A DNA stretch of 64,000 nt from Algoriphagus antarcticus (GTDB lineage Bacteria > Bacteroidota > Bacteroidia > Cytophagales > Cyclobacteriaceae): NCBI RefSeq assembly GCF_002150685.1, contig NZ_MSSW01000001.1:1-64000 (forward strand), read 5' to 3'. A program made the position numbers and the translations under genes. The notes beneath the pieces were generated by a model. The model was not told the DNA's origin, ran no database searches, and was given only the letters and a program-made list of their open reading frames with translations. How positions within the stretch are numbered: the stretch's first letter is position 1; each line of letters opens with the position of its first letter. Positions 1 through 64,000 of the stretch are shown here, one piece after another.

Positions 1-153
1 AACGGCACTTTCACCTTTTTGATAATATTTGTTGATGATATTGGAAACTGGACGCCAGTCAATCAATAGATTGATCTGATTGAAGAATTCCTGTTTGATT
101 TTTCTCTTCTGAACCATGTAGTCCGAAAAACCCAGTTTCTGTTCGTTTTTCAT
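1..153 (-). CDS. IS5-family transposase, N-terminal part, cut by the window edge
   Basis: Reading from an ATG at 153-151 to the window edge gives 51 codons without a stop, starting MKNEQKLGFSDYMVQKRKIK and continuing through IDWRPVSNIINKYY. This matches, from memory, the N-terminus of Bacteroidota IS5-type DDE transposases, in which a short helical region precedes a GRPAYD-type stretch; that stretch would lie outside the window. The catalytic residues cannot be seen, so activity cannot be judged. The gene lies directly downstream of the defence island and on the same strand, so it marks an insertion sequence at or inside the island. The other IS end and the terminal repeats are not available. 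The family call is from sequence resemblance only. Confidence 0.7.
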   Translation of the reverse strand, partial: MKNEQKLGFSDYMVQKRKIKQEFFNQINLLIDWRPVSNIINKYYQKGESAV

Positions 154-336
154 ACTCTAAAATACAAAAAAAACTAAGAAAAACAAGCATAAATATCTAA
201 TAATCAATTGATTATAATAAATTAATCCCTGCAACGGTCTCAATCAGTGTATCAAGTGTACTCAAATTTATTTTGCTTGGTCAATACAAGCTCTAAGACG
301 AGTTTCCCTTTGGAAAAAGGAAGTTAAGACTGGGTT

Positions 337-3300
337 TTAACTTGTTTCACCATACCCCGCAAAATCAACCAAATACACGTAACCTATTGCCTTTGCTTCC
401 TCACACCATTGAGTTGAAAAGGATGTGCCATTTCTTTCATCTGACCTTAGGGAATCCTCATATGTCCAAACGACAACTTCGTTCACAACAAATCCAGAAA
501 CCCTGTTAAATTCTCTTATCCTACTTGCTGAGGAGGAAATTGATCCAACTATTTTATTCAGCTTTTCATGATGAAGCTCATAGAAAGTATATTGCCCACT
601 TACCCTTTTTTGAACAAAAACGGAATCGCCACTACTAATATGATTTTTAATGATAAGGTTTATTGACTTCCCTCTATAATTATCTTCCTTAGCCGCCCAA
701 CTTAAAATCAGCTTGTCCAAACCCTTGCCAGCACCAATCCCCATTCTCTTTTCCAAAGAATTCGGTAAAGTGTATTTTTCATTCTTGATTAGTCGATGCT
801 CTCTCATACCTTTAAAAACTAACAATCTATAGCGGGCTCTTGTGTAAGCTACATAAGTCACTCTCTTCTCCTCCTCGAAAATTTCTAATAGTTCGTCTTC
901 CTCCAATAGTAAAGTCTCTTTTAATGGTAGGCTTGAAAAAGATGGAGGAACTATGACACAATCAAACTCCAACCCCTTCACCTTGTGTATGGTGGAAAGT
1001 ACAATCTCAATCTCATCCGAATCATTAGAAAATCTCGGCTTGTACTTTTCATAAATCTTATAAAGTTGGCCATCATCCTTGCGGCACATTTCTATTAAAA
1101 AATCGAGAAGACCGGAATAGGTTATATTTTCTTCCTCACTCAAAAATTCCAAAATCAAAGATTGGAATACCCTGAGATAAAAGTGATTCCATTTCGGGAA
1201 AGCAGTTATGAGTCTGAGAACCTCTTTATTAATTTCAAGTTCAAATTTTGAACGAACCAATTCATCTTGCTTAGATTTAACGAAAAGCATTACCTCGTAA
1301 CACTCCCGAATCCGGAAAAACTCACATGGAAGAGCGCCTTGTAAACGAATTCTTGCTTCACTAATTCTCATTGACTTTAATCTTTGAAAACCGCGATAAA
1401 CCTCATCATTCTTCCTAAATAGGATAGCAATTTGTTTATAGGGTTTTTTATTGTTTCGCTCATCCAGCAAAAGCTTCAAGTGACCCCACCAAGTTTCATT
1501 ATCAGTAAGATTATCAAAAACCTGAACATAATCTTCCCTAAAATCCTCCGAAGGGACTCTTGTAGCTATTGGTATTAAGTCTTGCTGATCTGCAGGAAGA
1601 GTAAGTAGATCACTTGCGACACTCAGTATATTTGGATAGGATCTATGATTTTTATAAAGCTTAAAAATTGCAGGGCTAAAGATTTGATTAAAATTATCGT
1701 AATACGGCCATGGGCTTAAACTACCACCATCAGCCTTTCTGTCATATCCATATATACTTTGATTAGGATCTCCTATAATAAATAGACTTGAATTAGTCGA
1801 CTTTTGGAGTTCACTTAGTAATTGAACTCGGGTATTATTTATGTCCTGAAACTCATCGACGAGAATATGCTTCAAGCTACCCAGCTGATTAAATATTTCT
1901 CCAGGAGAATGCCTAAGGGTATCAAGCAGTATTGGTTCCCATTCATTAAAATCACGCCCCTCCAGTTTATTTAGACAATACTTTTTGGCAAGTCCATGGA
2001 AGGTGAAAATCTTTAACCTTTTAGAAAGTCTTCCATAACCCAATTCATTAAATAGTTTCCCTAATCGATCTTTCAATTCGGAAACCACTGCCCTGTTGTA
2101 GGCCAATACAAGAATTTCATCGGGATTTATACCAACATGATGTACAAGTTTGGCGACTCTAAGAGTAAGCGTGTGAGTCTTTCCAGAACCTGGACCTGCC
2201 ATCACATTGATATGTTGGTTAATAGCAGTGTCATAAATGTTTCTTTGCTCATCATTCAGCTTGTCTTCCTCAATTTGTATGGCATCTCCTCTCCATTTGA
2301 CCAGCAAAGGATCTTCGGGATCAAGTTCTTGCTGGATAGCATCCAACAAACTCTCAAGTGAATCGCAAGCAAAATACTTTTTAATAAATGTCTCCTGTTT
2401 AAACCTCAAAGCTGCATCATGTAAATCCTTGCCCTTTTGGTAGTTGGCGAGCACTTCTAATGCGATAAGTTTTAATTCCCTAACTTTTCTTGCCTCTTCA
2501 AACTCTTCGAAAACTTTCTTATCATCAGACTGCAAATCAGTCTCAACTACAGCTTCAATAGACTTCAGATAGAGCTCAATCCCAGATGGAAAAATACCGC
2601 CAGACTTACAATAACCCAAAATTGAAAGTATGAAAAGTAAGTCTTGCAAATAGTTGACATCTTCCTTCAGGTTAACGTCGTTAATCAAATCTGCCCAGTT
2701 AAAGGACTTTTCGTTCTTTTTAATGCTTGAATTAGAAATATGAAGAAGAAGGCGTGTCACATCATTTTCTAACTGCAATAGTTTCGTTGACCACTCCTCT
2801 ATTTTATGATACCCATTGAAAACTGATTGGTGAACGATAGCTTTTCTTGAACCATCACTTTTCTTCTCCATCTTACTTTCATGTCGGGTCTTCCCTAAAA
2901 TTCGGATTATGGTAAAAGCATGCTTCGCTCTTTTCTTAATGAGGTCTTTCTTGAAGTTTTGTAATTCTTTGGTTTTAGAGTCTGTCTTATCTTTTGTTGT
3001 CCATGGTAGAATATTAAACTCTACTTCCTCTGAAATGGCCTCATTCAACATATAATCCAGTTCATCACCTTCGAAAGTTTTCGAATCACTAAGAGGAACA
3101 CTCTTAAGTATGCTTCGAGCAAAAGAAAAAATAGCCTTTATTGCAGGGAATTTCTCATTTTGATTCTTAGTCTCAAGTGCATGCTTGATTTCATCTGCTC
3201 TCAGCCTTGTCGTTTCAATTAATACATGTTGGTTAATTTTAATCAGGTTTATTGAGTGAGCTTTGTATAGTGACTTATATAGATTTGATAAGCTAAGTTT

Positions 3301-6300
3301 TGTCTCATCTCTCAATGCTGTAAGAGATAATTGAATCAATTCCGGGTCTTCATCCCCATGTTGATCAGGCATAATTTGCTGTAATTTCACTATTGCTCTA
3401 CATACTTGAAGAGAATCTTCATCCTGGCACTGGCCAAGGTTATCTTGAAGATCGATTATTGATTCTTTAAAAAGCTCCAAGTGAGTAACTGTAGAGTACC
3501 CAAGTTTTATTCTTTCTAATTTCTCAAGCCAATGTAATGCGAGCCTAAAATTGATATTCAAAGACTCATCTGTCTTTCCTCTTTCGATAGATAGTAAATC
3601 AAGTGGAATAGCCGTTGGGTGCTCTAAATCAGGAATTAGAGGCTTAAATTTCTGAATATACTTCTCAACTATCCCCTTGGCTTCCTTCACCTCATGCCAA
3701 GAAATTCTACTTTCAAGTAATTGATCCTTTAATTGAGCGAAATCATCGTTTGAAGTAAGACAAAGCGTTTTTATAGAATTATTTTCATCGTAAAATCCTG
3801 CCTCATAGCGCAGTCTCTCGTTTCGACCTGCTCTACCAACTTCTTGTAGAAAATCTTCGAAGGTACTTGAAGGTGATAAATGAGCGACATAATGAATATT
3901 TGGAATGTCCATCCCCATCCCAAATGCTTTGGTAGAAAACAAGATGACGAGTTCTCCAGATTTATATTTATCATAGGTCTCTCTTCTATCTTCAGCATCC
4001 ATTCCTGCATGAAAGAAACCGACTTTATCTTTTAATCCACAATTGTCTCCAAATTCTTCTTTCAAATAATCTGGAAATAATAGAGCGCTTTCTTCAACTT
4101 TTTTTCGACTCTTGACGAAGATTATTGCACGGCTTTTCCTGGAATCGAAATTCCCGATCTTCAAATAGTTTGCTATTTCAGTGAGCCTATCCTCTTCTGC
4201 GACATTGTGTTTAAAGTCCATTCGAATATGATCTCGTACTGGGTTATAATTCTTTGGGGCACCTTCTACTACATCAAGATTCCCCATTATTCGGGTTATG
4301 TCCTTAGCAACCTGCTCTGAAATAGTTGCTGAAAACAAAAGTTTTTTGAGTTGAAATTTAGAAGAATATTCAGTCACCTTCTTAGCAGCATTCATATAAT
4401 CAGGCCTAAAATCTAAACCCCATTGTGATATGCAATGCGCTTCATCAAAAACAGCAAACTCAAGGCCGTTGTCAGAGATTACACGAGAGAGTAGCGCATT
4501 TTCAAATGATCTTACCCTAAATCTCTCAGGAGTAATAAATAGCATGGTAATCTCTCCTCCTGATATTCTGCGGTAAATGTCCTTAATTTCGACTGGGGAC
4601 TTATCCCCACTAATGAAATCTACATTGCTGAAAAAGCCTTTATCCCACAGTCCATCGACTTGATCTTGCATAAGCGCCCTTAATGGAACTATAACAATTG
4701 TCAATTTATTGGTGAAGCCAGATCTAAATAATGCTGGTGCTTGAAACAACACAGATTTACCAGCGCCAGTAGGAAGGGAGACTATTAGATCTTTCTTCGC
4801 TTGAAGAATCTCATCCAAATACAGATGTTGGTAATCTCGCCATTCATGTGGCTTCTCAGGATTTTCGTCTGCAAGAAAAATATATCGTAATAGGTCCTTT
4901 GCCTCATCTATACCAAATGGAATTTCAGAAGAAGGAGTATTGGAAGGGAAAAATTTTCTTACCAACTCATGGTCTGATTTGTATTTCTCTTCAGAACTCC
5001 AAACTTCAATAAGAGAAGAATGCATTTGAAAACTTCTTGCGACATCATAGTAGTCTGACAATCTTGAGTCTCCTAAAAAGAAATTTGATTTAGCATGATT
5101 ATCAATAATGGAGTAATAATAGAAATCAATTAAGGCTTTATGTGACTTCAATAAAGTAAAGGTGTCCACCATGCCAGTTCGAGCTTCATTGCTGTGCCCT
5201 TCAACTTCTGACTCATCCTTCTCTAAGACTTCAAACTTGATCATCTGAGATTTCTCTTGTAAGAGGAAGCTATCCCAAATAAAATCTATTGGACCAACAT
5301 AATTAATAGAAATAAAATCGATCAACTTAGCTATTGGAATCACCATCAGTTTCTTTTGAGACGAATAAGCATGAAGCAGCTCAAGTTGTCTAATCGTTGA
5401 TGACCGATTGTCAGGAACAAAAAACCCAATTGCTCTTGAATAGGACGACAATAAATCAACCTCTGAAGTATCGTTAACTATTAGAACCTTGGGATGATCT
5501 TCTTTAATATTTCGGATTCCCTGAAGTAGTTTAAACTGATAAACCCAATATTTATCTCTATAAAATGACTCAGCATTTACTCGATGAGCGTCAGCTAAAA
5601 ATCCAGATTTCCTTGAATCAGGCTTAATTACAAACCCATTCGTTTTGTTTGATTTCCTCTCTTTGAATTCTATTGAAATTATATTTTCAAATGAAAGAGA
5701 ACCGATTATACCGTCAATATCTTGATTGCAGAAAACTTTAAATTGAGATCGCCCGGTTTTATCGATCCAGATATTCTTAACATATTTTGGAACAAAGTCA
5801 ATGTGAAGTAATTCGAGATGTCTACTCTCAAGAGAAACATAGCTTTGACCTCCAGAAAGCTTTAACCAAATAGGCTCTTGCTTTGGAAATTTTTCAAAAA
5901 TAGTAGCAAAATCAAGATCTTGTCCAAGTTGAATTTTTGTAGTCAGTTGGGAAAGTTCTTTACACAAGACAACTGCCTGATAGCCCTCTAAAACCACTTG
6001 GGTTTCATCAATTAGCAAAAGCTCATCAAAAAATACTGCTACAGATTGCTGTTTTTCAATCAGTTCTTCTAAGGAGGAATATTCACATAGCTCATGAATT
6101 ATATCGTCAGGGATCTTAATTAGAATCGCAGTTGGAAGATTGGATAAATAAGGGATAGAACCTTTTTCTTCATTCCAACCAATATATCTTAACAATACGA
6201 TTTGAAGGAAATCATCTTTTATGAAATCCTGCTCCACCAATTCTCTTGAAAGAATCCACGATTTTCGTCTATTCCTTGAAACCAGATTTACGTTATAATG

Positions 6301-8478
6301 TGATGAGACGCTGTCCCACAATAATTCTGGCAGAATCACAATTACTTTTGAATCATTGACTAAAACTTCCTCTAAAGCATGACCTATCTCGCCTGAAAGT
6401 ATTTGGCTTCCTTGAGGCCTAAAGTACTGGTCAGATTGTTTCTCTGTATATTCTTCATCCACATAGTTAAGCCCAAATAATAGACATTTCTCTTCAATGA
6501 GCTCAGCTGCATATAGGGGTAATAATGGTCTTAATAACTGAAAGAGATCCTTTGAAGCAATCAACCTCGCTATTTGATTTAGAAAAAGCTGGTAGGTTTG
6601 CTTGGTATCATAAGCTGCAGTATGAGCCGTCATTAATCCGTAGCTCTTACGTCCTGGATTTAATAACATTTCCACTTCAAGGGTATCCCAAATGAAGTCT
6701 TTGAAGAATATGACATCGATTCCGTCTAAACGCTTGAGATCAAATTCTCTTATGTTTTGACCAATGATTAAACTACTGGACTTAATCAGATGAATTAAGT
6801 CTTTCAGGCCTACCTCTTCATTATTGTAATCACTGTGATCCTTAGCACCAGAATTCGAGATCCATGCAAATTCTTTTATCCCGCTATGATCAACTTCAAG
6901 GTCAAAGCAGACAAAATCAAGTTCACTTATCTCTGATTCTATTTTCTCAATTATCCTTTTCTGTTGTATAGGCAACAATGAGTTATGTCCCTCTAAATAT
7001 GAGATTGACTTTTCAAATGGGAAACCTTCTAAAAGTCTTACTCGATCCTCATCTATCGAGAGATCCTTTAGAATCCAATACATTTTATCTTCTGAGAAAC
7101 CGCTGATTACTTTTGAGTTAAAAAGCGCTACATAAACCTCAGGGTAGGCAGACTCAAAATTATCCTCTGTAAGTATAAGGCCAGGAAAAATTGATAGAAA
7201 AGGATTTATAAAATTTTTAAAATTTTCGACCCCTTTCATAGAGGTAAGAAAAATTGGCTTTTTAAGGAATTCATTAATTAAAAATGAAAGTCGGGAAGAA
7301 TTCCCTTCCTGTATTCGTAAGGCATTCAGAACCTCTATTTGATCCTGATACGACATAAATGGTAGAATATCCTCTGACCATATAGTATCACTATTTCCCT
7401 CACTTGGCAACCTCTCAATTACACCTTTAATCCAAAAACAAAAGGTGACTTTATTGAAGGTTTGATTTTTTACGTCATCAAAATACTCTTCCAAAAAAGG
7501 GAACACATAAAACTCACTGATCTGGTTTAGGATTTCATTCAATCCCTGAGAATTCAACTCATTAAAAATCAACTTATACAGCCTGAAAAAATCAGTATTC
7601 TTAGCCCCACAGGCTAATAGAAACCTATTTAGCCAAATTATTGAAGATCGGTTTTGTGTAACACTCTGTGACTGGTGAGTCAATACCTTTCTCGCCCATC
7701 CAATTTTATCTTTTTCTGGAGAGGAGAAATCATTGATTAAATCAACGCTCCATTGACCAGATGATTCATTTGCTTTGATAATATATATCCCTTCCTTAAA
7801 CCATTTCCGCAATGGGAATTCTTGAGTGATTGAAAAGCCAGAAATCGGAGACGCATACCCCTTAGCATTCCTTTCAAAGAGATAACAAGGAATTAAATTC
7901 GAGACTTTTATAGCATCCAGCTCTCCTCTCTTTTTCTTAGAATCAGTAGTGTTGAAAACTACTATATCATTTTCTGAGATGTTCGCTGTTAACAATGTGC
8001 TTGCATGAATAAAGCAATCCTTATCGTCCACGAAGCTATAAACATAGCCAAACCCCTTCTTCGTATCGTAGAACTTTACTCTCCCTACTTTGAGTTCCTC
8101 CCATTCTTTAGGAAAAAGATTTTTTAAAACACCACTTGGAACTTCAATAGCCTCAGAGTTTGATAGTGTTAATGAGGAGATTGGTTTATCTCTCGGCAGC
8201 ATAATCTTACCTAACACAGACAAACCTTTCAATGCCTCGTTAACAGGCCTTATAGCATCATGACGTTTCCCAATTGACAAATGGGAAGCCTCTTCTCTCT
8301 TCAAAGCGGAGCTTTCGATTTCCTTATTCAACAAGGCTACCTGAACCATATTGATTTTGGAATTGGGGTTATTTTCTATCTCATATCCAAATGAGAACAG
8401 TTTTTCAACAATTACAGCTGTTCCTACATTCAATTTTCGCGCAATCTGCCCCAAGCGCATCATTTTTTCCTCCGACAT
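337..8478 (-). CDS. Giant multidomain helicase-nuclease (IF2N-like, cold shock, DEDDh exonuclease, RecQ, UvrD)
   Basis: One uninterrupted 2713-codon frame carries five recognisable modules. Residues about 6-56 resemble the Bacteroidota IF-2 N-terminal domain (RLGQIARKLNVGTAVIVEKL). Residues 130-197 form a cold-shock domain (GRVKFYDTKKGFGYV, then CFIHAS). Residues 520-680 form a DEDDh exonuclease: FDLEVD near 524, IIGQNIREFDLKRL, and TAHTAAYD near 618. A RecQ-type SF2 helicase has PTGAGKS near 1236, DEAHCISQWG near 1343 and QEVGRAGRNER near 1543. A UvrD/Rep SF1 helicase has AGPGSGKTHT near 2094, DEFQD near 2207 and VAYTRAR near 2543. Residues 200-510 and 690-1220 are unassigned. All key motifs are intact, so the enzyme is probably active on nucleic acid. 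It follows mcrC by 69 bp and is probably the last gene of the defence operon. A role in phage or plasmid defence is inferred from context. A second start (codon 6, MMRLG) is possible. Confidence 0.85.
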   Translation of the reverse strand: MSEEKMMRLGQIARKLNVGTAVIVEKLFSFGYEIENNPNSKINMVQVALLNKEIESSALKREEASHLSIGKRHDAIRPVNEALKGLSVLGKIMLPRDKPISSLTLSNSEAIEVPSGVLKNLFPKEWEELKVGRVKFYDTKKGFGYVYSFVDDKDCFIHASTLLTANISENDIVVFNTTDSKKKRGELDAIKVSNLIPCYLFERNAKGYASPISGFSITQEFPLRKWFKEGIYIIKANESSGQWSVDLINDFSSPEKDKIGWARKVLTHQSQSVTQNRSSIIWLNRFLLACGAKNTDFFRLYKLIFNELNSQGLNEILNQISEFYVFPFLEEYFDDVKNQTFNKVTFCFWIKGVIERLPSEGNSDTIWSEDILPFMSYQDQIEVLNALRIQEGNSSRLSFLINEFLKKPIFLTSMKGVENFKNFINPFLSIFPGLILTEDNFESAYPEVYVALFNSKVISGFSEDKMYWILKDLSIDEDRVRLLEGFPFEKSISYLEGHNSLLPIQQKRIIEKIESEISELDFVCFDLEVDHSGIKEFAWISNSGAKDHSDYNNEEVGLKDLIHLIKSSSLIIGQNIREFDLKRLDGIDVIFFKDFIWDTLEVEMLLNPGRKSYGLMTAHTAAYDTKQTYQLFLNQIARLIASKDLFQLLRPLLPLYAAELIEEKCLLFGLNYVDEEYTEKQSDQYFRPQGSQILSGEIGHALEEVLVNDSKVIVILPELLWDSVSSHYNVNLVSRNRRKSWILSRELVEQDFIKDDFLQIVLLRYIGWNEEKGSIPYLSNLPTAILIKIPDDIIHELCEYSSLEELIEKQQSVAVFFDELLLIDETQVVLEGYQAVVLCKELSQLTTKIQLGQDLDFATIFEKFPKQEPIWLKLSGGQSYVSLESRHLELLHIDFVPKYVKNIWIDKTGRSQFKVFCNQDIDGIIGSLSFENIISIEFKERKSNKTNGFVIKPDSRKSGFLADAHRVNAESFYRDKYWVYQFKLLQGIRNIKEDHPKVLIVNDTSEVDLLSSYSRAIGFFVPDNRSSTIRQLELLHAYSSQKKLMVIPIAKLIDFISINYVGPIDFIWDSFLLQEKSQMIKFEVLEKDESEVEGHSNEARTGMVDTFTLLKSHKALIDFYYYSIIDNHAKSNFFLGDSRLSDYYDVARSFQMHSSLIEVWSSEEKYKSDHELVRKFFPSNTPSSEIPFGIDEAKDLLRYIFLADENPEKPHEWRDYQHLYLDEILQAKKDLIVSLPTGAGKSVLFQAPALFRSGFTNKLTIVIVPLRALMQDQVDGLWDKGFFSNVDFISGDKSPVEIKDIYRRISGGEITMLFITPERFRVRSFENALLSRVISDNGLEFAVFDEAHCISQWGLDFRPDYMNAAKKVTEYSSKFQLKKLLFSATISEQVAKDITRIMGNLDVVEGAPKNYNPVRDHIRMDFKHNVAEEDRLTEIANYLKIGNFDSRKSRAIIFVKSRKKVEESALLFPDYLKEEFGDNCGLKDKVGFFHAGMDAEDRRETYDKYKSGELVILFSTKAFGMGMDIPNIHYVAHLSPSSTFEDFLQEVGRAGRNERLRYEAGFYDENNSIKTLCLTSNDDFAQLKDQLLESRISWHEVKEAKGIVEKYIQKFKPLIPDLEHPTAIPLDLLSIERGKTDESLNINFRLALHWLEKLERIKLGYSTVTHLELFKESIIDLQDNLGQCQDEDSLQVCRAIVKLQQIMPDQHGDEDPELIQLSLTALRDETKLSLSNLYKSLYKAHSINLIKINQHVLIETTRLRADEIKHALETKNQNEKFPAIKAIFSFARSILKSVPLSDSKTFEGDELDYMLNEAISEEVEFNILPWTTKDKTDSKTKELQNFKKDLIKKRAKHAFTIIRILGKTRHESKMEKKSDGSRKAIVHQSVFNGYHKIEEWSTKLLQLENDVTRLLLHISNSSIKKNEKSFNWADLINDVNLKEDVNYLQDLLFILSILGYCKSGGIFPSGIELYLKSIEAVVETDLQSDDKKVFEEFEEARKVRELKLIALEVLANYQKGKDLHDAALRFKQETFIKKYFACDSLESLLDAIQQELDPEDPLLVKWRGDAIQIEEDKLNDEQRNIYDTAINQHINVMAGPGSGKTHTLTLRVAKLVHHVGINPDEILVLAYNRAVVSELKDRLGKLFNELGYGRLSKRLKIFTFHGLAKKYCLNKLEGRDFNEWEPILLDTLRHSPGEIFNQLGSLKHILVDEFQDINNTRVQLLSELQKSTNSSLFIIGDPNQSIYGYDRKADGGSLSPWPYYDNFNQIFSPAIFKLYKNHRSYPNILSVASDLLTLPADQQDLIPIATRVPSEDFREDYVQVFDNLTDNETWWGHLKLLLDERNNKKPYKQIAILFRKNDEVYRGFQRLKSMRISEARIRLQGALPCEFFRIRECYEVMLFVKSKQDELVRSKFELEINKEVLRLITAFPKWNHFYLRVFQSLILEFLSEEENITYSGLLDFLIEMCRKDDGQLYKIYEKYKPRFSNDSDEIEIVLSTIHKVKGLEFDCVIVPPSFSSLPLKETLLLEEDELLEIFEEEKRVTYVAYTRARYRLLVFKGMREHRLIKNEKYTLPNSLEKRMGIGAGKGLDKLILSWAAKEDNYRGKSINLIIKNHISSGDSVFVQKRVSGQYTFYELHHEKLNKIVGSISSSASRIREFNRVSGFVVNEVVVWTYEDSLRSDERNGTSFSTQWCEEAKAIGYVYLVDFAGYGETS

Positions 8479-8547
8479 TATTGGTACTGAATCAAATTAT
8501 TATTCATCTTTAATCTTTTTACTCTATAGTACTCACATCACAAATCC

Positions 8548-9885
8548 TTATAAATTGGAAAGTACGGTGTCAATAGTCGGCAACATCACCCCCAGCTTCC
8601 AAACCTTTTCATACTGATCGACTTCTTTATTTTTTGAAGTAAGTAGCTCAATTTTATCAGTCCCTGATTCTAAGTCAGGAAATATGATCACACAACCCAA
8701 GAGTAAATCTTTATTGGATAATTTAAGTCGATTTCGGATCTCTTTCAGCCTTGCATAGCCACTTACCTGACGAATATCAGCATGAAGGCCTTGATGACGT
8801 CTACCGATGTAACCTGGCTTATATTTCGCATCGATCACCAATGACTCTTCGTCACCATAGAATAGGTAATCCACTTCATTGCCATAGGTTCTTTCATGAT
8901 ACCTAATCTTTGACCCAAAACTGCTTTTTTTCAACAACTTCAACACATAGAGTTCAAACAGCTTACTCATATCAATCCAATAGGGTGGAGTAAGAATGGT
9001 TTCTTGATCCTGAATTGAATTAAGATTATAGCTAAACCGGTGAAGTATTAGCTTGGCTAATTCTATTGCTTTCTCATAGTTCTTATAAAAAGGATTGAAT
9101 TTGAAATACTTGATTTCATGAAGCTGGACTTCTTCTGACACCCCTTCAAAAGCCGGTTGGATAAAATTGAAAGTCTCCTGAAAGTAAGCCTCCGATTCCA
9201 ATCCTTTGAACGTGGAGAGATATCGTCGAATGAAGGTAAGCGTCTTTTTTAATAATCGGTTTTCCAGTCCATCTACTCCAAACTGCTCGTATTGGCAATA
9301 GGTGTTCAGGTTTTTGTTCTTGACCAGATTTTGCTTGATGGTCTGACTTACCAATACTTTTCCTTTGACCTTGGCATATAGGTTTCTTTCAACCTTATAA
9401 TAGCTTCTCTTTAATCCCTTTCTTACGATATCCTTTACCTGATTCAGGAATTGGATCATAATTAGAGGGGAGATCAAGTCTTGATTCTTTTGCAGCTGAA
9501 TCCATGGACTGTCAAACTTGATTTCAAAAAGTTCTTTGGTATGATCTCGGACATCAGGTTCTTCGAGTGCTTGGAACAGCATTTTCAATACATCAATCTG
9601 AACCAGCTCCTTTTCTTCCTGAGGTTTTTGCTCTTCTCCTGAATCTTCGTCAAACTTTGTATTGAGCTTAGACTCTACATAGACCCAATGATCGCCCACA
9701 TGGTCAGGAATCCAATCGGCACCAACATAGTAAGATGTCGAAATCCCAATCTTGCCTTCTAAAGATTTGAATGTCGCACATAAGCCGTCATTCCTCCGTT
9801 TTTTAAACAATATATCAGGGGGATTAACGCCCTCACAAAAGTCAAATAAACTGTAAACATGCTCACGTAATAAGAATGGTCTCAT
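8548..9885 (-). CDS. mcrC: McrC-like nuclease subunit of a type IV (McrBC) restriction system
   Basis: This 445-aa protein matches the McrC family (PF10117). The N-terminus MRPFLLREHVYSLFDFCEG is followed by an all-helical middle and a C-terminal PD-(D/E)xK nuclease core: EVDYLF near residue 334, a turn, then LVIDAKYK near 348, and ADIRQVSGYAR, the usual helix with conserved Gln and Tyr. McrC binds the McrB hexamer, stimulates GTP hydrolysis and cuts DNA carrying modified cytosine. The start codon overlaps the mcrB stop by 4 bp (ATGA), so translation is coupled. Family length is usually 350-450 aa, so the gene looks complete. Substrate modification cannot be told from sequence. Confidence 0.92.
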   Translation of the reverse strand: MRPFLLREHVYSLFDFCEGVNPPDILFKKRRNDGLCATFKSLEGKIGISTSYYVGADWIPDHVGDHWVYVESKLNTKFDEDSGEEQKPQEEKELVQIDVLKMLFQALEEPDVRDHTKELFEIKFDSPWIQLQKNQDLISPLIMIQFLNQVKDIVRKGLKRSYYKVERNLYAKVKGKVLVSQTIKQNLVKNKNLNTYCQYEQFGVDGLENRLLKKTLTFIRRYLSTFKGLESEAYFQETFNFIQPAFEGVSEEVQLHEIKYFKFNPFYKNYEKAIELAKLILHRFSYNLNSIQDQETILTPPYWIDMSKLFELYVLKLLKKSSFGSKIRYHERTYGNEVDYLFYGDEESLVIDAKYKPGYIGRRHQGLHADIRQVSGYARLKEIRNRLKLSNKDLLLGCVIIFPDLESGTDKIELLTSKNKEVDQYEKVWKLGVMLPTIDTVLSNL

Positions 9886-11816
9886 AGCTCATTCAACTCC
9901 TTAAGTACCATTTGTACTGGATCATCAGAACTCTCTTCATTACTTCTTAGAATCCCATCCTTTACATATTCTTTTAGGAGCGGGAGCACCTCGTATTTCA
10001 TTTTAATCTTTATCTCATTATTCCCCTCTTCGCCATTCTTGGAAGTCAGAAAATAACTATGTCCGATCCAGACATCTTCCGGCCTAAAGTCAGATAGCAA
10101 TGTTGAGGCTCGCTTAGGTGATGCTTGCGATTGAATTACTTCGGTATAATTAGCAACAAACAGTTTAGAAACTTTCTCAAACATTACTTTCGCCAACTCA
10201 TTTTTGATTGGATCGATAATAGGTAACACATCCACAAAAGCAAACCTTCGTCTAATAGCATAATCGATATGACCTACGCTTCGGTCTGCTGTGTTCATAG
10301 TTCCAATGACATAGAGATTGGGAGGTATGATCATTTTCCGATCTCCATTTACGGCATATATGGATTCTACTGCATCACCACGGTATTCTAAGCCATAAAT
10401 CAACTCTCCTAAAACCGATGGAAGATTTGCGCGATTAATTTCATCAATAATCAACACAAATGATTTTAAATCCAATTTCTCCTGATTCTGAACTTCTAAA
10501 GACTTCCCTTTCATGAAGGCTTTGAACAAGTCCAAAACTCTCAATGTATAACTCGCATGAGATCTTGCCAAAGAAGATATTTGCGTGTTTTCAGTGACGT
10601 CTTTTCTGGTGGTAGCATCACTTTTATAAAGTGTGGCAATATCAGAGAAGAGTGAGCGAAGTCCCGTGTTCTGCTTCCAATTATCTCCAGTGTAGCGAAC
10701 AGCATCCGCCTCAACTTGAAAAAGATAAGTGCTTGTATCTTTAAGAAATAATTTACCATCATTATCCTCAATTTGAAGAGCCAATTCTTCTTTGAACTCT
10801 TTCAAATAGCGCTCCAGTAACTTTTCCTGTGAGACCTGTTCTGCAGACTTTAAAGAATCCTGATAATTATGAAGGGCTTTTTCAGCCAATTCAGCAAAAA
10901 TCTTATTTACCGATTTATAAGTAGGAACTCCATCTTCAGTCTCAACTACAATTCCACGTACAAAATCTTCATATGCGTACGCTGGATGGAATTGGATAAG
11001 CTTTACTTTATCTGATTCCAGATTCTCAAAAATGTATTTCGACAATGCCGCGGTGTAAGGATCTGAACCATTTTTTTGACCAGTTATCCAAAGTCTTTTT
11101 GCAAATGCTTTTTGAATATCCTTGAATGAAATAGGATAATCGCTTTTCTCATTTTCAAGCTGTAACTGAATTTTAGAATCAGTTATTTCTAAAATTGTGT
11201 ATTTGGTATAGTTAGATGAACTGGGAACTACGAGTCCCACCCTTAGCGTACTGCGGATGTCATGAATTGAAATTTCATGTTTTATGGTCATCTCTTTAGC
11301 GATCTCCTTCGCCAGTCGAGTCTTCCCAGTTCCTGGAGGGCCTTGAAGGATGATTTGCTTTTTGTATTCTAAAAGTGATTTCGCCTGAGTTTGCATATGG
11401 GTGTTTGTGTAAAGTGAATACCATTTCTGAATAAATTCGCTTGTATTGGCAGAGGCAAAAGTCACAGTTGGGAAGATCCCATTAACCTTCCTTCCAATTT
11501 TTTCTTGAACTTGACTATCAAAAAACTGAAGCACCTTTATTTTTCTTCGATTCTCAAACCAATCGAATTTCAAATCAGGATTAGGAGTTTGCTCTGCTTC
11601 CCCAATTACTTCCACCAAGGCTAAAGGACCTTTACTCCGAACAAGAACAATGTCCCCGATTTTCAGAATAGTCCTGAACTGATTTAAGTAAACCCAACCA
11701 TCAGCCCATTCATCCATTCCAATACAATTAGTATCCTCAAGGATTTTTTTGACTTTTTCCGGAGGAAATTCAGATTGGTTATTTGGATGTAATTGGATGT
11801 GCCAAAAGTTTTTCAT
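9882..11816 (-). CDS. mcrB: McrB-like AAA+ GTPase of a type IV restriction system
   Basis: A 644-aa AAA+ protein with a distinct N-terminal domain. Residues 1-100 (FWHIQLHPNN, then GDIVLVRSKGPLALVEVIGE) look like an EVE/PUA-type fold, the kind of domain that reads modified bases in other McrB proteins. The motor has Walker A LQGPPGTGKT near 157, Walker B LIIDEINRANLP near 453 and the McrB-specific MNTADRSVG near 505, followed by the arginine-rich IDYAIRRRFAF. About 90 residues are inserted after Walker A (DIRSTLRVGLVV onward), as in other long McrB proteins. The gene starts 2 bp after the upstream membrane-protein gene and overlaps mcrC by 4 bp. GTP as substrate is family knowledge, not seen here. 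Confidence 0.92.
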   Translation of the reverse strand: MKNFWHIQLHPNNQSEFPPEKVKKILEDTNCIGMDEWADGWVYLNQFRTILKIGDIVLVRSKGPLALVEVIGEAEQTPNPDLKFDWFENRRKIKVLQFFDSQVQEKIGRKVNGIFPTVTFASANTSEFIQKWYSLYTNTHMQTQAKSLLEYKKQIILQGPPGTGKTRLAKEIAKEMTIKHEISIHDIRSTLRVGLVVPSSSNYTKYTILEITDSKIQLQLENEKSDYPISFKDIQKAFAKRLWITGQKNGSDPYTAALSKYIFENLESDKVKLIQFHPAYAYEDFVRGIVVETEDGVPTYKSVNKIFAELAEKALHNYQDSLKSAEQVSQEKLLERYLKEFKEELALQIEDNDGKLFLKDTSTYLFQVEADAVRYTGDNWKQNTGLRSLFSDIATLYKSDATTRKDVTENTQISSLARSHASYTLRVLDLFKAFMKGKSLEVQNQEKLDLKSFVLIIDEINRANLPSVLGELIYGLEYRGDAVESIYAVNGDRKMIIPPNLYVIGTMNTADRSVGHIDYAIRRRFAFVDVLPIIDPIKNELAKVMFEKVSKLFVANYTEVIQSQASPKRASTLLSDFRPEDVWIGHSYFLTSKNGEEGNNEIKIKMKYEVLPLLKEYVKDGILRSNEESSDDPVQMVLKELNEL

Positions 11817-11818
11817 TG

Positions 11819-13486
11819 CTATTTGTTTTCAATTATGCCAAGAGGGATTAATACTTCTTGCTCGAACTTTTCTAAGACTGAGTTATGCCCATGGAACGTA
11901 AAAGGATCTTTATCAAAAGAATCCCAAACATCTTCCAAAAGGGAACAATATTCTGGTGTTATTAAAAGGGTTTCAGAATCCACCTCTTTTGGATTTAAAA
12001 AAAATTGATTTAATACCCTAACTGCTTCAAGGCATGCTGGATTAGTATCGTTTAAAGAATAGTCACAATAAAATTGAACCATTCTTTCAAGAAGATTAAG
12101 CTTTAATTTTCTTGGGATTTGATCTTCGGAAGCTTGAAAGATCGAGTAGAAGCATTGACCCAAACAACGGATAGTATGATTAATATTAAACTCCCGGACT
12201 TGATCAACTCCGCCTGGATCTGTTCCCCCCAAAGACTCGGAATTCTTGTGCTCTGATAAAGGAAAATGCTGTGAAGATTCATCTACCCCAGAAGCATCCT
12301 CACTTGGCTCACCCAACTCTATGTCCAATTCTATCCACCCAAACATTCGATGAAAAATATCTTTTATGAAAAAATGGGAAAATTTAGGTGTCTCCCCTCC
12401 AATCTCAGGATAATTTTCTTTTGGTGAAACATCTAAGAGCAATGGAATAAATGATCTGAAATAAAACATCCACATATGGTACCCCCAATTGTTATAAATA
12501 CTTTCTCGGACCATGTAATCAAAAAACACTACCCCACTTCTAATTGGATAACTCCAAGTTTCTTCCTCAAGATCGTCATCATGATCTCTTTTTAAAAAAT
12601 CAATTTGTAACTTATCATACTTCAAGGATTTTATAACATACTCACCGACAGGCATCCACGGATGATTCTGAATAGCAGAATCTTTGTAGGTGAATAATGC
12701 TGACATGATAGGTAGTTCGATGTTTTCTAATCTTTCTTTGATAGAATCTAAAGAATCGTCTAACCTTTTTAATTCTTCAATTAGCTCAGGATTCAGCGAC
12801 TTTATCAAAACCTCCAAGTAATTATACACAAAGTCCTTATCCGCAACTTTTCGAGACTCCATTCCACTAATCACTTTTGAAAAAACAATAGGATACTTAG
12901 ATGAAGTATCCCTGATAAGGCTACCTTTCTTAAGGATTTGATTATACACCAATGCGCCTATTCCAACTTTTTTATTGTAGATTAATCTGGAATATTCCTC
13001 ATCTGAAGCAGTACTTCTTTTTAGAACTATATCCATATTGCTTTTTTCTCTGATTTTAGAATATCCTTTCAAATAAGAATAAATGTATTCAAGATGATAA
13101 TCCTGAATACATTCAATTAATAAATCAAACTCTTTCTCATTAAGAAGAAATTGATAATATTCAATAAGTTCATCTTTGTTTGATTTTGGAAAGTATCCAT
13201 AAAACACTTTCAAAAATGGATAAACGATTAAGATAAGCGCTATCAAGTAAGCCCACTTGTTAGCAGGTAGCCCGCCAGGAATTCTAAAAAAATCTAAAGA
13301 AGGAAGCCAGTTGTCTTCAATCCAATCGAAACCCAAAAGGCAATGGAGAAAAAACATTCCAAAGATCATTACGGCAACCTCGATTTTGGTAAAAAAAAGC
13401 AAATAAAACCTCTTCTCCTTTTTTGGGATAACTGTCCAAACTGCAACGCCAATTGTCAGAATTGTTAAAAAATCAGAAGCTCCCAT
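11819..13486 (-). CDS. Membrane-anchored protein of unknown function, coupled to mcrB
   Basis: The 555-aa product starts with three likely membrane segments: about residues 5-20 (FLTILTIGVAVWTVI), 34-52 (IEVAVMIFGMFFLHCLLGF) and 78-96 (WAYLIALILIVYPFLKVFYGYF). A long soluble, mostly helical region follows. An acidic, Ser/Gly-rich linker lies near 395-425 (EDASGVDESSQHFPLSEH). No known domain was recognised. The stop lies 2 bp before the mcrB start, so the two are almost certainly co-translated. The usual two-gene mcrBC therefore seems here to be a three-gene unit. The protein could be a membrane tether, a sensor or an effector; this is inference from placement only. Confidence 0.8.
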   Translation of the reverse strand: MGASDFLTILTIGVAVWTVIPKKEKRFYLLFFTKIEVAVMIFGMFFLHCLLGFDWIEDNWLPSLDFFRIPGGLPANKWAYLIALILIVYPFLKVFYGYFPKSNKDELIEYYQFLLNEKEFDLLIECIQDYHLEYIYSYLKGYSKIREKSNMDIVLKRSTASDEEYSRLIYNKKVGIGALVYNQILKKGSLIRDTSSKYPIVFSKVISGMESRKVADKDFVYNYLEVLIKSLNPELIEELKRLDDSLDSIKERLENIELPIMSALFTYKDSAIQNHPWMPVGEYVIKSLKYDKLQIDFLKRDHDDDLEEETWSYPIRSGVVFFDYMVRESIYNNWGYHMWMFYFRSFIPLLLDVSPKENYPEIGGETPKFSHFFIKDIFHRMFGWIELDIELGEPSEDASGVDESSQHFPLSEHKNSESLGGTDPGGVDQVREFNINHTIRCLGQCFYSIFQASEDQIPRKLKLNLLERMVQFYCDYSLNDTNPACLEAVRVLNQFFLNPKEVDSETLLITPEYCSLLEDVWDSFDKDPFTFHGHNSVLEKFEQEVLIPLGIIENK

Positions 13487-13523
13487 ATTAATTAATCATT
13501 ATAAAGTACATTTACATCTGGCA

Positions 13524-14159
13524 TTATGAAAATTCATAATAATCAATTTTTATTGACAACTGCTTATTGTTGTTTTTCTGAGAATACCAGAAAGTAAAGC
13601 CTTTTAATGAAAATTTAAATGGCAATTCATAAATAATAAAATTGTAATCAATACCAATTGAGATAATTAAATGAGCTTGACCCTTAATTTCTAATTCCTC
13701 ATTCTTAAATTGTACAAAATCAATAGACACCTTAGAAACATCAACTATCTCTAAATTTTCATAAGATATTCTCTTCGCCAATTCTTTCATATGGTTTAGT
13801 TGAATTTCTTCTTTTAAAATCTTTTGAAGAAAGTCAAATTTAATATTAGGAACTTCTACTTCTTTCGGAACTACAAGATGAACCTTTGCTTTAGGGAAAT
13901 ATGACTTGTACAATTTGATGTTTTCCCAAAATGATACTTTCTCTTCTGATGATGTGTTTCTTTCAGACCTTACTATAAAAATTATCTCTTCACCAGTAAC
14001 CGAATTAATTGCGTAACCATCAAGTACCAACGAGCTCTCCCCGATTTTTTTCCTTTTATTTTCGATAAACTTAAAACCTTTACTTTCATACTCTATTTTA
14101 AGCTTTGCAAGCTCCAAAGACTCAAGACGAAACCCCACTAAATCATTGACATCCCTCAT
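13524..14159 (-). CDS. Unknown 211-aa protein paired with the RusA-like gene
   Basis: The product has no family I can name. It begins MRDVNDLVGFRLESLELAKL and has an alpha/beta stretch around residues 30-90 (SSLVLDGYAINSVTGEEIIFIVRSE). The spacing of Asp and Glu before a beta strand is faintly like a restriction-endonuclease-type core, but no Lys completes a PD-(D/E)xK motif. The C-terminal third is rich in beta strands and aromatic residues. Its start overlaps the stop of the RusA-like gene by 4 bp, so the two are translated together and probably act together. The 37-bp gap to the downstream membrane-protein gene is compatible with one operon. The coding call rests on length and coupling. 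Confidence 0.7.
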   Translation of the reverse strand: MRDVNDLVGFRLESLELAKLKIEYESKGFKFIENKRKKIGESSLVLDGYAINSVTGEEIIFIVRSERNTSSEEKVSFWENIKLYKSYFPKAKVHLVVPKEVEVPNIKFDFLQKILKEEIQLNHMKELAKRISYENLEIVDVSKVSIDFVQFKNEELEIKGQAHLIISIGIDYNFIIYELPFKFSLKGFTFWYSQKNNNKQLSIKIDYYEFS

Positions 14160-14623
14160 ATGAATCTTACATTCTTAGATTGAAAATCAGAAATGGCAAC
14201 ATAAACTAATCTATCACTTGAGCTCGTCTTGGAATACATAAAATCAAACAACACCACGAAATCTTGCTCATCCATCATCGTAATATCCAATTCAAAACGA
14301 TCTGGAGTTTTTCCAAAATCCATTTTTAGCGTCTCCAGATATTTAATGACATTGTCATTGCCATAAGCGGATTTCTGAAGCGCATCCCACAAGGGCTTAC
14401 TTATATTGTCTGCATCGTACCTATCAGTAACCTTGTGAATGTAAAATACTTTCGCTTCCAGTGGAACAGTCAATCGAATAGCAAAAGGCATCGGATTTGT
14501 AGGATATTTTATATTGTGAGCAGCAGCCAGATCCTTACCAAACTTCATTAGTGGTCCACTTGGTCTTTTGTTCTGTGACAAAGGCCTTAGGTTTAGTGCC
14601 GTAAATGAAAAGTGTTTAGCCAT
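14156..14623 (-). CDS. RusA-like Holliday junction resolvase family protein
   Basis: The 155-aa sequence carries the RusA signature: DRYDADNISKPLWDALQ at 67-83, then YGNDNVIKYLETLK to 100. RusA enzymes are Mg-dependent dimers that cut four-way junctions and are usually phage-encoded. D70, D72 and K76 fall at the same numbers as the E. coli catalytic residues (recalled, not looked up). Position 91, an essential Asp in E. coli RusA, is Asn here, although Asp is kept at 90. Activity may therefore be altered or lost. The product is about 35 residues longer than E. coli RusA, mostly at the C-terminus. It overlaps the next gene by 4 bp. In a defence island it may act on branched phage replication intermediates; that is inference. 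Confidence 0.82.
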   Translation of the reverse strand: MAKHFSFTALNLRPLSQNKRPSGPLMKFGKDLAAAHNIKYPTNPMPFAIRLTVPLEAKVFYIHKVTDRYDADNISKPLWDALQKSAYGNDNVIKYLETLKMDFGKTPDRFELDITMMDEQDFVVLFDFMYSKTSSSDRLVYVAISDFQSKNVRFI

Positions 14624-14730
14624 ATAGTATATTTAATTTAAAACCTTCAATACCCAAATAATCATACTCGCTATTAAATAGCGAGCAATTTCTATTTTAA
14701 ACACTCATCTTGTTAAAGTAATTAAGCAAA

Positions 14731-15999
14731 CTATTTTAAATTTTTCTCAAGAATCAAAAATATCTTATCTTTTTCTTTAAAGACCATATCATAAATCCCT
14801 TTATTACGAGATAAACTAAGTAAGTGAAATCGATGAAAATTCTCTTTTATAAAGTTTAAATCCCAATCAAGATTTTCGCAAGAGGATAGCCAAAACCAGC
14901 TTATTTTATCTTCATATTCCTTAACGAATTTTTGAGTCAGTTTAAGCTTATAGAATGCGTACCTTGATTTATCAAATCTTTCTATATTTTCAATTACAAA
15001 ATTGAAATCATCGTGAATTCCTATTGCGTCTAAAAGGTTAGGGTTTTCCCAATTTATCCTATCTATATTTCCTCTTAATACTTCTGGGGTTAATAATTTC
15101 GAGGGACAGCCATTCCCGAAATAACCTTTTGGGATCAAATGAATGTTATCATTTAAGTAAAAAAATGAAAGATCTAAACCCCTCTCAATCGAGAATAGGC
15201 TGTGAAAGAAATATTTAAGTCCTATAAATCTATATTTGGAATTATCTCTCTTTAATTGATTAACAAAATTTGATAAAATAAATGAGAAGGTATGCTTATT
15301 ATATTCAACCCCTCGATTAACTATTACATTCTTCCAATTCCATTTTTTAAGATTTGGATATCTATTTATGAAAGGAAGGCTTGTGGGATTAGAAGAAAAG
15401 CAATCAAAATCTATCTTCCCTTTATATCCGGAAATAAAACTATTATCATCTGGGAATTTACCATATAACGAATACATATTCCAGTCAATTTTTTCGCTAA
15501 ACTCATCTACATATTCCGGAGCAATAAAACTACTAATCCTTTTCCAATCAAGTACATCCGCATATTTTCGTAAAACACGTAATTTTAGATATCCAAGAGC
15601 CATGTATTGAGATCGATTCCAAATTATTTTATCTCCAATGAAGTCTACCAAGTCTCCACTCCATTTTATTTTTTTGGAATAAATTATTCTGGAATAGTCA
15701 ATTAAAGTATCAAATCGCCTAAAGAAAGCTATATCAAATGTTATGGAAGTCTTATGTATTGCATCAAATGCAATGTCATTCGCAAGTCTTTCAATCAGGT
15801 TAAGATCCCAATTAATTGACTGATTGAACATTAAGTAATCTTCTCCAAAGTATAATATACTTCTATAGCGAATTAGATCGTCCTTTGTCAGGAAATAATA
15901 TCTCGAAATCAATCCAACGAATATTCGATTCAAAACAACTTTCGTCTCCTCATCTTTAAATAATCCTTCTGGGTAAATGAAATCAATTTCTTTGGGCAT
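14731..15999 (-). CDS. Repeat protein rich in I-x-W motifs, unknown function
   Basis: The 422-aa product has no enzymatic motif I can see. It is built of loosely repeated units of about 25-45 residues, each with a Trp after an Ile/Leu/Asp: INWDLNLIERL, IKWSGDLVDF, LDWKRISSF, IDWNMYSL, KKWNWKNVIV, INWENPNLL, ISWFWLSSCENLDWDLNFI. Similar W-repeat arrays occur in Bacteroidota proteins of unknown role and may form a solenoid for protein binding. The reading frame is AT-rich compared with the neighbouring methyltransferase gene, which suggests separate acquisition. It lies 33 bp after the methyltransferase stop and 107 bp before the RusA-like gene. A scaffold or recognition role is only a guess. 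Confidence 0.7.
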   Translation of the reverse strand: MPKEIDFIYPEGLFKDEETKVVLNRIFVGLISRYYFLTKDDLIRYRSILYFGEDYLMFNQSINWDLNLIERLANDIAFDAIHKTSITFDIAFFRRFDTLIDYSRIIYSKKIKWSGDLVDFIGDKIIWNRSQYMALGYLKLRVLRKYADVLDWKRISSFIAPEYVDEFSEKIDWNMYSLYGKFPDDNSFISGYKGKIDFDCFSSNPTSLPFINRYPNLKKWNWKNVIVNRGVEYNKHTFSFILSNFVNQLKRDNSKYRFIGLKYFFHSLFSIERGLDLSFFYLNDNIHLIPKGYFGNGCPSKLLTPEVLRGNIDRINWENPNLLDAIGIHDDFNFVIENIERFDKSRYAFYKLKLTQKFVKEYEDKISWFWLSSCENLDWDLNFIKENFHRFHLLSLSRNKGIYDMVFKEKDKIFLILEKNLK

Positions 16000-16032
16000 A
16001 TAGACTCTGTTTATAAATCAATTACAGAATAG

Positions 16033-19000
16033 TTAGTTTATCTTCATAACCCTATACCCCATTCCCCCAAACTCAAACTTATCATCCTCCATTTTTCCCA
16101 ACATAGCCTCTGAAAGAGCTGATTTTAACAGTATTAGCTTGTAGCCGTCTGGGGTGAAGGTTCCTTTCTCACCGGATTCTTGGATGATGTATTTCATTTC
16201 CTTGGCGTCGGTGCTGCGGATGGTGACCTTGGAACCTACACCTATTTTCTGGGTAGAAGGCTGGGAGAACAGGGGTGTGGTAGCTTCAAACAAGCTTGGC
16301 TGTGGACTTAGTTTAGGCGGCTTGGGCTTAGTTTCTTTAGGCCCTTTCCCCTTCACATACCATTTCGATACTTCCTCCGGCACAAGATTCCCTTTTTGCT
16401 CGTAGAATGCCTCAATATCCTTCTGCTTTTGAAGACCTTGCTTGGCTTCTTCTTCAAAGTACTGATGATTCAACTCCAGTAAGCGCTTAAGGATTTCTTT
16501 TCGGGCATCAGGATGTATTGTGTACCGGACACGGTCATTTTCAGGAAGGTAATCCACTTCATAAAAATTATGGAGAAGTTCTATATCCGACCAACCATAT
16601 GCTTCCAGAACAGCTTGGTCCATTTCTTTGTGGAGTTCTCTAAGTCGGTGGATTCCTTGAAGTGCATCAATGCAAGTTTGTTGGTCTTGTTTACTTCTTA
16701 CCTCAATATCGACAGAAGTCATAAATTCCAAATGAAACAGATTATATAGTTTAGTTAAGCCCAAGTGGATCTTTTCCATGATATTTGACCTGAGTAAAAA
16801 ATATATAGATCCTATGTTATCAAGCCTCTGAGAGATACTGGGATTAGTGATTTTTGGAAAAGGGAAAGTTTCAAAGCAATCTGAAGCGGCATATCTTCTA
16901 TCACCTTTCATGGAAGATGAATAATTCCATGCCCAATATTCATGGAGAGCTGATTGAATAATTGAATAATGCACAAAGTCCTTGAATGTGAGAATAACTG
17001 TAGCATCAGAAAAAACTGTATTAGGATTATAAAAATGAGGGGCATGCGTTTTCGTTACTCTTGTTAAAACTAAAACCCTGTCCATTAGAGCAATTGTTTG
17101 ATAGAGCTCTTTGCGCATCCTTAAAAATTGCCACCAATATTTAGCTCCCCTATCACCTTTCATAGAGATTCTCTCTGGTTTCACAAATTGTTCTACTATT
17201 CTATAACAATCTGGAAACTTACGAGCCTGTTCTTCAGTCCAGTCAAAAAAATTAATAACCCATCGGCTTGGACTTTGATCAGGGCGGTTATTTAGGTCTT
17301 CTCCATTTAGGTATGGGAAGAGTACTTGCATGTTACGAGGGTCTTTAGCAATTAATGATGTTGCTTCCTCTGGTTCCAAAACGAATCCCTTACCAAGTAT
17401 TATACTACCTTGAAAGCTCTTGTTTTGATTGGAATTTAGCTTAAATGGATTTCCTTTATTTTCAGAATCATCCAAATATGGAGTAATTGTTTTCACTTTC
17501 TTACCCCCCAAAATAAAATCCCCCTTCCAATCTTGTTTAGTAATAGTAACTAAAGCCACTTCCACAGCAGCAACACCGGGCCATTTCATACTTTTTACCG
17601 CAAAATTTATTGTGCCATTTTGCTTTGCAATTACGTCCAATCCATCTTCCCTGGCTTTTCCTTGAGCAATAGTATTGGTAGAAATCAAGGATTGAAAACC
17701 TCCTGATTTAATGATGTCAAATGATCGGCGAAAGAAATAGGTGACTAAGTCAACTGCTCCAATCGGACTATACTGATATTTGATAAATTCCAGAAAGCTA
17801 TCTCCAAAGTTCCCACTTAACTTCTGACCTCCTAAAAACGGTGGATTACCTAAAATACAATCAAACCCACCTTCCTGAAATCCTTCGGCACCCTCAGGAT
17901 TTTTGCTTGTCGCAAAAACCTCCGGGAACTCCAGAAAGTAGTGGAAAAAGCCATTTTCTTGAGCCAATACCGCCGCCTTAGCAGGTGGCATACCAGTAGG
18001 AACTGTTTTTTCTCTTAGATATTTCCTGTAAGTCCCATCTGTACAGATATAGCCTTTGTTTTCAGATGTCTTGGGAACAAAGAACTGAGCTACTTGCATA
18101 TCTGCCAGACTCTTCAGTCTGGAATAGTTAGTCCCTGTATTGAGTTCTGCGAATTTCTTTTGCTTCGCTTCTATCTCCTCTGGAGTACGTTCAGGAAGAT
18201 TTTTAAAGAGTTGAAATTGCTCGATGGCTTTGCTGACTGATTCGTTAACATTATCGCTGTACTCCAAGCTGATTTGATCCTTTTGCTTTAGCTCTTCTCT
18301 ATTTCTATTTCGGAATTGGGTAGCAATGGCCTTATCATCTCCAGGAAGTGCTTTGAAAGCTTCTTCTGCAATTCCTTTTTCCAGCTCCTCCTTATGAGCA
18401 AGCCCGACGATGGCATCGCCGCATTTGATCTTATGATCCAGGAAGTTTAGCGGTTCTCCGGGACTATGTGCTTCCAGCCATAGTGCTACTTTACACAGCT
18501 CTACCGCCAGCGGATTCTTATCTACTCCGTAGATGCACTCTCGGATTACATCCCGCACAGCCTGTCTCATGGCAGTAGGAGTGGGCTGGTCTTCACCAGT
18601 TCTGGCCTTGGCCAGTTCGGTGCCTATCCTGCGTGCTGCTGAAAGTAGAATATGTCCACTACCGCAGGATATATCCGCTACTTTGATGGCAAGCAGTGCC
18701 CTTTCTTGGAGTACTTTTTTGGGAGCCTGATTGGAAGGGACTTTCAGTCTTTCTTCCGGTTTTTCCAGACAATCCTGAATGATATACTCCAAAGAATGCT
18801 TGATCAGCGGACGTACCAGTTCTTCTGGCGTATAGTGAGATCCTGAAGAAGATCGATCCGTTCCCTGCACAAAGCCAAAGTTTGGTGAGGTATCCAATTC
18901 TGTAAATACTGGTTCGAATTCCAGCAGCCCTTGATAGACTGATCCGAATTCTTCCACATCCAGATCCCCATAGTTTACTTTTACCAATTGCTTACGTTGC

Positions 19001-20211
19001 TCATCTTCGAAATAGCAGAGTCGGTAGATCACATAGAGCAAGTCTTCATTCTTCAGTTTGCTATGGCTTATTATTCCCAAAGCTCCAGAATGAAAAATCC
19101 CGGAGCCCAGCGGCTTGATCCCAAGCTTTTCACCATACTTGCCAGACTCAAAAAGCTGAAAGGTAATTTTGAGATTCTCCCACAGATCATGTTTAGCACC
19201 TTCAATAAATATCCTTCGCAATGCCAGGTTTCTTACCCGACCCATGCTGTAATAGTCATAATAGATTTTTCGAAGCTTAGAGAGTGCTTCATCTTGTTTT
19301 TCTGGATATACCAAGCCACGATCCTCCGTAACCAACAAGAATAAAAAGCGGTAAATCAGTCGAAGCAGGAAAAGATAGTATTGCTTTCCGGAGAGTTCTC
19401 CATTCTGTACCATCTCCCGTAGCTCTGTATTTTCCGGATGTTTGAGAAAGCCATTTCCAAGACGCTTGATAGAGCTTTCTACTGCTTCTGATAGCTTTTC
19501 ACGAATTCGTGTTCCTGAAGCCAGTGACTCCTGATGATAGTATTCTATAAATGATTCCTCTCCCGCATTCTTCTCCTTTGGCATTCGGCTGGCATGAAGA
19601 ATTCGATAGAGTATCGCGAAGTCTGCGAAGAGTTCTTCCTCCATCATTTTCTCCAGGTCAAACTCCAGATAGGTCAGTCTTACCAATCGAGTTGCATCCC
19701 TCAATAATCTTAACTGCTTGCCATTCGTGACTAAGGCATATAGGTAATCATCTGTCTTATTCAGGTATTCCTGCAACAATCCATGAGGAGAAAGTCGAGG
19801 GCCTGAGGTTTCACGACGCTTATCCAAGCTGTCATGAATTCCCATGATATGGACAGGAAAGCCTTCAAGGTTACTGGATCTGTGGCTGATGGCATAAGTT
19901 TTCCCATCGATGTTTGCAGCATTGGACTTATCCAGTTCATAACCCAAGGTGGACAGAAAGGGAAGCATCCAGAAGTTTCGTGTTTCGGAAGTGCCGCTTT
20001 CATTTTCAGGAATACGTTCCTTACGAAATTTGAAAGCCTGCCAATATCCTCTGGCAGAAGCCCAAGCCAATCCGACTTCATCCCGGACTTTTGTTCCCTT
20101 AATCAGACCAAAATCCACCGAAGTTTGGTACTTGATATCCTCGGATACCAGTTTGTCCAGAATCTCTCCTGATACGATATTACCCTGTATGTTTATGCTT
20201 GGGAAGTTCAT
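16033..20211 (-). CDS. Large Eco57I-type DNA adenine methyltransferase, DISARM DrmMI-like
   Basis: The 1392-aa protein has the N6-adenine methyltransferase core. Motif I is VADISCGSGHILL near residue 514 and motif IV is NPPF near 788 inside CILGNPPFLGGQKLS. HYTPEELVRPLIKHSLEYI precedes motif I, as in type IIG/ISP enzymes. A long N-terminal helical region (1-460) and a C-terminal region past 960 (VLVLTRVTKTHAPHF and onward) probably hold the target-recognition part. No obvious PD-(D/E)xK nuclease motif was found at the N-terminus, so it looks like a pure methylase. Size and architecture fit the class 1 DISARM methylase DrmMI, which marks self DNA. A stand-alone type IIG or ISP-like enzyme is the main alternative. 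AbiH lies between it and the helicase genes it probably serves. Confidence 0.87.
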   Translation of the reverse strand: MNFPSINIQGNIVSGEILDKLVSEDIKYQTSVDFGLIKGTKVRDEVGLAWASARGYWQAFKFRKERIPENESGTSETRNFWMLPFLSTLGYELDKSNAANIDGKTYAISHRSSNLEGFPVHIMGIHDSLDKRRETSGPRLSPHGLLQEYLNKTDDYLYALVTNGKQLRLLRDATRLVRLTYLEFDLEKMMEEELFADFAILYRILHASRMPKEKNAGEESFIEYYHQESLASGTRIREKLSEAVESSIKRLGNGFLKHPENTELREMVQNGELSGKQYYLFLLRLIYRFLFLLVTEDRGLVYPEKQDEALSKLRKIYYDYYSMGRVRNLALRRIFIEGAKHDLWENLKITFQLFESGKYGEKLGIKPLGSGIFHSGALGIISHSKLKNEDLLYVIYRLCYFEDEQRKQLVKVNYGDLDVEEFGSVYQGLLEFEPVFTELDTSPNFGFVQGTDRSSSGSHYTPEELVRPLIKHSLEYIIQDCLEKPEERLKVPSNQAPKKVLQERALLAIKVADISCGSGHILLSAARRIGTELAKARTGEDQPTPTAMRQAVRDVIRECIYGVDKNPLAVELCKVALWLEAHSPGEPLNFLDHKIKCGDAIVGLAHKEELEKGIAEEAFKALPGDDKAIATQFRNRNREELKQKDQISLEYSDNVNESVSKAIEQFQLFKNLPERTPEEIEAKQKKFAELNTGTNYSRLKSLADMQVAQFFVPKTSENKGYICTDGTYRKYLREKTVPTGMPPAKAAVLAQENGFFHYFLEFPEVFATSKNPEGAEGFQEGGFDCILGNPPFLGGQKLSGNFGDSFLEFIKYQYSPIGAVDLVTYFFRRSFDIIKSGGFQSLISTNTIAQGKAREDGLDVIAKQNGTINFAVKSMKWPGVAAVEVALVTITKQDWKGDFILGGKKVKTITPYLDDSENKGNPFKLNSNQNKSFQGSIILGKGFVLEPEEATSLIAKDPRNMQVLFPYLNGEDLNNRPDQSPSRWVINFFDWTEEQARKFPDCYRIVEQFVKPERISMKGDRGAKYWWQFLRMRKELYQTIALMDRVLVLTRVTKTHAPHFYNPNTVFSDATVILTFKDFVHYSIIQSALHEYWAWNYSSSMKGDRRYAASDCFETFPFPKITNPSISQRLDNIGSIYFLLRSNIMEKIHLGLTKLYNLFHLEFMTSVDIEVRSKQDQQTCIDALQGIHRLRELHKEMDQAVLEAYGWSDIELLHNFYEVDYLPENDRVRYTIHPDARKEILKRLLELNHQYFEEEAKQGLQKQKDIEAFYEQKGNLVPEEVSKWYVKGKGPKETKPKPPKLSPQPSLFEATTPLFSQPSTQKIGVGSKVTIRSTDAKEMKYIIQESGEKGTFTPDGYKLILLKSALSEAMLGKMEDDKFEFGGMGYRVMKIN

Positions 20212-20252
20212 TTGTACATTAGTATTTCGGAATTATTTACAGTTATCTGCCT

Positions 20253-21167
20253 TTAAAAAAGAGGCAATTGCTCGGTGTCAATTTCATTCATTCGCAGAAA
20301 AGACACATTGTCCGATTTTACTCCAATATTTTTTAAGAACCCTTGTTTCGCTTCAATTTCTGATTCGAAGTGAAAACTCACAATCCATTTCACTTTGTCT
20401 AAATCAATATTCTTAACGATCTCTCTAAAATACTCCATATCAACTATTGACATAGAGTGTCCCAGTACAACGACCTCCTCAATGTTAGCAAGACACCTAA
20501 AGTATTTTTCGTTTTCAGTAATAATCTGTATAGTGTTTTTGTAATTCTCTATGAAATACCTATTGATGGTTCTATTTGCTTCAATGAGCCTAATGTCAGA
20601 CTCCGCATCTCCCTCTCCATCTAATTGCTCTAAAGTAGATGGGTCTCGCCCGTGTCCTAAAATAATATCAGAACCAACCTCGTTGATGTTGCCATGGATG
20701 TAAAAAATATCTTCCCTTTTAACTAAATAGAGACTTTCCAAAGTGTTGGTATAATTAAAATTAAAAAAAAGTGACTCCTTTTTTATCATGGCTCTTTCCC
20801 CGTTTTCATCTCCTTTTGGTGAAATGGTTCTAATCCATTCTTGAAACCTTTGCTTCAAATCTGAAGTTAAACTTCCAATTATCTTATTTACTTCATATTG
20901 GTAATCATGATGACCAGAGTCACTCCAATCTTCTGCTACGTAATCTTGTAGATAATTTAAACAGTAATCTACTACATCATCAGCTTCAAGATATTCGAGT
21001 ACAGCTTCAAAATTTGACCATAGCTCGTGTGACTGAAGGTATTTTTCAATATTTTGAAGTAATTCATTATCATTTACTTCAAGATATTCCTTGAAGTTCC
21101 AGTATCCTGTTTTTAGGCCATGAAATAGATCAAAACCATTTCCAATCACATATAGCTTTTTAGTCAT
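20253..21167 (-). CDS. AbiH-family abortive infection protein
   Basis: The 304-aa product opens with KKLYVIGNGFDLFHGLKTGY, the AbiH (PF14253) signature with the GNGFD loop at residues 8-12. It also contains FNFNYTNTLESLY near 140 and YIHGNINEVGSDIILGHGRDP near 155-175, the other conserved AbiH blocks. A late VVVLGHSMSIVDMEYF block is also typical. In lactococci AbiH aborts phage infection; the mechanism is not settled. The gene sits 41 bp before the methyltransferase and about 140 bp after the AlbA_2 gene, in the middle of the DISARM-like cluster. It looks complete (usual length 280-380 aa). It may be an added module or part of the system. Confidence 0.9.
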   Translation of the reverse strand: MTKKLYVIGNGFDLFHGLKTGYWNFKEYLEVNDNELLQNIEKYLQSHELWSNFEAVLEYLEADDVVDYCLNYLQDYVAEDWSDSGHHDYQYEVNKIIGSLTSDLKQRFQEWIRTISPKGDENGERAMIKKESLFFNFNYTNTLESLYLVKREDIFYIHGNINEVGSDIILGHGRDPSTLEQLDGEGDAESDIRLIEANRTINRYFIENYKNTIQIITENEKYFRCLANIEEVVVLGHSMSIVDMEYFREIVKNIDLDKVKWIVSFHFESEIEAKQGFLKNIGVKSDNVSFLRMNEIDTEQLPLF

Positions 21168-21188
21168 TTTTTTATTCGCTTAGTTAAA

Positions 21189-21266
21189 TTTCATCCGAAC
21201 TCATTTTGATTTTTTACGAACTGGGTTTCTTTTCTTACGAACTCAAAATCGGTTTCTTACGAACTC
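21189..21266. repeat. Four degenerate TTTCTTACGAACTC repeats with a 20-22 nt period
   Basis: Copies start at 21189, 21210, 21231 and 21253, each 12-14 nt with core ACGAACT or CCGAACT. Three more copies with core TCCGAACT occur at 21519-21531, 21541-21553 and about 21563-21574 inside the end of the AlbA_2 gene, with the same spacing. A period that is not a multiple of three means the coding copies are read in changing frames, so this is a DNA-level repeat. It could be a protein-binding array or a site of slippage. Confidence 0.75.
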
Positions 21267-21306
21267 ACTTTCCTACTTTTTCGTCGCTGACAAACTTCCG
21301 TATGCC

Positions 21307-22839
21307 TTATCCATCTATGGTTATAAGTATTATCCATTTTCCTGATTTTGTAGCTCCTTCACGATCCAAAAGAGCCTCTCTGCGCATATTAGCGATACTT
21401 TTCTCTACTCCTCTACTCGAAATTCCAATTGACTGAGCCATTTCCGCAGCAGTGATTTTTTCATCTTCCTGAATGAGAAGAATAATTTTTAGTGCATTTT
21501 CCCCAAACTGTTCTATGATTTCTTCCGAACTGAAAGTGGATTTCTTCCGAACTTTAGTTTTCGACCTCCGAACTTTAGTTGACTCCAAAAAGGCTGGATG
21601 AACTGGAAGTATGACATGGAAAAAGCTCCGGTCTTCATCCGTATTATACTCTGGTGAAGGAGATCCATTAGTCTCCATGGCTTTCCGGATTGCAGGAATC
21701 CCAGTTGCTTTACCTTCTGTCAAATCTAATTCCTTCAAGAAGTCTCCCAACCTACGGTTACGATATCTTCTTGGGAATACAGTACCGCTTTTAAACTCTG
21801 AAAGCTTGATGCTGCGATCTGGTCCTCCATAGTTGATCACCATTAAGCGATCTGGGTAGACACGGATTTCCACTGGTTCTCGCGTCTGATAGTCCCGATG
21901 GTATAATGCATTAGCGATTACTTCTTCTAAGGCTTCGTAGGGATAGTTCCAAACCCGATCTGACTCTGCTTGCCCCTTGATCTTTGTTGTCTTTTGCTTC
22001 AGTACATTGATCTTCAGATAATCCAGCGTTTGTTTGATCATTTGATCCACAGGACCATTAATTGGAGGCGCCTCAAAAAACTCCGGATCTGATTCGCCCT
22101 TTGGGAAATGAACAATTTCTACATGGGAATAGGGAAAGTAGATTTCCGGATTCTCGGTAAACATCATCAATGCGACATTCCGAGGATGAAGCATTTCCGG
22201 TGGCCCATATAGCAATTGCATCTGTGAAAGAATCTGCTCAGCCTTAAGTGTATATACAGATTCCAAAAGTTTACTGTCTACTTTTTTCAAATACTCTCTC
22301 AACAATATCATTGAGACCTTCTCATAGCTTACCTGCGAGTTTGGTCGATCATCAAAGGGAATCTTTCCACTTAATGTGATCAACTCTTCTCTTTGGCTCT
22401 TATTGGCCTTCAAACTACTTGATCCATAGCGGATGTAGTAAGTATACTTCTTGTCTTTGGCTTTAATCTCGTCCGGTACTTCGTAAGGCCTATTATCTCC
22501 GGCATAGACCCATATTACCAGCACTTTTGCTCCTTCAATTTCTTCGATACTGATTTTTGGATGATAAGCTGGATTGATCAGATTATTCATCCCAACCATT
22601 TCTTTCAGAATCCCATCAATTTCATCCTCTTTCAGGCCAATTGGAGGAAGTACTGGTCTGCCATTCTCCTCATCTATTCCCACAATAATATATCCACCCC
22701 CAATGTCATTGAAGTCATTCGCAAAGGCACATATAGATCGATAGATTGGCCCAGGATTCCAGCCACGCTTATACTCCACACGTTCGGACTCCACTGCTCG
22801 TCCTAAAATCAAATCAGTAATATTAATTGGTAGCGCCAT
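21307..22839 (-). CDS. AlbA_2 (Schlafen-like) ATP-binding protein with GHKL-like region and C-terminal winged helix
   Basis: I choose the ATG at 22839, one base after the SNF2 gene's stop; an upstream in-frame start at 23013 would overlap that gene by about 170 bp. The 510-aa product begins MALPINITDLILGRAVESE. It has the AlbA_2 block ERVEYKRGWNPG (residues about 17-28), FANDFNDIGGGYIIVGIDE, and YYIRYGSSS with Lys. A second block, LEEVIANALYHRDYQTREPVEIRVYPDRLMVINYGGPDRS (around 300-340), matches the ATPase-like domain usual for this family. A repeat-coded basic stretch and a winged-helix end (ITAAEMAQSIGISSRGVEKSI) follow. Such proteins often accompany restriction and DISARM-like loci as regulators or nucleases. 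Confidence 0.88.
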   Translation of the reverse strand: MALPINITDLILGRAVESERVEYKRGWNPGPIYRSICAFANDFNDIGGGYIIVGIDEENGRPVLPPIGLKEDEIDGILKEMVGMNNLINPAYHPKISIEEIEGAKVLVIWVYAGDNRPYEVPDEIKAKDKKYTYYIRYGSSSLKANKSQREELITLSGKIPFDDRPNSQVSYEKVSMILLREYLKKVDSKLLESVYTLKAEQILSQMQLLYGPPEMLHPRNVALMMFTENPEIYFPYSHVEIVHFPKGESDPEFFEAPPINGPVDQMIKQTLDYLKINVLKQKTTKIKGQAESDRVWNYPYEALEEVIANALYHRDYQTREPVEIRVYPDRLMVINYGGPDRSIKLSEFKSGTVFPRRYRNRRLGDFLKELDLTEGKATGIPAIRKAMETNGSPSPEYNTDEDRSFFHVILPVHPAFLESTKVRRSKTKVRKKSTFSSEEIIEQFGENALKIILLIQEDEKITAAEMAQSIGISSRGVEKSIANMRREALLDREGATKSGKWIILITIDG

Positions 22840-22840
22840 A

Positions 22841-25669
22841 TCAATCAATTGCAAATTGTACGGGTGTCGGCAGGAATACATATACTCCCAAAATATCCGG
22901 CGGTAAAATAGGATGAACTGCTTCATAGCGTTTTCCTCCAACCAGCTTCTTAAATCTACCGTGCGCTTCCACCAACTGAACTGATCTTTCTTCAGCAATC
23001 GCCACAAACTCATCCAGTCTTCCTTGAAATAGCGACATCTGATGATTGAAGGTGTCTATTTGTCTTTCTTTGGATAAGTTTTGAGCACTCTCAGCTTCGA
23101 AGAGTAATTTCTTACACGATGCATAGTCCAAAATATCTCCTCCCTTTGAGAGTCCTTCAAAGCCCCAGAGGTACATCTCTTCTGAGATGTTTTCGACTTT
23201 ACTTTGGACCTCTTTAATCACATTTCTAACTCGAAACTGAATGATGGTAGTTTGGGTAGTGACAGAAGAAGTTTGAATCACTGCAGCACGTGCCACTTGG
23301 TCGAAATCAGCTTTTTGCTCGAAAGCCAGGGAAAGTAAATATTGACACAATTGCTCCGTAAACTTATGATTCCTTCCAATGTACCTATAGCCCTCAGGGG
23401 TAGGGGAATGGAAGCTTACTCGGTAATCTGACTTAGTCCCCAAAGCTTCCCTAAGGTGGGGAGGAAGGTTTTGAAGAAGAATTCGATAACCGTTTGCTTC
23501 TTTTTGATGGCTTCCTTTCAGATGGACTATTCCGTTGAGCACCAAAGTCTCCACAGATTGGATATCTCCAATCGCCTCATCTACTTTTCTCAGATCATCT
23601 TCGATCTCTTCTTGAGGGACTGACATGTGGGCAAAAATGCTTCGTAGGTTTTGGGCTTTAAGCTTCGCTGCTTCCAGCTCTCTGGTAATGATGGATTCTT
23701 GATAATCAGAGCCAAAATCAAGACTGATTTGAGATTTTTCTAAGGCCTTTTGCGGATCCAGAAGCACTTCGTTCAGGACTGCATCCATGATGGATCGATT
23801 ATCCTCACCGAGACTGATGGATACGCCTGTGGATTTCTGTATATCCCTCACTTTCCTAATCAATACTTTTAATACAATAGCATCGATTGGATTATCTTCC
23901 CCCCAAAGCAACCATGTTTTTACCTCAGGACTATTTTGTCCATAACGATCCACCCTTCCTTCCCGCTGTTCCAAACGATTGGGATTCCAGGGCAAATCAT
24001 AGTGAAGCACCGCATTAAAGCCTTTTTGTAAATTGATTCCTTCGCTCAAACAATCTGTAGCAATCAACACTCGTTTGTCGGATTTCTCCATCTCCTCAAT
24101 TCGCTCTCTTCGTTGCTCATCTGGAAGCTCGGAAGTAATCGCTTGCACTTCTATGGATTTTGGCAGATTAGCCTTGAATATTTCCTCCAAGTACTTGGCT
24201 GTTGCTATGTATTTACAGAATATGATCGGATGATACCCTTCCTTAATCCAATCCTTTACAATGTTCAAAGCATTTGCTGCTTTTTTATCTTGCTTAAGGT
24301 TTGCCAATTCTTCTAAATCTGCAGCAAGGCTTTTCAAAATCTCGATTTCAGATATTTCCAACCCTGCTTGATCCAATAGCTCCATTTGGGTAGAATCGGT
24401 ATCTTCTTCAATTCTTTCTATAACGGGATTTTCTTCATAGATTATTTCTGGAGCATCCCCTTCACTTCGCTGAATCTTTCCTTTTAGCATTTCCAATCCA
24501 GCTGCGGGTGAAGACATTATCCCTCTTAGTAATGCAAGAGCGGCCCAGTACTTACCCTTTAATCCCTTATGCTGCTCAGCTCCTTTAGTCAGTCCTCTTG
24601 CAAAAGCCTGAGCTTCTCGAAAGAAGTGGATGTAGTCTGGAGATAGTTTATAGCCAATTTCTTTAGTGTCTCGCTCAGGAAAAGGCGTCTCCTCTGATAG
24701 CCACTTCCTAATCTGTTCTCTTTTCCGTTGGATAAAATACTTGGAAAGTTCTTCCCGCTTTTTTTGATCGAAATCCGACAGATTGATTTTTTCAAATTCT
24801 GGTTTTAGTAAACCCAAGAGGGATTGAAATTCTTCATCTTTTCCACTATGAGGAGTGGCAGTAAGTAACAGAATCTGTCTTTTCTGATCTTTCGCAAGAT
24901 CATGAAGTAAGTGATATCGCTGTTGTTGTGAAGGGGAGCTTGCACCTGCAGGTTTGGTAGCTGTATGCGCTTCATCGACGATCACAAACTCTGGGCAATC
25001 CGTCAAAAAAATGGGCTTTCTGCGGTCGCTTTTGATATAATCAATCGATATGACTTGATAGGGGAATACCTTGAAAATACTTTCTGAGCCTGTAAGTTTT
25101 CGCTCCAAAGAAGAAACTGTGCTACTTCGAATTATTTCAGCGTCTATATCCAATTTGTCTTTTAGTTCCTTATGCCACTGCTCACACAAATGAGGCTGGC
25201 ATATCACAGCAAATCGTTTGACTTCACCTCGCTCTATTTGTTCTCTCAGGATAATCAGCGCTTCGATTGTCTTACCAATCCCTACATCATCAGCAATCAA
25301 AAGCCGAACTACTTCTTGCTTGAGAGCCATCACCAAAGGGACGATTTGATAGGATCTTGGTCGGAAGGAAAGTTTACCCATGGCCCGAAAAGGGCCACTG
25401 GCATTTCGAAAAGATAGGCGAGAAGCTTCAAACAGAAGTTTGGCTGTCTCAAAATCTCCCAAATCTTCACTTTCAGGCCTTGGGAAAGAAGCTTCTTTCC
25501 ATTGGTCCTCTGGAACCATTAATGGCAAAAATATTCCGGTAGCTTCATCATCTGAGCCTCCCAGTGGCTTGACTTTTAAAATATCCTGATCGTCAGTTGG
25601 CAATACAACCCATTCCCTTCCACGAAGAGAAATCAGCTTACCGGGGGATGGTTTTTCTTTTGTGATCAT
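22841..25669 (-). CDS. SNF2-family helicase, DISARM DrmD-like
   Basis: The 942-aa protein has the full SNF2/SF2 motor: RSYQIVPLVMALK (Q region), LLIADDVGIGKT near residue 120-127, VIVDEAHTA near 226, LLLTATPHSG, and in the second lobe VLIATDCLSEGINLQ, DLPWNPNRLEQREGRVDRYGQ near 560. The opening block (PGKLISLRGREWVVLP) is the small N-terminal beta domain seen in DrmD and other defence-associated SNF2 proteins. The enzyme would translocate on double-stranded DNA using ATP. It overlaps the preceding 1744-aa helicase gene by 4 bp and the next gene starts 1 bp after its stop, so the three form one translational unit. A DrmD assignment is from architecture and neighbours. Confidence 0.9.
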   Translation of the reverse strand: MITKEKPSPGKLISLRGREWVVLPTDDQDILKVKPLGGSDDEATGIFLPLMVPEDQWKEASFPRPESEDLGDFETAKLLFEASRLSFRNASGPFRAMGKLSFRPRSYQIVPLVMALKQEVVRLLIADDVGIGKTIEALIILREQIERGEVKRFAVICQPHLCEQWHKELKDKLDIDAEIIRSSTVSSLERKLTGSESIFKVFPYQVISIDYIKSDRRKPIFLTDCPEFVIVDEAHTATKPAGASSPSQQQRYHLLHDLAKDQKRQILLLTATPHSGKDEEFQSLLGLLKPEFEKINLSDFDQKKREELSKYFIQRKREQIRKWLSEETPFPERDTKEIGYKLSPDYIHFFREAQAFARGLTKGAEQHKGLKGKYWAALALLRGIMSSPAAGLEMLKGKIQRSEGDAPEIIYEENPVIERIEEDTDSTQMELLDQAGLEISEIEILKSLAADLEELANLKQDKKAANALNIVKDWIKEGYHPIIFCKYIATAKYLEEIFKANLPKSIEVQAITSELPDEQRRERIEEMEKSDKRVLIATDCLSEGINLQKGFNAVLHYDLPWNPNRLEQREGRVDRYGQNSPEVKTWLLWGEDNPIDAIVLKVLIRKVRDIQKSTGVSISLGEDNRSIMDAVLNEVLLDPQKALEKSQISLDFGSDYQESIITRELEAAKLKAQNLRSIFAHMSVPQEEIEDDLRKVDEAIGDIQSVETLVLNGIVHLKGSHQKEANGYRILLQNLPPHLREALGTKSDYRVSFHSPTPEGYRYIGRNHKFTEQLCQYLLSLAFEQKADFDQVARAAVIQTSSVTTQTTIIQFRVRNVIKEVQSKVENISEEMYLWGFEGLSKGGDILDYASCKKLLFEAESAQNLSKERQIDTFNHQMSLFQGRLDEFVAIAEERSVQLVEAHGRFKKLVGGKRYEAVHPILPPDILGVYVFLPTPVQFAID

Positions 25670-28600
25670 ACTTTTCTAAAAATATCTTTTCTTCTATCAA
25701 TCAAATCCGAGACAGACTCTGTATAGTACCATTCTATTACATCGATCCCTTTTTCTCTTAAAATTATTCTCTTGTGACTATCATCCTCTCGAACTTCTTT
25801 TCGATCATGAACTGAGCCATCACAAAATATAATTGCTCTTATATTTTGATCCCGATTTAAGAATACAAAATCGGCACTTATATATACTCCAAGTGGCTTA
25901 CTTAGATTAATTTGAGCTTTATCAGGCAATAAATAATCATTCTTATACAAGTGATCAATCAAGCGTCTCTCCATATCGGAATTAGAATCGTATCGCTCCA
26001 TCAACTCTTGGAAATGGGCATCTCTATCACTGTGCCCACTATTACCTGCTCCAGTGGTATCGACTTCACAAATCATCAAAAGCTCCAGAGCTGATTTGAT
26101 TTTAAAACGATCCAATTTCTCATGGTATCGCTGATTGTAATAGGAAAGCAAGTCATCGTAGCTTGCCTTTGGCTTATTCGGAGCCAAATCTTCCTTCGTT
26201 TTCGGATCAAAGTACATCAAGGAATAAGCCTCTCTAAATACTTCTCTCAACTTAGCTGGATTCTGTACCATTTGAGATAGTATCCCTAAACTTCCTTCCG
26301 CTGATTCATAGATTAAAATATTTCTGGAATCCTCAGGACCTAAGAACCATACTCCAACTTCTGATTCTTCAATTTGGAATACTTGCTCTATTGCTCTTTT
26401 CAAAGCATAAGTAAGAGATATTACCCCATCTTCATCCAAGTCCAAAGCTTTTATGGGCTGCATATACAGACTGTCTGCCGTATCAGTCGTATACAAGTGA
26501 ACTGTCATAGCAGGATCATTTTCGCGATCAGGATTATTCAACTCTGCTTTTTTCAGCCACTTGCCTGAAACTTTCCCAATGGTAAAGCCTATTTCTTCAT
26601 CGCCTTCAGGTGACTTCGATGATCTCCATCTTTTATTTACCTGGATCAGCTTTGCCGCTGGGCAATAAATTAAATTCATCAGATCATGTCCTGAAGCATT
26701 AAGCACTGTCTTTTTTGTGCTATCAATTCCCTTTGGGAAGTTGAAAAACTGCTCTATTTCATAGCCTGAAGACATCCGTTCCTCTTCCTCTGAAGAAATC
26801 CTCTCTTGTGGCCAGGTGTCAGATTCTACAAGCTCCATGATATTCTTATATACCATAGCATTTGATTGCCCCTTTAAAGGTTCTTGTGTAATCGGATCAT
26901 TATTAACCGTCTTGCCATCTTCACCTAACCAAGCATAGCCTGTTTTGGTAGAAATTTTTAAAAAGTCAGTTTTAGCATCAGAATCAGAAAGTTGCATTCG
27001 TGTAACTCTGAATTTGCCTCCGTTATGATAGATTAAATTTCCTGGACCAAATTCTCTTAGCGCAATGAATCGAGGCCTCGATATAAATACTCCTTCATCT
27101 TGGCTTCGCTTTCCTATAAACGCCCGGACAGGAAGTCTTGTAAAGTTATAACCTGGCAGAAACCCTTCTGCAGCCAAATATCTGTAGATATAAAACTCAG
27201 ATTCATTCGTTCCGTCCCTTTTTGAGACATTTAAAAGTAAATCCCTTTGTCGCTGGCCGATTGCTTGCATCCGCTTTGCTTCTCTCGCCTCGGAACTATC
27301 CTTACTAAATGTAGGGTCCTCAATGACTCTGCTGGACTGTTCTATAAGTTTTGCCGCATTTTTGAATAAAGTCCTCCATCGGTCAAAACTCTTATCAAGA
27401 TTACTTGCGAACTCACTGCAGCTCAATTCCAACCAATCATCTGTAAACCAACTGGAGTTCTCTAATGCAGCATATTTGTCAGTAATCACTTTCTTAAATC
27501 CATTAGTCCATGAAGACTTATAATGGAGCGTTTGATCTTCGATAAAATCAAGAGTCTTCTGAAAAACAGGTAGGTTTTTCTTCTGATCAATATCCACAAA
27601 ATCCTTTACTGAGTTATTAATATTTGTTAGCCCTAAATTCATGAATATGTAAGCATTCAAATGGGAAGCAATCAATTCCTCATTAATCAAGTCTATCCTC
27701 GGTGCCTTAACCGAACCCGCCACCATATCAATTGAATTCCTAAAATAATGGCGGTCATGAGGTGAAGTATTTGAGCAATAGGTAAACACCAAAGCAGTTT
27801 GTCCACTTCTGCCTGCTCGACCACTTCGCTGAGCATAATTTGCTGGATTTGGAGGCACATTTCTCATATGCACAATGCTTAGGTTGGCTATATCAATCCC
27901 AAGCTCCATAGTTGGGGAGCAATAAAGGGCTGAGATATCACCACTTCGGAAAGCTTTTTCGCGTGCAATTCGATCTTGAGCGCCTACTTGTCCTGTGTGT
28001 TCTGATGCTTTAAAAAACTTATCAAATCTGGTAAAATCCTGTTGATAGAATTTCTTGAAATAATGATTAGGCTGAATTCTAATGCTGTCGCCTGTTGTAT
28101 TGATACGTACCTCATCTGGTAATACATTCTCCAAATCACCCAGCTTCCAAATCACCTTTTCGACTCTGAGCTGAAATCCTCTTACAATTCCCTTTTCTCC
28201 TGAAATAGGCTTCTCAGAAAGGTAATTTCCCTTTTTAAGCAGGTTACAAAGTGAATCAATAAAGTCTGTCAATTCCTTTCCCTTTATAGAACCCAAGTCA
28301 TACTTTACGAAAAGCCGCTTGATGTATTTACCTAAGTTTGAAGTAGCCCCTATACTTTCAAAAAATAATCCTTTCTTAACTTTTCCAGCTCGCTCATAGA
28401 TTAAAAATGGAGGTCTATCTAATCGTTCATCTGCATCCAAAGACCATTCCTTATTTGGATCAAGACGTTGCCTTAACCTTTCTTGGAGAGCTTCTCTATT
28501 TCCTTCATCAAAGAGATAATAATCAAAAGCAAAAGCTGTTCTGAAGTAATTCAGGACATGAAGAAGAATCTGTTGCCTTTCATGTGGCTCTATTGTTTCT

Positions 28601-30900
28601 AACAATTCATTACCTACAAAGAAGGACTCTTTTTGAGTGAATTCTTCTAACTTATAATAATCAACATCTAACAAGGCACATTGCTCGAGGTTTGGCGTAT
28701 TATATCGCCAGCCCCTTCTCAAGTCAAAAAGGATTCTAACTTTTAAATAATCTTTTAATGCTTTTTCATTATCCTCATCAGGCCATTCTGGATCACTTGG
28801 ATTCTTGGCATAATCTTCTTCTCTCAAGCCAAGGGTTTTGAACACTGAATCAGAAATCGTATCAATAGTCAAGCTTTGATTCTCAGCCAATTTCAGTGCT
28901 CTATAAATAGATGATCTCAACCTTCCAATCATCAAAAAATCATTGAAATGACCAGTTTGAAGAGATGCATCTTGCCTATTGTCTGTAAAACTCAACAACT
29001 TTTGATCGGCTTTAGGTATCTTTTGTTCAAACTGGGCTTTCAGAATGCTAAATGTAGAAATCGTAGTTGCTGTGCTTCTACCTACATTACCTACTTTCAT
29101 TAGCTTGGTATTTTCCCGCGTTCGTGGATCATATATCACTCCGCATGTTGGATCTAAATACAATGGGGCTGCAATAAACCACCCAGTTAGATTGAAGCCA
29201 TCGATAGGTTCTTCTGAAAAACTCCCTGCTTCGTTGAAATAAACTTTGCGAGGAATTCGATACTCATAAAAGTTATCAATCTGGATTTGCCCCTTCTTCT
29301 CCTTCCACCAAGTTTCAGGAAGAGACTCAATCATTTCATCATTCCAAATTTCTTCCCCGGAGTAAGAGAGAATTAAATAACCTGCATCAAAGTTGTTGTC
29401 CTCCAGTTTTTTCTTAGCTCTTTTTTCATCCCTATTCCCCTTAAGCTCATCTTTTGTGATTTTTGGAGGCAGGTCGTCAGGCTCACGTGGCTCAAACTTA
29501 CTTTCGGAAAAATTCTTTTTCACGCACAAGAAATCATGTCCGGTATATCTGCTGAATAATATCGGGAAAATGAATTTCTCAGTGCCCCCTTCTTTCAAAT
29601 ACCTTCCATCTTCAAGAGTGATTTTTCGCGATTCTCTATTGCCTAATGTGACGTAAACGTTCCCCGTCTGAGAAATAAATTGATGAATCTTGAAAGGTAG
29701 GAATGATTGACGATTTGATATATTTTTAATATTTAGCTTCTCTGACCATTCAAAAAATCTCGTCAGAAAGATCTTGCATCTGGTTAGATCATTAAGCCTT
29801 GAGGCGAGGTTTAACCTTTCCACAATCTTGCTTAACCCAAGCGGTTTGGCTCTTTTTATTTTTCCATCCAGTCCGGTCGTCAAAGCAATTTCATTTTCAA
29901 GCCATATGGCTAAAGGATGAACTCTGAACTGCTCTTCGGAGCCTTCCAGATCAACTTCCATTGCCATGACTTCCTGAAGCTCAATAGCAGATGGAGGTTT
30001 ATCAGTACTTCGTGTGACAGTCTCCAGAGTCTCTCCAATGATTTGGTTTTTTAGAAAAGGTTCTCCAAAAATCTCAGATGCAACATCTGCAACAACTTGC
30101 TTTTCGTCGAGACTATCCTCTCCTGATGCCATTGTAGCTGAAGTCCCAATAGATAAAATTTTATTTGAGCAAATTGATTTTAGTCTTCTGATAAGCATCG
30201 AAACATCAGCACCTTGCCTGCCTCTATAAGTATGAAGCTCATCAAAAATAACATATTGAAGATTTTCAGAAATTGATTTTCTGATTGATGTTTCTTTACC
30301 CCTGGTGAGCAGTAATTCAAGCATCATGTAGTTAGTTAGGAGGATATCAGGAAAGTTACCTTCAACTTCCTTTCGTTTTTCTTCTGATTCTTGACCTGTG
30401 TACTTTTTAAAGGTTATAGGAAAATCTTCACCATAATTGTCAGCAAATTTTTGTATCTCCTCCTCCTGAGAGTTGATAAGCGCATTCATAGGGTAGACCA
30501 AAATTGCTTTAATTCCAGGCTTCCCTGGATTCTTAAACAGGAAGTCGAAAATAGTACCGAGAAAGGTTAGAGACTTACCAGAGCCAGTACCTGAAGTCAC
30601 GATAAATGATTGTTTGCTTCCCCCAAGTCGAATGGCTTCTTCTTGATGAGTAAATAAGTGATAACCTTTAAAAACCCGGTTCATGTTTGGATGAAGAAGG
30701 CCTTCTTTTACTAAATCATCTAATGCAGCAGCTTTCTTAAAGGAAGGATTAAATTGGATGAGAGGTTCTGGAATATACTCATGTTCCTTAAAAGCATTCT
30801 CAACTACTTCATTGATCCTCTGATCCTTAATGATGTTGAAACTTTTCAGATAATCCTTGTAATCTTCTACTATCTTTTTATGAACTTCAAATGCCTGCAT
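25666..30900 (-). CDS. Giant DEAD/DEAH helicase with DUF1998-like region, DruE or fused DrmA-DrmB type
   Basis: The 1744-aa protein has an SF2 motor: SFIVTSGTGSGKSLTFLG near residue 100, ILVYPMNALINSQEEE, YVIFDELHTYRGRQGADV near 215 and SGRAGRSGQTALVFTYC near 1020. The layout after that (HDLMNLIYCPAAKLIQVNKRW, then ALELLMICEVDTTGAG) fits the DUF1998/MZB region of MrfA, DruE and DrmB, but the usual CxxC zinc ligands are not evident. The last 80 residues hold ADFVFLNRDQNIRAIIFCDG followed by His, an Asp pair and KRIILREKGIDVIEW, which looks like a PD-(D/E)xK/Vsr-type nuclease core. Length suits Druantia DruE or a fusion of DISARM DrmA and DrmB. The SNF2 and methylase neighbours favour a DISARM-like system. 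It would move along DNA and perhaps cut it. Confidence 0.87.
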   Translation of the reverse strand: MQAFEVHKKIVEDYKDYLKSFNIIKDQRINEVVENAFKEHEYIPEPLIQFNPSFKKAAALDDLVKEGLLHPNMNRVFKGYHLFTHQEEAIRLGGSKQSFIVTSGTGSGKSLTFLGTIFDFLFKNPGKPGIKAILVYPMNALINSQEEEIQKFADNYGEDFPITFKKYTGQESEEKRKEVEGNFPDILLTNYMMLELLLTRGKETSIRKSISENLQYVIFDELHTYRGRQGADVSMLIRRLKSICSNKILSIGTSATMASGEDSLDEKQVVADVASEIFGEPFLKNQIIGETLETVTRSTDKPPSAIELQEVMAMEVDLEGSEEQFRVHPLAIWLENEIALTTGLDGKIKRAKPLGLSKIVERLNLASRLNDLTRCKIFLTRFFEWSEKLNIKNISNRQSFLPFKIHQFISQTGNVYVTLGNRESRKITLEDGRYLKEGGTEKFIFPILFSRYTGHDFLCVKKNFSESKFEPREPDDLPPKITKDELKGNRDEKRAKKKLEDNNFDAGYLILSYSGEEIWNDEMIESLPETWWKEKKGQIQIDNFYEYRIPRKVYFNEAGSFSEEPIDGFNLTGWFIAAPLYLDPTCGVIYDPRTRENTKLMKVGNVGRSTATTISTFSILKAQFEQKIPKADQKLLSFTDNRQDASLQTGHFNDFLMIGRLRSSIYRALKLAENQSLTIDTISDSVFKTLGLREEDYAKNPSDPEWPDEDNEKALKDYLKVRILFDLRRGWRYNTPNLEQCALLDVDYYKLEEFTQKESFFVGNELLETIEPHERQQILLHVLNYFRTAFAFDYYLFDEGNREALQERLRQRLDPNKEWSLDADERLDRPPFLIYERAGKVKKGLFFESIGATSNLGKYIKRLFVKYDLGSIKGKELTDFIDSLCNLLKKGNYLSEKPISGEKGIVRGFQLRVEKVIWKLGDLENVLPDEVRINTTGDSIRIQPNHYFKKFYQQDFTRFDKFFKASEHTGQVGAQDRIAREKAFRSGDISALYCSPTMELGIDIANLSIVHMRNVPPNPANYAQRSGRAGRSGQTALVFTYCSNTSPHDRHYFRNSIDMVAGSVKAPRIDLINEELIASHLNAYIFMNLGLTNINNSVKDFVDIDQKKNLPVFQKTLDFIEDQTLHYKSSWTNGFKKVITDKYAALENSSWFTDDWLELSCSEFASNLDKSFDRWRTLFKNAAKLIEQSSRVIEDPTFSKDSSEAREAKRMQAIGQRQRDLLLNVSKRDGTNESEFYIYRYLAAEGFLPGYNFTRLPVRAFIGKRSQDEGVFISRPRFIALREFGPGNLIYHNGGKFRVTRMQLSDSDAKTDFLKISTKTGYAWLGEDGKTVNNDPITQEPLKGQSNAMVYKNIMELVESDTWPQERISSEEEERMSSGYEIEQFFNFPKGIDSTKKTVLNASGHDLMNLIYCPAAKLIQVNKRWRSSKSPEGDEEIGFTIGKVSGKWLKKAELNNPDRENDPAMTVHLYTTDTADSLYMQPIKALDLDEDGVISLTYALKRAIEQVFQIEESEVGVWFLGPEDSRNILIYESAEGSLGILSQMVQNPAKLREVFREAYSLMYFDPKTKEDLAPNKPKASYDDLLSYYNQRYHEKLDRFKIKSALELLMICEVDTTGAGNSGHSDRDAHFQELMERYDSNSDMERRLIDHLYKNDYLLPDKAQINLSKPLGVYISADFVFLNRDQNIRAIIFCDGSVHDRKEVREDDSHKRIILREKGIDVIEWYYTESVSDLIDRRKDIFRKV

Positions 30901-30997
30901 TGTTAAATTAAAAGTCTGTGTAAGAAAAAGTAAGTTAAAAATAGTGGAAAGGTTGACAAGTAAAAATTAATACTTTTTCCTGTAACAAATTTTTTTA

Positions 30998-31022
30998 CGC
31001 CCCTTACCATTAGCAAGGGGCG
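30998..31022. other. Intergenic hairpin between the 177-aa gene and the giant helicase gene
   Basis: CGCCCCTT at 30998-31005 pairs perfectly with AAGGGGCG at 31015-31022 around a 9-nt loop. On the minus-strand transcript the stem is followed by an A-tract rather than a U-tract, so it is not a classic terminator for the upstream gene. It could act as an RNA processing or stability element that lowers expression of the helicase gene, or as an operator. Confidence 0.55.
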
Positions 31023-31035
31023 TTTGATTGTTATC

Positions 31036-31569
31036 CTAAATTTCAATAGCCACGTAATCCCACAACGCTATTCGATATCCTAAGATTACACCGCCCTTGT
31101 CAAACTGAGTCACCTTATCTTTGACATAGAAGTTACCAACAGGAAAGTAATCGGGGAAAGACCTGAAGTCAACCAAGTCCCCAGTTTGCAGGGAGATTGC
31201 TTCTTGAAATTGTAAGATATTGGAAGGGTTAGATTTATCCCAATAAAACTGAGTAATCGTTTTTGGGATAGTAAGCCCTACTTGCGAAGTATCTGTTAGA
31301 AAATAGCAAGGATCATCTTCTCTCATGCAATTATAAGTAAAGACCTTCTTCATCTCCTCTAATAATATCTGAAGAGATTTATTTCCTGTATTCAGACCTG
31401 CTAAACACCGATAAATAGCGGATCCAGGATCTTTAACATGACATATTATTGGGTTTGCAGCCATGAAATTTATTAATTTTTGGTGTTTAGACTTTGCTTC
31501 AAAATTTCCTTTGAGCCAAGGGGCCATTGTGCTTACTTCTGTGAAAAGTATTTCTAATTCTGTATTCAT
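31036..31569 (-). CDS. Unknown 177-aa protein at the head of the defence operon
   Basis: I prefer the ATG at 31569 (MNTELEILFTEVSTM); an in-frame TTG at 31611 would add 14 residues of unlikely sequence. No family was recognised. The middle contains three cysteines in NCMREDDPCYFL preceded by IYRCLAGLN, and a later block LTIPKTITQFYWDK. The C-terminal third (GDLVDFRSFPDYFPVGNFYVK, then GGVILGYRIALWDYVAIEI) is beta-rich and could be a small barrel domain. It is the most upstream gene before the helicase, separated by 135 bp that contain a hairpin. Position suggests a regulator or accessory factor for the DISARM-like genes, but nothing in the sequence proves that. Confidence 0.65.
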   Translation of the reverse strand: MNTELEILFTEVSTMAPWLKGNFEAKSKHQKLINFMAANPIICHVKDPGSAIYRCLAGLNTGNKSLQILLEEMKKVFTYNCMREDDPCYFLTDTSQVGLTIPKTITQFYWDKSNPSNILQFQEAISLQTGDLVDFRSFPDYFPVGNFYVKDKVTQFDKGGVILGYRIALWDYVAIEI

Positions 31570-31757
31570 AATACTTTGGTTATGTGTATGTATAAGGAAT
31601 TTCCTTACCAAAGCATAGGGGGGTATACTATATCATGGGTGGGGTCAAAAAATATTTCCATAATTTTTTTTTGAGAGAATTGATTTCCAAGACTAAAAAA
31701 ATAATGCGCAAGATATTTTCCTATCCTGCGCATCATCAAAAGCAATTGGCTTAGAGC

Positions 31758-32279
31758 CTATATCCCTTCTTCAGGTGGCCTTAACCTTGATAACAACTCA
31801 TCCCATTCTTTGATTTCCTCCTTAACGATAAGGACAATGTATTTGAGAGTAAGATCACGTTCTGCTCCAATTTTCTGAATTATGTTCTGTAATCTTTGAA
31901 TATCATGCAAATCCTGACCAATTTTGGATTTCTTGGTGCCTTCCTCCTCTGGCCGAATTCTTATTAATAATTCTTCCCAGCCTTTGATTTCTCCTGTTAA
32001 TAAAAGACTAAGAATTTTCAGCCCAAGGTCTCTTTCTTCCTCAAACTTTTGAATACGATTTAGTAACCTTTGGATTTCGTCCACAGCATCTGCAATGTCA
32101 GGTTTCCTATAATCCTTAGCTGAAAGATTACGTTTTTTTCGCCAAGCTTGAACCCATTTTCTAATTTGATCCGGGCTGTTGATCCCCATGTCCTTAGCTA
32201 TCTTACCGGAACTTTCACCATTTAAAAACCTTCGTATAGCTTCATCTTTTACTGATTGATCATAAAACTTTCTTGACAT
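31758..32279 (-). CDS. IS3-OrfA-like helix-turn-helix protein with a duplicated C-terminal half
   Basis: Residues 1-50 form a transposase-type helix-turn-helix (FYDQSVKDEAIRRFLNGESS, then MGINSPDQIRKWVQAW), as in IS3 OrfA. In place of the usual leucine zipper and frameshift into OrfB there are two tandem 48-residue units, at 67-114 and 125-172. Both follow the plan [DE]IQRL..IQK..ERDL.LK....EIK.W.ELL.R.RP.EEG and agree at about 28 of 48 positions. No OrfB follows. This is therefore not a working transposase but probably a domesticated DNA-binding protein whose helical tail was duplicated. It lies between the replication module and the defence operon, in the same direction as the latter, and may regulate it. 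The 173-aa frame is clean. Confidence 0.75.
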   Translation of the reverse strand: MSRKFYDQSVKDEAIRRFLNGESSGKIAKDMGINSPDQIRKWVQAWRKKRNLSAKDYRKPDIADAVDEIQRLLNRIQKFEEERDLGLKILSLLLTGEIKGWEELLIRIRPEEEGTKKSKIGQDLHDIQRLQNIIQKIGAERDLTLKYIVLIVKEEIKEWDELLSRLRPPEEGI

Positions 32280-32350
32280 AATAATTTATATTTTGGTTGG
32301 AATAGATTCAGTTGCAAATTGAATATATATTGATTTAATGCACGACGTGT

Positions 32351-32389
32351 TACGTGAATGTAGGACAGTTTTTTAATAAAAAAAATATA
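32351..32389. repeat. 39-bp direct repeat, left copy
   Basis: Matches 35917-35955 at 36 of 39 positions, starting TACGTGAATG and followed by an AGGACAGTTTT stretch and an A-rich tail. The similarity stops sharply on both sides. The two copies bracket the structured non-coding region, the RepL-like gene and the IS21 remnant, which suggests a former insertion or recombination boundary. Confidence 0.85.
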
Positions 32390-33340
32390 AAATATTGAAT
32401 ATTTATGCTTTGAAATATTAAATATTATACATTTAAATAATACATATATAAAATATCTAAAAACAATATATGGTCAGTCCGTTTTTTTGTTAGGTGATAT
32501 TATCAGGAATGAATTAAGGCTATGTCATTCATTCTTGTCTTGACTTTTACTTTTGGAAGTTATTCACCAAGGGCTTCGAAGCTTAGTGCTTGATAATGTT
32601 TTTGATTGCTTTTGTAGGAGTAGGGAGAAATAGAATGAATAGAATATGAATTCGATTCTCATTTCTCCTTGATCAAAGGGGCTAATGCACTTGGTTGTTA
32701 TTCCGTATTTCCATTCAGGTTCGAGCATTAGTGAGTAGAGAGATGCTCCAATAAAGTACAGAATAATCAGGAATAAGATTTAGGTTTGGCTTTATATTAC
32801 TTTGAGAAACCTGCTGTTCGAAGGTGAATTATGTTGCGCTTTACTAAACCCTATACAATCCTTCCAAAACTTTCTACTGTTGGTACTTCTTTATTCCTAT
32901 ACTATTATTATTTTTTCAGAGGCTATTAGTGGAAAAGGGGTAAACCCCTTTAAATCCCCGCTTCGCATTCGGTTCTACCTCGTCTATCTTTATCCCTGAA
33001 ACCAGGCAACAGGAACAGATGAATGCAAAGTATGCGTATAAATAATTCCATAGCACAAATTCCAGTCTTAAAACATCGTCCTTTATTAATAACCCAAGCA
33101 GCACACAGCATGATTAAGACAGGTGTCTCAGGAATTAGAATCCTTTGATGTGAAAAAGTAATAGTGAGCATGGATAAGCAAAATGAAGCAGGGAGATATG
33201 TGAATTGATACTTCCTCTTCAATTACTTTGTTTCCATATTTTTTTTGCGTGTATGCGCGCGTTAGGAGAGATAATCAGGAATAGAATAGTTGTTGGTGGG
33301 AGGTTTTGTTGGTGGAGTTGTCTGACGTAATTAGTCCATT

Positions 33341-33441
33341 GACCTTTTAAGAGTTCTTTTTTTATTTCGTATTCTCTTAATTGCGTGAGTCTGACGAATC
33401 CTTAGGAAAAAGAAACCTAAAAAAATATTTCTTAAAAGGTC
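33341..33441. repeat. Perfect 12-bp inverted repeat enclosing a potential structured RNA
   Basis: GACCTTTTAAGA at 33341-33352 is the exact reverse complement of TCTTAAAAGGTC at 33430-33441. The 77 bases between include a smaller TCCTTAGGA palindrome and a second GTCTGACG that also occurs near 33320. The arms could close a single RNA domain of about 100 nt. Confidence 0.7.
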
Positions 33442-33481
33442 AGAGCCTATTATAGTAAGGGAGTATTCCTTAAGGTTCTTA

Positions 33482-33537
33482 TCGTAGGGGATGTGTTCGT
33501 AAGGGAAAGTAGTCGTAAGGCACCATTCCCCCTACGT
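33482..33537. repeat. Iteron-like TCGTARGG repeats plus one inverted copy
   Basis: TCGTAGGG at 33482, TCGTAAGG at 33497 and TCGTAAGG at 33513 are spaced 15 and 16 nt apart, about 1.5 helix turns. An inverted copy (CCCCTACG) follows at about 33529. This resembles Rep-protein binding arrays. No binding protein is proven; the RepL-like protein 400 bp downstream is the obvious candidate. Confidence 0.6.
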
Positions 33538-33802
33538 CCCTTGCTCCTAAGGGAGCCGGGAGTAGTGGTCAGGTTTGGTGGGCGGGATGTCGTGTTCAGG
33601 TCGGTTGGGATGGGGGGATGATAAAGGATTGGACTAAGGATTATGAGCCCACAGGGTGATGTAATGCTGAGTTCAAGAGGAGAGTATACCCTCGTACCTC
33701 AGGTATATAAAGGGTGTATTTGAGTTATATTCCTGTTAAAGAGTTGATTATGTCGGAAATAGCGGCACTCTCAATGCCACTGTAGTATAATGGGGTTATC
33801 AT

Positions 33803-33831
33803 TAGAGAACAAATCCTATGATTGTTCTCTA
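33803..33831. promoter_or_regulatory. Perfect 10-bp inverted repeat upstream of the RepL-like gene
   Basis: TAGAGAACAA at 33803-33812 pairs with TTGTTCTCTA at 33822-33831 around a 9-nt spacer, about 110 bp before the RepL-like start. It could be an operator for autoregulation or an RNA hairpin in the leader that controls copy number. Confidence 0.6.
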
Positions 33832-33941
33832 CAAAATATATTAATCTGTAAAATATGCAAGGGAAAATTTAAAAAGATTATAAAGGTCTTAAGTTTGTTT
33901 GTGAGACTTTACTCTTGTAGCATTGCAAGCTTAAATAAGAG

Positions 33942-34526
33942 ATGGCTAAATGGTCAGAAAGTTTAATGGAAAAGGGTAAATTATTAGTTAGGTATATTTC
34001 TGGTTACAAGGAACCGGATGAAGATGGAATAATATTGGAAAGCTATAAGTCAGTAAAAATTGACAAAAGTTACTCGAAGCTGTATTCCTCTGGATTGGTG
34101 AAACTCAGCATGATGAAAGGTGTGCAGTTTACTTTGTTCATGTTCTTATGTGAGATTTCTAAAAATGATGGGTTGGTATGGTCTGAAAAGCACTATTATG
34201 ATGAGTTTAAAAAATGGATTAAGAGAGGTAATAATGAACCATTTCCCTATACGACGAGTACAATCAGGAAGGCTTATGCGGAGCTTACTAAAATTGAACT
34301 ATTGATTAAATTGAATAGGGGGGCTTATAGGATAAATCCAGTTCATTATTGGAAAGGCAGTGGTGATCACGACAGGGTAGCTGCTGTTAAATCCCTTCTT
34401 GAAGGTAAAGTTATTGAACCTTGGTATACAGATAATCCGAAAAAGAAGGACTCTAATAAGTCCAAGACCAATATTTCATTTGATATAAGAGGTATAAATT
34501 TTGATGATGATGAAATTGAAGAGTAA
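33942..34526 (+). CDS. RepL-like winged-helix replication protein
   Basis: The 194-aa product has a pattern close to plasmid RepL proteins (PF05732). A strand-rich start with DKSYSKLYSSGLVKLS leads into MKGVQFTLFMFLCEI (helix 1), YTTSTIRKAYAELTKIELL (recognition helix region, about 104-122) and RGAYRINPVHYWKGSGDHDR, the wing plus the conserved Tyr-Arg-Ile-Asn-Pro. An acidic tail (FDDDEIEE) ends the protein. RepL starts rolling-circle-type or related replication of small plasmids by binding its origin. The large structured region just upstream fits an origin. It is on the opposite strand from the defence operon and shares direction with the primase-helicase. The call is from pattern, not from a database match. 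Confidence 0.6.
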   Translation: MAKWSESLMEKGKLLVRYISGYKEPDEDGIILESYKSVKIDKSYSKLYSSGLVKLSMMKGVQFTLFMFLCEISKNDGLVWSEKHYYDEFKKWIKRGNNEPFPYTTSTIRKAYAELTKIELLIKLNRGAYRINPVHYWKGSGDHDRVAAVKSLLEGKVIEPWYTDNPKKKDSNKSKTNISFDIRGINFDDDEIEE

Positions 34527-34697
34527 TAAGTGTTCGTCGTTAGTAAAAATGTAGTTTTTGAGGTTTAGGAAGGCATAAAATGAACTTAAGCAAAGAAGCT
34601 GGTAAATTAAAAACCTGCGAGCATCTGGATATCAAAAATGTATCAATTAAATCATTTCGTTAAGTTAAATGGGAAAGTCCCTAATTAAGCATTGTCT

Positions 34698-34815
34698 TTA
34701 GAAGGAATGGTCTCCCGGGTTTTGAAATGTTGCTTTCATTCTGTGGTATGTGCATCTACCCTTCATGTCATACAAACCCATCAGTTCTATTCTAAAGCCC
34801 AACTTCAGTAGGGTG
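34698..34815 (-). pseudogene. C-terminal coding remnant next to the IS21 fragment
   Basis: On the minus strand, a frame without a start runs into a TAA at 34700-34698 and encodes LKLGFRIELMGLYDMKGR followed by CTYHRMKATFQNPGDHSF. It reads like the conserved C-terminus of a Bacteroidota protein but I cannot name the family. It joins the broken end of istA within a few bases in a different frame, so it probably marks the junction of two damaged elements. Confidence 0.45.
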
Positions 34816-35668
34816 TAACTTTAATAAAAGCTTCTCCCACCTTGTTTATGAGCGGTGCGTAGATTCTGCTGTAAACAATGCTTACGGTCTTTTCTACCAA
34901 AGCTTTGTCCTGAGGCTTTCTGCTCCTTGCAGGAAAAACAGCACAGCTGTAATGGTTGGCAAAGTCCAGGAAGTCAGCGTTGATTATTGGTTCATACTTA
35001 TCGGCTTTGGTGAATGCACTTTTAAGGTTGTCAGGGACAAGGGCTTTGGGAACACCCCCGAAGTAATGTAAAGCATTTTCTGTGGCGGCGATGAAGTCCT
35101 CTTTTCTTTGCGAGGGTATGGCTTCTACGTAGCTGTATTGACTGGCTCCGAGTGTGGCAACATATACTTCCAAATCGGTGATTTCGCCTGTTACAGGGTC
35201 GACTGTGCATAGTTTGTCTCCGGTAAAATCTATATAAAGCTTATCACCTGGCACATGTTCGATCCGCATACTTGCAGACAAACCGATACGCCATTGTTTG
35301 AAGTGATCGCAGAACTGATAGTAACTATATCCGTCAGGGTGTTTTTGACGATATTCCCCCCATAAGAGCCAACGGTTTACACCTGTTCTTTTAAGTTCTG
35401 ATTCCATAAACGAAAAGAAGGAAATAAGCTCCTGTGGTCTTTGTTCAGATTTTTGGTCAGGATCAGAAAGTAATACATCAAGCTCCTCATCGCTTTTGAT
35501 GAGAAGTTCTCCATAGGTTAAAGCTTTGGAATCAACCAATTGAAGGTACTTTTTGACCCTGTTACGGGAAATACCCAAAGTTTTGGAAATGGTTTGCAGT
35601 GCCATGCCATTGTCACGGTGGCGAATTATCTGTTTAAGATTACTCATAGTTATCGTTTTTCCTGCCAT
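34805..35668 (-). pseudogene. istA: Truncated IS21-family transposase IstA
   Basis: The 287-aa frame begins with an IstA-type helix-turn-helix (IIRHRDNGMALQTISKTLGI) and continues into the DDE domain: YIDFTGDK with Asp near 147, VPDNLKSAF with Asp near 214 and DKALVEKTV with Glu near 256. IstA proteins are usually about 500 aa; here similarity stops after SRIYAPL (about 273) and 14 unrelated residues precede the stop. The istB ATPase gene is missing. The element is therefore a dead remnant. Its multi-repeat end is still present upstream at 35721-35909. The insertion separates the RepL-like gene from the primase-helicase gene. Confidence 0.9.
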
Positions 35669-35720
35669 ACTTTACGGTGTTAGTTCTCCCGCAAAGCAAA
35701 CGATAACTGAAAAAATCCTT

Positions 35721-35909
35721 GTGGTCAATCACGTCATTCTGGCAATATTGACCACTCTTAAAGAGATGGTCAATACGGTCGGATTGACAGTGGTCAAGAT
35801 CACCGGAATTGGGTCCCTCGATAGTCAAATATCCCCATAAAAGGGTGGTCAACGTCATCGGAAAAAAGTGGTCAACATCACCGGAACAGGTGGTCAAGAT
35901 GGATCGGAA
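35721..35909. mobile_element. IS21-type terminal region with multiple GTGGTCAANATCACCGGAA repeats
   Basis: At least five copies of a 19-20 bp unit, core GTGGTCAA followed by CATCACCGGAA or close variants, start at 35721, 35790, 35845, 35868 and 35890. Weaker copies start near 35765 and 35821. Clustered multiple repeats at the ends are the hallmark of IS21 elements, where they bind transposase. The matching opposite end was not found, in line with truncation of the element. Confidence 0.85.
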
Positions 35910-35916
35910 TATACAG

Positions 35917-35955
35917 TACGTGAATGCAGGACAGTTTTTCAATAAAAACAATATA
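35917..35955. repeat. 39-bp direct repeat, right copy
   Basis: The second copy of the repeat at 32351-32389 (three mismatches). It starts 8 bp outside the last IS21 terminal repeat. Because the partner lies 3.5 kb away on the far side of the RepL-like region, it is not the short target duplication expected for IS21 (4-8 bp). Confidence 0.85.
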
Positions 35956-36285
35956 TATCTCAATTGTACAGCATTGGTAGCTGTCAAAAAATCACATTCC
36001 TTCGAAAAGTGTCTTAAAACAGAATTACTATAATACCTATTAGCAGTTACACGCAAAGACAAGTTTTTGACAAAAAATTACTTTCATGAAATGTGAGGTG
36101 ACATCACAATCATGAACACCTACACTCAAATAAGCATAATCCTTTGTATTACAACTAAATACAACCAATTCACTTTGTTACGAAGCAAAGAAAAACTTCA
36201 TATAACGAACAACATGCTATTTCCAAACCATTGACTTAATGAATTTGTCATCAGTAATTGCTATCAAATATTAAAACAATAATAT
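35956..36285. other. Non-coding stretch before the primase-helicase gene
   Basis: 330 bp of AT-rich DNA with no supported ORF and no strong repeat. It must contain the promoter of the primase-helicase gene, but I see no clear TAnnTTTG element. Confidence 0.5.
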
Positions 36286-38727
36286 ATGAATGAGATAACG
36301 AGCTTCGCAATTCAAGCGGACAGAACAGACACACCATGCAAGCCATCTAGTAAGCAAATTCCGAAAATTCAATACAGACTATGTAAAGTGATCGTAAGCT
36401 GTCTACAGGAGTTTGGAGAAATGATGACTCCACCACATTCCTTTACCTGGTCAGGTGCATTGATGCCCAACGGAAGAAAGGCTGCAAACTGGATAAGCCA
36501 ACAAGTATTTGCTCTTGATTTCGATTCAGGAATCACCCCAGAAGAGGCTATAAAAATTGGTATAGAAAAAGACCTGGTTCCAAATTTAATCTACACCTCA
36601 TTCAGTGATTCTCCGGAATTGAGGAAGTTTAGATTTGTTTATGTCTTAGACCATTCAATGGAAGAGCCAGAAGGAGCTAAAAAGCTAATTCTGTATCTGA
36701 TGGCTATGTTCCCAATGGCAGATAAAATGTGTAAGGACATTAGTAGGATGTTCTATGGAGGCAAATCATTTACTATCCATTCTGAAGTGTATCATTCACT
36801 TCAGGAAATTTATATCAAAACAGACACATATTTCATGGAAATCGATACCAATAAGTCTCGTAAAATTACCAAGTCCGTTAAAAGTCGTCAAGCTTTAGGA
36901 AAAGATAGAGGATTCAGGGAAATACCAAGTGAAGAGTCCATTGCACTATTTAAGAAAAATAAAAAATTTGATCATCCTGATTGGTCTGAATTTGCAGAAG
37001 ATGTAATAATTTTTAAAGATTTCCTAGAAGGAAAATGGCTCTATCACAAAGAAATATTCGGATTAGCTACTTCTCTACATTGGTTTAACGGCGGTCAAAA
37101 ACTAATGAAGAACACCATGGAAAAACATAATAGATCAGGAAAAACTAAATACACTGAAAACAACTTTTCAACTGTGATTTATGCAGCCCGAGTAAAGTAC
37201 TTCCCTATGAAATTGAGTGATTTTTCACCTTATGTAGAAGATCATAACTTAGACTCATTCGCTCAACTAGCGAGAATTCGCCGAGGTACGATAGAAAAAA
37301 TATGGGATAGAGAGCCAACTCCTATAGAGACGGTAGAAACGGCAATGGATAATTTCATAGATCAATTTATGGATCCTGCTTCTCTTTCAGGATTATACAT
37401 ACTCAACGTACCAACTGGTATTGGAAAGACAAGGAAGCTTTCTCAGTTGGAAGACGTAATCATTGCTGTACCTACTCATAAATTAAAAGATGAATTGCTT
37501 GAGCGAATGAACAAACCTACTGTTGGCACCATTGGATTACCTTGCTTCTCAAGCAATTTCATAAACAAAAAACTTAAAGATATGTATAAGAGGGGTAACT
37601 TCACTGAACCACTAAAAACCCTGAAACAAATCTCAAAGAATCAGGACAATAAATATAGAACTGAGGATTCTGAAAAGGCCCAAGAATATCTTTACTCCAG
37701 AACGATATTAGAGAAGGTAACGACCGATAATATCATCACAACACATTCCAGAATTCTTTCACAGAAATTTTTAAAGGAAACGTTGATCTTTGACGAAGAT
37801 CCGCTAAAAAGTCTTCTTAAAATATCTGATTTCACTATAAACGACCTCATTAACTACAATTGGGCAGCATCTCAATCAGAAAAATCAGTTAAGAGATTAA
37901 TAAAGAAAATTGAAGGTTTAATTGAAAAGTGTGAAAGTGGGATTATCTATCAAACGCCAGACTTCAACCAGAATTTACCTTTAGAATGTATTGAAGATTC
38001 CTTAAGTGGGCAAGACATAAAAGGTAATCTAAATGGTTTCATACACAGTTATTGCTACATGAGAGACCTGCGAAACCCTGCACGGATTCACTACTTGGTC
38101 AAGAATTCACTTCCTGAGAATAAGAAAATTCTTATCTCTTCAGCAACTGTTGACAAGTACTTTTATGAGAAGCTTTATGGGAATGATATGATTATGCAGT
38201 CAATAAGTTTCCCAAGGGTAAAACAAAATGGAAAGATTATACAAGAAACTGGACTTTCCTGTAGTCGATCATCAATTAGGGAAAAGCTGGATTCAATCAA
38301 GAACCATATTGGGGATTTCCCAATCCTTTCCTTTAGTGAGTTTAATTCAGAGTTTAATAGAGAAAAAATGGATATCTATTTTGGAAACTGCTCTGGCTAT
38401 GATTTCTTATCTGGCAAAAATTTGAATGTAGTAGGCACGCCTCATTTAAACCCAGCTGCTTACCTTTTGACAGCTTATGCGCTTGGAATAAAGGTGAACG
38501 ATTTGGATTGGGAAATAATAGATCGTATGGTAGAAAGAAAGTGCCACAAGTTTAAATTTAAAACCTATGAGGATAAGGAACTTCAATACATTCAATTTCA
38601 CATGATAGAATGTGAGCTCATCCAGGCCGTTGGTAGGTCAAGAACTTTAAGGAATGATTGTGAGGTTAGACTGTTCTCCAACCTCCCACTTCAAATGACT
38701 ACTGAATTCACACTCAACCTAAACTAA
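36286..38727 (+). CDS. Primase-helicase of a mobile element
   Basis: The 813-aa product joins an archaeo-eukaryotic-type primase-like N-terminus to an SF2-like helicase. The N-terminal part has FALDFDSG with Asp near 78 and 80, FSDSPELRKFRFVYVLD near 105-120, and DISRMFYGGKSFTIH near 150, the metal and nucleotide-binding blocks of such primases. The helicase part has LNVPTGIGKTRKL near 375, LIFDEDPLKSLL near 500, ILISSATVDKYF, and ECELIQAVGRSRTL near 776-789. Such fusions replicate plasmids, phages and integrative elements. The gene is divergent from the defence operon and ends in a strong terminator shared with the converging excisionase-like gene. An initiator role for the RepL-like protein and elongation for this one would fit together. 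Confidence 0.82.
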   Translation: MNEITSFAIQADRTDTPCKPSSKQIPKIQYRLCKVIVSCLQEFGEMMTPPHSFTWSGALMPNGRKAANWISQQVFALDFDSGITPEEAIKIGIEKDLVPNLIYTSFSDSPELRKFRFVYVLDHSMEEPEGAKKLILYLMAMFPMADKMCKDISRMFYGGKSFTIHSEVYHSLQEIYIKTDTYFMEIDTNKSRKITKSVKSRQALGKDRGFREIPSEESIALFKKNKKFDHPDWSEFAEDVIIFKDFLEGKWLYHKEIFGLATSLHWFNGGQKLMKNTMEKHNRSGKTKYTENNFSTVIYAARVKYFPMKLSDFSPYVEDHNLDSFAQLARIRRGTIEKIWDREPTPIETVETAMDNFIDQFMDPASLSGLYILNVPTGIGKTRKLSQLEDVIIAVPTHKLKDELLERMNKPTVGTIGLPCFSSNFINKKLKDMYKRGNFTEPLKTLKQISKNQDNKYRTEDSEKAQEYLYSRTILEKVTTDNIITTHSRILSQKFLKETLIFDEDPLKSLLKISDFTINDLINYNWAASQSEKSVKRLIKKIEGLIEKCESGIIYQTPDFNQNLPLECIEDSLSGQDIKGNLNGFIHSYCYMRDLRNPARIHYLVKNSLPENKKILISSATVDKYFYEKLYGNDMIMQSISFPRVKQNGKIIQETGLSCSRSSIREKLDSIKNHIGDFPILSFSEFNSEFNREKMDIYFGNCSGYDFLSGKNLNVVGTPHLNPAAYLLTAYALGIKVNDLDWEIIDRMVERKCHKFKFKTYEDKELQYIQFHMIECELIQAVGRSRTLRNDCEVRLFSNLPLQMTTEFTLNLN

Positions 38728-38733
38728 AAACAA

Positions 38734-38766
38734 AAGCTCGCAGATTCAAAACCTGCGAGCTTTTTT
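38734..38766. terminator. Bidirectional terminator between primase-helicase and excisionase-like genes
   Basis: AAGCTCGCAG at 38734-38743 pairs with CTGCGAGCTT at 38753-38762, followed by a T-run on the plus strand; the minus strand also reads into TTTTGTTTTT after the stem. It sits between two converging genes. A half copy (AAAACCTGCGAGC) occurs at about 34605-34617. Confidence 0.9.
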
Positions 38767-38786
38767 AATAATTAGAAAATGCTATA

Positions 38787-39077
38787 CTAATTCTGATTAA
38801 AGAATCGATCAACCTCTGTGTAAGGGACAAAGACCTTTCTTCCCCTTTTACGAAAATCAACTCTAAACCGATCTGGCTCAGCTTCCTTCTTCATGTTTTC
38901 AAATGTAGAGCGAGATACTCCAATCAAATCAATGAATTCCTTTACTGAAATAAAATCTTTATCAACTGACGCAGACAACTTTTCTTGAATCAATTCAGCT
39001 AACTTTTTTTCCAACGTTTCTATCCTGGAGGAAATTAACCTCATGTCCTCTTCTGTTATTAACTTTAAATCAACCAT
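38787..39077 (-). CDS. Excisionase-like MerR/HTH_17 DNA-binding protein
   Basis: The 96-aa protein has a coiled-coil start (ISSRIETLEKKLAELIQEKL) followed by a helix-turn-helix of the excisionase type: DFISVKEFIDLIGVSRSTFE, then RFRVDFRKRGRKVFVPYTEV, where the last block is the usual wing that ends HTH_17 domains. Such small proteins sit next to tyrosine integrases in Bacteroidota elements and control excision or transcription. It lies 80 bp downstream of the integrase gene on the same strand. Whether it directs excision or regulates the integrase promoter cannot be told. Confidence 0.8.
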   Translation of the reverse strand: MVDLKLITEEDMRLISSRIETLEKKLAELIQEKLSASVDKDFISVKEFIDLIGVSRSTFENMKKEAEPDRFRVDFRKRGRKVFVPYTEVDRFFNQN

Positions 39078-39157
39078 GCTTTACGTGATACGAGTGCGAA
39101 TTATTATTACCACAATATACTAACTATCAGGGCATAAATAAAATATTATACTGCCTT

Positions 39158-40342
39158 TTACGAAAAAATAGAGTTATCTATAAATTGATTTATAAAATGC
39201 GTAGGATTTATATCGTAATAGTGTTGCGTTGTTGATTCTTTAGTGTGACCGAGCATTTTTGAAACATAGGATCTTGGTATCCCGCTCGCGATTGCAATTT
39301 CAGTGAAAGTATGCCGCCCAACTTTATTGCTTATTGATTTATGCAAACCAGCCTTTTTTCCAACTACCTTGAGTTGCCTATTAAATACTGGCTCAGCACA
39401 CAGCCCATGAAATACCAATTCATCACTTTCTAACTTATGCTTTGTCATCAGTAACATCGCTCTTTTAGATATGGGAACAATATACCCTTGAAGGTTCTTT
39501 GTTCTTTTCCCTTGAATCAAACATATATCTTCAATTTGAAGAATATCTTCATCATGAAGTTCCTGAACATCTTTATAATAAAGACCAGTTAAACATTGAA
39601 AAACAAAGACATCGCGCGTCCGCTCCAGGTGAGCTTCTTTTTCACTGAATACTAACTTCTCAAGCTTAGCAACTTCTTCATTAGATAATGATGTCCTATC
39701 TGCTTTCTCAGGACGAACTTTAAACTGAATATTCTCTAAAGGATTACGAACCAAGAACCCATCCCTTGTCAAAGACTTCACTATGGTCTTCAGGTGGGTT
39801 AAATGTTTGTCAATTGTGACATCCTTCAAATCCTTAGTCCTCCTCTCCCACTCAATGAATTGATTAATTAAGGATTCTGAGATACTAATAATAGGAATAG
39901 AACTATTATATTCATTTAAGGTGTCGAGTGTTGTCAAATAAGCCTGTCGAGTACGTGTGGAGTCAAAATCACGTTCTTTGATATACTTCGTATAAAACTG
40001 ATTAAGAGTATTAACTTCCCCCTTCATGAAAAACTGAGATTTGATCAAATCAAATGTCAAGATTCGCCCACTTGTAGTAGACAGCACTAAAAACTCATTA
40101 AGTTTCCCAAGCTTGGATATGAGGAAGCTATTAATACGAGCTCCCTGAGAATGGCTTTCTTTTACCCATCTATTCTCTTTTCCTGACCAATACCTGATCG
40201 GAACCTTTGGAACCTCTTCTATGGAGTAATACTTGCTTATCCTGCCGATTGTTATCCTTAACTGAACAAAAAATTCATTCTTTTTATTCTTTAACGCCTT
40301 CGGGTTATGAACGAATTTGAAGCTAATACCTTTGAATTCCAT
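39158..40342 (-). CDS. Tyrosine recombinase (integrase) next to the initiator tRNA gene
   Basis: The 394-aa protein has the layout of Bacteroidota integrases: an arm-binding N-terminus, a SAM-like core-binding domain (about 95-200) and a catalytic domain from 215 on. Catalytic blocks are VFVFQCLTGLYYKDVQEL (box I, where the usual Arg after TGL is Tyr), KVGRHTF near 339-345 (His of the HxxR is Lys, Arg kept), SKMLGHTKESTTQHY, and the nucleophile Tyr near 373. Loss of the first Arg is also known in IntDOT. The start is 150 bp from the tRNA 3' end, the position expected for an element integrated at that tRNA. It probably mobilises the region to its left. Confidence 0.9.
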   Translation of the reverse strand: MEFKGISFKFVHNPKALKNKKNEFFVQLRITIGRISKYYSIEEVPKVPIRYWSGKENRWVKESHSQGARINSFLISKLGKLNEFLVLSTTSGRILTFDLIKSQFFMKGEVNTLNQFYTKYIKERDFDSTRTRQAYLTTLDTLNEYNSSIPIISISESLINQFIEWERRTKDLKDVTIDKHLTHLKTIVKSLTRDGFLVRNPLENIQFKVRPEKADRTSLSNEEVAKLEKLVFSEKEAHLERTRDVFVFQCLTGLYYKDVQELHDEDILQIEDICLIQGKRTKNLQGYIVPISKRAMLLMTKHKLESDELVFHGLCAEPVFNRQLKVVGKKAGLHKSISNKVGRHTFTEIAIASGIPRSYVSKMLGHTKESTTQHYYDINPTHFINQFIDNSIFS

Positions 40343-40462
40343 ATCACAATATAACTATAGGAAAACAAATGGTAAAACATTCCTTAATATTAAATGTTAT
40401 TCGGTGTTAATCAAAAAAGTACCAAACACCTGCTAAAAGCCTGTTTTACAATGTAATGCAAT

Positions 40463-40488
40463 AAAAAAGGGTACCTATTGGTACCCTT
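40463..40488 (-). terminator. Terminator of the initiator tRNA gene
   Basis: On the minus strand AAGGGTACC pairs with GGTACCCTT (40467-40475 and 40480-40488) around a 4-nt loop, followed by six T residues. It starts 6 bp after the tRNA 3' end, as expected for a single tRNA transcript. Confidence 0.9.
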
Positions 40489-40493
40489 CAATG

Positions 40494-40566
<73 letters not shown>

Positions 40567-40586
40567 ATATGTCTTTGCTAAGAGAA

Positions 40587-40638
40587 GTCCGACAAGCTAC
40601 CTCCCGATAGCTATCGTGGATGCTCCATCCCGCGATAT
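40587..40638 (-). pseudogene. Duplicated 5' half of the initiator tRNA, interrupted by a palindrome
   Basis: Bases 40620-40638 repeat the tRNA 5' end plus flank (TGCTCCATCCCGCGATAT, 18 bp identical to 40553-40570). Bases 40587-40601 repeat the D-arm side (GTCCGACAAGCTACC against GCCCGACGAGCTACC). Between them sits about 18 bp with the palindrome CGATAGCTATCG where the true gene has 3 bp. It is a dead tandem copy of the tRNA 5' half. Confidence 0.8.
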
Positions 40639-40929
40639 ATTTTTAAAGCATTACGCTTCTTTTTTCTTATCTAAATCTGCCCTTGTGGCTAATTGTGATA
40701 CAAAAGTAGGCGTTTATTTTTGAAATGCAAACCTGTGGAAAGAAAAATATTTTGATGATCAATTTTTTAAGTCAACTCTTCTGATGAAGAATGTCCTTCC
40801 AAATAAGAACAGGTATTTGTATACCAATTGATTACATCATTCTAAAGATACCCACAGCTCTAGCATAGCTTTGAGCCAAATTTTATTTCGCCAAATCACC
40901 ATAGACGTCAGGAGTGTCTAAAAATCAAG
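40639..40929. other. Non-coding stretch between the tRNA fragment and the era promoter
   Basis: About 290 bp of AT-rich DNA. No supported ORF, no clear repeat. It should contain the tRNA promoter (minus strand) near its left end, but no consensus element stands out. Confidence 0.5.
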
Positions 40930-40937
40930 TACCTTTG
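40930..40937 (+). promoter_or_regulatory. Bacteroidota-type -7 element of era
   Basis: TACCTTTG fits the TAnnTTTG consensus and lies 17 bp before the era start codon, so the leader would be only about 10 nt. The -33 element is weak. Confidence 0.6.
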
Positions 40938-40953
40938 CAAAAAAATCTCTACA

Positions 40954-41847
40954 ATGGATTCACCAAAACATCAAGCAGGCTTTGTCAACATCATAGGAAA
41001 ACCAAATGTGGGCAAGTCTACATTGATGAATATCCTTGTAGGTGAGCGACTTTCGATCATTACTTCCAAAGCTCAGACAACGAGGCACAGAATTATCGGA
41101 CTTACAAATTCCGATAATTACCAGATAGTTTTTTCGGATACACCCGGAATGCTCAAGCCGCAGTACGAACTTCAAAAGAATATGATGAGCTTCGTGAACA
41201 TCTCTTTGGAAGATGCTGATATCATTCTTTTTGTAACAGATCTTTTCGAAACAGATGCCGATATCGAGCATGTGATTGAGAAAATCAACGCGTCTGGCGT
41301 ACCTGTTTTACTGGTCATCAATAAAATTGACTTGGCCAAACCTGGTCAATTGGAAGAAATAACTTCCTATTGGACTTCGAGAATTAAGTCTCAGCTGGTA
41401 ATTCCAATTTCTGCCGGAGAAAAGTTCAACACTGAAAAGATTATGCAGGAAATTCTGGATAGACTTCCCGAGCATCCTGCTTTTTATGATAAGGCGGAAC
41501 TTTCCGATCGATCCGAGCGGTTCTTTGCCTCTGAGATCATCCGGGAGAAAATCTTCGAGAATTATAAAAAAGAGATTCCTTATAGCTCTGAAGTCTCCAT
41601 TGAAGACTTCAAAGTGAAGAAAAACATAATCAGCGTCCGTGCTATCATCTATGTAGAGAGGGATAGCCAAAAAGGAATCATCATTGGCGACAAAGGTGCC
41701 GCGTTGAAAAAAGTAGGAATTCAAGCCCGTGAAGAACTGGAAAAATTCTTCGGCAAGAAAGTCTTCCTCGAAACCTTCGTGAAGGTGGAGCAGGACTGGA
41801 GAAAAAATAAACTGAAACTGAAAAAATTTGGGTACGACCCAACCTAA
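40954..41847 (+). CDS. era: GTPase Era
   Basis: The 297-aa product has all Era blocks: G1 GKPNVGKST at residues 12-20, switch I TTRHRIIG, G3 DTPGM near 64, G4 NKID near 128, SAGEKFN, and a C-terminal KH domain with GIIIGDKGAALKKVGIQAREELEKFFG (position about 235-260). Era binds the 3' end of 16S rRNA and helps assemble the small ribosomal subunit. Length matches the family (about 300 aa). It is followed 2 bp later by der, another ribosome-assembly GTPase, and the pair is likely transcribed from the promoter at 40930. Nothing unusual was seen. Confidence 0.97.
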   Translation: MDSPKHQAGFVNIIGKPNVGKSTLMNILVGERLSIITSKAQTTRHRIIGLTNSDNYQIVFSDTPGMLKPQYELQKNMMSFVNISLEDADIILFVTDLFETDADIEHVIEKINASGVPVLLVINKIDLAKPGQLEEITSYWTSRIKSQLVIPISAGEKFNTEKIMQEILDRLPEHPAFYDKAELSDRSERFFASEIIREKIFENYKKEIPYSSEVSIEDFKVKKNIISVRAIIYVERDSQKGIIIGDKGAALKKVGIQAREELEKFFGKKVFLETFVKVEQDWRKNKLKLKKFGYDPT

Positions 41848-41849
41848 TC

Positions 41850-43163
41850 ATGGCAAATATAGTAGCGATAGTAGGACGGCCTAACGTGGGCAAATCCACT
41901 CTTTTCAACCGTCTGGTAGAAGAACGAAAGGCGATTGAAGACAATATGAGTGGCGTAACCCGTGATCGTCATTACGGACATGCGCAATGGGCGGGAAAGT
42001 TCTTCTCAGTGATTGATACTGGTGGGTACGTGACTGGCTCGACAGATATGTACGAGGCGGAGATTCGTAAGCAGGTGAAGCTTGCCATCGAGGAAGCTGA
42101 TGTGATTCTTTTCATTGTGGATTGTCACACGGGTCTTACAGATCTGGATAGTGAATTTGCCAAAGAACTTCGCAGTAGCAAGAAGCCTATCTATGTAGTC
42201 GCCAATAAAGCTGACAATCAGGAAAAAAGCTTCGCAGCGCATGAATTTTACGCTTTGGGAGTGAGTGACTTTGAGGTTTACCCTATTGCTTCTGCGAGTG
42301 GGAGTGGCACTGGTGAGCTTTTGGATGAGGTGATTACCCATTTCGAAGAAGAAGGAGATGAAGATCCAGATGCTAATACGCCTAAGATTTCGATTCTTGG
42401 ACGGCCAAACGTTGGGAAATCTTCATTCTTAAATGCCCTAATCGGCAAAGACCGCTCTATTGTAACCGACGAAGCGGGCACTACAAGAGATTCCATTCAT
42501 ACACGTTACCAGCTTTTTGGTCAGGATTTCATCATTACCGATACCGCTGGAATCAGAAAGAAATCCAAGGTGACGGAAGATGTAGAATTCTACTCTGTAA
42601 TGCGCTCTTTGAGAACTTTGGAAGAATCAGACGTAGTCATAGTCATGGTGGATGCCACTCGAGGGCTTGAGTCTCAGGATATGAATTTGATTTCCCTTGC
42701 CATCAAGAACAACAAAGGGGTAATGATCATGGTGAACAAATGGGACTTGATCGAAAAGGATCATAAAACCATGGGTAAAATCAAAGAGGATATGTTGGAG
42801 AAATTAGGTGAAAATAAATGGATTCCGATCATCTTTACTTCAGTAATTGAAAAACAGCGAATTTTCCAAGCAATTGAGCTGGCAGTGAAAGTATACGAAA
42901 ATAAAACTCGTCGTATTCCTACCTCCAAATTGAACGATGTGATGCTCGCAGAAATCGAAAGATATCCGCCGCCTGCATGGAAAGGAAAGTATATCAAAAT
43001 CAAATATACCACCCAGCTACCTACCAAAAACCCGGTATTTGCATTCTTCTGCAATCTCCCTCAGTACATCAAATCTCCTTACACAAGATACTTGGAAAAC
43101 AGGCTGCGCGAAAACTTTGATTTTGAAGGAGTGCCGGTAAAAATTATTTATAAGAACAAATAA
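41850..43163 (+). CDS. der: GTPase Der (EngA)
   Basis: The 437-aa protein has two tandem G domains followed by a KH-like domain, the layout unique to Der. The first has GRPNVGKSTLFN at residues 8-19, DTGGY near 55 and NKAD near 118. The second has GRPNVGKSSFLN near 184, DTAGIRKK near 231 and NKWD near 296. The end KIIYKNK is typical. Der acts in assembly of the large ribosomal subunit. It starts 2 bp after era, with which it must be co-transcribed. A small lipoprotein gene follows with its own promoter. Confidence 0.97.
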   Translation: MANIVAIVGRPNVGKSTLFNRLVEERKAIEDNMSGVTRDRHYGHAQWAGKFFSVIDTGGYVTGSTDMYEAEIRKQVKLAIEEADVILFIVDCHTGLTDLDSEFAKELRSSKKPIYVVANKADNQEKSFAAHEFYALGVSDFEVYPIASASGSGTGELLDEVITHFEEEGDEDPDANTPKISILGRPNVGKSSFLNALIGKDRSIVTDEAGTTRDSIHTRYQLFGQDFIITDTAGIRKKSKVTEDVEFYSVMRSLRTLEESDVVIVMVDATRGLESQDMNLISLAIKNNKGVMIMVNKWDLIEKDHKTMGKIKEDMLEKLGENKWIPIIFTSVIEKQRIFQAIELAVKVYENKTRRIPTSKLNDVMLAEIERYPPPAWKGKYIKIKYTTQLPTKNPVFAFFCNLPQYIKSPYTRYLENRLRENFDFEGVPVKIIYKNK

Positions 43164-43182
43164 AATATATTTAAGCGGCACT

Positions 43183-43214
43183 TGTTTTATTGATCAAAAG
43201 TGTAATACATTTGC
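43183..43214 (+). promoter_or_regulatory. Promoter of the small lipoprotein gene
   Basis: TTG at 43183-43185 and TACATTTG at 43207-43214, separated by 21 bp, match the Bacteroidota -33/-7 consensus. The predicted start of transcription is near 43221, about 20 nt before the ATG. Confidence 0.75.
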
Positions 43215-43239
43215 ATCGTAATTAAGAAAACCACAAAAA

Positions 43240-43437
43240 ATGAAAAAAGTATTTGCAATTTTCGCAATCGCTAGCATGTTCGCTGTAGCTTCATGCGGTA
43301 ACAAAGAAGTAAAAGAAGAGACTGAGACTATCGAGGTAGTTGAAGAGCCAGTAATGGAAGAAGAAATCATCATCGAAGAAGCTGACACTACTGTAGTAGT
43401 AGAAGAGACTGTCGAAGTTGTTGAGAACGCTCAATAA
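43240..43437 (+). CDS. Small acidic lipoprotein
   Basis: The 65-aa product starts MKKVFAIFAIASMFAVASCGN, a type II signal peptide with lipobox VASC and Cys19 as the lipidated residue. The remaining 46 residues are almost all Glu, Val, Ile and Thr (EETETIEVVEEPVMEEEIII), with no fold I recognise. It would be anchored in the inner or outer membrane as a negatively charged tail. A good promoter lies upstream and a strong terminator downstream, so it is an independent single-gene unit that may be well expressed. The low-complexity tail may vary in length between strains. Confidence 0.85.
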   Translation: MKKVFAIFAIASMFAVASCGNKEVKEETETIEVVEEPVMEEEIIIEEADTTVVVEETVEVVENAQ

Positions 43438-43459
43438 TTCTTCCTTTTCTAAATGTATT

Positions 43460-43489
43460 GAGTCCCGCACATGCGGGACTCTTTTTTTT
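43460..43489 (+). terminator. Terminator of the lipoprotein gene
   Basis: GAGTCCCGCA at 43460-43469 pairs with TGCGGGACTC at 43472-43481, a perfect 10-bp stem, followed by eight T residues. It lies just before the start of the SprT-like gene. Confidence 0.95.
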
Positions 43490-43501
43490 GTACTTTTCGG
43501 T

Positions 43502-44125
43502 ATGAGTAGCTCGCAAAAACTGAAGCAAATATTAGCACAAAAGCTTCCAGCCGCTGCTGTCGATTATGCCGTGGCTCTTTGGGAAAAAGAGTCTTTCTCA
43601 TTTAAAACCACCGCCACCCGAAAGTCGAAACTTGGGGACTTCAGATACCGAAGAGACCGACAAATCCAAACCATCACGATAAACGCGGATCTCAACCCCT
43701 ACCAGTTCCTCCTAACTTACATTCATGAAGTAGCGCATCTCCATGCCTCTGTAAAGTTTGGAATCGAAATCGCGCCGCATGGGGCTGAGTGGAAATCCAC
43801 TTTTCAGCAATTAATGATTCCACTTCTTTCGACTGTCTTTTTTCCCATTGACCTTCTCATTCCTTTGCGCAAGCATATGAAAAACCCAAAAGCTAGCTCT
43901 GCAATGGATCTTTTTCTCATGAAGGAAATGAGCAAATACGATGATAAAAGCATCAATCAAGAGATTGTTTTCCTTTCAGATATAAAACCCGGAAATAGAT
44001 TTTTGCTTTCTGGAAGGGAATTTGAAAAAGGAGAAACTCGTAGAACACGAGTCTTGTGTCAAGAAGTGAATTCTGGTAAAAAGTACTTAATAGCCCAATT
44101 AGCTAAAGTAAAGTTTATCGATTGA
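43502..44125 (+). CDS. SprT-like zinc metalloprotease domain protein
   Basis: I choose the ATG at 43502 (MSSSQKLKQIL), because an upstream frame extension would run through the terminator and the lipoprotein gene. The 207-aa product contains LLTYIHEVAHLHASV, the HEXXH-type zinc site (HEVAH) of SprT-like proteins, and PHGAEWKSTFQQLM, the helix with the conserved His-Gly-x-x-Trp. The C-terminal beta part (GNRFLLSGREFEKGETRR) lacks the CxxC zinc ribbon of long SprT proteins. The substrate is unknown; the family relates to SPRTN proteases. It converges with scpB with no bases between the two stop codons. Confidence 0.85.
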   Translation: MSSSQKLKQILAQKLPAAAVDYAVALWEKESFSFKTTATRKSKLGDFRYRRDRQIQTITINADLNPYQFLLTYIHEVAHLHASVKFGIEIAPHGAEWKSTFQQLMIPLLSTVFFPIDLLIPLRKHMKNPKASSAMDLFLMKEMSKYDDKSINQEIVFLSDIKPGNRFLLSGREFEKGETRRTRVLCQEVNSGKKYLIAQLAKVKFID

Positions 44126-44686
44126 TTAATCCCGCTCCTCTCCGATCTGGTTATCTGGCTGAGAAAAATCTTTCGGCTGAGGCAATTCCGAAAGTGCATT
44201 GATTCCAAAGTACTCCATAAACTTACTTGAAGTACCATACAAAATAGGTCTTCCCAGCCCCTCCGATTTCCCTTTGATATCCACCAACTCTTTTTCTAAT
44301 AGCTTCTGGACAGAGTAATCACTATTTACACCTCGGATTTGTTCTATATCTCCTTTCGTCACAGGTTGCTTGTAGGCGATAATCGACAGGGTCTCCAACT
44401 GCGCAGTTGACAATCTTTTTTGAGACTGCTGGCGCAAAAGAATTCCGATGGAAGTTTGGTAGGCTGGTTTGGTCAAGAACTGATATCCTCCACCCAAATG
44501 CTCCAATTGAAAAGAAAACTCCTCAGAATGGTACTTTTTGCTCAACTCATCAATAGCCTGATCAACATGACCAATCGGAATCTCCGCTTCAAACATTTCA
44601 CTCAGGCACTTGATGATCTCCGCCTTGGGTAAAGGAGTCGGAGCACAAAAAATCAATGCTTCAATATGCCTGTGAAGAAAATCCAA
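44126..44686 (-). CDS. scpB: Segregation and condensation protein B
   Basis: The 186-aa protein fits ScpB: two winged-helix domains, the first from IEALIFCAPTPLPKAEIIKCL, the second containing TAQLETLSIIAYKQPVTKGDIEQIRGVNSDYSVQKLLEKELV (about 95-135), the most conserved block in the family. RPILYGTSSKFMEYFGI ends it. ScpB forms a dimer that binds ScpA and the SMC ATPase in chromosome condensation. It lies 3 bp downstream of the DksA-like gene and is co-transcribed with it. Confidence 0.95.
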   Translation of the reverse strand: MDFLHRHIEALIFCAPTPLPKAEIIKCLSEMFEAEIPIGHVDQAIDELSKKYHSEEFSFQLEHLGGGYQFLTKPAYQTSIGILLRQQSQKRLSTAQLETLSIIAYKQPVTKGDIEQIRGVNSDYSVQKLLEKELVDIKGKSEGLGRPILYGTSSKFMEYFGINALSELPQPKDFSQPDNQIGEERD

Positions 44687-44689
44687 AAT

Positions 44690-45073
44690 TTATTTTTTTG
44701 CCAGCTTCGCTTCGATGGAATGCATCGTATGAGGCACTGCCATCAGTCGGTCTTTTGATATAAGCTTACCAGTATCTACACATACGCCATACGTGCCATT
44801 CTTTATCCGAATTATTGCATTCTCTAGGTTGTAGATAAACTTCTGCTGTCTCGCTGCCAATTGGTTTTGGCTTTCTCGCTCAAGTGTGTCTGCGCCGTCC
44901 TCCAGCAATTTCGAAGTAGATGCCGTGAAATCGGTGCCACTATCATTCTTTTTGCTCAATGATTCCTTCAACGAGATCAACTCTTCCTTAGCACTGCCAA
45001 GTTTCTTCAAGATTATCACTTCGAATTCTTTCAATTCTTCTTGAGAATATGCGGTCTTTTCTTCCTTGCTCAT
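44690..45073 (-). CDS. TraR/DksA-family protein with degenerate zinc finger
   Basis: The 127-aa protein has the coiled-coil and C-terminal block of DksA/TraR proteins: EVIILKKLGSAKEELISLKES, then NGTYGVCVDTGKLISKDRLM and AVPHTMHSIEAK. The four zinc cysteines of DksA are reduced to one (GVC), which is common in Bacteroidota members. Acidic residues at the coiled-coil tip (DGADTLERES) could enter the RNA polymerase secondary channel, as in E. coli DksA. It is the first gene of a unit with scpB. The role as transcription factor is family knowledge only. Confidence 0.85.
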   Translation of the reverse strand: MSKEEKTAYSQEELKEFEVIILKKLGSAKEELISLKESLSKKNDSGTDFTASTSKLLEDGADTLERESQNQLAARQQKFIYNLENAIIRIKNGTYGVCVDTGKLISKDRLMAVPHTMHSIEAKLAKK

Positions 45074-45582
45074 AGCCAGCTAAAATTAAATAATAGTATT
45101 GGGACGGTTGATTTTAGAATTAGTTCTCTAAAATACACTTAGGTGTTGGATTTCCAAGAATTCCTGAATCACCTTTTGGCTCAGAATTATACCTAATTGC
45201 TGGTTTCAGGCATTTCCGACTTAGAGTTCTATGACGGAAAAAACGATATGTTCTATAAACAAAAGCTGGTAATGAAATGGATAAAATTATCTTACTTTTT
45301 CAAAAAGCTGATAATCAAAACACTACATCAGGTAATAACTAACCATAATTTCAAACTAAAAAACACACCTTCACTTTAAGTATTTTAAATTCCTGTTCTG
45401 GGGTTAATTAGGTCTATTAAAAAAATCACAATAAGTTAACCGATAATAGGATAAAAATATTTGCTGATTACTCTTCACAAGAGGCGATGTGGGAATGAGT
45501 CAAGTCCAGTTTATGGAAAAGCGGAACAACTGCGAACTTTTTGATAACCACCGTTTCAATTGTTTTTGATTGACCTTCATAA
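45074..45582. other. Non-coding stretch upstream of the DksA-like gene
   Basis: About 500 bp, AT-rich. It should hold the promoter of the DksA-like gene (minus strand) near 45080-45120. A 60-codon plus-strand frame at 45197-45379 has low-complexity Lys/Ile content and no support. No repeat was seen. Confidence 0.5.
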
Positions 45583-45603
45583 AAAAACCGTCATGCGACG
45601 GCT
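45583..45603 (-). terminator. Terminator overlapping the stop codon of the 56-aa gene
   Basis: On the minus strand CCGTC, a short loop and GACGG are followed by seven T residues. The TGA stop codon (45593-45591) is inside the hairpin, so a ribosome finishing translation would cover the stem. Confidence 0.8.
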
Positions 45604-45761
45604 TTTTCTTCATGTAACATTTTCTTCAATCGTTTCTGAAGGATCATGGGACCAGCTTCGATTCGATGTTTCATATTCAGGTACTGAGAAACCTCCTTGA
45701 GGTCTTTGCCATTCTGCAGGTGAATTGTCTGCAAGGCCTGGGTGATTAGGTCTTTTTCCAT
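45591..45761 (-). CDS. Small 56-aa basic protein, unknown
   Basis: A frame from ATG 45761 to TGA 45591 encodes MEKDLITQALQTIHLQNGKD, LKEVSQYLNMKHRIEAGPMI and LQKRLKKMLHEEKAVA. The sequence is amphipathic, mostly helical and basic at its C-terminal end. I do not recognise a family. Support for coding is the good start region, the stop set in a perfect terminator, and the lack of any other use for this stretch. A DNA- or RNA-binding or regulatory role would suit its size and charge but is a guess. Confidence 0.6.
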   Translation of the reverse strand: MEKDLITQALQTIHLQNGKDLKEVSQYLNMKHRIEAGPMILQKRLKKMLHEEKAVA

Positions 45762-45830
45762 GGTTTTGGGATATTTTGTTCCATAAGATACTATTTTCTG
45801 CTTTTCAAACTCTCAAATACAAAAGAAAAT

Positions 45831-48350
45831 TTAAAGCTTTGTAGCAATTACTATAGTTTTCCGAATCGTCCTCACTTGACCTGACAAGTCATATAATTCT
45901 ACTAATAGAATATAATAGCCTGGTCTCGAGATCTTTCCTTGACCATCAGTTCCTGTCCAAGTAAAAAATCCAGATACTCCGAGCAGCTGATTTTGCGTCA
46001 GCACCTGAACCAACTGACCTGTTGTAGAAAAAATCCTAAAACTTCCAACCCAGCCAGGTTGACCAAGCTCATATCGAATAGTAGTGAATGTATTTCCATT
46101 GCTTCCTTCCGGGTCAAAAACCCCAGGATCGATTTGAATCAAATCTCCTTCAAATTCACCAGAAATTACCTGAGAATTCTTTCTTCCCGGAGTCGCATAT
46201 TCCTCAATAGCTGAGGCAGAATGCCAATTAGCAGATAAAGAAGCGGGGGATTCAATTGAAAGTCGCTCCAGGGAAACGCCCTTCGAATCTCTCAGAAGAG
46301 GATGATGCAGATCTTCCGAATAGTCAAATGAATCCGCGACAGCGCCTACCGAATCCAATAAAACCACCGCTCCGCCAGCAATCGGATAGCTTGGAAGGTT
46401 CGTGATCTTGACAAAATTTCCAAATGCAGATTTAGGGAAATCAAGCTTTAGCATATCTGGATTAGTAGTGATTGCCAAAAAGCCTTTAGGAGGTATAATG
46501 ATCGGAATTTCACTGAGTTTCTTTACTTGATCTATTTCTCCGTCGTCATCGAGATTCGCGAGTTTCCAATTTTTGACCTCGAGGTAATTTTCCGTCACAT
46601 TGACGACCTCCACAAACTTCGGAGATCCTGTTTTGGGATTGAACAATAGCTCATTAATCAATACATCTCCAATCTTGGCTTGCGCTGGCAAAACAAGTTG
46701 TAGTGGCTTAGTCTCGAGGTATTCATTCCCAGAGCAATCCATCAAACCATTTACGCTCAGTTTATAAATTGTATTTGCTGTTAGTTCCTCCGAAAAGAGA
46801 ATCTGGATTTGATTAGAACCTACATGAAATACGGAATCAATCTCCAAACTTGGTTCAAACACAAAATTAGATTGATCAAACCCTGTCAGAATGGGCTTTG
46901 AGAATGTCAGCAGAAGGCTTTTAGCAGAAGTGACTTCAAAAGAATTCAGAACTGGTGAATTTTCATCGGCAGACAAATCAAATACTGAGTTTTGCCGACC
47001 TGGAGTTCCTCGAAGTGGATCAATTGATGGTCTGAGCAGATCCGTTTGCTCGCAAGCATAAAATGGGTTCGCAACTTCTAGGCTGTATCCTCCATTTGCA
47101 AACTCACTTCCTCCCCAACTGCTCGTGGAATAGGAAATCATATCAATCAGATTCCCTTGATCATCTTTTAAATTGAGTTGATCTCCTGAATTCAAAAGTG
47201 TAGGCCAAGTCTTTATAGGAATCACTTCCCCATATCCTCTCAAAAGCGTCGCTTGATTTTCAGGGGTAAGAATCAGAAACTCTCTGGGCTGAATCCACTC
47301 ATCTTGAAGAACAACTGTCAATCTAGAGTTGGAGTAAGTAACATCTTCGAGCCGAACTGCATATTCTCCCGCATGAAAAATCTCTACGTATTCCACATTT
47401 GGCAAATCCAGATCAGCTTTTGGAGAAGGCATGATTTCATTGATCACAAGAGTTTTGTGAGGAATGAATGTGGGATCAAAAAACTGAAAGGAGATCAGCG
47501 TATCCTTCAGAAAATTTCCTTCCAAATCTGGGATTTGCGATACCTCTAACTCAAAACTTTTTCCTGTCTCAAGTTTTTCCCCAAAACTTAAATACACCGA
47601 AGAATCAGCTTTCAGTCTAACTTCTGATGGCTCCTGGCCATCCAAACGATAATTAATAAGAAACTCAGAAAAAACCGGATCCAGCGCTTCATCAAATCGA
47701 ATCTCCAATTCTCTTTCATCATACCCACGAACACTGGCGACCTTCGGAGACGTTTTGTCCACCACAAATTCACCAAACGCAAAATCATCCATCAGCCATT
47801 TTGCAGAGGTACCAGAACCTGGACCATATCTGATTTCCAATCGAAGAAAAATTTCATCTTCCTCAGAAAACTCATCTGGCAAAGCCAACTGAAATAGCCT
47901 GAATTCCTGATCCTCATTCACAAATTCATTTGCTCCACCCAAGATTTCTCTACCTGAATAATCGCGATCCAAGCTCCTACTCCAACTATAAAAAACCTGA
48001 GCAGGCCTATCTCCGGAGCCATTTTTGACAGACCTCGCCCAGAAACGGACTTTCGGATCAGTGAGGTCTTGTGCAGAAAGCCGAATGATAACTTCACCAT
48101 CAAAAGTAGAAATCGGTTGAAAGGCTAAGGCCTTGCTTTTATTTCTGCCGAGACTGTTTGCCTGATAAATCCGTGATGAACTTCCCCTAATTTCATTTCC
48201 ATACCAGCCAGGCAAAAACTCATTTGGATAGTTAATGATAGTAAATCCACTTTCGAAATCCTGAATCTGATTAGTAGGCTCCGCTTGGAGAGTGTCACTA
48301 ACAGCGAAAAAGAGCATTTGCCAAATAAAAAATAAGCGAACCACACACAT
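45831..48350 (-). CDS. Secreted protein with two lamin-tail domains and a FlgD-like C-terminal domain
   Basis: The preferred ATG at 48350 gives a signal-peptide-like start (MCVVRLFFIWQMLFFAVSDT, cleavage near QAEP); an in-frame start at 48386 adds 12 residues and weakens it. The 839-aa product has an N-terminal beta-sandwich (residues 20-190), a short Ig-like segment with VRGYDERELEIRFDEAL, a lamin-tail domain from TLVINEIMPSP, a second Ig-like segment (LLLTFSKPILTGF), a second lamin-tail domain from GDVLINELLFNP, and a C-terminal FlgD-like fold ending GYYILLVELYDLSGQVRTIR. Similar proteins are exported by the type IX system in this phylum. The role is probably cell-surface or extracellular; substrate unknown. 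Confidence 0.82.
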   Translation of the reverse strand: MCVVRLFFIWQMLFFAVSDTLQAEPTNQIQDFESGFTIINYPNEFLPGWYGNEIRGSSSRIYQANSLGRNKSKALAFQPISTFDGEVIIRLSAQDLTDPKVRFWARSVKNGSGDRPAQVFYSWSRSLDRDYSGREILGGANEFVNEDQEFRLFQLALPDEFSEEDEIFLRLEIRYGPGSGTSAKWLMDDFAFGEFVVDKTSPKVASVRGYDERELEIRFDEALDPVFSEFLINYRLDGQEPSEVRLKADSSVYLSFGEKLETGKSFELEVSQIPDLEGNFLKDTLISFQFFDPTFIPHKTLVINEIMPSPKADLDLPNVEYVEIFHAGEYAVRLEDVTYSNSRLTVVLQDEWIQPREFLILTPENQATLLRGYGEVIPIKTWPTLLNSGDQLNLKDDQGNLIDMISYSTSSWGGSEFANGGYSLEVANPFYACEQTDLLRPSIDPLRGTPGRQNSVFDLSADENSPVLNSFEVTSAKSLLLTFSKPILTGFDQSNFVFEPSLEIDSVFHVGSNQIQILFSEELTANTIYKLSVNGLMDCSGNEYLETKPLQLVLPAQAKIGDVLINELLFNPKTGSPKFVEVVNVTENYLEVKNWKLANLDDDGEIDQVKKLSEIPIIIPPKGFLAITTNPDMLKLDFPKSAFGNFVKITNLPSYPIAGGAVVLLDSVGAVADSFDYSEDLHHPLLRDSKGVSLERLSIESPASLSANWHSASAIEEYATPGRKNSQVISGEFEGDLIQIDPGVFDPEGSNGNTFTTIRYELGQPGWVGSFRIFSTTGQLVQVLTQNQLLGVSGFFTWTGTDGQGKISRPGYYILLVELYDLSGQVRTIRKTIVIATKL

Positions 48351-48452
48351 GTCAATTAAAAAGTCTAGACTAAATATACTTATCAAAATGATCTCAAACC
48401 ACCACTTTTATTGACTTTTATCCATTTTTGACTAAAATATTTGAATGACGGG

Positions 48453-48483
48453 TCTGTAAATGAATTAGTAGCCCTTACTTTTG
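48453..48483 (+). promoter_or_regulatory. Promoter of the asd transcription unit
   Basis: TCTG at 48453-48456 and TACTTTTG at 48476-48483 are separated by 19 bp and fit the Bacteroidota consensus. Transcription would start near 48490, giving a leader of about 220 nt that contains two tandem copies of the leader repeat. Confidence 0.65.
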
Positions 48484-48516
48484 TGCTTCAAAATTTTCAA
48501 CAACTACTTTGAATCT

Positions 48517-48621
48517 GATGAAATCGAGCATGACGAAATTATCTCACAATGTAATGTCCCGATGGCTATCGGGACAACCATGCTAGATTCCATCTGACTA
48601 TTGAAAATCAAGAAATAAACA
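48517..48621 (+). repeat. Leader repeat copy A (degenerate, with palindrome insertion)
   Basis: Begins GATGAAATCGAGCATGAC and ends just where copy B begins, 105 bp later. A perfect palindrome with arms GTCCCGAT and ATCGGGAC at 48556-48575 interrupts it. Conceptual translation after the palindrome gives NHARFHLTIENQEI, similar to the C-terminal half of the peptides in copies B and C, but in a shifted frame. The copy is probably decayed. Confidence 0.75.
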
Positions 48622-48622
48622 G

Positions 48623-48709
48623 ATGAAATCGAGCATGACTCAAGCGTCACAAGGAGAGATAATTGTCAATCATGTGAGATTCCACATGGCCTTTGAAAAA
48701 CTATTATAA
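48623..48709 (+). CDS. Putative 28-aa leader peptide upstream of asd (leader repeat copy B)
   Basis: ATG at 48623 to TAA at 48709 encodes MKSSMTQASQGEII followed by VNHVRFHMAFEKLL. The stop is 4 nt before the asd ATG. A homologous frame of identical length sits at the same distance in front of eda (55477-55563); 19 of 28 residues agree and there are no indels. Differences include several silent third-position changes. The DNA can also form an imperfect inverted repeat (ATGAAATCGAGCATG with GAGATTCCACAT), so a non-coding repeat is the alternative. If translated, it would couple to asd. Confidence 0.5.
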   Translation: MKSSMTQASQGEIIVNHVRFHMAFEKLL

Positions 48710-48713
48710 TCAT

Positions 48714-49703
48714 ATGAAATTAGCAGTAGTAGGAGCTACCGGCTTGGTAGGCTCAGAAATCCTAGAGGTGCTAGCAGAGCACAACTTCCCTTTTGACGAA
48801 CTTCTATTAGTCGCCAGCGAGCGATCCGTTGGTAAACAGATTCACTACAAGGGTAAACCTTACACCGTCATTGGACTTGCTGAAGCTGTTTCTTTAAAGC
48901 CTGAAGTAGCTATATTTTCCGCAGGTGGAAGCACTTCTAAAGAGTGGGCTCCAAAATTCGCTGAAGAAGGTACCATCGTAATTGATAATTCTTCAGCTTG
49001 GAGGATGGATCCGACCAAAAAACTGATCGTCCCGGAAATCAACGCAAAAGAACTGACCAAAGATGATAAGATCATCGCGAATCCAAATTGCTCAACTATT
49101 CAAATGGTATTGGCTCTGGAGCCTTTGCGTGAGCGCTATGGCATAAAAAGAGTGGTAGTGTCCACTTATCAGTCAGTAACAGGTACCGGCAAGGCAGCGG
49201 TAGATCAGATGATGGCAGAGCGTGCTGGAGAAAAGGCTGAAATGGTCTATCCGCACAAAATTGACATGAACGTACTTCCTCACATCGATGTGTTCCAGGA
49301 AAATGGCTATACCAAGGAAGAAATGAAGATGATCAACGAAACTAAGAAGATCTTCAGCGACGACACGATCCAGGTAACTGCTACTACTGTGAGAATCCCA
49401 ACTATGGGTGGACACTCAGAAGCGGTTAACGTGGAGTTCAAAGAAGATTTTGATTTGTCGGAAGTGCGTGAATTACTAGCGGCTACTCCTGGCGTGATCG
49501 TTCAGGATGATCCTGCTAACAACATCTACCCAATGCCAATCACTGCGCACAAAAAAGACGAGGTATTCGTAGGTCGATTGAGAAGAGATGAGTCTCAGGC
49601 GAATACGCTAAATATGTGGATTGTAGCAGACAACCTAAGAAAAGGCGCTGCAACCAATGCTGTTCAAATCGCTGAATACGCGCTCGCAAACGGTTTGATT
49701 TAA
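48714..49703 (+). CDS. asd: Aspartate-semialdehyde dehydrogenase
   Basis: Start chosen at ATG 48714 (MKLAVVGATGLVGSEIL), which gives the usual 329-aa length; an upstream TTG at 48693 would add residues from the leader repeat. The NADP site GATGLVG is at 8-14. The catalytic Cys is C126 in IIANPNCSTIQMV, and RIPTMGGHSEAVNVEF carries the substrate-binding Arg and the active-site His. The enzyme converts aspartyl phosphate to aspartate semialdehyde for lysine, methionine and threonine synthesis. Its stop overlaps the next gene's start by one base (TAATG). The leader has two tandem repeat copies. Confidence 0.97.
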   Translation: MKLAVVGATGLVGSEILEVLAEHNFPFDELLLVASERSVGKQIHYKGKPYTVIGLAEAVSLKPEVAIFSAGGSTSKEWAPKFAEEGTIVIDNSSAWRMDPTKKLIVPEINAKELTKDDKIIANPNCSTIQMVLALEPLRERYGIKRVVVSTYQSVTGTGKAAVDQMMAERAGEKAEMVYPHKIDMNVLPHIDVFQENGYTKEEMKMINETKKIFSDDTIQVTATTVRIPTMGGHSEAVNVEFKEDFDLSEVRELLAATPGVIVQDDPANNIYPMPITAHKKDEVFVGRLRRDESQANTLNMWIVADNLRKGAATNAVQIAEYALANGLI

Positions 49704-50893
49704 TGGATTTGACCCAATATCATCGGGGCGACTTCCAACAATTTGTGCAGGATCATCTCTCGGAAGATCCTGCACTTTTGCTTTTTAGGTATCAGGGGAA
49801 AACGGATTTTGATCTAAAAGCCGCCGTGCAGCAGATTTCTGCGAGGCGAAAAGCAGCCAAGAAACTCCCTTCTTGGACCTCCAATCATCAATTGATTTTT
49901 CCAGCTTCCATATCCTTGGAGCAAAGCTCATCTGAGCAAGCCGCTGAGTTGAAGGCTAGAGACAGAAGTGGTCAACTCATGATAGACCTCACAGGCGGAT
50001 TTGGCGTGGATAGTTATTTCCTCAGTAAAGGTTTCGAAAAAGCGATCTACTGTGAACAGCAAGAGGAATTGGCAGAAATTGCACAGCATAATTTAGAACT
50101 CTTGGCAGCCGAGAAATTCGACATTGTAAAAGGCGATGGATTGGAATTTTTAGCTAAGACAGAAAAACACTTTGACCTAGTCTATGTTGATCCTGCCCGT
50201 AGAGGAAAAGCCAACCAGAAGATGTACAAGCTTCAGGATTGCGAACCTGATATAGTCAGCGTCTGGGGAATGATGAAAAGCAAAGCCGACGCTATCCTGT
50301 TAAAAGTATCTCCAATGCTCGATATTTCTCAGGCACTCAGCGAGCTTCCTGAAATCCAGAAAGTGCAGGTAATCTCAGTAAAAAATGAAGTAAAGGAGCT
50401 ACTTCTGCATTGGTACATAAATCTGGAAGGATCTCCTCTCATAATCGAAGCTATTGATTTAGGAGCCAAAGAACTCAGCTTTTCTTTTAAGCCTCGCGAA
50501 GAAGAGGATATTTATTCTGTAGTCGGAGAAGCAGAAAAGTATTTGATTGAGCCTTATTCAGGGATATTGAAAGCTGGGGCATTTAAGACGTTTGGAGTAC
50601 GATTTGGCTTAAAAAAACTGGACCCAAATAGTCATTTGTATACTTCATCTGAAGTTCAAAGAGACCTTCCGGCTAGAGTATTCAAAGTAATTCAAGAAGT
50701 ACAGCCCAAGAAAGCTGAAATCAAAAAGCTTTTTCCTTCAGGAAAGGTGAACGTGATCACTCGAAATTACGCCACAGGATCAGAAGCACTGAAGAAAAAA
50801 CTAGGAGTAAAAGATGGTGGAGAAGACTTTTTGATTGGGACTAAAACTCAAAGTGGATTTAAGCTTTTCTTGTGTAGGCTGGCAAAATCATAA
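49703..50893 (+). CDS. Class I SAM-dependent methyltransferase with THUMP-like domain (PG_1098 type)
   Basis: The 396-aa protein has an N-terminal helical region with LLLFRYQGKTDFDLKAAVQQI, then a Rossmann methyltransferase domain: MIDLTGGFGVDSYFLS (SAM motif I, about residues 93-108), AIYCEQQEELAEIAQ, and LVYVDPARRGK near 155, the motif IV-like block. The C-terminal region (KAGAFKTFGVRFGLKKL and ARVFKVIQE) fits the THUMP-like/PG_1098 ferredoxin-like domain. Such proteins are probably tRNA or rRNA methyltransferases. It is translationally coupled to asd, perhaps only for convenience of expression. Confidence 0.85.
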   Translation: MDLTQYHRGDFQQFVQDHLSEDPALLLFRYQGKTDFDLKAAVQQISARRKAAKKLPSWTSNHQLIFPASISLEQSSSEQAAELKARDRSGQLMIDLTGGFGVDSYFLSKGFEKAIYCEQQEELAEIAQHNLELLAAEKFDIVKGDGLEFLAKTEKHFDLVYVDPARRGKANQKMYKLQDCEPDIVSVWGMMKSKADAILLKVSPMLDISQALSELPEIQKVQVISVKNEVKELLLHWYINLEGSPLIIEAIDLGAKELSFSFKPREEEDIYSVVGEAEKYLIEPYSGILKAGAFKTFGVRFGLKKLDPNSHLYTSSEVQRDLPARVFKVIQEVQPKKAEIKKLFPSGKVNVITRNYATGSEALKKKLGVKDGGEDFLIGTKTQSGFKLFLCRLAKS

Positions 50894-51034
50894 CCAAAGG
50901 GCAGATTAATTAAAAAAATTAGAGGTGTGAGTTTCTATAATTTGATACTAGTTGGATTAAAAACCAGAATAGCAGAAATCACACTCCACCGAAAGTCCAG
51001 CTTCTGAATAAACAGGACTGCACTTGAAACTGTG

Positions 51035-51070
51035 AACTTTGCGAAACCTTCGCGCTCTTTGTGGTTAAAA
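51035..51070. repeat. GCGAAACC-type intergenic repeat, copy 1
   Basis: AACTTTGCGAAACCTTCGCG and the following CTCTTTGTGGTTAAAA resemble 57022-57062. This is the widespread 'CTCTGCGAAACC..TGCGGTTAAA' type of intergenic repeat found in Bacteroidota. Function unknown. Confidence 0.65.
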
Positions 51071-51098
51071 AGAAAAAAGTGAAGGATTACTCCTTCAC
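51067..51098 (-). terminator. Terminator overlapping the stop codon of the DUF4834 gene
   Basis: On the minus strand GTGAAGGA (51098-51091) and TCCTTCAC (51086-51079) pair, with the TAA stop in the GTAA loop, and a T-rich tract follows. It ends the carB unit. Confidence 0.85.
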
Positions 51099-51344
51099 AT
51101 CTTCGTAATCGACGTATTCTCCGCCTTTAATATCCTTATGAGTCTTTTCTTGCTGCTTTTTAGGAATGTAATCCACGATGATCTCATCCTTTGGCGTGGA
51201 AGCATGCCGATGAGCACGCTGCTCCTCCTTTGCAACTTCATTTACATGCCGAGCAAATTTTGCCAATTTGCTCCTAAGAAAATATCGGATTAGTTGGCCT
51301 AGCAGCCAACCAACACCGAGAACTATTATCAGAAATTTCCACAC
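51087..51344 (-). CDS. DUF4834 family small membrane protein
   Basis: The 85-aa product starts with a membrane segment (FLIIVLGVGWLLGQLIRYFL), followed by a basic amphipathic stretch (KLAKFARHVNEVAKEEQRAH) and an acidic end (GGEYVDYEDVKE), the plan of DUF4834 proteins found throughout Bacteroidota. It lies 25 bp downstream of carB on the same strand and shares its terminator. No function is known; co-expression with carB may be incidental. Confidence 0.8.
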   Translation of the reverse strand: MWKFLIIVLGVGWLLGQLIRYFLRSKLAKFARHVNEVAKEEQRAHRHASTPKDEIIVDYIPKKQQEKTHKDIKGGEYVDYEDVKE

Positions 51345-51369
51345 AATACTTTATCGTTTTATGAGTTGC

Positions 51370-54189
51370 CTATCTACTTAGATACAGATTTCTCTCTGCG
51401 TAGATTTTCAAGAAATAATCATCCATGAGATCATCGATAAAGTAAATCGATTCACCGGTAGATTTCATTTCAGGGCCCAATTCTTTATTTACTTTCGGGA
51501 ATTTATGGAAAGAGAAAACTGGCTCCTTGATAGCATAACCTTTTTTGTAAGGCTTGAATTCAAAATCAGTCACTTTTTTCTCTCCTAACATCACCTTTAC
51601 GGCATAGTTTACATAAGGTTCTCTGTACGCTTTGCAAATAAAAGGCACCGTACGAGAAGCTCTTGGGTTTGCCTCGATGATGTAAACCTTGTCATTTTTG
51701 ATCGCAAACTGGATATTGATCAAGCCTACAGTTCTCAACGCAAGGGCTATTTTCTCTGTGAAAATTTCGATCTGACGAATCACCAAGTCTCCCAAGTTAT
51801 ATGGAGGAAGCACTGCGTAAGAATCACCAGAATGAATTCCCGCAGGCTCTATATGCTGCATAATGCCGATGATATAAACATTCTCTCCATCGCAGATCGC
51901 ATCAGCCTCGGCTTCGATAGCTCCTTCCAAGAAGTGATCCAGCAAAATCTCATTATTCGGAATATCTCTCAAGACATCCACCACATGCTGTTCAAGCTCC
52001 TTCTCGTTGATCACGATTTTCATGCCTTGACCACCTAATACGTAACTAGGACGTACCAAAAGAGGAAAGCCAATCGTCTTACACAGCTCAAGCGCTTCAT
52101 CAGTATTATGAATTGTTCCAAATTCAGGATAAGGAACATCCAGATCTTTCAAAAGTGAAGAGAATCTTCCTCTATCCTCAGCAAGATCCAGTGCTTCAAA
52201 ACTAGTCCCAATGATCTTTATACCATATTTATCCAGCTTTTCGGCAAGTTTCAACGCTGTCTGACCTCCAAGCTGCACGATCACACCCACAGGCTGCTCG
52301 TGAAGGATAATCTCGTAAATATGCTCCCAGAATACCGGCTCGAAGTATAATTTATCCGCAATATCAAAGTCAGTAGAAACAGTCTCTGGATTACAGTTGA
52401 TCATGATGGTCTCATAGCCGCATTCTTTGGCTGCCAACACCCCATGAACACATGAATAATCAAACTCAATACCTTGACCTACACGGTTTGGACCGGAGCC
52501 AAGAACCACAACTTTTTTACGATCTGATCTAACTGACTCATTTTCAGCCCCAAAAGAAGAGTAATAATAGGGCGTTTTCGCTTCAAATTCTGCCGCACAA
52601 GTATCTACCATTTTATACACTCGCTTGATTCCCATTTCCTTATAGCGCTTATCGAAAACTTCGCTCTCTAAGCAGTCTAGCAAGTGCGCGATTTGACGAT
52701 CAGCATAGCCTTTACGCTTTGCCAAATCCATCATCGCCACAGGAATTGTATCAAGTTTGAATTTCTCTATTTCTTTTTCCAAGTGAATCAACTCCTCGAT
52801 TTGCTTCAAGAACCACTTATCGATCTTGGTCAAATCCTGAATAGTACGGAAAGAGATCCCAAGTTTGAATGCGTCATAAATATGGAAAAGTCTATTCCAG
52901 CTAGGATGCGCCAGGGAATACAAAATTCCATCTTGGTTTCGCAATTCTTTACCATCTGCTCCAAGACCATTTCTCTTGATTTCAAGCGATTGGCAAGCTT
53001 TCTGAAGGGCTTCCTGGAAATTTCTACCGATCCCCATTACCTCACCTACCGACTTCATCGACAGACCAAGTCTTCTATCAGCCCCTTTGAATTTATCAAA
53101 GTTCCAACGAGGTATTTTCACAATCACATAATCTATGGAAGGCTCAAAAAATGCAGAAGTTGTTCCTGTAATTGAGTTCTTCAACTCATCCAGGTTATAT
53201 CCAATAGCTAGCTTAGCCGCCACTTTAGCAATTGGATAACCAGTCGCTTTAGACGCCAATGCTGAAGAGCGAGAAACTCGTGGATTGATCTCGATACCGA
53301 TGATTTCGGTGTTATCTGGGCTCACTGAGAACTGCACATTACAGCCACCGGCAAAATTCCCGATGCTATTCATCATCGTGATTGCATAGTTTCTCATGCG
53401 TTGATACGTAGTGTCCGGAAGCGTCATCGCTGGCGCTACCGTGATGGAATCACCCGTGTGCACACCCATGGGATCAAAGTTCTCTATAGTACAGATCACG
53501 ATCATGTTGCCGATATTATCGCGCATCACTTCCAGCTCGTATTCTTTCCAGCCCGTGATACTCTGCTCGATCAATACTTCGTGAACTGGCGAGGCCTGTA
53601 GACCTGCAGAAAGTGCATTTTCGAATTCATCCGCTGTTTCCACAAATGCTCCACCAGCGCCACCTAAGGTATAAGAAGCTCTGATAATCAATGGGAACCC
53701 TATTTCTTGAGCGATTTCTTTTCCCTGTAGAAAAGAAGTAGCTGTGGCACCTTTACACACACCTACACCGATCTTTTCCATCAGCGCTTTGAATTTTTCG
53801 CGGTTCTCGGCAGTATCGATCGCATCGATATCTACACCGATCATATTCACCCCGTATTTTGCCCATACACCGCCTTTTTCGCAGTCAATAGCAAGATTCA
53901 AGGCAGTTTGTCCACCCATTGTAGGTAGAACTGAATCGATGTCTGGATGATCTTTGAGGATTTGTACGATGGATTTCTTTTCCAAAGGAAGCAAATACAC
54001 ATTGTCGGCTGTGACCGGATCAGTCATGATGGTCGCAGGATTCGAGTTGATCAGCGTCACCGTGATCCCTTCTTCACGAAGAGACCTGGATGCTTGAGAG
54101 CCTGCGTAATCAAATTCGCAAGCTTGACCGATGACGATGGGACCTGAACCAATGATGAGAACGTGCTTGATGCTGCTATCTTTAGGCAT
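51370..54189 (-). CDS. carB: Carbamoyl-phosphate synthase large subunit
   Basis: The 939-aa protein has the two homologous synthetase halves of CarB. The first half opens with VLIIGSGPIVIGQACEFDYAG and carries ATP-grasp signatures FPLIIRASYTLGGAGGA and IEINPRVSRSSALASKATGYPIA. The second half repeats these (VVVLGSGPNRVGQGIEFDYS, FPLLVRPSYVLGGQGM, IIEANPRASRTVPF). It makes carbamoyl phosphate from ammonia, bicarbonate and ATP. It stops after AERNLYLSR, so the C-terminal MGS-like allosteric domain (about 135 residues, the UMP and ornithine site in E. coli) is missing. This short form is typical of the group, I believe, so regulation must differ. It is followed by a DUF4834 gene. carA is not nearby. 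Confidence 0.97.
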   Translation of the reverse strand: MPKDSSIKHVLIIGSGPIVIGQACEFDYAGSQASRSLREEGITVTLINSNPATIMTDPVTADNVYLLPLEKKSIVQILKDHPDIDSVLPTMGGQTALNLAIDCEKGGVWAKYGVNMIGVDIDAIDTAENREKFKALMEKIGVGVCKGATATSFLQGKEIAQEIGFPLIIRASYTLGGAGGAFVETADEFENALSAGLQASPVHEVLIEQSITGWKEYELEVMRDNIGNMIVICTIENFDPMGVHTGDSITVAPAMTLPDTTYQRMRNYAITMMNSIGNFAGGCNVQFSVSPDNTEIIGIEINPRVSRSSALASKATGYPIAKVAAKLAIGYNLDELKNSITGTTSAFFEPSIDYVIVKIPRWNFDKFKGADRRLGLSMKSVGEVMGIGRNFQEALQKACQSLEIKRNGLGADGKELRNQDGILYSLAHPSWNRLFHIYDAFKLGISFRTIQDLTKIDKWFLKQIEELIHLEKEIEKFKLDTIPVAMMDLAKRKGYADRQIAHLLDCLESEVFDKRYKEMGIKRVYKMVDTCAAEFEAKTPYYYSSFGAENESVRSDRKKVVVLGSGPNRVGQGIEFDYSCVHGVLAAKECGYETIMINCNPETVSTDFDIADKLYFEPVFWEHIYEIILHEQPVGVIVQLGGQTALKLAEKLDKYGIKIIGTSFEALDLAEDRGRFSSLLKDLDVPYPEFGTIHNTDEALELCKTIGFPLLVRPSYVLGGQGMKIVINEKELEQHVVDVLRDIPNNEILLDHFLEGAIEAEADAICDGENVYIIGIMQHIEPAGIHSGDSYAVLPPYNLGDLVIRQIEIFTEKIALALRTVGLINIQFAIKNDKVYIIEANPRASRTVPFICKAYREPYVNYAVKVMLGEKKVTDFEFKPYKKGYAIKEPVFSFHKFPKVNKELGPEMKSTGESIYFIDDLMDDYFLKIYAERNLYLSR

Positions 54190-54236
54190 TAGAGGGGGAG
54201 GTTGAAGAGAAAGTTTTGCTTAAGTCCAAATTGGGG

Positions 54237-54244
54237 CAAAATTA
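54237..54244 (-). promoter_or_regulatory. -7 element of the carB promoter
   Basis: On the minus strand TAATTTTG fits TAnnTTTG about 48 bp before the carB ATG. The -33 element is not clear. Confidence 0.5.
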
Positions 54245-54356
54245 AAAAAATATTCTGAAGGGGCACGGTAAAACGGTAAAGAAATCAAAAACTCCTTTTG
54301 AACTCTTAGCAATTTTCATTAGGAATTGTTTCGTTATTGGCAAATAATTGAATTGG

Positions 54357-54378
54357 ATTTATTGGTAAACCAATAAAT
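54357..54378. promoter_or_regulatory. Operator palindrome upstream of kdgK, GntR (UxuR/ExuR) type
   Basis: ATTTATTGGT at 54357-54366 and ACCAATAAAT at 54369-54378 form a perfect 10-bp inverted repeat with a 2-bp spacer. The core TTGGT-NN-ACCAA is the known half-site plan of hexuronate regulators of the GntR family (UxuR, ExuR). It lies 40 bp upstream of the likely -7 element of kdgK. Regulation by a hexuronate or KDG-responsive repressor is inferred from the site and the genes controlled. Confidence 0.7.
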
Positions 54379-54417
54379 GGCGTTTATTATTGTCTAATCA
54401 TTAAGATCAAAAGGGAT

Positions 54418-54425
54418 TAAATTTG
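54418..54425 (+). promoter_or_regulatory. -7 element of the kdgK-eda promoter
   Basis: TAAATTTG fits TAnnTTTG. TTG at 54390-54392 is the nearest -33 candidate, though the 25-bp spacing is long. The ATG follows 48 bp later. Confidence 0.55.
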
Positions 54426-54472
54426 AAATTCCTATTTTTCGATAAATCCAAAAAAAGTAAAACAGCCTATAG

Positions 54473-55468
54473 ATGAATAAAAGAATAATCACACTTGGCG
54501 AAATCATGCTGCGACTCTCCACACCCGGCCATGAGCGCTTCATCAACACACAATCTTACGAAGTAAATTACGGCGGTGCCGAAGCAAATGTGGCTGTTTC
54601 ACTCGCCAATTGGGGATTATCCGTAGCCCATGTGACTTCATTTCCAGACCACGAAATCGGTAAATCCGCTGTGAATAGACTTAGATTTGCGGGAGTGGAC
54701 ACCTCTTTTATTCGGTATAACGAAGGAAGAATGGGCGTGTATTTTGTCGAAAACGGAGCAATGCAGCGCTCCTCAAAAATCATCTACGACCGCTTTGATT
54801 CTGCTTTTGCTCAGGTCAATGTGAAAGATTTTGATTGGGAAAAAATATTTGAAGGCGCGGACTGGTTTCACTGGACAGGAATTACTCCAGCCATTTCCCA
54901 ATCCGCCGCAGATCTTTGCAACGCTGCAATAAAGGCTGCTTCTAAGCTTGGCGTGAAAATAAGTGCAGACATTAATTACCGTAGAAATCTATGGCAATAC
55001 GGCAAAGATCCGATAGAAATCATGCCTGAGTTGATAGGCCCTTCACATTTGATTATTGCAGGGCTGACTGACTTCGAAAACTGTTTGGGCATCACTGAGA
55101 CAGACTATCTGCAAGCTTGCGAAAAGGCAAAATCCATGTGTCCTTCTTTAAAATACGTATCGACAACACATCGAGAATCTATCAGTGCATCTGAAAATAA
55201 CCTAAGCGGACTTCTTTGGAATGGACAATCTCTCCTCGAATCCAAAACCTACGAAATGACTCATATCGTGGACAGAATTGGAGGCGGAGATGCCTACATG
55301 GCTGGCCTGATTTATGGCTTACTCAGTTCTGAAGATCAGAATGCATTGGATTTTGCAATGGCTGCTTCGGTACTGAAGCACTCTATTCCAGGGGACGCAA
55401 ATTTCGTCTCGGTAGATGAGGTGAATCAACTGGTGGAAGGGAAAAATGTAGGTAAACTTTTACGCTAA
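54473..55468 (+). CDS. kdgK: 2-keto-3-deoxygluconate kinase (PfkB family)
   Basis: The 331-aa sugar kinase has the PfkB signatures: IITLGEIMLRLSTPGHERF at the N-terminus with the GGAEANVAVSLANWG block near 37-51, and RIGGGDAYMAGLIYG near 265-280, where the Asp is the catalytic base (DRIGGGDAY in place of the common GAGDAF). It phosphorylates 2-keto-3-deoxygluconate to KDPG. eda, which splits KDPG, follows 100 bp later, so the two make pyruvate and glyceraldehyde 3-phosphate from hexuronates. The operator palindrome upstream supports substrate-controlled expression. Confidence 0.93.
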   Translation: MNKRIITLGEIMLRLSTPGHERFINTQSYEVNYGGAEANVAVSLANWGLSVAHVTSFPDHEIGKSAVNRLRFAGVDTSFIRYNEGRMGVYFVENGAMQRSSKIIYDRFDSAFAQVNVKDFDWEKIFEGADWFHWTGITPAISQSAADLCNAAIKAASKLGVKISADINYRRNLWQYGKDPIEIMPELIGPSHLIIAGLTDFENCLGITETDYLQACEKAKSMCPSLKYVSTTHRESISASENNLSGLLWNGQSLLESKTYEMTHIVDRIGGGDAYMAGLIYGLLSSEDQNALDFAMAASVLKHSIPGDANFVSVDEVNQLVEGKNVGKLLR

Positions 55469-55476
55469 AAACAACT

Positions 55477-55563
55477 ATGAAATCGAGCATGACTCAAGAG
55501 TCACACACTGAAATAATTATAAACACTGCGAGATTCCATATGACCACTGAAAAACAATTATAA
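55477..55563 (+). CDS. Putative 28-aa leader peptide upstream of eda (leader repeat copy C)
   Basis: ATG at 55477 to TAA at 55563 encodes MKSSMTQESHTEII followed by INTARFHMTTEKQL. It matches copy B upstream of asd in length, in 19 of 28 residues and in the distance to the next gene (4 nt). It starts only 9 bp after the kdgK stop. The DNA contains GACTC-AA-GAGTC and an outer imperfect inverted repeat, so a non-coding structured repeat is the alternative view. It fills nearly the whole kdgK-eda gap. Confidence 0.5.
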   Translation: MKSSMTQESHTEIIINTARFHMTTEKQL

Positions 55564-55567
55564 ACAT

Positions 55568-56227
55568 ATGAGATTTTCAAACAGTGAGATGCTAAAAGCC
55601 ATGAGTGAGACAGGAATGATTCCTGTGTTCAACCATGTAGATATAGAAGTGGCAAAAGGCGTACTCGACGCTTCCTATAAAGCGGGAATTCGAGTTTTTG
55701 AATTCACCAACCGAGCTACGAACTCTCTTGAGGTTTTCAAAAAGCTATATACGTACGCCGGAAAATATCCTGATATGGTGATGGGTATAGGCACCATCTT
55801 CACCACTGAAGATGCAAATGCTTTCATCGAAGCAGGAGCAGATTTTATCGTTTCTCCGGCTTTGGTCCCAGAACTAGCCGTGCATTGCAATTCCAGGGAA
55901 GTTTTTTGGATTCCGGGATGCGCGACCATGTCTGAAATTTTTCAGGCAAAAAAGCTTGGTGCCACTTTGGTAAAAGCTTTCCCAGGAAACGTGGTGGGAT
56001 CGGCATTTGTCGCTGCTGCCAAATCTGTTTACCCTGAGCTACACATCATGCCAACTGGCGGCGTGGAACCTACGGAAGAAAACTTGAAAGAATGGTTTGA
56101 TGCAGGAGTATTCTGTGTGGGAATGGGTTCTCAGCTTTTCAAAAAGGACTGGATCAAAAATCAGCAATTCGATCTTTTGGAAAATAAAATAGGGAATACA
56201 CTGAAGATTATCAAGACTTGTAAGTAG
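55568..56227 (+). CDS. eda: KDPG / 4-hydroxy-2-oxoglutarate aldolase
   Basis: The 219-aa class I aldolase shows FEFTNRATNSLEVF, GIGTIFTTEDANAFIEAGADFIVSP, WIPGCATMSEIFQAKKLGA and LVKAFPGNVVG with the Schiff-base Lys at about 136, then IMPTGGVEPTEENL. It cleaves 2-keto-3-deoxy-6-phosphogluconate to pyruvate and glyceraldehyde 3-phosphate. It is the last gene of the kdgK unit and ends at a strong bidirectional terminator. The start follows a leader repeat element, not an obvious Shine-Dalgarno sequence. Confidence 0.95.
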   Translation: MRFSNSEMLKAMSETGMIPVFNHVDIEVAKGVLDASYKAGIRVFEFTNRATNSLEVFKKLYTYAGKYPDMVMGIGTIFTTEDANAFIEAGADFIVSPALVPELAVHCNSREVFWIPGCATMSEIFQAKKLGATLVKAFPGNVVGSAFVAAAKSVYPELHIMPTGGVEPTEENLKEWFDAGVFCVGMGSQLFKKDWIKNQQFDLLENKIGNTLKIIKTCK

Positions 56228-56233
56228 TCAATT

Positions 56234-56283
56234 TTTGTAAGTGGTAAGTTGTCATCAATCTTAAACGACTTACCACTTACAAA
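56234..56283. terminator. Bidirectional terminator between eda and the GNAT gene
   Basis: TTTGTAAGTGGTAAGT at 56234-56249 pairs perfectly with ACTTACCACTTACAAA at 56268-56283 around an 18-nt loop. It serves the two converging genes. Confidence 0.85.
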
Positions 56284-56285
56284 CT

Positions 56286-56792
56286 TTACTTTTTTAGCGG
56301 AGAAATCAACTCATAGTACTGCTCCAATAATGACACGCCGAAATTCTGTGATTTCATTTCGCTAATCTTACGAAAGCCCATTTTTTCGTACAAACTAACA
56401 GCAGCGTCTAACCCCGAAGTAGTGTATAAATAAGCGGCTTCATAGTTAGAATCCCTATAAAACTCCAACCATTCGTTCATCAGTCTGCTTCCAATTCCCC
56501 GCCCACGAAATTCTTTTACTAGGATAAAATACCTCAGCTGAGCCCGATTGGTAGGCCTGTGCATAAGCAAGACAAAACCTACCATTCTGCCTTCACTTTC
56601 CACCACCCAAACTCTATCCTTTTTAGGATTGTATGCACGATAAAATTCAAGTAAACTTTCCATCACATACGCTTCAAAGCCAAGTCCAAAATCATGCTCT
56701 TCTGAATAAACATTTCCATGCAAAGCAGCCACCTGACCCAGGTCTCCAGGCTTAAGTGTATTTCTGATTAAAAATTCAGGAGGGCTTTGCAT
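56286..56792 (-). CDS. GNAT-family N-acetyltransferase
   Basis: The 168-aa protein has the GNAT core: VAALHGNVYSEEHDFG at the start, VWVVESEGRMVGFVLL (strands 2-4), LRYFILVKEFRGRGIGSRLM near 91-110, which holds the acetyl-CoA loop (RGRGIGS), and AAYLYTTSGLDAAVSLYEKMGFRKI near the end. The acceptor substrate is unknown. The gene is alone between the eda terminator and a 300-bp gap. Confidence 0.9.
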   Translation of the reverse strand: MQSPPEFLIRNTLKPGDLGQVAALHGNVYSEEHDFGLGFEAYVMESLLEFYRAYNPKKDRVWVVESEGRMVGFVLLMHRPTNRAQLRYFILVKEFRGRGIGSRLMNEWLEFYRDSNYEAAYLYTTSGLDAAVSLYEKMGFRKISEMKSQNFGVSLLEQYYELISPLKK

Positions 56793-57021
56793 CCAATTAA
56801 AATAGCAAAAACTGATGAAACCTCCCTCCGTAGTGTGATAAAAAAATCGGTAATGAAGGACTGTGGAAAATGAGAAAATAGAACTTGTTGAAGAAAGTTT
56901 GAAATAAAATGTAAAGTTGTAAGCTGAACCTTAAAACTGAAATTAACTGAAATAAATGTTCATTGATATTTCCAAAAAGAGTTAAGGAATAAACAAGAAC
57001 AACTACTGGAAAGTCAATCAG
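56793..57021. other. Non-coding stretch between the GNAT and UPF0158 genes
   Basis: Together with the repeat and terminator to its right this gap is 308 bp. It is AT-rich, holds the GNAT promoter on the minus strand, and has no supported ORF. Confidence 0.5.
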
Positions 57022-57062
57022 CTGCGCCCTCTGCGAAACCCTCCGCGTCCACTGCGGTTAAA
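57022..57062. repeat. GCGAAACC-type intergenic repeat, copy 2
   Basis: CTGCGCCCTCTGCGAAACCC and the following TCCGCGTCCACTGCGGTTAAA match 51035-51070 in plan. It lies directly next to the terminator of the UPF0158 gene, as copy 1 lies next to the DUF4834 terminator. Confidence 0.7.
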
Positions 57063-57065
57063 CCC

Positions 57066-57094
57066 AAAAAAAAGCCATCCAAAATTGGACGGCT
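57066..57094 (-). terminator. Terminator of the UPF0158 gene
   Basis: On the minus strand AGCCGTCCAA pairs with TTGGATGGCT (one G-U pair), followed by eight T residues; it starts 6 bp after the stop codon. Confidence 0.9.
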
Positions 57095-57100
57095 ATTCAA

Positions 57101-57538
57101 TTATCCTTCAGTGAAGTTGAAGCTATCAACTTGCTCCTTGATCCAGTCGTAGTATTTTTCCTTCCGGAATTCTACCCAGTCCTTTTTGTATTTGGAGTCT
57201 TCGATCAAAAACTTGAACGCTGTATTTGCTTTAGGTTTGGTGAGCGAACTAACCAAATCATCAGCTAGATTTTTTTCTTTGACCCTCCGGTCAATAAAAT
57301 CCTGCATCATCTGATGCTCTTGAGCAGGCTCCATCTGAGTAAACTCGGCGTAATTGTCCGGGCTTTCCTCGATCTCATCCAGAACATCTTCTTCAGCATC
57401 AGTCAGATCATAATTATAATAATCCTCGTCATCTGGCATCTGATGAATCCTTTTCTTGTCGATCTGATAGAAACAGATCATTCCTTTGAGTAGTTGGGTT
57501 GAGATAAGGTCTATCTCCTTTTCAGTAAGCGAAAGCAT
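57101..57538 (-). CDS. UPF0158-family protein
   Basis: The 145-aa acidic protein fits UPF0158 (PF03682): an N-terminal helix (LTEKEIDLISTQLLKGMICF), a Tyr/Asp-rich segment (DDEDYYNYDLTDAEEDVLDE), MEPAQEHQMMQDFIDRRV, and the conserved end AFKFLIEDSKYKKDWVEFRKE with the Phe-x-x-x-Leu and Trp-x-x-Phe positions. Function is unknown for the family. It is a single-gene unit with its own terminator. Confidence 0.75.
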   Translation of the reverse strand: MLSLTEKEIDLISTQLLKGMICFYQIDKKRIHQMPDDEDYYNYDLTDAEEDVLDEIEESPDNYAEFTQMEPAQEHQMMQDFIDRRVKEKNLADDLVSSLTKPKANTAFKFLIEDSKYKKDWVEFRKEKYYDWIKEQVDSFNFTEG

Positions 57539-57633
57539 TGATGGTTTACAAAATTTTCAGAAAAATAGTGAAAGTCGAATTCTGATCAAATTCTAATATT
57601 AATTAAGCAATTGAAGCACCAATATAGTTGGAT

Positions 57634-58281
57634 TTACTCATTTGAATCAAGAATTCTCGAAAGCATTTCAATATCAATTTCGTGTCCACCGGAAAAAGTC
57701 AGTTTTTTTACTGCCTTACCCAGATTTTTGATCAATTGATGCTGTATTTCAATGCTTTCCGGAGTGATAAATTCATCCTGATCTCCCAAAACTAAGGTAA
57801 ACTTTGTCTTCGAGAATTTCTCCCTCGCATCTTCCAAAATCATATCCTGAGCAAAACCGCCTGCCCAAAGTACCAATAAATTCACTTCACCTATCCATCG
57901 ACTTCCCCAACGTGTAGCAGTTGCCGCACCCTGAGAGAATCCCAACACATTGATTTTTGGTCTTTCCAGATACTGAGAAAGCAATTCTCCCATCAACAGA
58001 TCAAGAAAGCGGTGGTTGTTTCGAATAGCTGTTTCTCGCTCATGCTTGGTCATCCAGTTCGCACCTACTCTCCCCGAAAAACCATCGAGATATCCGTAAT
58101 TAGTTGCTTCAGGTGCTACAAAAAGTCGATCAGGAGAATCAAAACCCTGGAACTTTCTGAGGAAAAACTCCGCTAATTGCCCATAACCGTGCAATACCAG
58201 CCATATTTCTTTCTCTTGGAAAGTAGGCTCATGTGAGACGGAATACTGCGCTTGATACTGATAACTGATACTTTTCTTCAA
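57634..58281 (-). CDS. Alpha/beta-hydrolase, phospholipase/carboxylesterase type
   Basis: The 215-aa protein has the hydrolase fold: EIWLVLHGYGQLAEFFLRKF (oxyanion-side loop HGYGQ), VLGFSQGAATATRWGSRW with the nucleophile Ser near residue 115 (GFSQG), TLVLGDQDEFITPESIEI with the Asp near 181, and FSGGHEIDIEML with the His near 200. A Ser-Asp-His triad is therefore complete. This type cleaves esters of short to medium chains; the substrate here is unknown. It lies 4 bp after cdd and is co-transcribed with it. Confidence 0.85.
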   Translation of the reverse strand: MKKSISYQYQAQYSVSHEPTFQEKEIWLVLHGYGQLAEFFLRKFQGFDSPDRLFVAPEATNYGYLDGFSGRVGANWMTKHERETAIRNNHRFLDLLMGELLSQYLERPKINVLGFSQGAATATRWGSRWIGEVNLLVLWAGGFAQDMILEDAREKFSKTKFTLVLGDQDEFITPESIEIQHQLIKNLGKAVKKLTFSGGHEIDIEMLSRILDSNE

Positions 58282-58285
58282 AACC

Positions 58286-58768
58286 CTAGGCGTTCAGATC
58301 GTCAAACTTAAAAGGCAAAAGCGTCTGGATCCCAGGAAATCGAAGTACACTTCCATCAGGATTTTGGATCAAAATAGAAATTGGTCTATTAAATCTCATT
58401 TCCATTTCGTTGATCGTCTGCCGGCAAAGCCCACAAGGCGAAACTCCCGCCCAGTTCTCCTCACCCTTTCTTCTCGCCACAATCGCAATTTCCTTCACTG
58501 CAAGATCCGGAAAATTGGCTCCAGCATACCCAAGCACCAATCGCTCTGCACAAACTCCTACTGGGAAACTTACATTTTCCTGATTACTAGATTGCAATAT
58601 TTCGCCGGATTCAAGCCGGACTGCCGCCCCTACATGAAAGTCTGAATAAGGCGCATAGGCGCTTTCAGACACTTTTCTTGCCCGCATCATCACCTGCTGC
58701 TCTTCTATCGTCAGTTCCTCCCAAGCCAGTTCTTCAAACTCAGCTTCTATTTTTATTTTCTTGCTCAT
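58286..58768 (-). CDS. cdd: Cytidine deaminase
   Basis: The 160-aa protein has the zinc deaminase motif: ESAYAPYSDFHVGAAVRLES, VGVCAERLVLGYAGAN with the Cys-Ala-Glu near 72-74, and VSPCGLCRQTINEMEMRFN with the two zinc Cys near 106-109. It converts cytidine and deoxycytidine to uridine and deoxyuridine. The usual homotetrameric form is about 130-160 aa, so the length fits. It is the first gene of a unit with the hydrolase. Confidence 0.95.
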   Translation of the reverse strand: MSKKIKIEAEFEELAWEELTIEEQQVMMRARKVSESAYAPYSDFHVGAAVRLESGEILQSSNQENVSFPVGVCAERLVLGYAGANFPDLAVKEIAIVARRKGEENWAGVSPCGLCRQTINEMEMRFNRPISILIQNPDGSVLRFPGIQTLLPFKFDDLNA

Positions 58769-58888
58769 CGTTCTCTAATTGGAGTTTTCCTAACGATTAA
58801 GGTAGGGAATTGTTCCTTTTAATATTCTCTCGCTAATTTTTTACCCTAAAATATATTCTCCATTTTAGTCAGAGCAACTCAAGATATC

Positions 58889-60220
58889 ATGTATACAATT
58901 CTGATTTTAGGTGGCGGAAAATCTGCCATATTTCTGATCGATTTCCTGGCGGAAAGCTGCCAAACCAAAACTCGTAAATTAATCTTGGCAGATATCAATC
59001 TGGCCTCTGCTCAGCAAAAGCTTAAAAATCAGCCAAATACCCAAGCAAGGCAGCTAGACATTGAAAATATGGATGCCCGACAATCTCTCGTCATAGAAGC
59101 TGATGTAGTGATTTCTATGCTACCAGCTTTTATGCATCCCATAGTAGCAAAGGATTGTCTGGAATTTGGAAAGCACTTTTTTTCGGCCTCTTATGAATCC
59201 GAACAAATGCGGGAGATGAAATCAGAAATCGAAGCAAAAGGCTTGTTTTTCCTGAATGAATGCGGCTTGGACCCTGGAATCGATCATATGTCAGCCATGA
59301 AGATTATCAACTTTGCAAAGTCAAAAGGCGAAGAAATCATCTCTTTCAAATCCTATTGCGGTGGACTTCTCGCGCCCGAATCTGAGGATAATCCCTGGAA
59401 ATACAAATTCACCTGGAATCCGAGAAATGTGGTGCTGGCTGGCCAGGGCACATCTCGCTACATAGAAAAAGGCGATTTGAAGTTTATCCCATACCATCAG
59501 CTTTTCAACCGACTCGAAACTATTCAATTCCCTGAATTGGGGGATTTTGATGGCTATCCCAATCGGGATTCGCTCAGCTATAGAAGCCTGTATGGATTAA
59601 GGAATATAGATACCATCCTCCGTGGTACTCTGAGAAGAGATGGCTTCTGCAAAGCTTGGAATGTATTCGTACAGCTGGGCATGTGCGATGATAGTTTTCA
59701 GATGAATTTGCCCGAAAACACCACGATGAGACAGTTAATGAACTCATTTTTGCCCTACAATCCAGCCCTTACTGTAGAAGAAAAACTTGGCAATCTGATC
59801 CCTGATTTTGATTTCCCTGCATGGGAGAAAATCCAGTGGTTGGGATTCTTTGGAGATGAGTTGCTGCCCCAGACAACGGGATCTCCGGCTGTCATTTTAC
59901 AGTCAATTCTTGAGAAAAACTGGAAGCTTTACCCAGAAGATAAGGACATGATCGTGATGCAGCATCTCTTCCAAATCAAAACTGAAGAAGGTATCAAAGA
60001 AATCAGATCAAGTCTGGTATGTTTTGGCGAAGATGCCACCTACACTGCAATGGCAAAGACAGTCGGACTTCCATTGGCCATTGCAGTAGATTTATTTCTG
60101 GATGGAAAAATCCACCTAAAAGGCCTCCACATCCCTGTGCTTCCTGAAATTTACAATCCTATTTTAGATGAGTTGAGCAGGAGAGGGATTCGATTTAAAG
60201 AAGAAGAAAGAGCAATCTGA
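58889..60220 (+). CDS. Saccharopine dehydrogenase-like oxidoreductase
   Basis: The 443-aa protein opens with a Rossmann fold (ILILGGGKSAIFLIDFLAES), then ADVVISMLPAFMHPIVAKDC near 70-90, FFLNECGLDPGIDHMSAM near 120-137 (the LDPG-D-H block of LYS9-type enzymes), and SYCGGLLAPESEDNPWKYKF near 155-175. The C-terminal part (MRQLMNSFLPYNP and onward) is the substrate domain. It fits the glutamate-forming saccharopine dehydrogenase/reductase group, used in lysine breakdown, but no partner lysine-ketoglutarate reductase gene is adjacent, so the exact substrate is uncertain. It is transcribed alone. Confidence 0.88.
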   Translation: MYTILILGGGKSAIFLIDFLAESCQTKTRKLILADINLASAQQKLKNQPNTQARQLDIENMDARQSLVIEADVVISMLPAFMHPIVAKDCLEFGKHFFSASYESEQMREMKSEIEAKGLFFLNECGLDPGIDHMSAMKIINFAKSKGEEIISFKSYCGGLLAPESEDNPWKYKFTWNPRNVVLAGQGTSRYIEKGDLKFIPYHQLFNRLETIQFPELGDFDGYPNRDSLSYRSLYGLRNIDTILRGTLRRDGFCKAWNVFVQLGMCDDSFQMNLPENTTMRQLMNSFLPYNPALTVEEKLGNLIPDFDFPAWEKIQWLGFFGDELLPQTTGSPAVILQSILEKNWKLYPEDKDMIVMQHLFQIKTEEGIKEIRSSLVCFGEDATYTAMAKTVGLPLAIAVDLFLDGKIHLKGLHIPVLPEIYNPILDELSRRGIRFKEEERAI

Positions 60221-60221
60221 G

Positions 60222-60356
60222 TATCCGCAATGATGCCAGTAGCCATATTCTTTTTTGGTTTACAGGCTTGGAGACCGAATACGGGTGACCGAAGATACCT
60301 TTATCTTGCATGAATTTAGTTTACACTTTAAGTATTTATTGGTACAATTGCGGATA
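60222..60356. mobile_element. MITE-like intergenic element, copy 1
   Basis: The 135-bp unit begins TATCCGCAAT and ends ATTGCGGATA, an imperfect terminal inverted repeat, and shares internal GACCGAATACGGGTGACCGA and GTTTAC blocks with 62948-63080. It has no coding potential. It lies between converging genes. Confidence 0.75.
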
Positions 60357-60371
60357 TACAAAAAGAATGGC

Positions 60372-61085
60372 TTAGGCTTTAAAACCCAGCAAAAAACCGG
60401 AGACTAAACTACCGTAGCTTTCATGCGGTGATCCATCTTCATTCTTGATAAAAATGGCTGAGGTTTCAAACTCATTTTGGTTTTTGGAAAAAGCGCAGAT
60501 CTCTCTTAGAATTTGTTTTCCAGGCTTGTCTTGTAGCGTAAATTTTGTTCCAAGAAATAATCCATACTTGTCAGCTTCTTTTTGAAAATCCAGCATTTGT
60601 CTTGGTGGAAGAATAATCCAGAACTGCCCATCTTCTTTTAAAAGCTGAACTACTTTTTCCAATAAATCCTGAAAGGAAAGCTCGTCCGTATGCAATGCCA
60701 TGTTGCGCTGCGCATCGGATGATTTCAAATGATCGGGGAAATAAGGCGGATTGCTCACGATCAGATCAAACTTCTGCTGGGGTTCGAAGTCTTGAAACCT
60801 ACCCTCCCAAAGCTGCATGCGATCCGAAAAGGTATTTGACCGAAAATTTTCAAATGCCTGAGAAGCAGCTTGCAAATCTATCTCAACCGCATGAATAGCT
60901 GCTTCAGGAAAGCGCTGGGCAAGCATCAAAGCAATCACTCCCGTGCCAGTCCCTACATCCAAGATTTCTTCTGGCGAAACTGCATGAGCCAAAGCTCCAA
61001 GCATCACAGCATCTGTACTGATTTTCATCGCACATTTATCCTGATTGACCCGAAACTGCTGAAACTGGAACCAGGAATTGGCCAT
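60372..61085 (-). CDS. tRNA1(Val) (adenine(37)-N6)-methyltransferase TrmN6-like
   Basis: The 237-aa protein has FRVNQDKCAMKISTDAVMLG at the N-terminus, ILDVGTGTGVIALMLAQRFP as SAM motif I (about 39-58), IHAVEIDLQAASQA, and LIVSNPPYFPDHLKSSD near 105-120 with the adenine-methylase NPPY motif. This is the YfiC/TrmN6 plan; the E. coli enzyme modifies A37 of tRNA-Val. Its start overlaps the stop of the upstream DUF2179 gene by one base (TAATG). Confidence 0.9.
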   Translation of the reverse strand: MANSWFQFQQFRVNQDKCAMKISTDAVMLGALAHAVSPEEILDVGTGTGVIALMLAQRFPEAAIHAVEIDLQAASQAFENFRSNTFSDRMQLWEGRFQDFEPQQKFDLIVSNPPYFPDHLKSSDAQRNMALHTDELSFQDLLEKVVQLLKEDGQFWIILPPRQMLDFQKEADKYGLFLGTKFTLQDKPGKQILREICAFSKNQNEFETSAIFIKNEDGSPHESYGSLVSGFLLGFKA

Positions 61086-61687
61086 TAAGTACGGGGCTTA
61101 CTGAAGAAGCTCATATTGAACCTTGGCTTATCATCCATCACGTTTAGATCATCTTCAGATACCCGCTTCACACTCTCAATAGTATAGAATGCTTTCTCAT
61201 CAACGCTTTTGACTTTGGCGATAAATTCAGTCAGACTGTCTCTTTTCATCACTGTGAAAAGCAGATTCACCTTTCCAAATCGTCCTTCTCCACCGACATT
61301 TGTAAACCGGAAATCTCGCACCTTCATATACTCGATCAATTCAGGAAGTGGCTGTGGCGTAATCACCCTGACCAGTACTCTACCCAAAGCCAATTTCTCC
61401 TCAAAGTACATTCCCACATAAGTACCTGTACCAAATCCGCCTGCATAAGCAACATAGGAAAGAGGATTGTCGATATTTTGAAAAATCTGTCCTATAGCCA
61501 TCAACCAAATCAATGCTTCAAAAAAGCCTAAAACTGGCGCAATATTCCTTTTCCCATTCATCATAAACATGATTCTCAGGGTGTTGATAGACACGTCGCA
61601 TACTCTCGCGCAGAAAATAAGCAAGGGCATAATCAGATAATCGAACAATTGTTCAGAGACGCCGAAGGATTGAAGGAATTCTTGCAT
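61085..61687 (-). CDS. UPF0316 membrane protein with DUF2179 domain
   Basis: The 200-aa protein has two or three membrane segments in its first half (LIMPLLIFCARVCDV; VLGFFEALIWLMAIGQIF; YVAYAGGFGTGTYVGMYF) and a cytoplasmic DUF2179 domain after residue 100 (RVLVRVITPQPLPELIEYMK). FTNVGGEGRFGKVNLLFTVM is the conserved loop of that domain. The gene is the first of a two-gene unit with trmN6. No function is known. Confidence 0.85.
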   Translation of the reverse strand: MQEFLQSFGVSEQLFDYLIMPLLIFCARVCDVSINTLRIMFMMNGKRNIAPVLGFFEALIWLMAIGQIFQNIDNPLSYVAYAGGFGTGTYVGMYFEEKLALGRVLVRVITPQPLPELIEYMKVRDFRFTNVGGEGRFGKVNLLFTVMKRDSLTEFIAKVKSVDEKAFYTIESVKRVSEDDLNVMDDKPRFNMSFFSKPRT

Positions 61688-61756
61688 GAAATTGGGATTC
61701 AGTTTGAAGCCGCAAAATTACACCCTATTCCATCAAGGACGAAATAATATTTGGAA

Positions 61757-62923
61757 TTAGATTTTACGATCCCTGCCTGCCGACATACCGAAAAAGGTAA
61801 ATGCCAAAGCAAAGAACAATAAGAAGAAAATCAGCACATTCCAATTGTCAAAAAGATCCAGCGACACCCCAAAAAGGAATGGCCCAAGTGCCGCCAAATA
61901 ATACCCCGAAGACTGCACCATAGCCGAAAGCTTGGCGGTAGTCTGATCCTCAGCGGTACGCAAAGCAATCAGTGTATAAGCGATACTCAAACTCGACCCC
62001 ATACAAAGTCCCACAATTCCCAGCGAAGCGTAAGTCACGAGCTCATTTTCTATAAACAATCCCAGATACCCCAACACATACCCTACTCCCACTGCCAATA
62101 CAACTCCGCTTTGCTCCCTGAGTTTGATCAGGAAATTTGGAGCAAAATAGGATCCCAACAGAGAAACCACCTGCATCATAGAAGAGACAAAACCAGCCTG
62201 AGAAGGAGTCCATCCACGGGAAATCAGCATATCCGGCAGCCAAGTCACCATGGTGAAATACATCACTGACTGACATCCCATGAAAATGGTGATCTGCCAA
62301 GCCAGTTTAGATCTCCATACATTTTTGGCAGGATCCGTTACTTCCTGAATACTTGCCTTAGGCCGCTGTAATTGCGGAATCCATATGATCATCGCCAAAA
62401 TCATAAATACAGCCCAGAACGCCAAAGATCCACGCCATCCAAAATCCCAATCTACAGCAATCGGCACACTCATCCCTACAGCAATCGCCGCAAAAAGCGA
62501 CATCATCGTTGCCAAAAGTGCGGTCATCAACCCCAGCTTCTCAGGTAGCCTAACTTTGATCAGAGGAATCAACAGCACATTGGCGATCACTATACCGATC
62601 CCCGTCAGCGCTGTGCCAAAGAGCATCAACTCAATCCCTCCCAACACACGAAGAATCACGCCAGTGGTAAGAACGGCAACTCCCAAAAACACGGCTCTTC
62701 CCATCCCCAATCGCTTTCCTATGCCAGGAGCAAAAAGCGAGAACGTAGCGAATGTCAATAAAGGAAGCGTGGTGAGAAATCCCGCCAAGCCATTGGACAA
62801 ACCCAAGTCCTCACGGATAAATGGAATCAGTGGCCCGACCGATGCAATCGAAGTGCGCAAATTGATCGAAACCAAAATAATCCCAGTGATAAGGAGTGAT
62901 TGGGAGGAAATAGATTTATTCAA
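61757..62923 (-). CDS. MFS transporter, CynX/NimT type
   Basis: The 388-aa protein is strongly hydrophobic with about 12 membrane segments in two halves joined by a cytoplasmic loop with a basic/polar stretch (IPQLQRPKASIQEVTDPAKN). The early block NLRTSIASVGPLIPFIRED and GIGIVIANVLLIPLIKVRLP are typical of the CynX/NimT branch. Substrates in this branch include cyanate and nitroimidazole derivatives, but the substrate here cannot be predicted. It is transcribed alone and followed by repeats at its 5' side. Confidence 0.9.
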   Translation of the reverse strand: MNKSISSQSLLITGIILVSINLRTSIASVGPLIPFIREDLGLSNGLAGFLTTLPLLTFATFSLFAPGIGKRLGMGRAVFLGVAVLTTGVILRVLGGIELMLFGTALTGIGIVIANVLLIPLIKVRLPEKLGLMTALLATMMSLFAAIAVGMSVPIAVDWDFGWRGSLAFWAVFMILAMIIWIPQLQRPKASIQEVTDPAKNVWRSKLAWQITIFMGCQSVMYFTMVTWLPDMLISRGWTPSQAGFVSSMMQVVSLLGSYFAPNFLIKLREQSGVVLAVGVGYVLGYLGLFIENELVTYASLGIVGLCMGSSLSIAYTLIALRTAEDQTTAKLSAMVQSSGYYLAALGPFLFGVSLDLFDNWNVLIFFLLFFALAFTFFGMSAGRDRKI

Positions 62924-62947
62924 GACTGAGGTATAAATAATTGTGAT

Positions 62948-63080
62948 TATCCGTAATCACGCCTGCTGCCTTATTTCCCTTGCTTACTTGGTGGAAAGAC
63001 CGAAGACGGGTGACCAAAGCAGCCGTAATGCTAGTGTTTACCATATAAATAAGCGCTTTATGCTGGCACAATTGCGGATA
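62948..63080. mobile_element. MITE-like intergenic element, copy 2
   Basis: The 133-bp unit begins TATCCGTAATCACGCC and ends GGCACAATTGCGGATA, matching the ends and core of 60222-60356. It sits just upstream of the transporter gene and could influence its promoter. Confidence 0.75.
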
Positions 63081-64000
63081 TAGAATATAAAAGTCAAAGA
63101 ATTCTAAGAGTGAAATTAGCGACTAGTTAGGCGGGCAAAGCTAGGGAAATTTGATCTGGATTTTGCATGAGGTTTTCCTATGAAGGCTGAGACTGATATA
63201 AAATTGCGGTTAGCATTTCACCTATTTACATGTTCTAATACCGATCGTGCCGTTAGCACTCGCGATAGATTCGAATGGGATCGGTTACCCCGAATTTCGC
63301 TTCGCTGTATTCGGGGCTATTATTGGTTGTACCGTTGGCACAAGGCCTGCGTCACTGATAAATTACTGTGAATACTGGTTTTAGTCAATTAAGCTTGTTG
63401 GGTTTCAGTGCCCATTGGAACACTGATCAATTATTGAAATCCCTAGATCCTTGCCAACGGCAAGGCCTGTAAAAGCCCAGAATGCAATTCTGGGTTTATG
63501 ATGAAAGTCGTAACCAAAGAGTGCCAAAGGCATGATCAGTATGGAAAAGAATATCCTCAAAAAATTGCGCCGCCGCGCCTCCCCGTACAGCTGTCGGGAG
63601 CAGGAGATTTAATATTCTACCCAAAACCGTTGCGTCGCTGCGCCGTTGCGAGAAATAAATCATCAGAATCCAAAACCTTCGCTGCGCCGCCGCGTCGCCG
63701 CGAGAAATACATGGTGAGAAATAATATATCAAATTTCCAGATCTCCTGAACCTCTTCTTCCGGCACTTGATAGGCGTATAAACGGGTAAAGACTTGAATG
63801 CATTTGTAAAGAGAAGTGTGGATTAGCTGTAAATAGTGGTAGCAACTCTCCAAGGGTTCTTGAGCATTGGAGAATTCAGTTATCAAAAAACACCTGAAAA
63901 GTTCGGTTTTTTATGTTTTTGGCTTTTCAAACGTAAAATTATGCAGTTTGAAATCAACTTTTTACAAAATGTTAATTAATTGAATTATAACGTGTTACAA
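63081..64000. other. Repeat-rich non-coding end of the window
   Basis: About 900 bp without a convincing gene. It contains hairpins at 63288-63316 (ACCCCGAAT with ATTCGGGG), 63449-63465 (CCTTGCC with GGCAAGG) and 63476-63494 (CCCAGAAT with ATTCTGGG), a GC-rich repeat region at about 63563-63710, and a CCCGTACAGCTGTCGGG palindrome variant at about 63582-63598. Short frames here translate repeat DNA. The last 100 bp are AT-rich and probably upstream of a gene outside the window. Confidence 0.6.
63563..63710. repeat. GC-rich GCGCCGTTGCG-type repeats
   Basis: Three related units (near 63563-63580, 63624-63656 and 63672-63708) share CCAAAACC, GCGTCGCTGCGCCG and GCGAGAAATA blocks. The two larger ones lie about 45 bp apart. 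They resemble the GCGAAACC repeats at 51035 and 57022. Function unknown. Confidence 0.6.

Follow-up and report, generated by a model that had tools for sequence, protein, structure and literature searches.

Introduction

In the RecBCD and AddAB complexes, a dead helicase subunit reads the strand, and in WRN-type proteins a DEDD exonuclease precedes RecQ. RecQ and UvrD are both 3'-5' motors. The ExoDinG proteins of Gram-positive bacteria carry a DEDDh exonuclease at the N-terminus of DinG. In a 2025 survey, DinG-like proteins were divided into ten subgroups, and the word RecQ is absent from the accessible part of its text (PMC11981726). The ArmD protein of type II ARMADA is described, in the accessible part of the source, as a GajB-like UvrD helicase fused to a RelE-like domain (PMC12458937).

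The window analysed here is the whole stretch of 64,000 nucleotides from Algoriphagus antarcticus (NZ_MSSW01000001.1); it starts at base 1 of its contig, in a host genome of 5.9-Mb. It carries a giant gene that can be compared with the systems above. By analogy, the giant may share with RecBCD and AddAB the set of motors, nuclease and a dead helicase as a reader, and its UvrD part aligns structurally with the AddA and RecB folds; in contrast to these complexes, it is one chain with SF2 and SF1 motors and with DEDDh in place of the RecB-type nuclease. The position of a DEDD exonuclease ahead of RecQ is common with WRN-type proteins, whereas the giant has UvrD, extra modules and a bacterial-island setting. 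As in ExoDinG, DEDDh is followed by a predicted DinG/XPD-like fold (together residues 519-1161 by profile and VIA-align). However, a motif scan detected neither Walker A nor DEAH in the middle module of 73 out of 73 members, and the giant has RecQ, UvrD and N-terminal OB/IF2N modules in addition.

A UvrD-type helicase, an RNA-related N-terminal part and the location beside a YprA/SNF2/methyltransferase set are shared with ArmD, for which RecQ, an exonuclease, a cold-shock domain (CSD) and a DinG part are not described in the accessible part of the source, where the words RecQ and AbiH are absent as well (PMC12458937). CnuH of the CoCoNuT systems, where it accompanies McrB/McrC with coiled coils, resembles the giant in its SF1 helicase, OB-type RNA-binding modules and proximity to McrBC, whereas CnuH is UPF1-like and the words RecQ and UvrD are absent from the accessible main text (PMC11090510). 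Defence helicase-nucleases are a known kind of enzyme; no description of the combination of modules in the giant was found in the open literature, and it is not categorically new.

Results

The giant gene and its domains

The gene is a single open frame from ATG at 337..8478, encoding 2713 aa. The unbroken frame of the original prediction was confirmed and assigned to the minus strand, which had not been stated. Seven near full-length relatives (2705-2721 aa, 45-76% identity over the aligned spans) exclude a chance origin of the frame. The closest of them, from A. aquimarinus, is also 2713 aa long and 76% identical to the window giant. An assembly artefact was rejected because relatives in which DEDDh, RecQ and UvrD follow in this order exist in other genera. 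A housekeeping recQ or uvrD was rejected as well: two full-length recQ genes, both over the family cut-off, and one pcrA-like gene are located elsewhere in the host genome. The modules being merely separate housekeeping genes is contradicted by these host genes and by the recurrence of the fusion in other genera.

All the domains are encoded on the minus strand. The IF2N module (residues 1-76; 8251..8478) and the cold-shock domain (residues 127-196; 7891..8100) are followed by a beta-rich stretch (residues 197-254; 7717..7890), for which predicted strands and Foldseek rows of tandem CSDs point to a possible second OB fold. A region predicted to be all-helical (residues 255-518; 6925..7716) leads to the DEDDh 3'-5' exonuclease (residues 519-645; 6544..6924), assigned by the family profile and conserved residues. 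Next come the degenerate DinG/XPD-like helicase module predicted by AlphaFold2, Foldseek, VIA-align and the motif scan (residues 646-1195; 4894..6543) and the RecQ-type SF2 helicase (residues 1196-1600; 3679..4893), seen in Pfam, NCBIfam and the alignment. A linker predicted to be mostly helical (residues 1601-2062; 2293..3678) connects it to the UvrD-type SF1 helicase (residues 2063-2580; 739..2292). The family C-terminal domain (residues 2581-2713, with the stop codon; 337..738) had no known match, the best PDB hit being unrelated at E 0.52.

The fusion of five modules (IF2N-like, cold-shock, DEDDh, RecQ and UvrD) read earlier from the sequence agrees with the profile matches and conserved catalytic residues, and the catalytic motifs of the exonuclease and both helicases, described as intact, are conserved across the family alignment. 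The degenerate region (about residues 646-1195), a third, dead helicase-like module beside the two live helicase cores, had been overlooked, as had the C-terminal domain (about residues 2600-2713).

The Pfam matches included CSD at 132-184 (E 6e-6, bits slightly below the cut-off), DEAD and Helicase_C at 1215-1553, UvrD domains at 2074-2554 and a weak IF2_N at 7-51 (E 0.017, below the cut-off); the DEDDh exonuclease was not among them. No NCBIfam model exceeded its cut-off among the matches listed, and the RecQ-type and UvrD-type cores were visible. Against the 640-bit cut-off of TIGR01389, the RecQ part scored 209.7 bits, in a match limited to the helicase core, and the UvrD part reached 117.7 bits against the 911-bit cut-off of TIGR01073; by these models they do not qualify as orthologues of RecQ and UvrD/PcrA, respectively. 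In the best 25 of 63 matching PADLOC models, the best stretches fall in the RecQ or UvrD part. No model of PADLOC, NCBIfam or Pfam covers the whole combination among the matches listed, and no paper describing it was found in the open PMC literature, a scope outside which closed journals and most preprints lie. Within these sources, the statement that the combination is not a named system holds.

RecQ motifs I, II and VI had zero aligned rows with substitutions and gaps in 1-2 rows. The UvrD-type motifs and fold are present, and the sole substitution at the positions checked was one glutamate, replaced by Q in 12 of 104 rows; both alignments also contain some neighbouring helicases. The two motors, described earlier as of opposite class, belong to SF2 and SF1, but both are of the 3'-5' type.

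The exonuclease and the middle module

A profile of 11 family sequences matched the 3'-5' exonuclease of S. aureus DinG (PDB 8zef) with E 3.6e-5, and also PolC. The nuclease is of DinG type, and the earlier label of a proofreading-type enzyme was not supported. Of the 77 aligned rows, 75 keep all of D526, E528, D580, H619 and D624; the exceptions are a gene fragment (L018) and a locus with DEDYT in the alignment used (L020).

The approximately 550 residues between the exonuclease and RecQ were predicted to fold DinG/XPD-like by AlphaFold2, Foldseek and VIA-align, the structure-prediction inputs being limited to 59 and 54 of the available rows. Sequence searches with this region gave an unrelated best match in the PDB (E 1.1) and nothing consistent in Pfam. 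With the viral library, other SF2 folds scored E-values near the DinG-like ones. According to the structural models, the middle module and the exonuclease are probably a dead ExoDinG.

The N-terminal front end

Residues 1-76 are 80% identical to the N-terminus of the host's own IF2, the alignment beginning at both start codons, and therefore the IF2_N match is real despite its weak Pfam score. The corresponding DNA is 69% identical to the host IF2 gene over 227 ungapped bases. Synonymous sites were saturated (pS 0.90) and dN was 0.18, which points to an older copy whose IF2-like character has been maintained. The A. aquimarinus IF2 N-terminus equals that of the host over the first 79 residues. 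The IF2N region of the A. aquimarinus giant is 50% identical to the window giant and 56% to its own IF2, while elsewhere the two giants share 57-92% identity by domain, except for 36% in the linker. A tree of 19 IF2N sequences was mostly unresolved.

With an IF2 profile, an IF2-like domain was detected in 8 of 70 family N-termini. The Pfam scan at E 0.05, which took the window and 72 of 73 listed pieces, found CSD in 32/73, OB_RNB in 5/73, S1 in 3/73 and TOTE-type S1/CSD in 2/73 pieces. In Anaerobiospirillum, tandem giants were observed (L101:3-5300 and 5510-16147), and in the complete one, of 3545 aa, N-terminal S1 domains replace the cold-shock domain. We read the front end as a swappable nucleic-acid sensor, mostly of RNA type.

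In six gut Bacteroidales loci, a separate gene of an S1-domain protein lies directly upstream of the giant (e.g. L060:6224-6784), and in 13 loci an SF1-like helicase, mostly of about 600-700 aa, is encoded close downstream (e.g. L060:14804-16681). The S1 protein, the giant and the SF1-like helicase of gut Bacteroidales perhaps constitute a three-gene system.

Distribution of the family

In a scan of 84,980 species genomes, 103 relatives were confirmed and 80 kept, corresponding to 79 distinct GTDB loci (Bacteroidota 51, Pseudomonadota 19, others or unclassified 9); the counts are lower bounds, biased to the two RecQ-lobe patterns used. With 5 plasmid-borne loci, 84 loci were analysed. RecQ lobes were present in 84, UvrD in 82 and DEDDh in 77 at constant spacing, some loci being truncated; three Anaerobiospirillum loci gave no DEDDh match. 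In a quick-search tree of 82 loci and the window, the copies of Bacillota, Campylobacterota and Succinivibrionaceae were nested within Bacteroidota, which suggests horizontal transfer. Of 72 genomes of the genus, 2 had the gene according to the DinG-like profile, as did 1 of 395 genomes of the phylum sample, the host only. With this patchy distribution, the giant is an accessory gene.

Members or relatives were found on plasmids of Hymenobacter, Rhodobacter, Deinococcus and Cereibacter, those of Deinococcus and Cereibacter carrying a shorter DEDDh-RecQ-UvrD relative without the CSD and the DinG part. The single-protein scan of viral contigs gave zero relatives and the alignment scan 11 loci; on one of these, an IMG/VR contig, a 1647-aa frame (L113:9086-14029) matches both the RecQ and UvrD parts. 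Such locations would fit a giant that belongs to mobile elements and aids the replication or transfer of plasmids or islands. We consider this very unlikely: 10 of the 11 viral loci found by the alignment scan match the RecQ region only, the window copy lies among restriction genes, and the DEDDh active site is conserved.

The host has a second gene of the DEDDh-RecQ-UvrD type, shorter and on a different contig (C131, L190:7270-12207), with one in-frame TGA between the RecQ lobes at the RecA1/RecA2 border and an AlbA-like ORF about 3 kb upstream. The three frames of Rhodobacter CZR27 (550, 134 and 1774 aa) were rejected as an ancestral three-gene form. They read like a broken copy of the Paracoccaceae fusion, because part of the fused L083 protein recurs in the 134-aa piece.

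Split giants

In 19 loci, 18 of them from Flavobacteriia or Hymenobacter and one unclassified, the giant is divided into two genes between RecA1 and RecA2 of RecQ. The paired genes overlap by 1-23 nt and the second start is ATG; in L064, the ATG at the stop was taken as the second start rather than the longest frame. All except two of the Bacteroidota split loci form one supported clade, and a Flavobacterium copy (L025) is fused. The count on the tree requires three changes, which means repeated origins of the split or its reversion. As for the earlier suggestion of activity without partners, these 19 loci employ two chains. The short overlaps suggest coupled translation of the two chains; alternatively, programmed frameshifting may operate.

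Genomic neighbourhood

The giant is the last of 12 co-directional genes (30900 to 337, gaps of at most 139 bases), and the predicted position directly downstream of mcrC was found with a gap of 69 bp. The order on the minus strand is a YprA/DruE-like helicase (25666..30900; PADLOC DruE E 1e-88), an SNF2-type, DpdE/DrmD/BrxH-like helicase (22841..25669; PADLOC), an AlbA-type gene, abiH, a DrmMI/PglX-like methyltransferase (16033..20211; PADLOC DrmMI E 4e-231), one unknown gene, a rusA-like gene, two unknown genes, an mcrB-like AAA ATPase (9882..11816; Pfam AAA_5 E 2e-15 and its place ahead of mcrC), mcrC (8548..9885; Pfam McrBC PF10117, E 4e-28) and the giant. Genes 1, 2 and 5 match the trio of YprA, SNF2 and methyltransferase that defines ARMADA in the accessible part of PMC12458937. 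By PADLOC, the type I order of YprA-like helicase, BrxHII-like helicase and PglX-like methyltransferase is present, with the AlbA and AbiH genes intervening between the last two. Three Pfam families were reported for the YprA protein at E 1e-3; DUF1998/MZB and a C-terminal Vsr nuclease, features of this protein in ARMADA type I, were not among the matches. In its gene content, the island resembles an ARMADA array to which McrBC is joined.

Some further features of the island were observed. The AlbA-type frame (21307-23013) overlaps the SNF2 gene by 173 bases, and therefore its true start is probably further in. The C-terminal 70 aa of the methyltransferase weakly match the GreA/GreB C-terminus (E 2e-4). 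A 10-pair stem-loop at 14665-14687 lies in the gap that separates the gene at 14731 from the rusA-like gene and might terminate the transcript arriving from upstream; on positions 1-18000, 11 terminator-like sites were found compared to 11.2 expected by chance.

McrBC or ARMADA-core homologues flank 17 of 84 family loci (1.10 Mb) compared to 0 of 60 random windows (1.08 Mb), with p 9e-5, or p 5e-4 when each of 41 clusters is represented by a single locus. The queries were the window's own genes and the controls were 18-kb windows from 13 Bacteroidota genomes, 28 of the 79 GTDB loci being outside Bacteroidota or unclassified; four of the 17 loci (L018, L027, L032, L069) rest on matches below 70 bits. 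With type I restriction genes, picked as a marker after the loci were inspected, and AlbA added, the counts were 31/84 and 1/60. The neighbour scan covered 101 of 121 listed immediate neighbours, those omitted by hand being mostly short ORFs and second chains of split giants. The remaining 53 of 84 loci had no sought defence marker within about 10 kb, many flanks being short. The defence-island context claimed originally is thus supported by the excess of such neighbours, but a majority of loci are without a marker, and a defence role is probable.

In both Algoriphagus, mcrBC is directly upstream of the giant, and in L046, L047, L084 and L088 the split giant is within a type I restriction operon, between hsdM/hsdS and hsdR. 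This would agree with a helper or subunit of the neighbours, clearing DNA cut by McrBC, the ARMADA set or the type I restriction enzyme. However, the neighbour varies by clade (McrBC 9, type I restriction 13 and ARMADA core 9 of 84 loci), and the type I marker was chosen in hindsight, so that we regard this role as unlikely. Other operon-like arrangements were the series of methyltransferase, mcrB, mcrC, giant and YprA in L067, YprA preceding the giant in L063 and L092, and SNF2, methyltransferase and YprA following it in L083.

The loci without markers could also be accounted for by an accessory DNA-repair enzyme, similar to ExoDinG or the WRN-type exonuclease-RecQ and carried on genomic islands. 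RecQ and UvrD are repair helicases and, like DEDDh, work in DNA repair, which speaks against a defence reading. S. aureus ExoDinG is reported in DNA cross-link repair in the accessible part of the source (PMC12345164). This explanation is also rather improbable, as the presence of the giant is patchy, restriction and ARMADA neighbours are in excess, and the host possesses an intact separate recQ and pcrA-like gene.

Discussion

From the observed domain order, conserved active sites, motif loss in the middle module, patchy distribution and excess of defence neighbours, we infer with moderate confidence that the giant is an accessory, horizontally spread anti-invader helicase-nuclease with an RNA/ssDNA-binding sensor and RecBCD-like logic. 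No reports of its activity or of phage protection were found in the open literature. The N-terminal RNA/ssDNA-binding modules, i.e. the copy of the IF2 N-terminus, the cold-shock domain and, perhaps, a further OB fold, would recognise the target or dock on it. The DEDDh exonuclease would trim 3' ends, and RecQ and UvrD would supply 3'-5' unwinding. The DinG-like module, which has lost its ATPase but would retain a single-strand-binding fold, would probably be a passive channel or reader of the single strand, similarly to the dead subunits of RecBCD and AddAB. A single chain might in this way open and degrade replication or transcription intermediates of phages and plasmids, such as forks, R-loops and ssDNA.

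A more far-reaching version can be put forward only tentatively. The family could be an unnamed, widespread defence system, a single-chain RecBCD-like destroyer in which a motor-dead, nuclease-competent ExoDinG is joined to RecQ and UvrD. The swappable sensors (IF2N from a host factor, CSD, S1) would tie it to invader RNA, R-loops and translating transcripts, and in a marine and soil Bacteroidota clade the motor would be split, RecQ becoming complete when the two chains meet.

If true, the union of an exonuclease with three helicase folds, one of them dead, on a single chain would be a novel layout, and the giant would be a compact test case for a dead helicase module guiding live ones. The IF2N copy, retained despite saturated synonymous sites, allows a direct test of whether translation initiation is linked to defence, and the natural split of RecQ between its two lobes offers a ready-made experiment on enzyme assembly or control. 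Since its relatives adjoin known anti-virus genes more often than expected, the giant is probably an anti-virus machine of a kind not described before.
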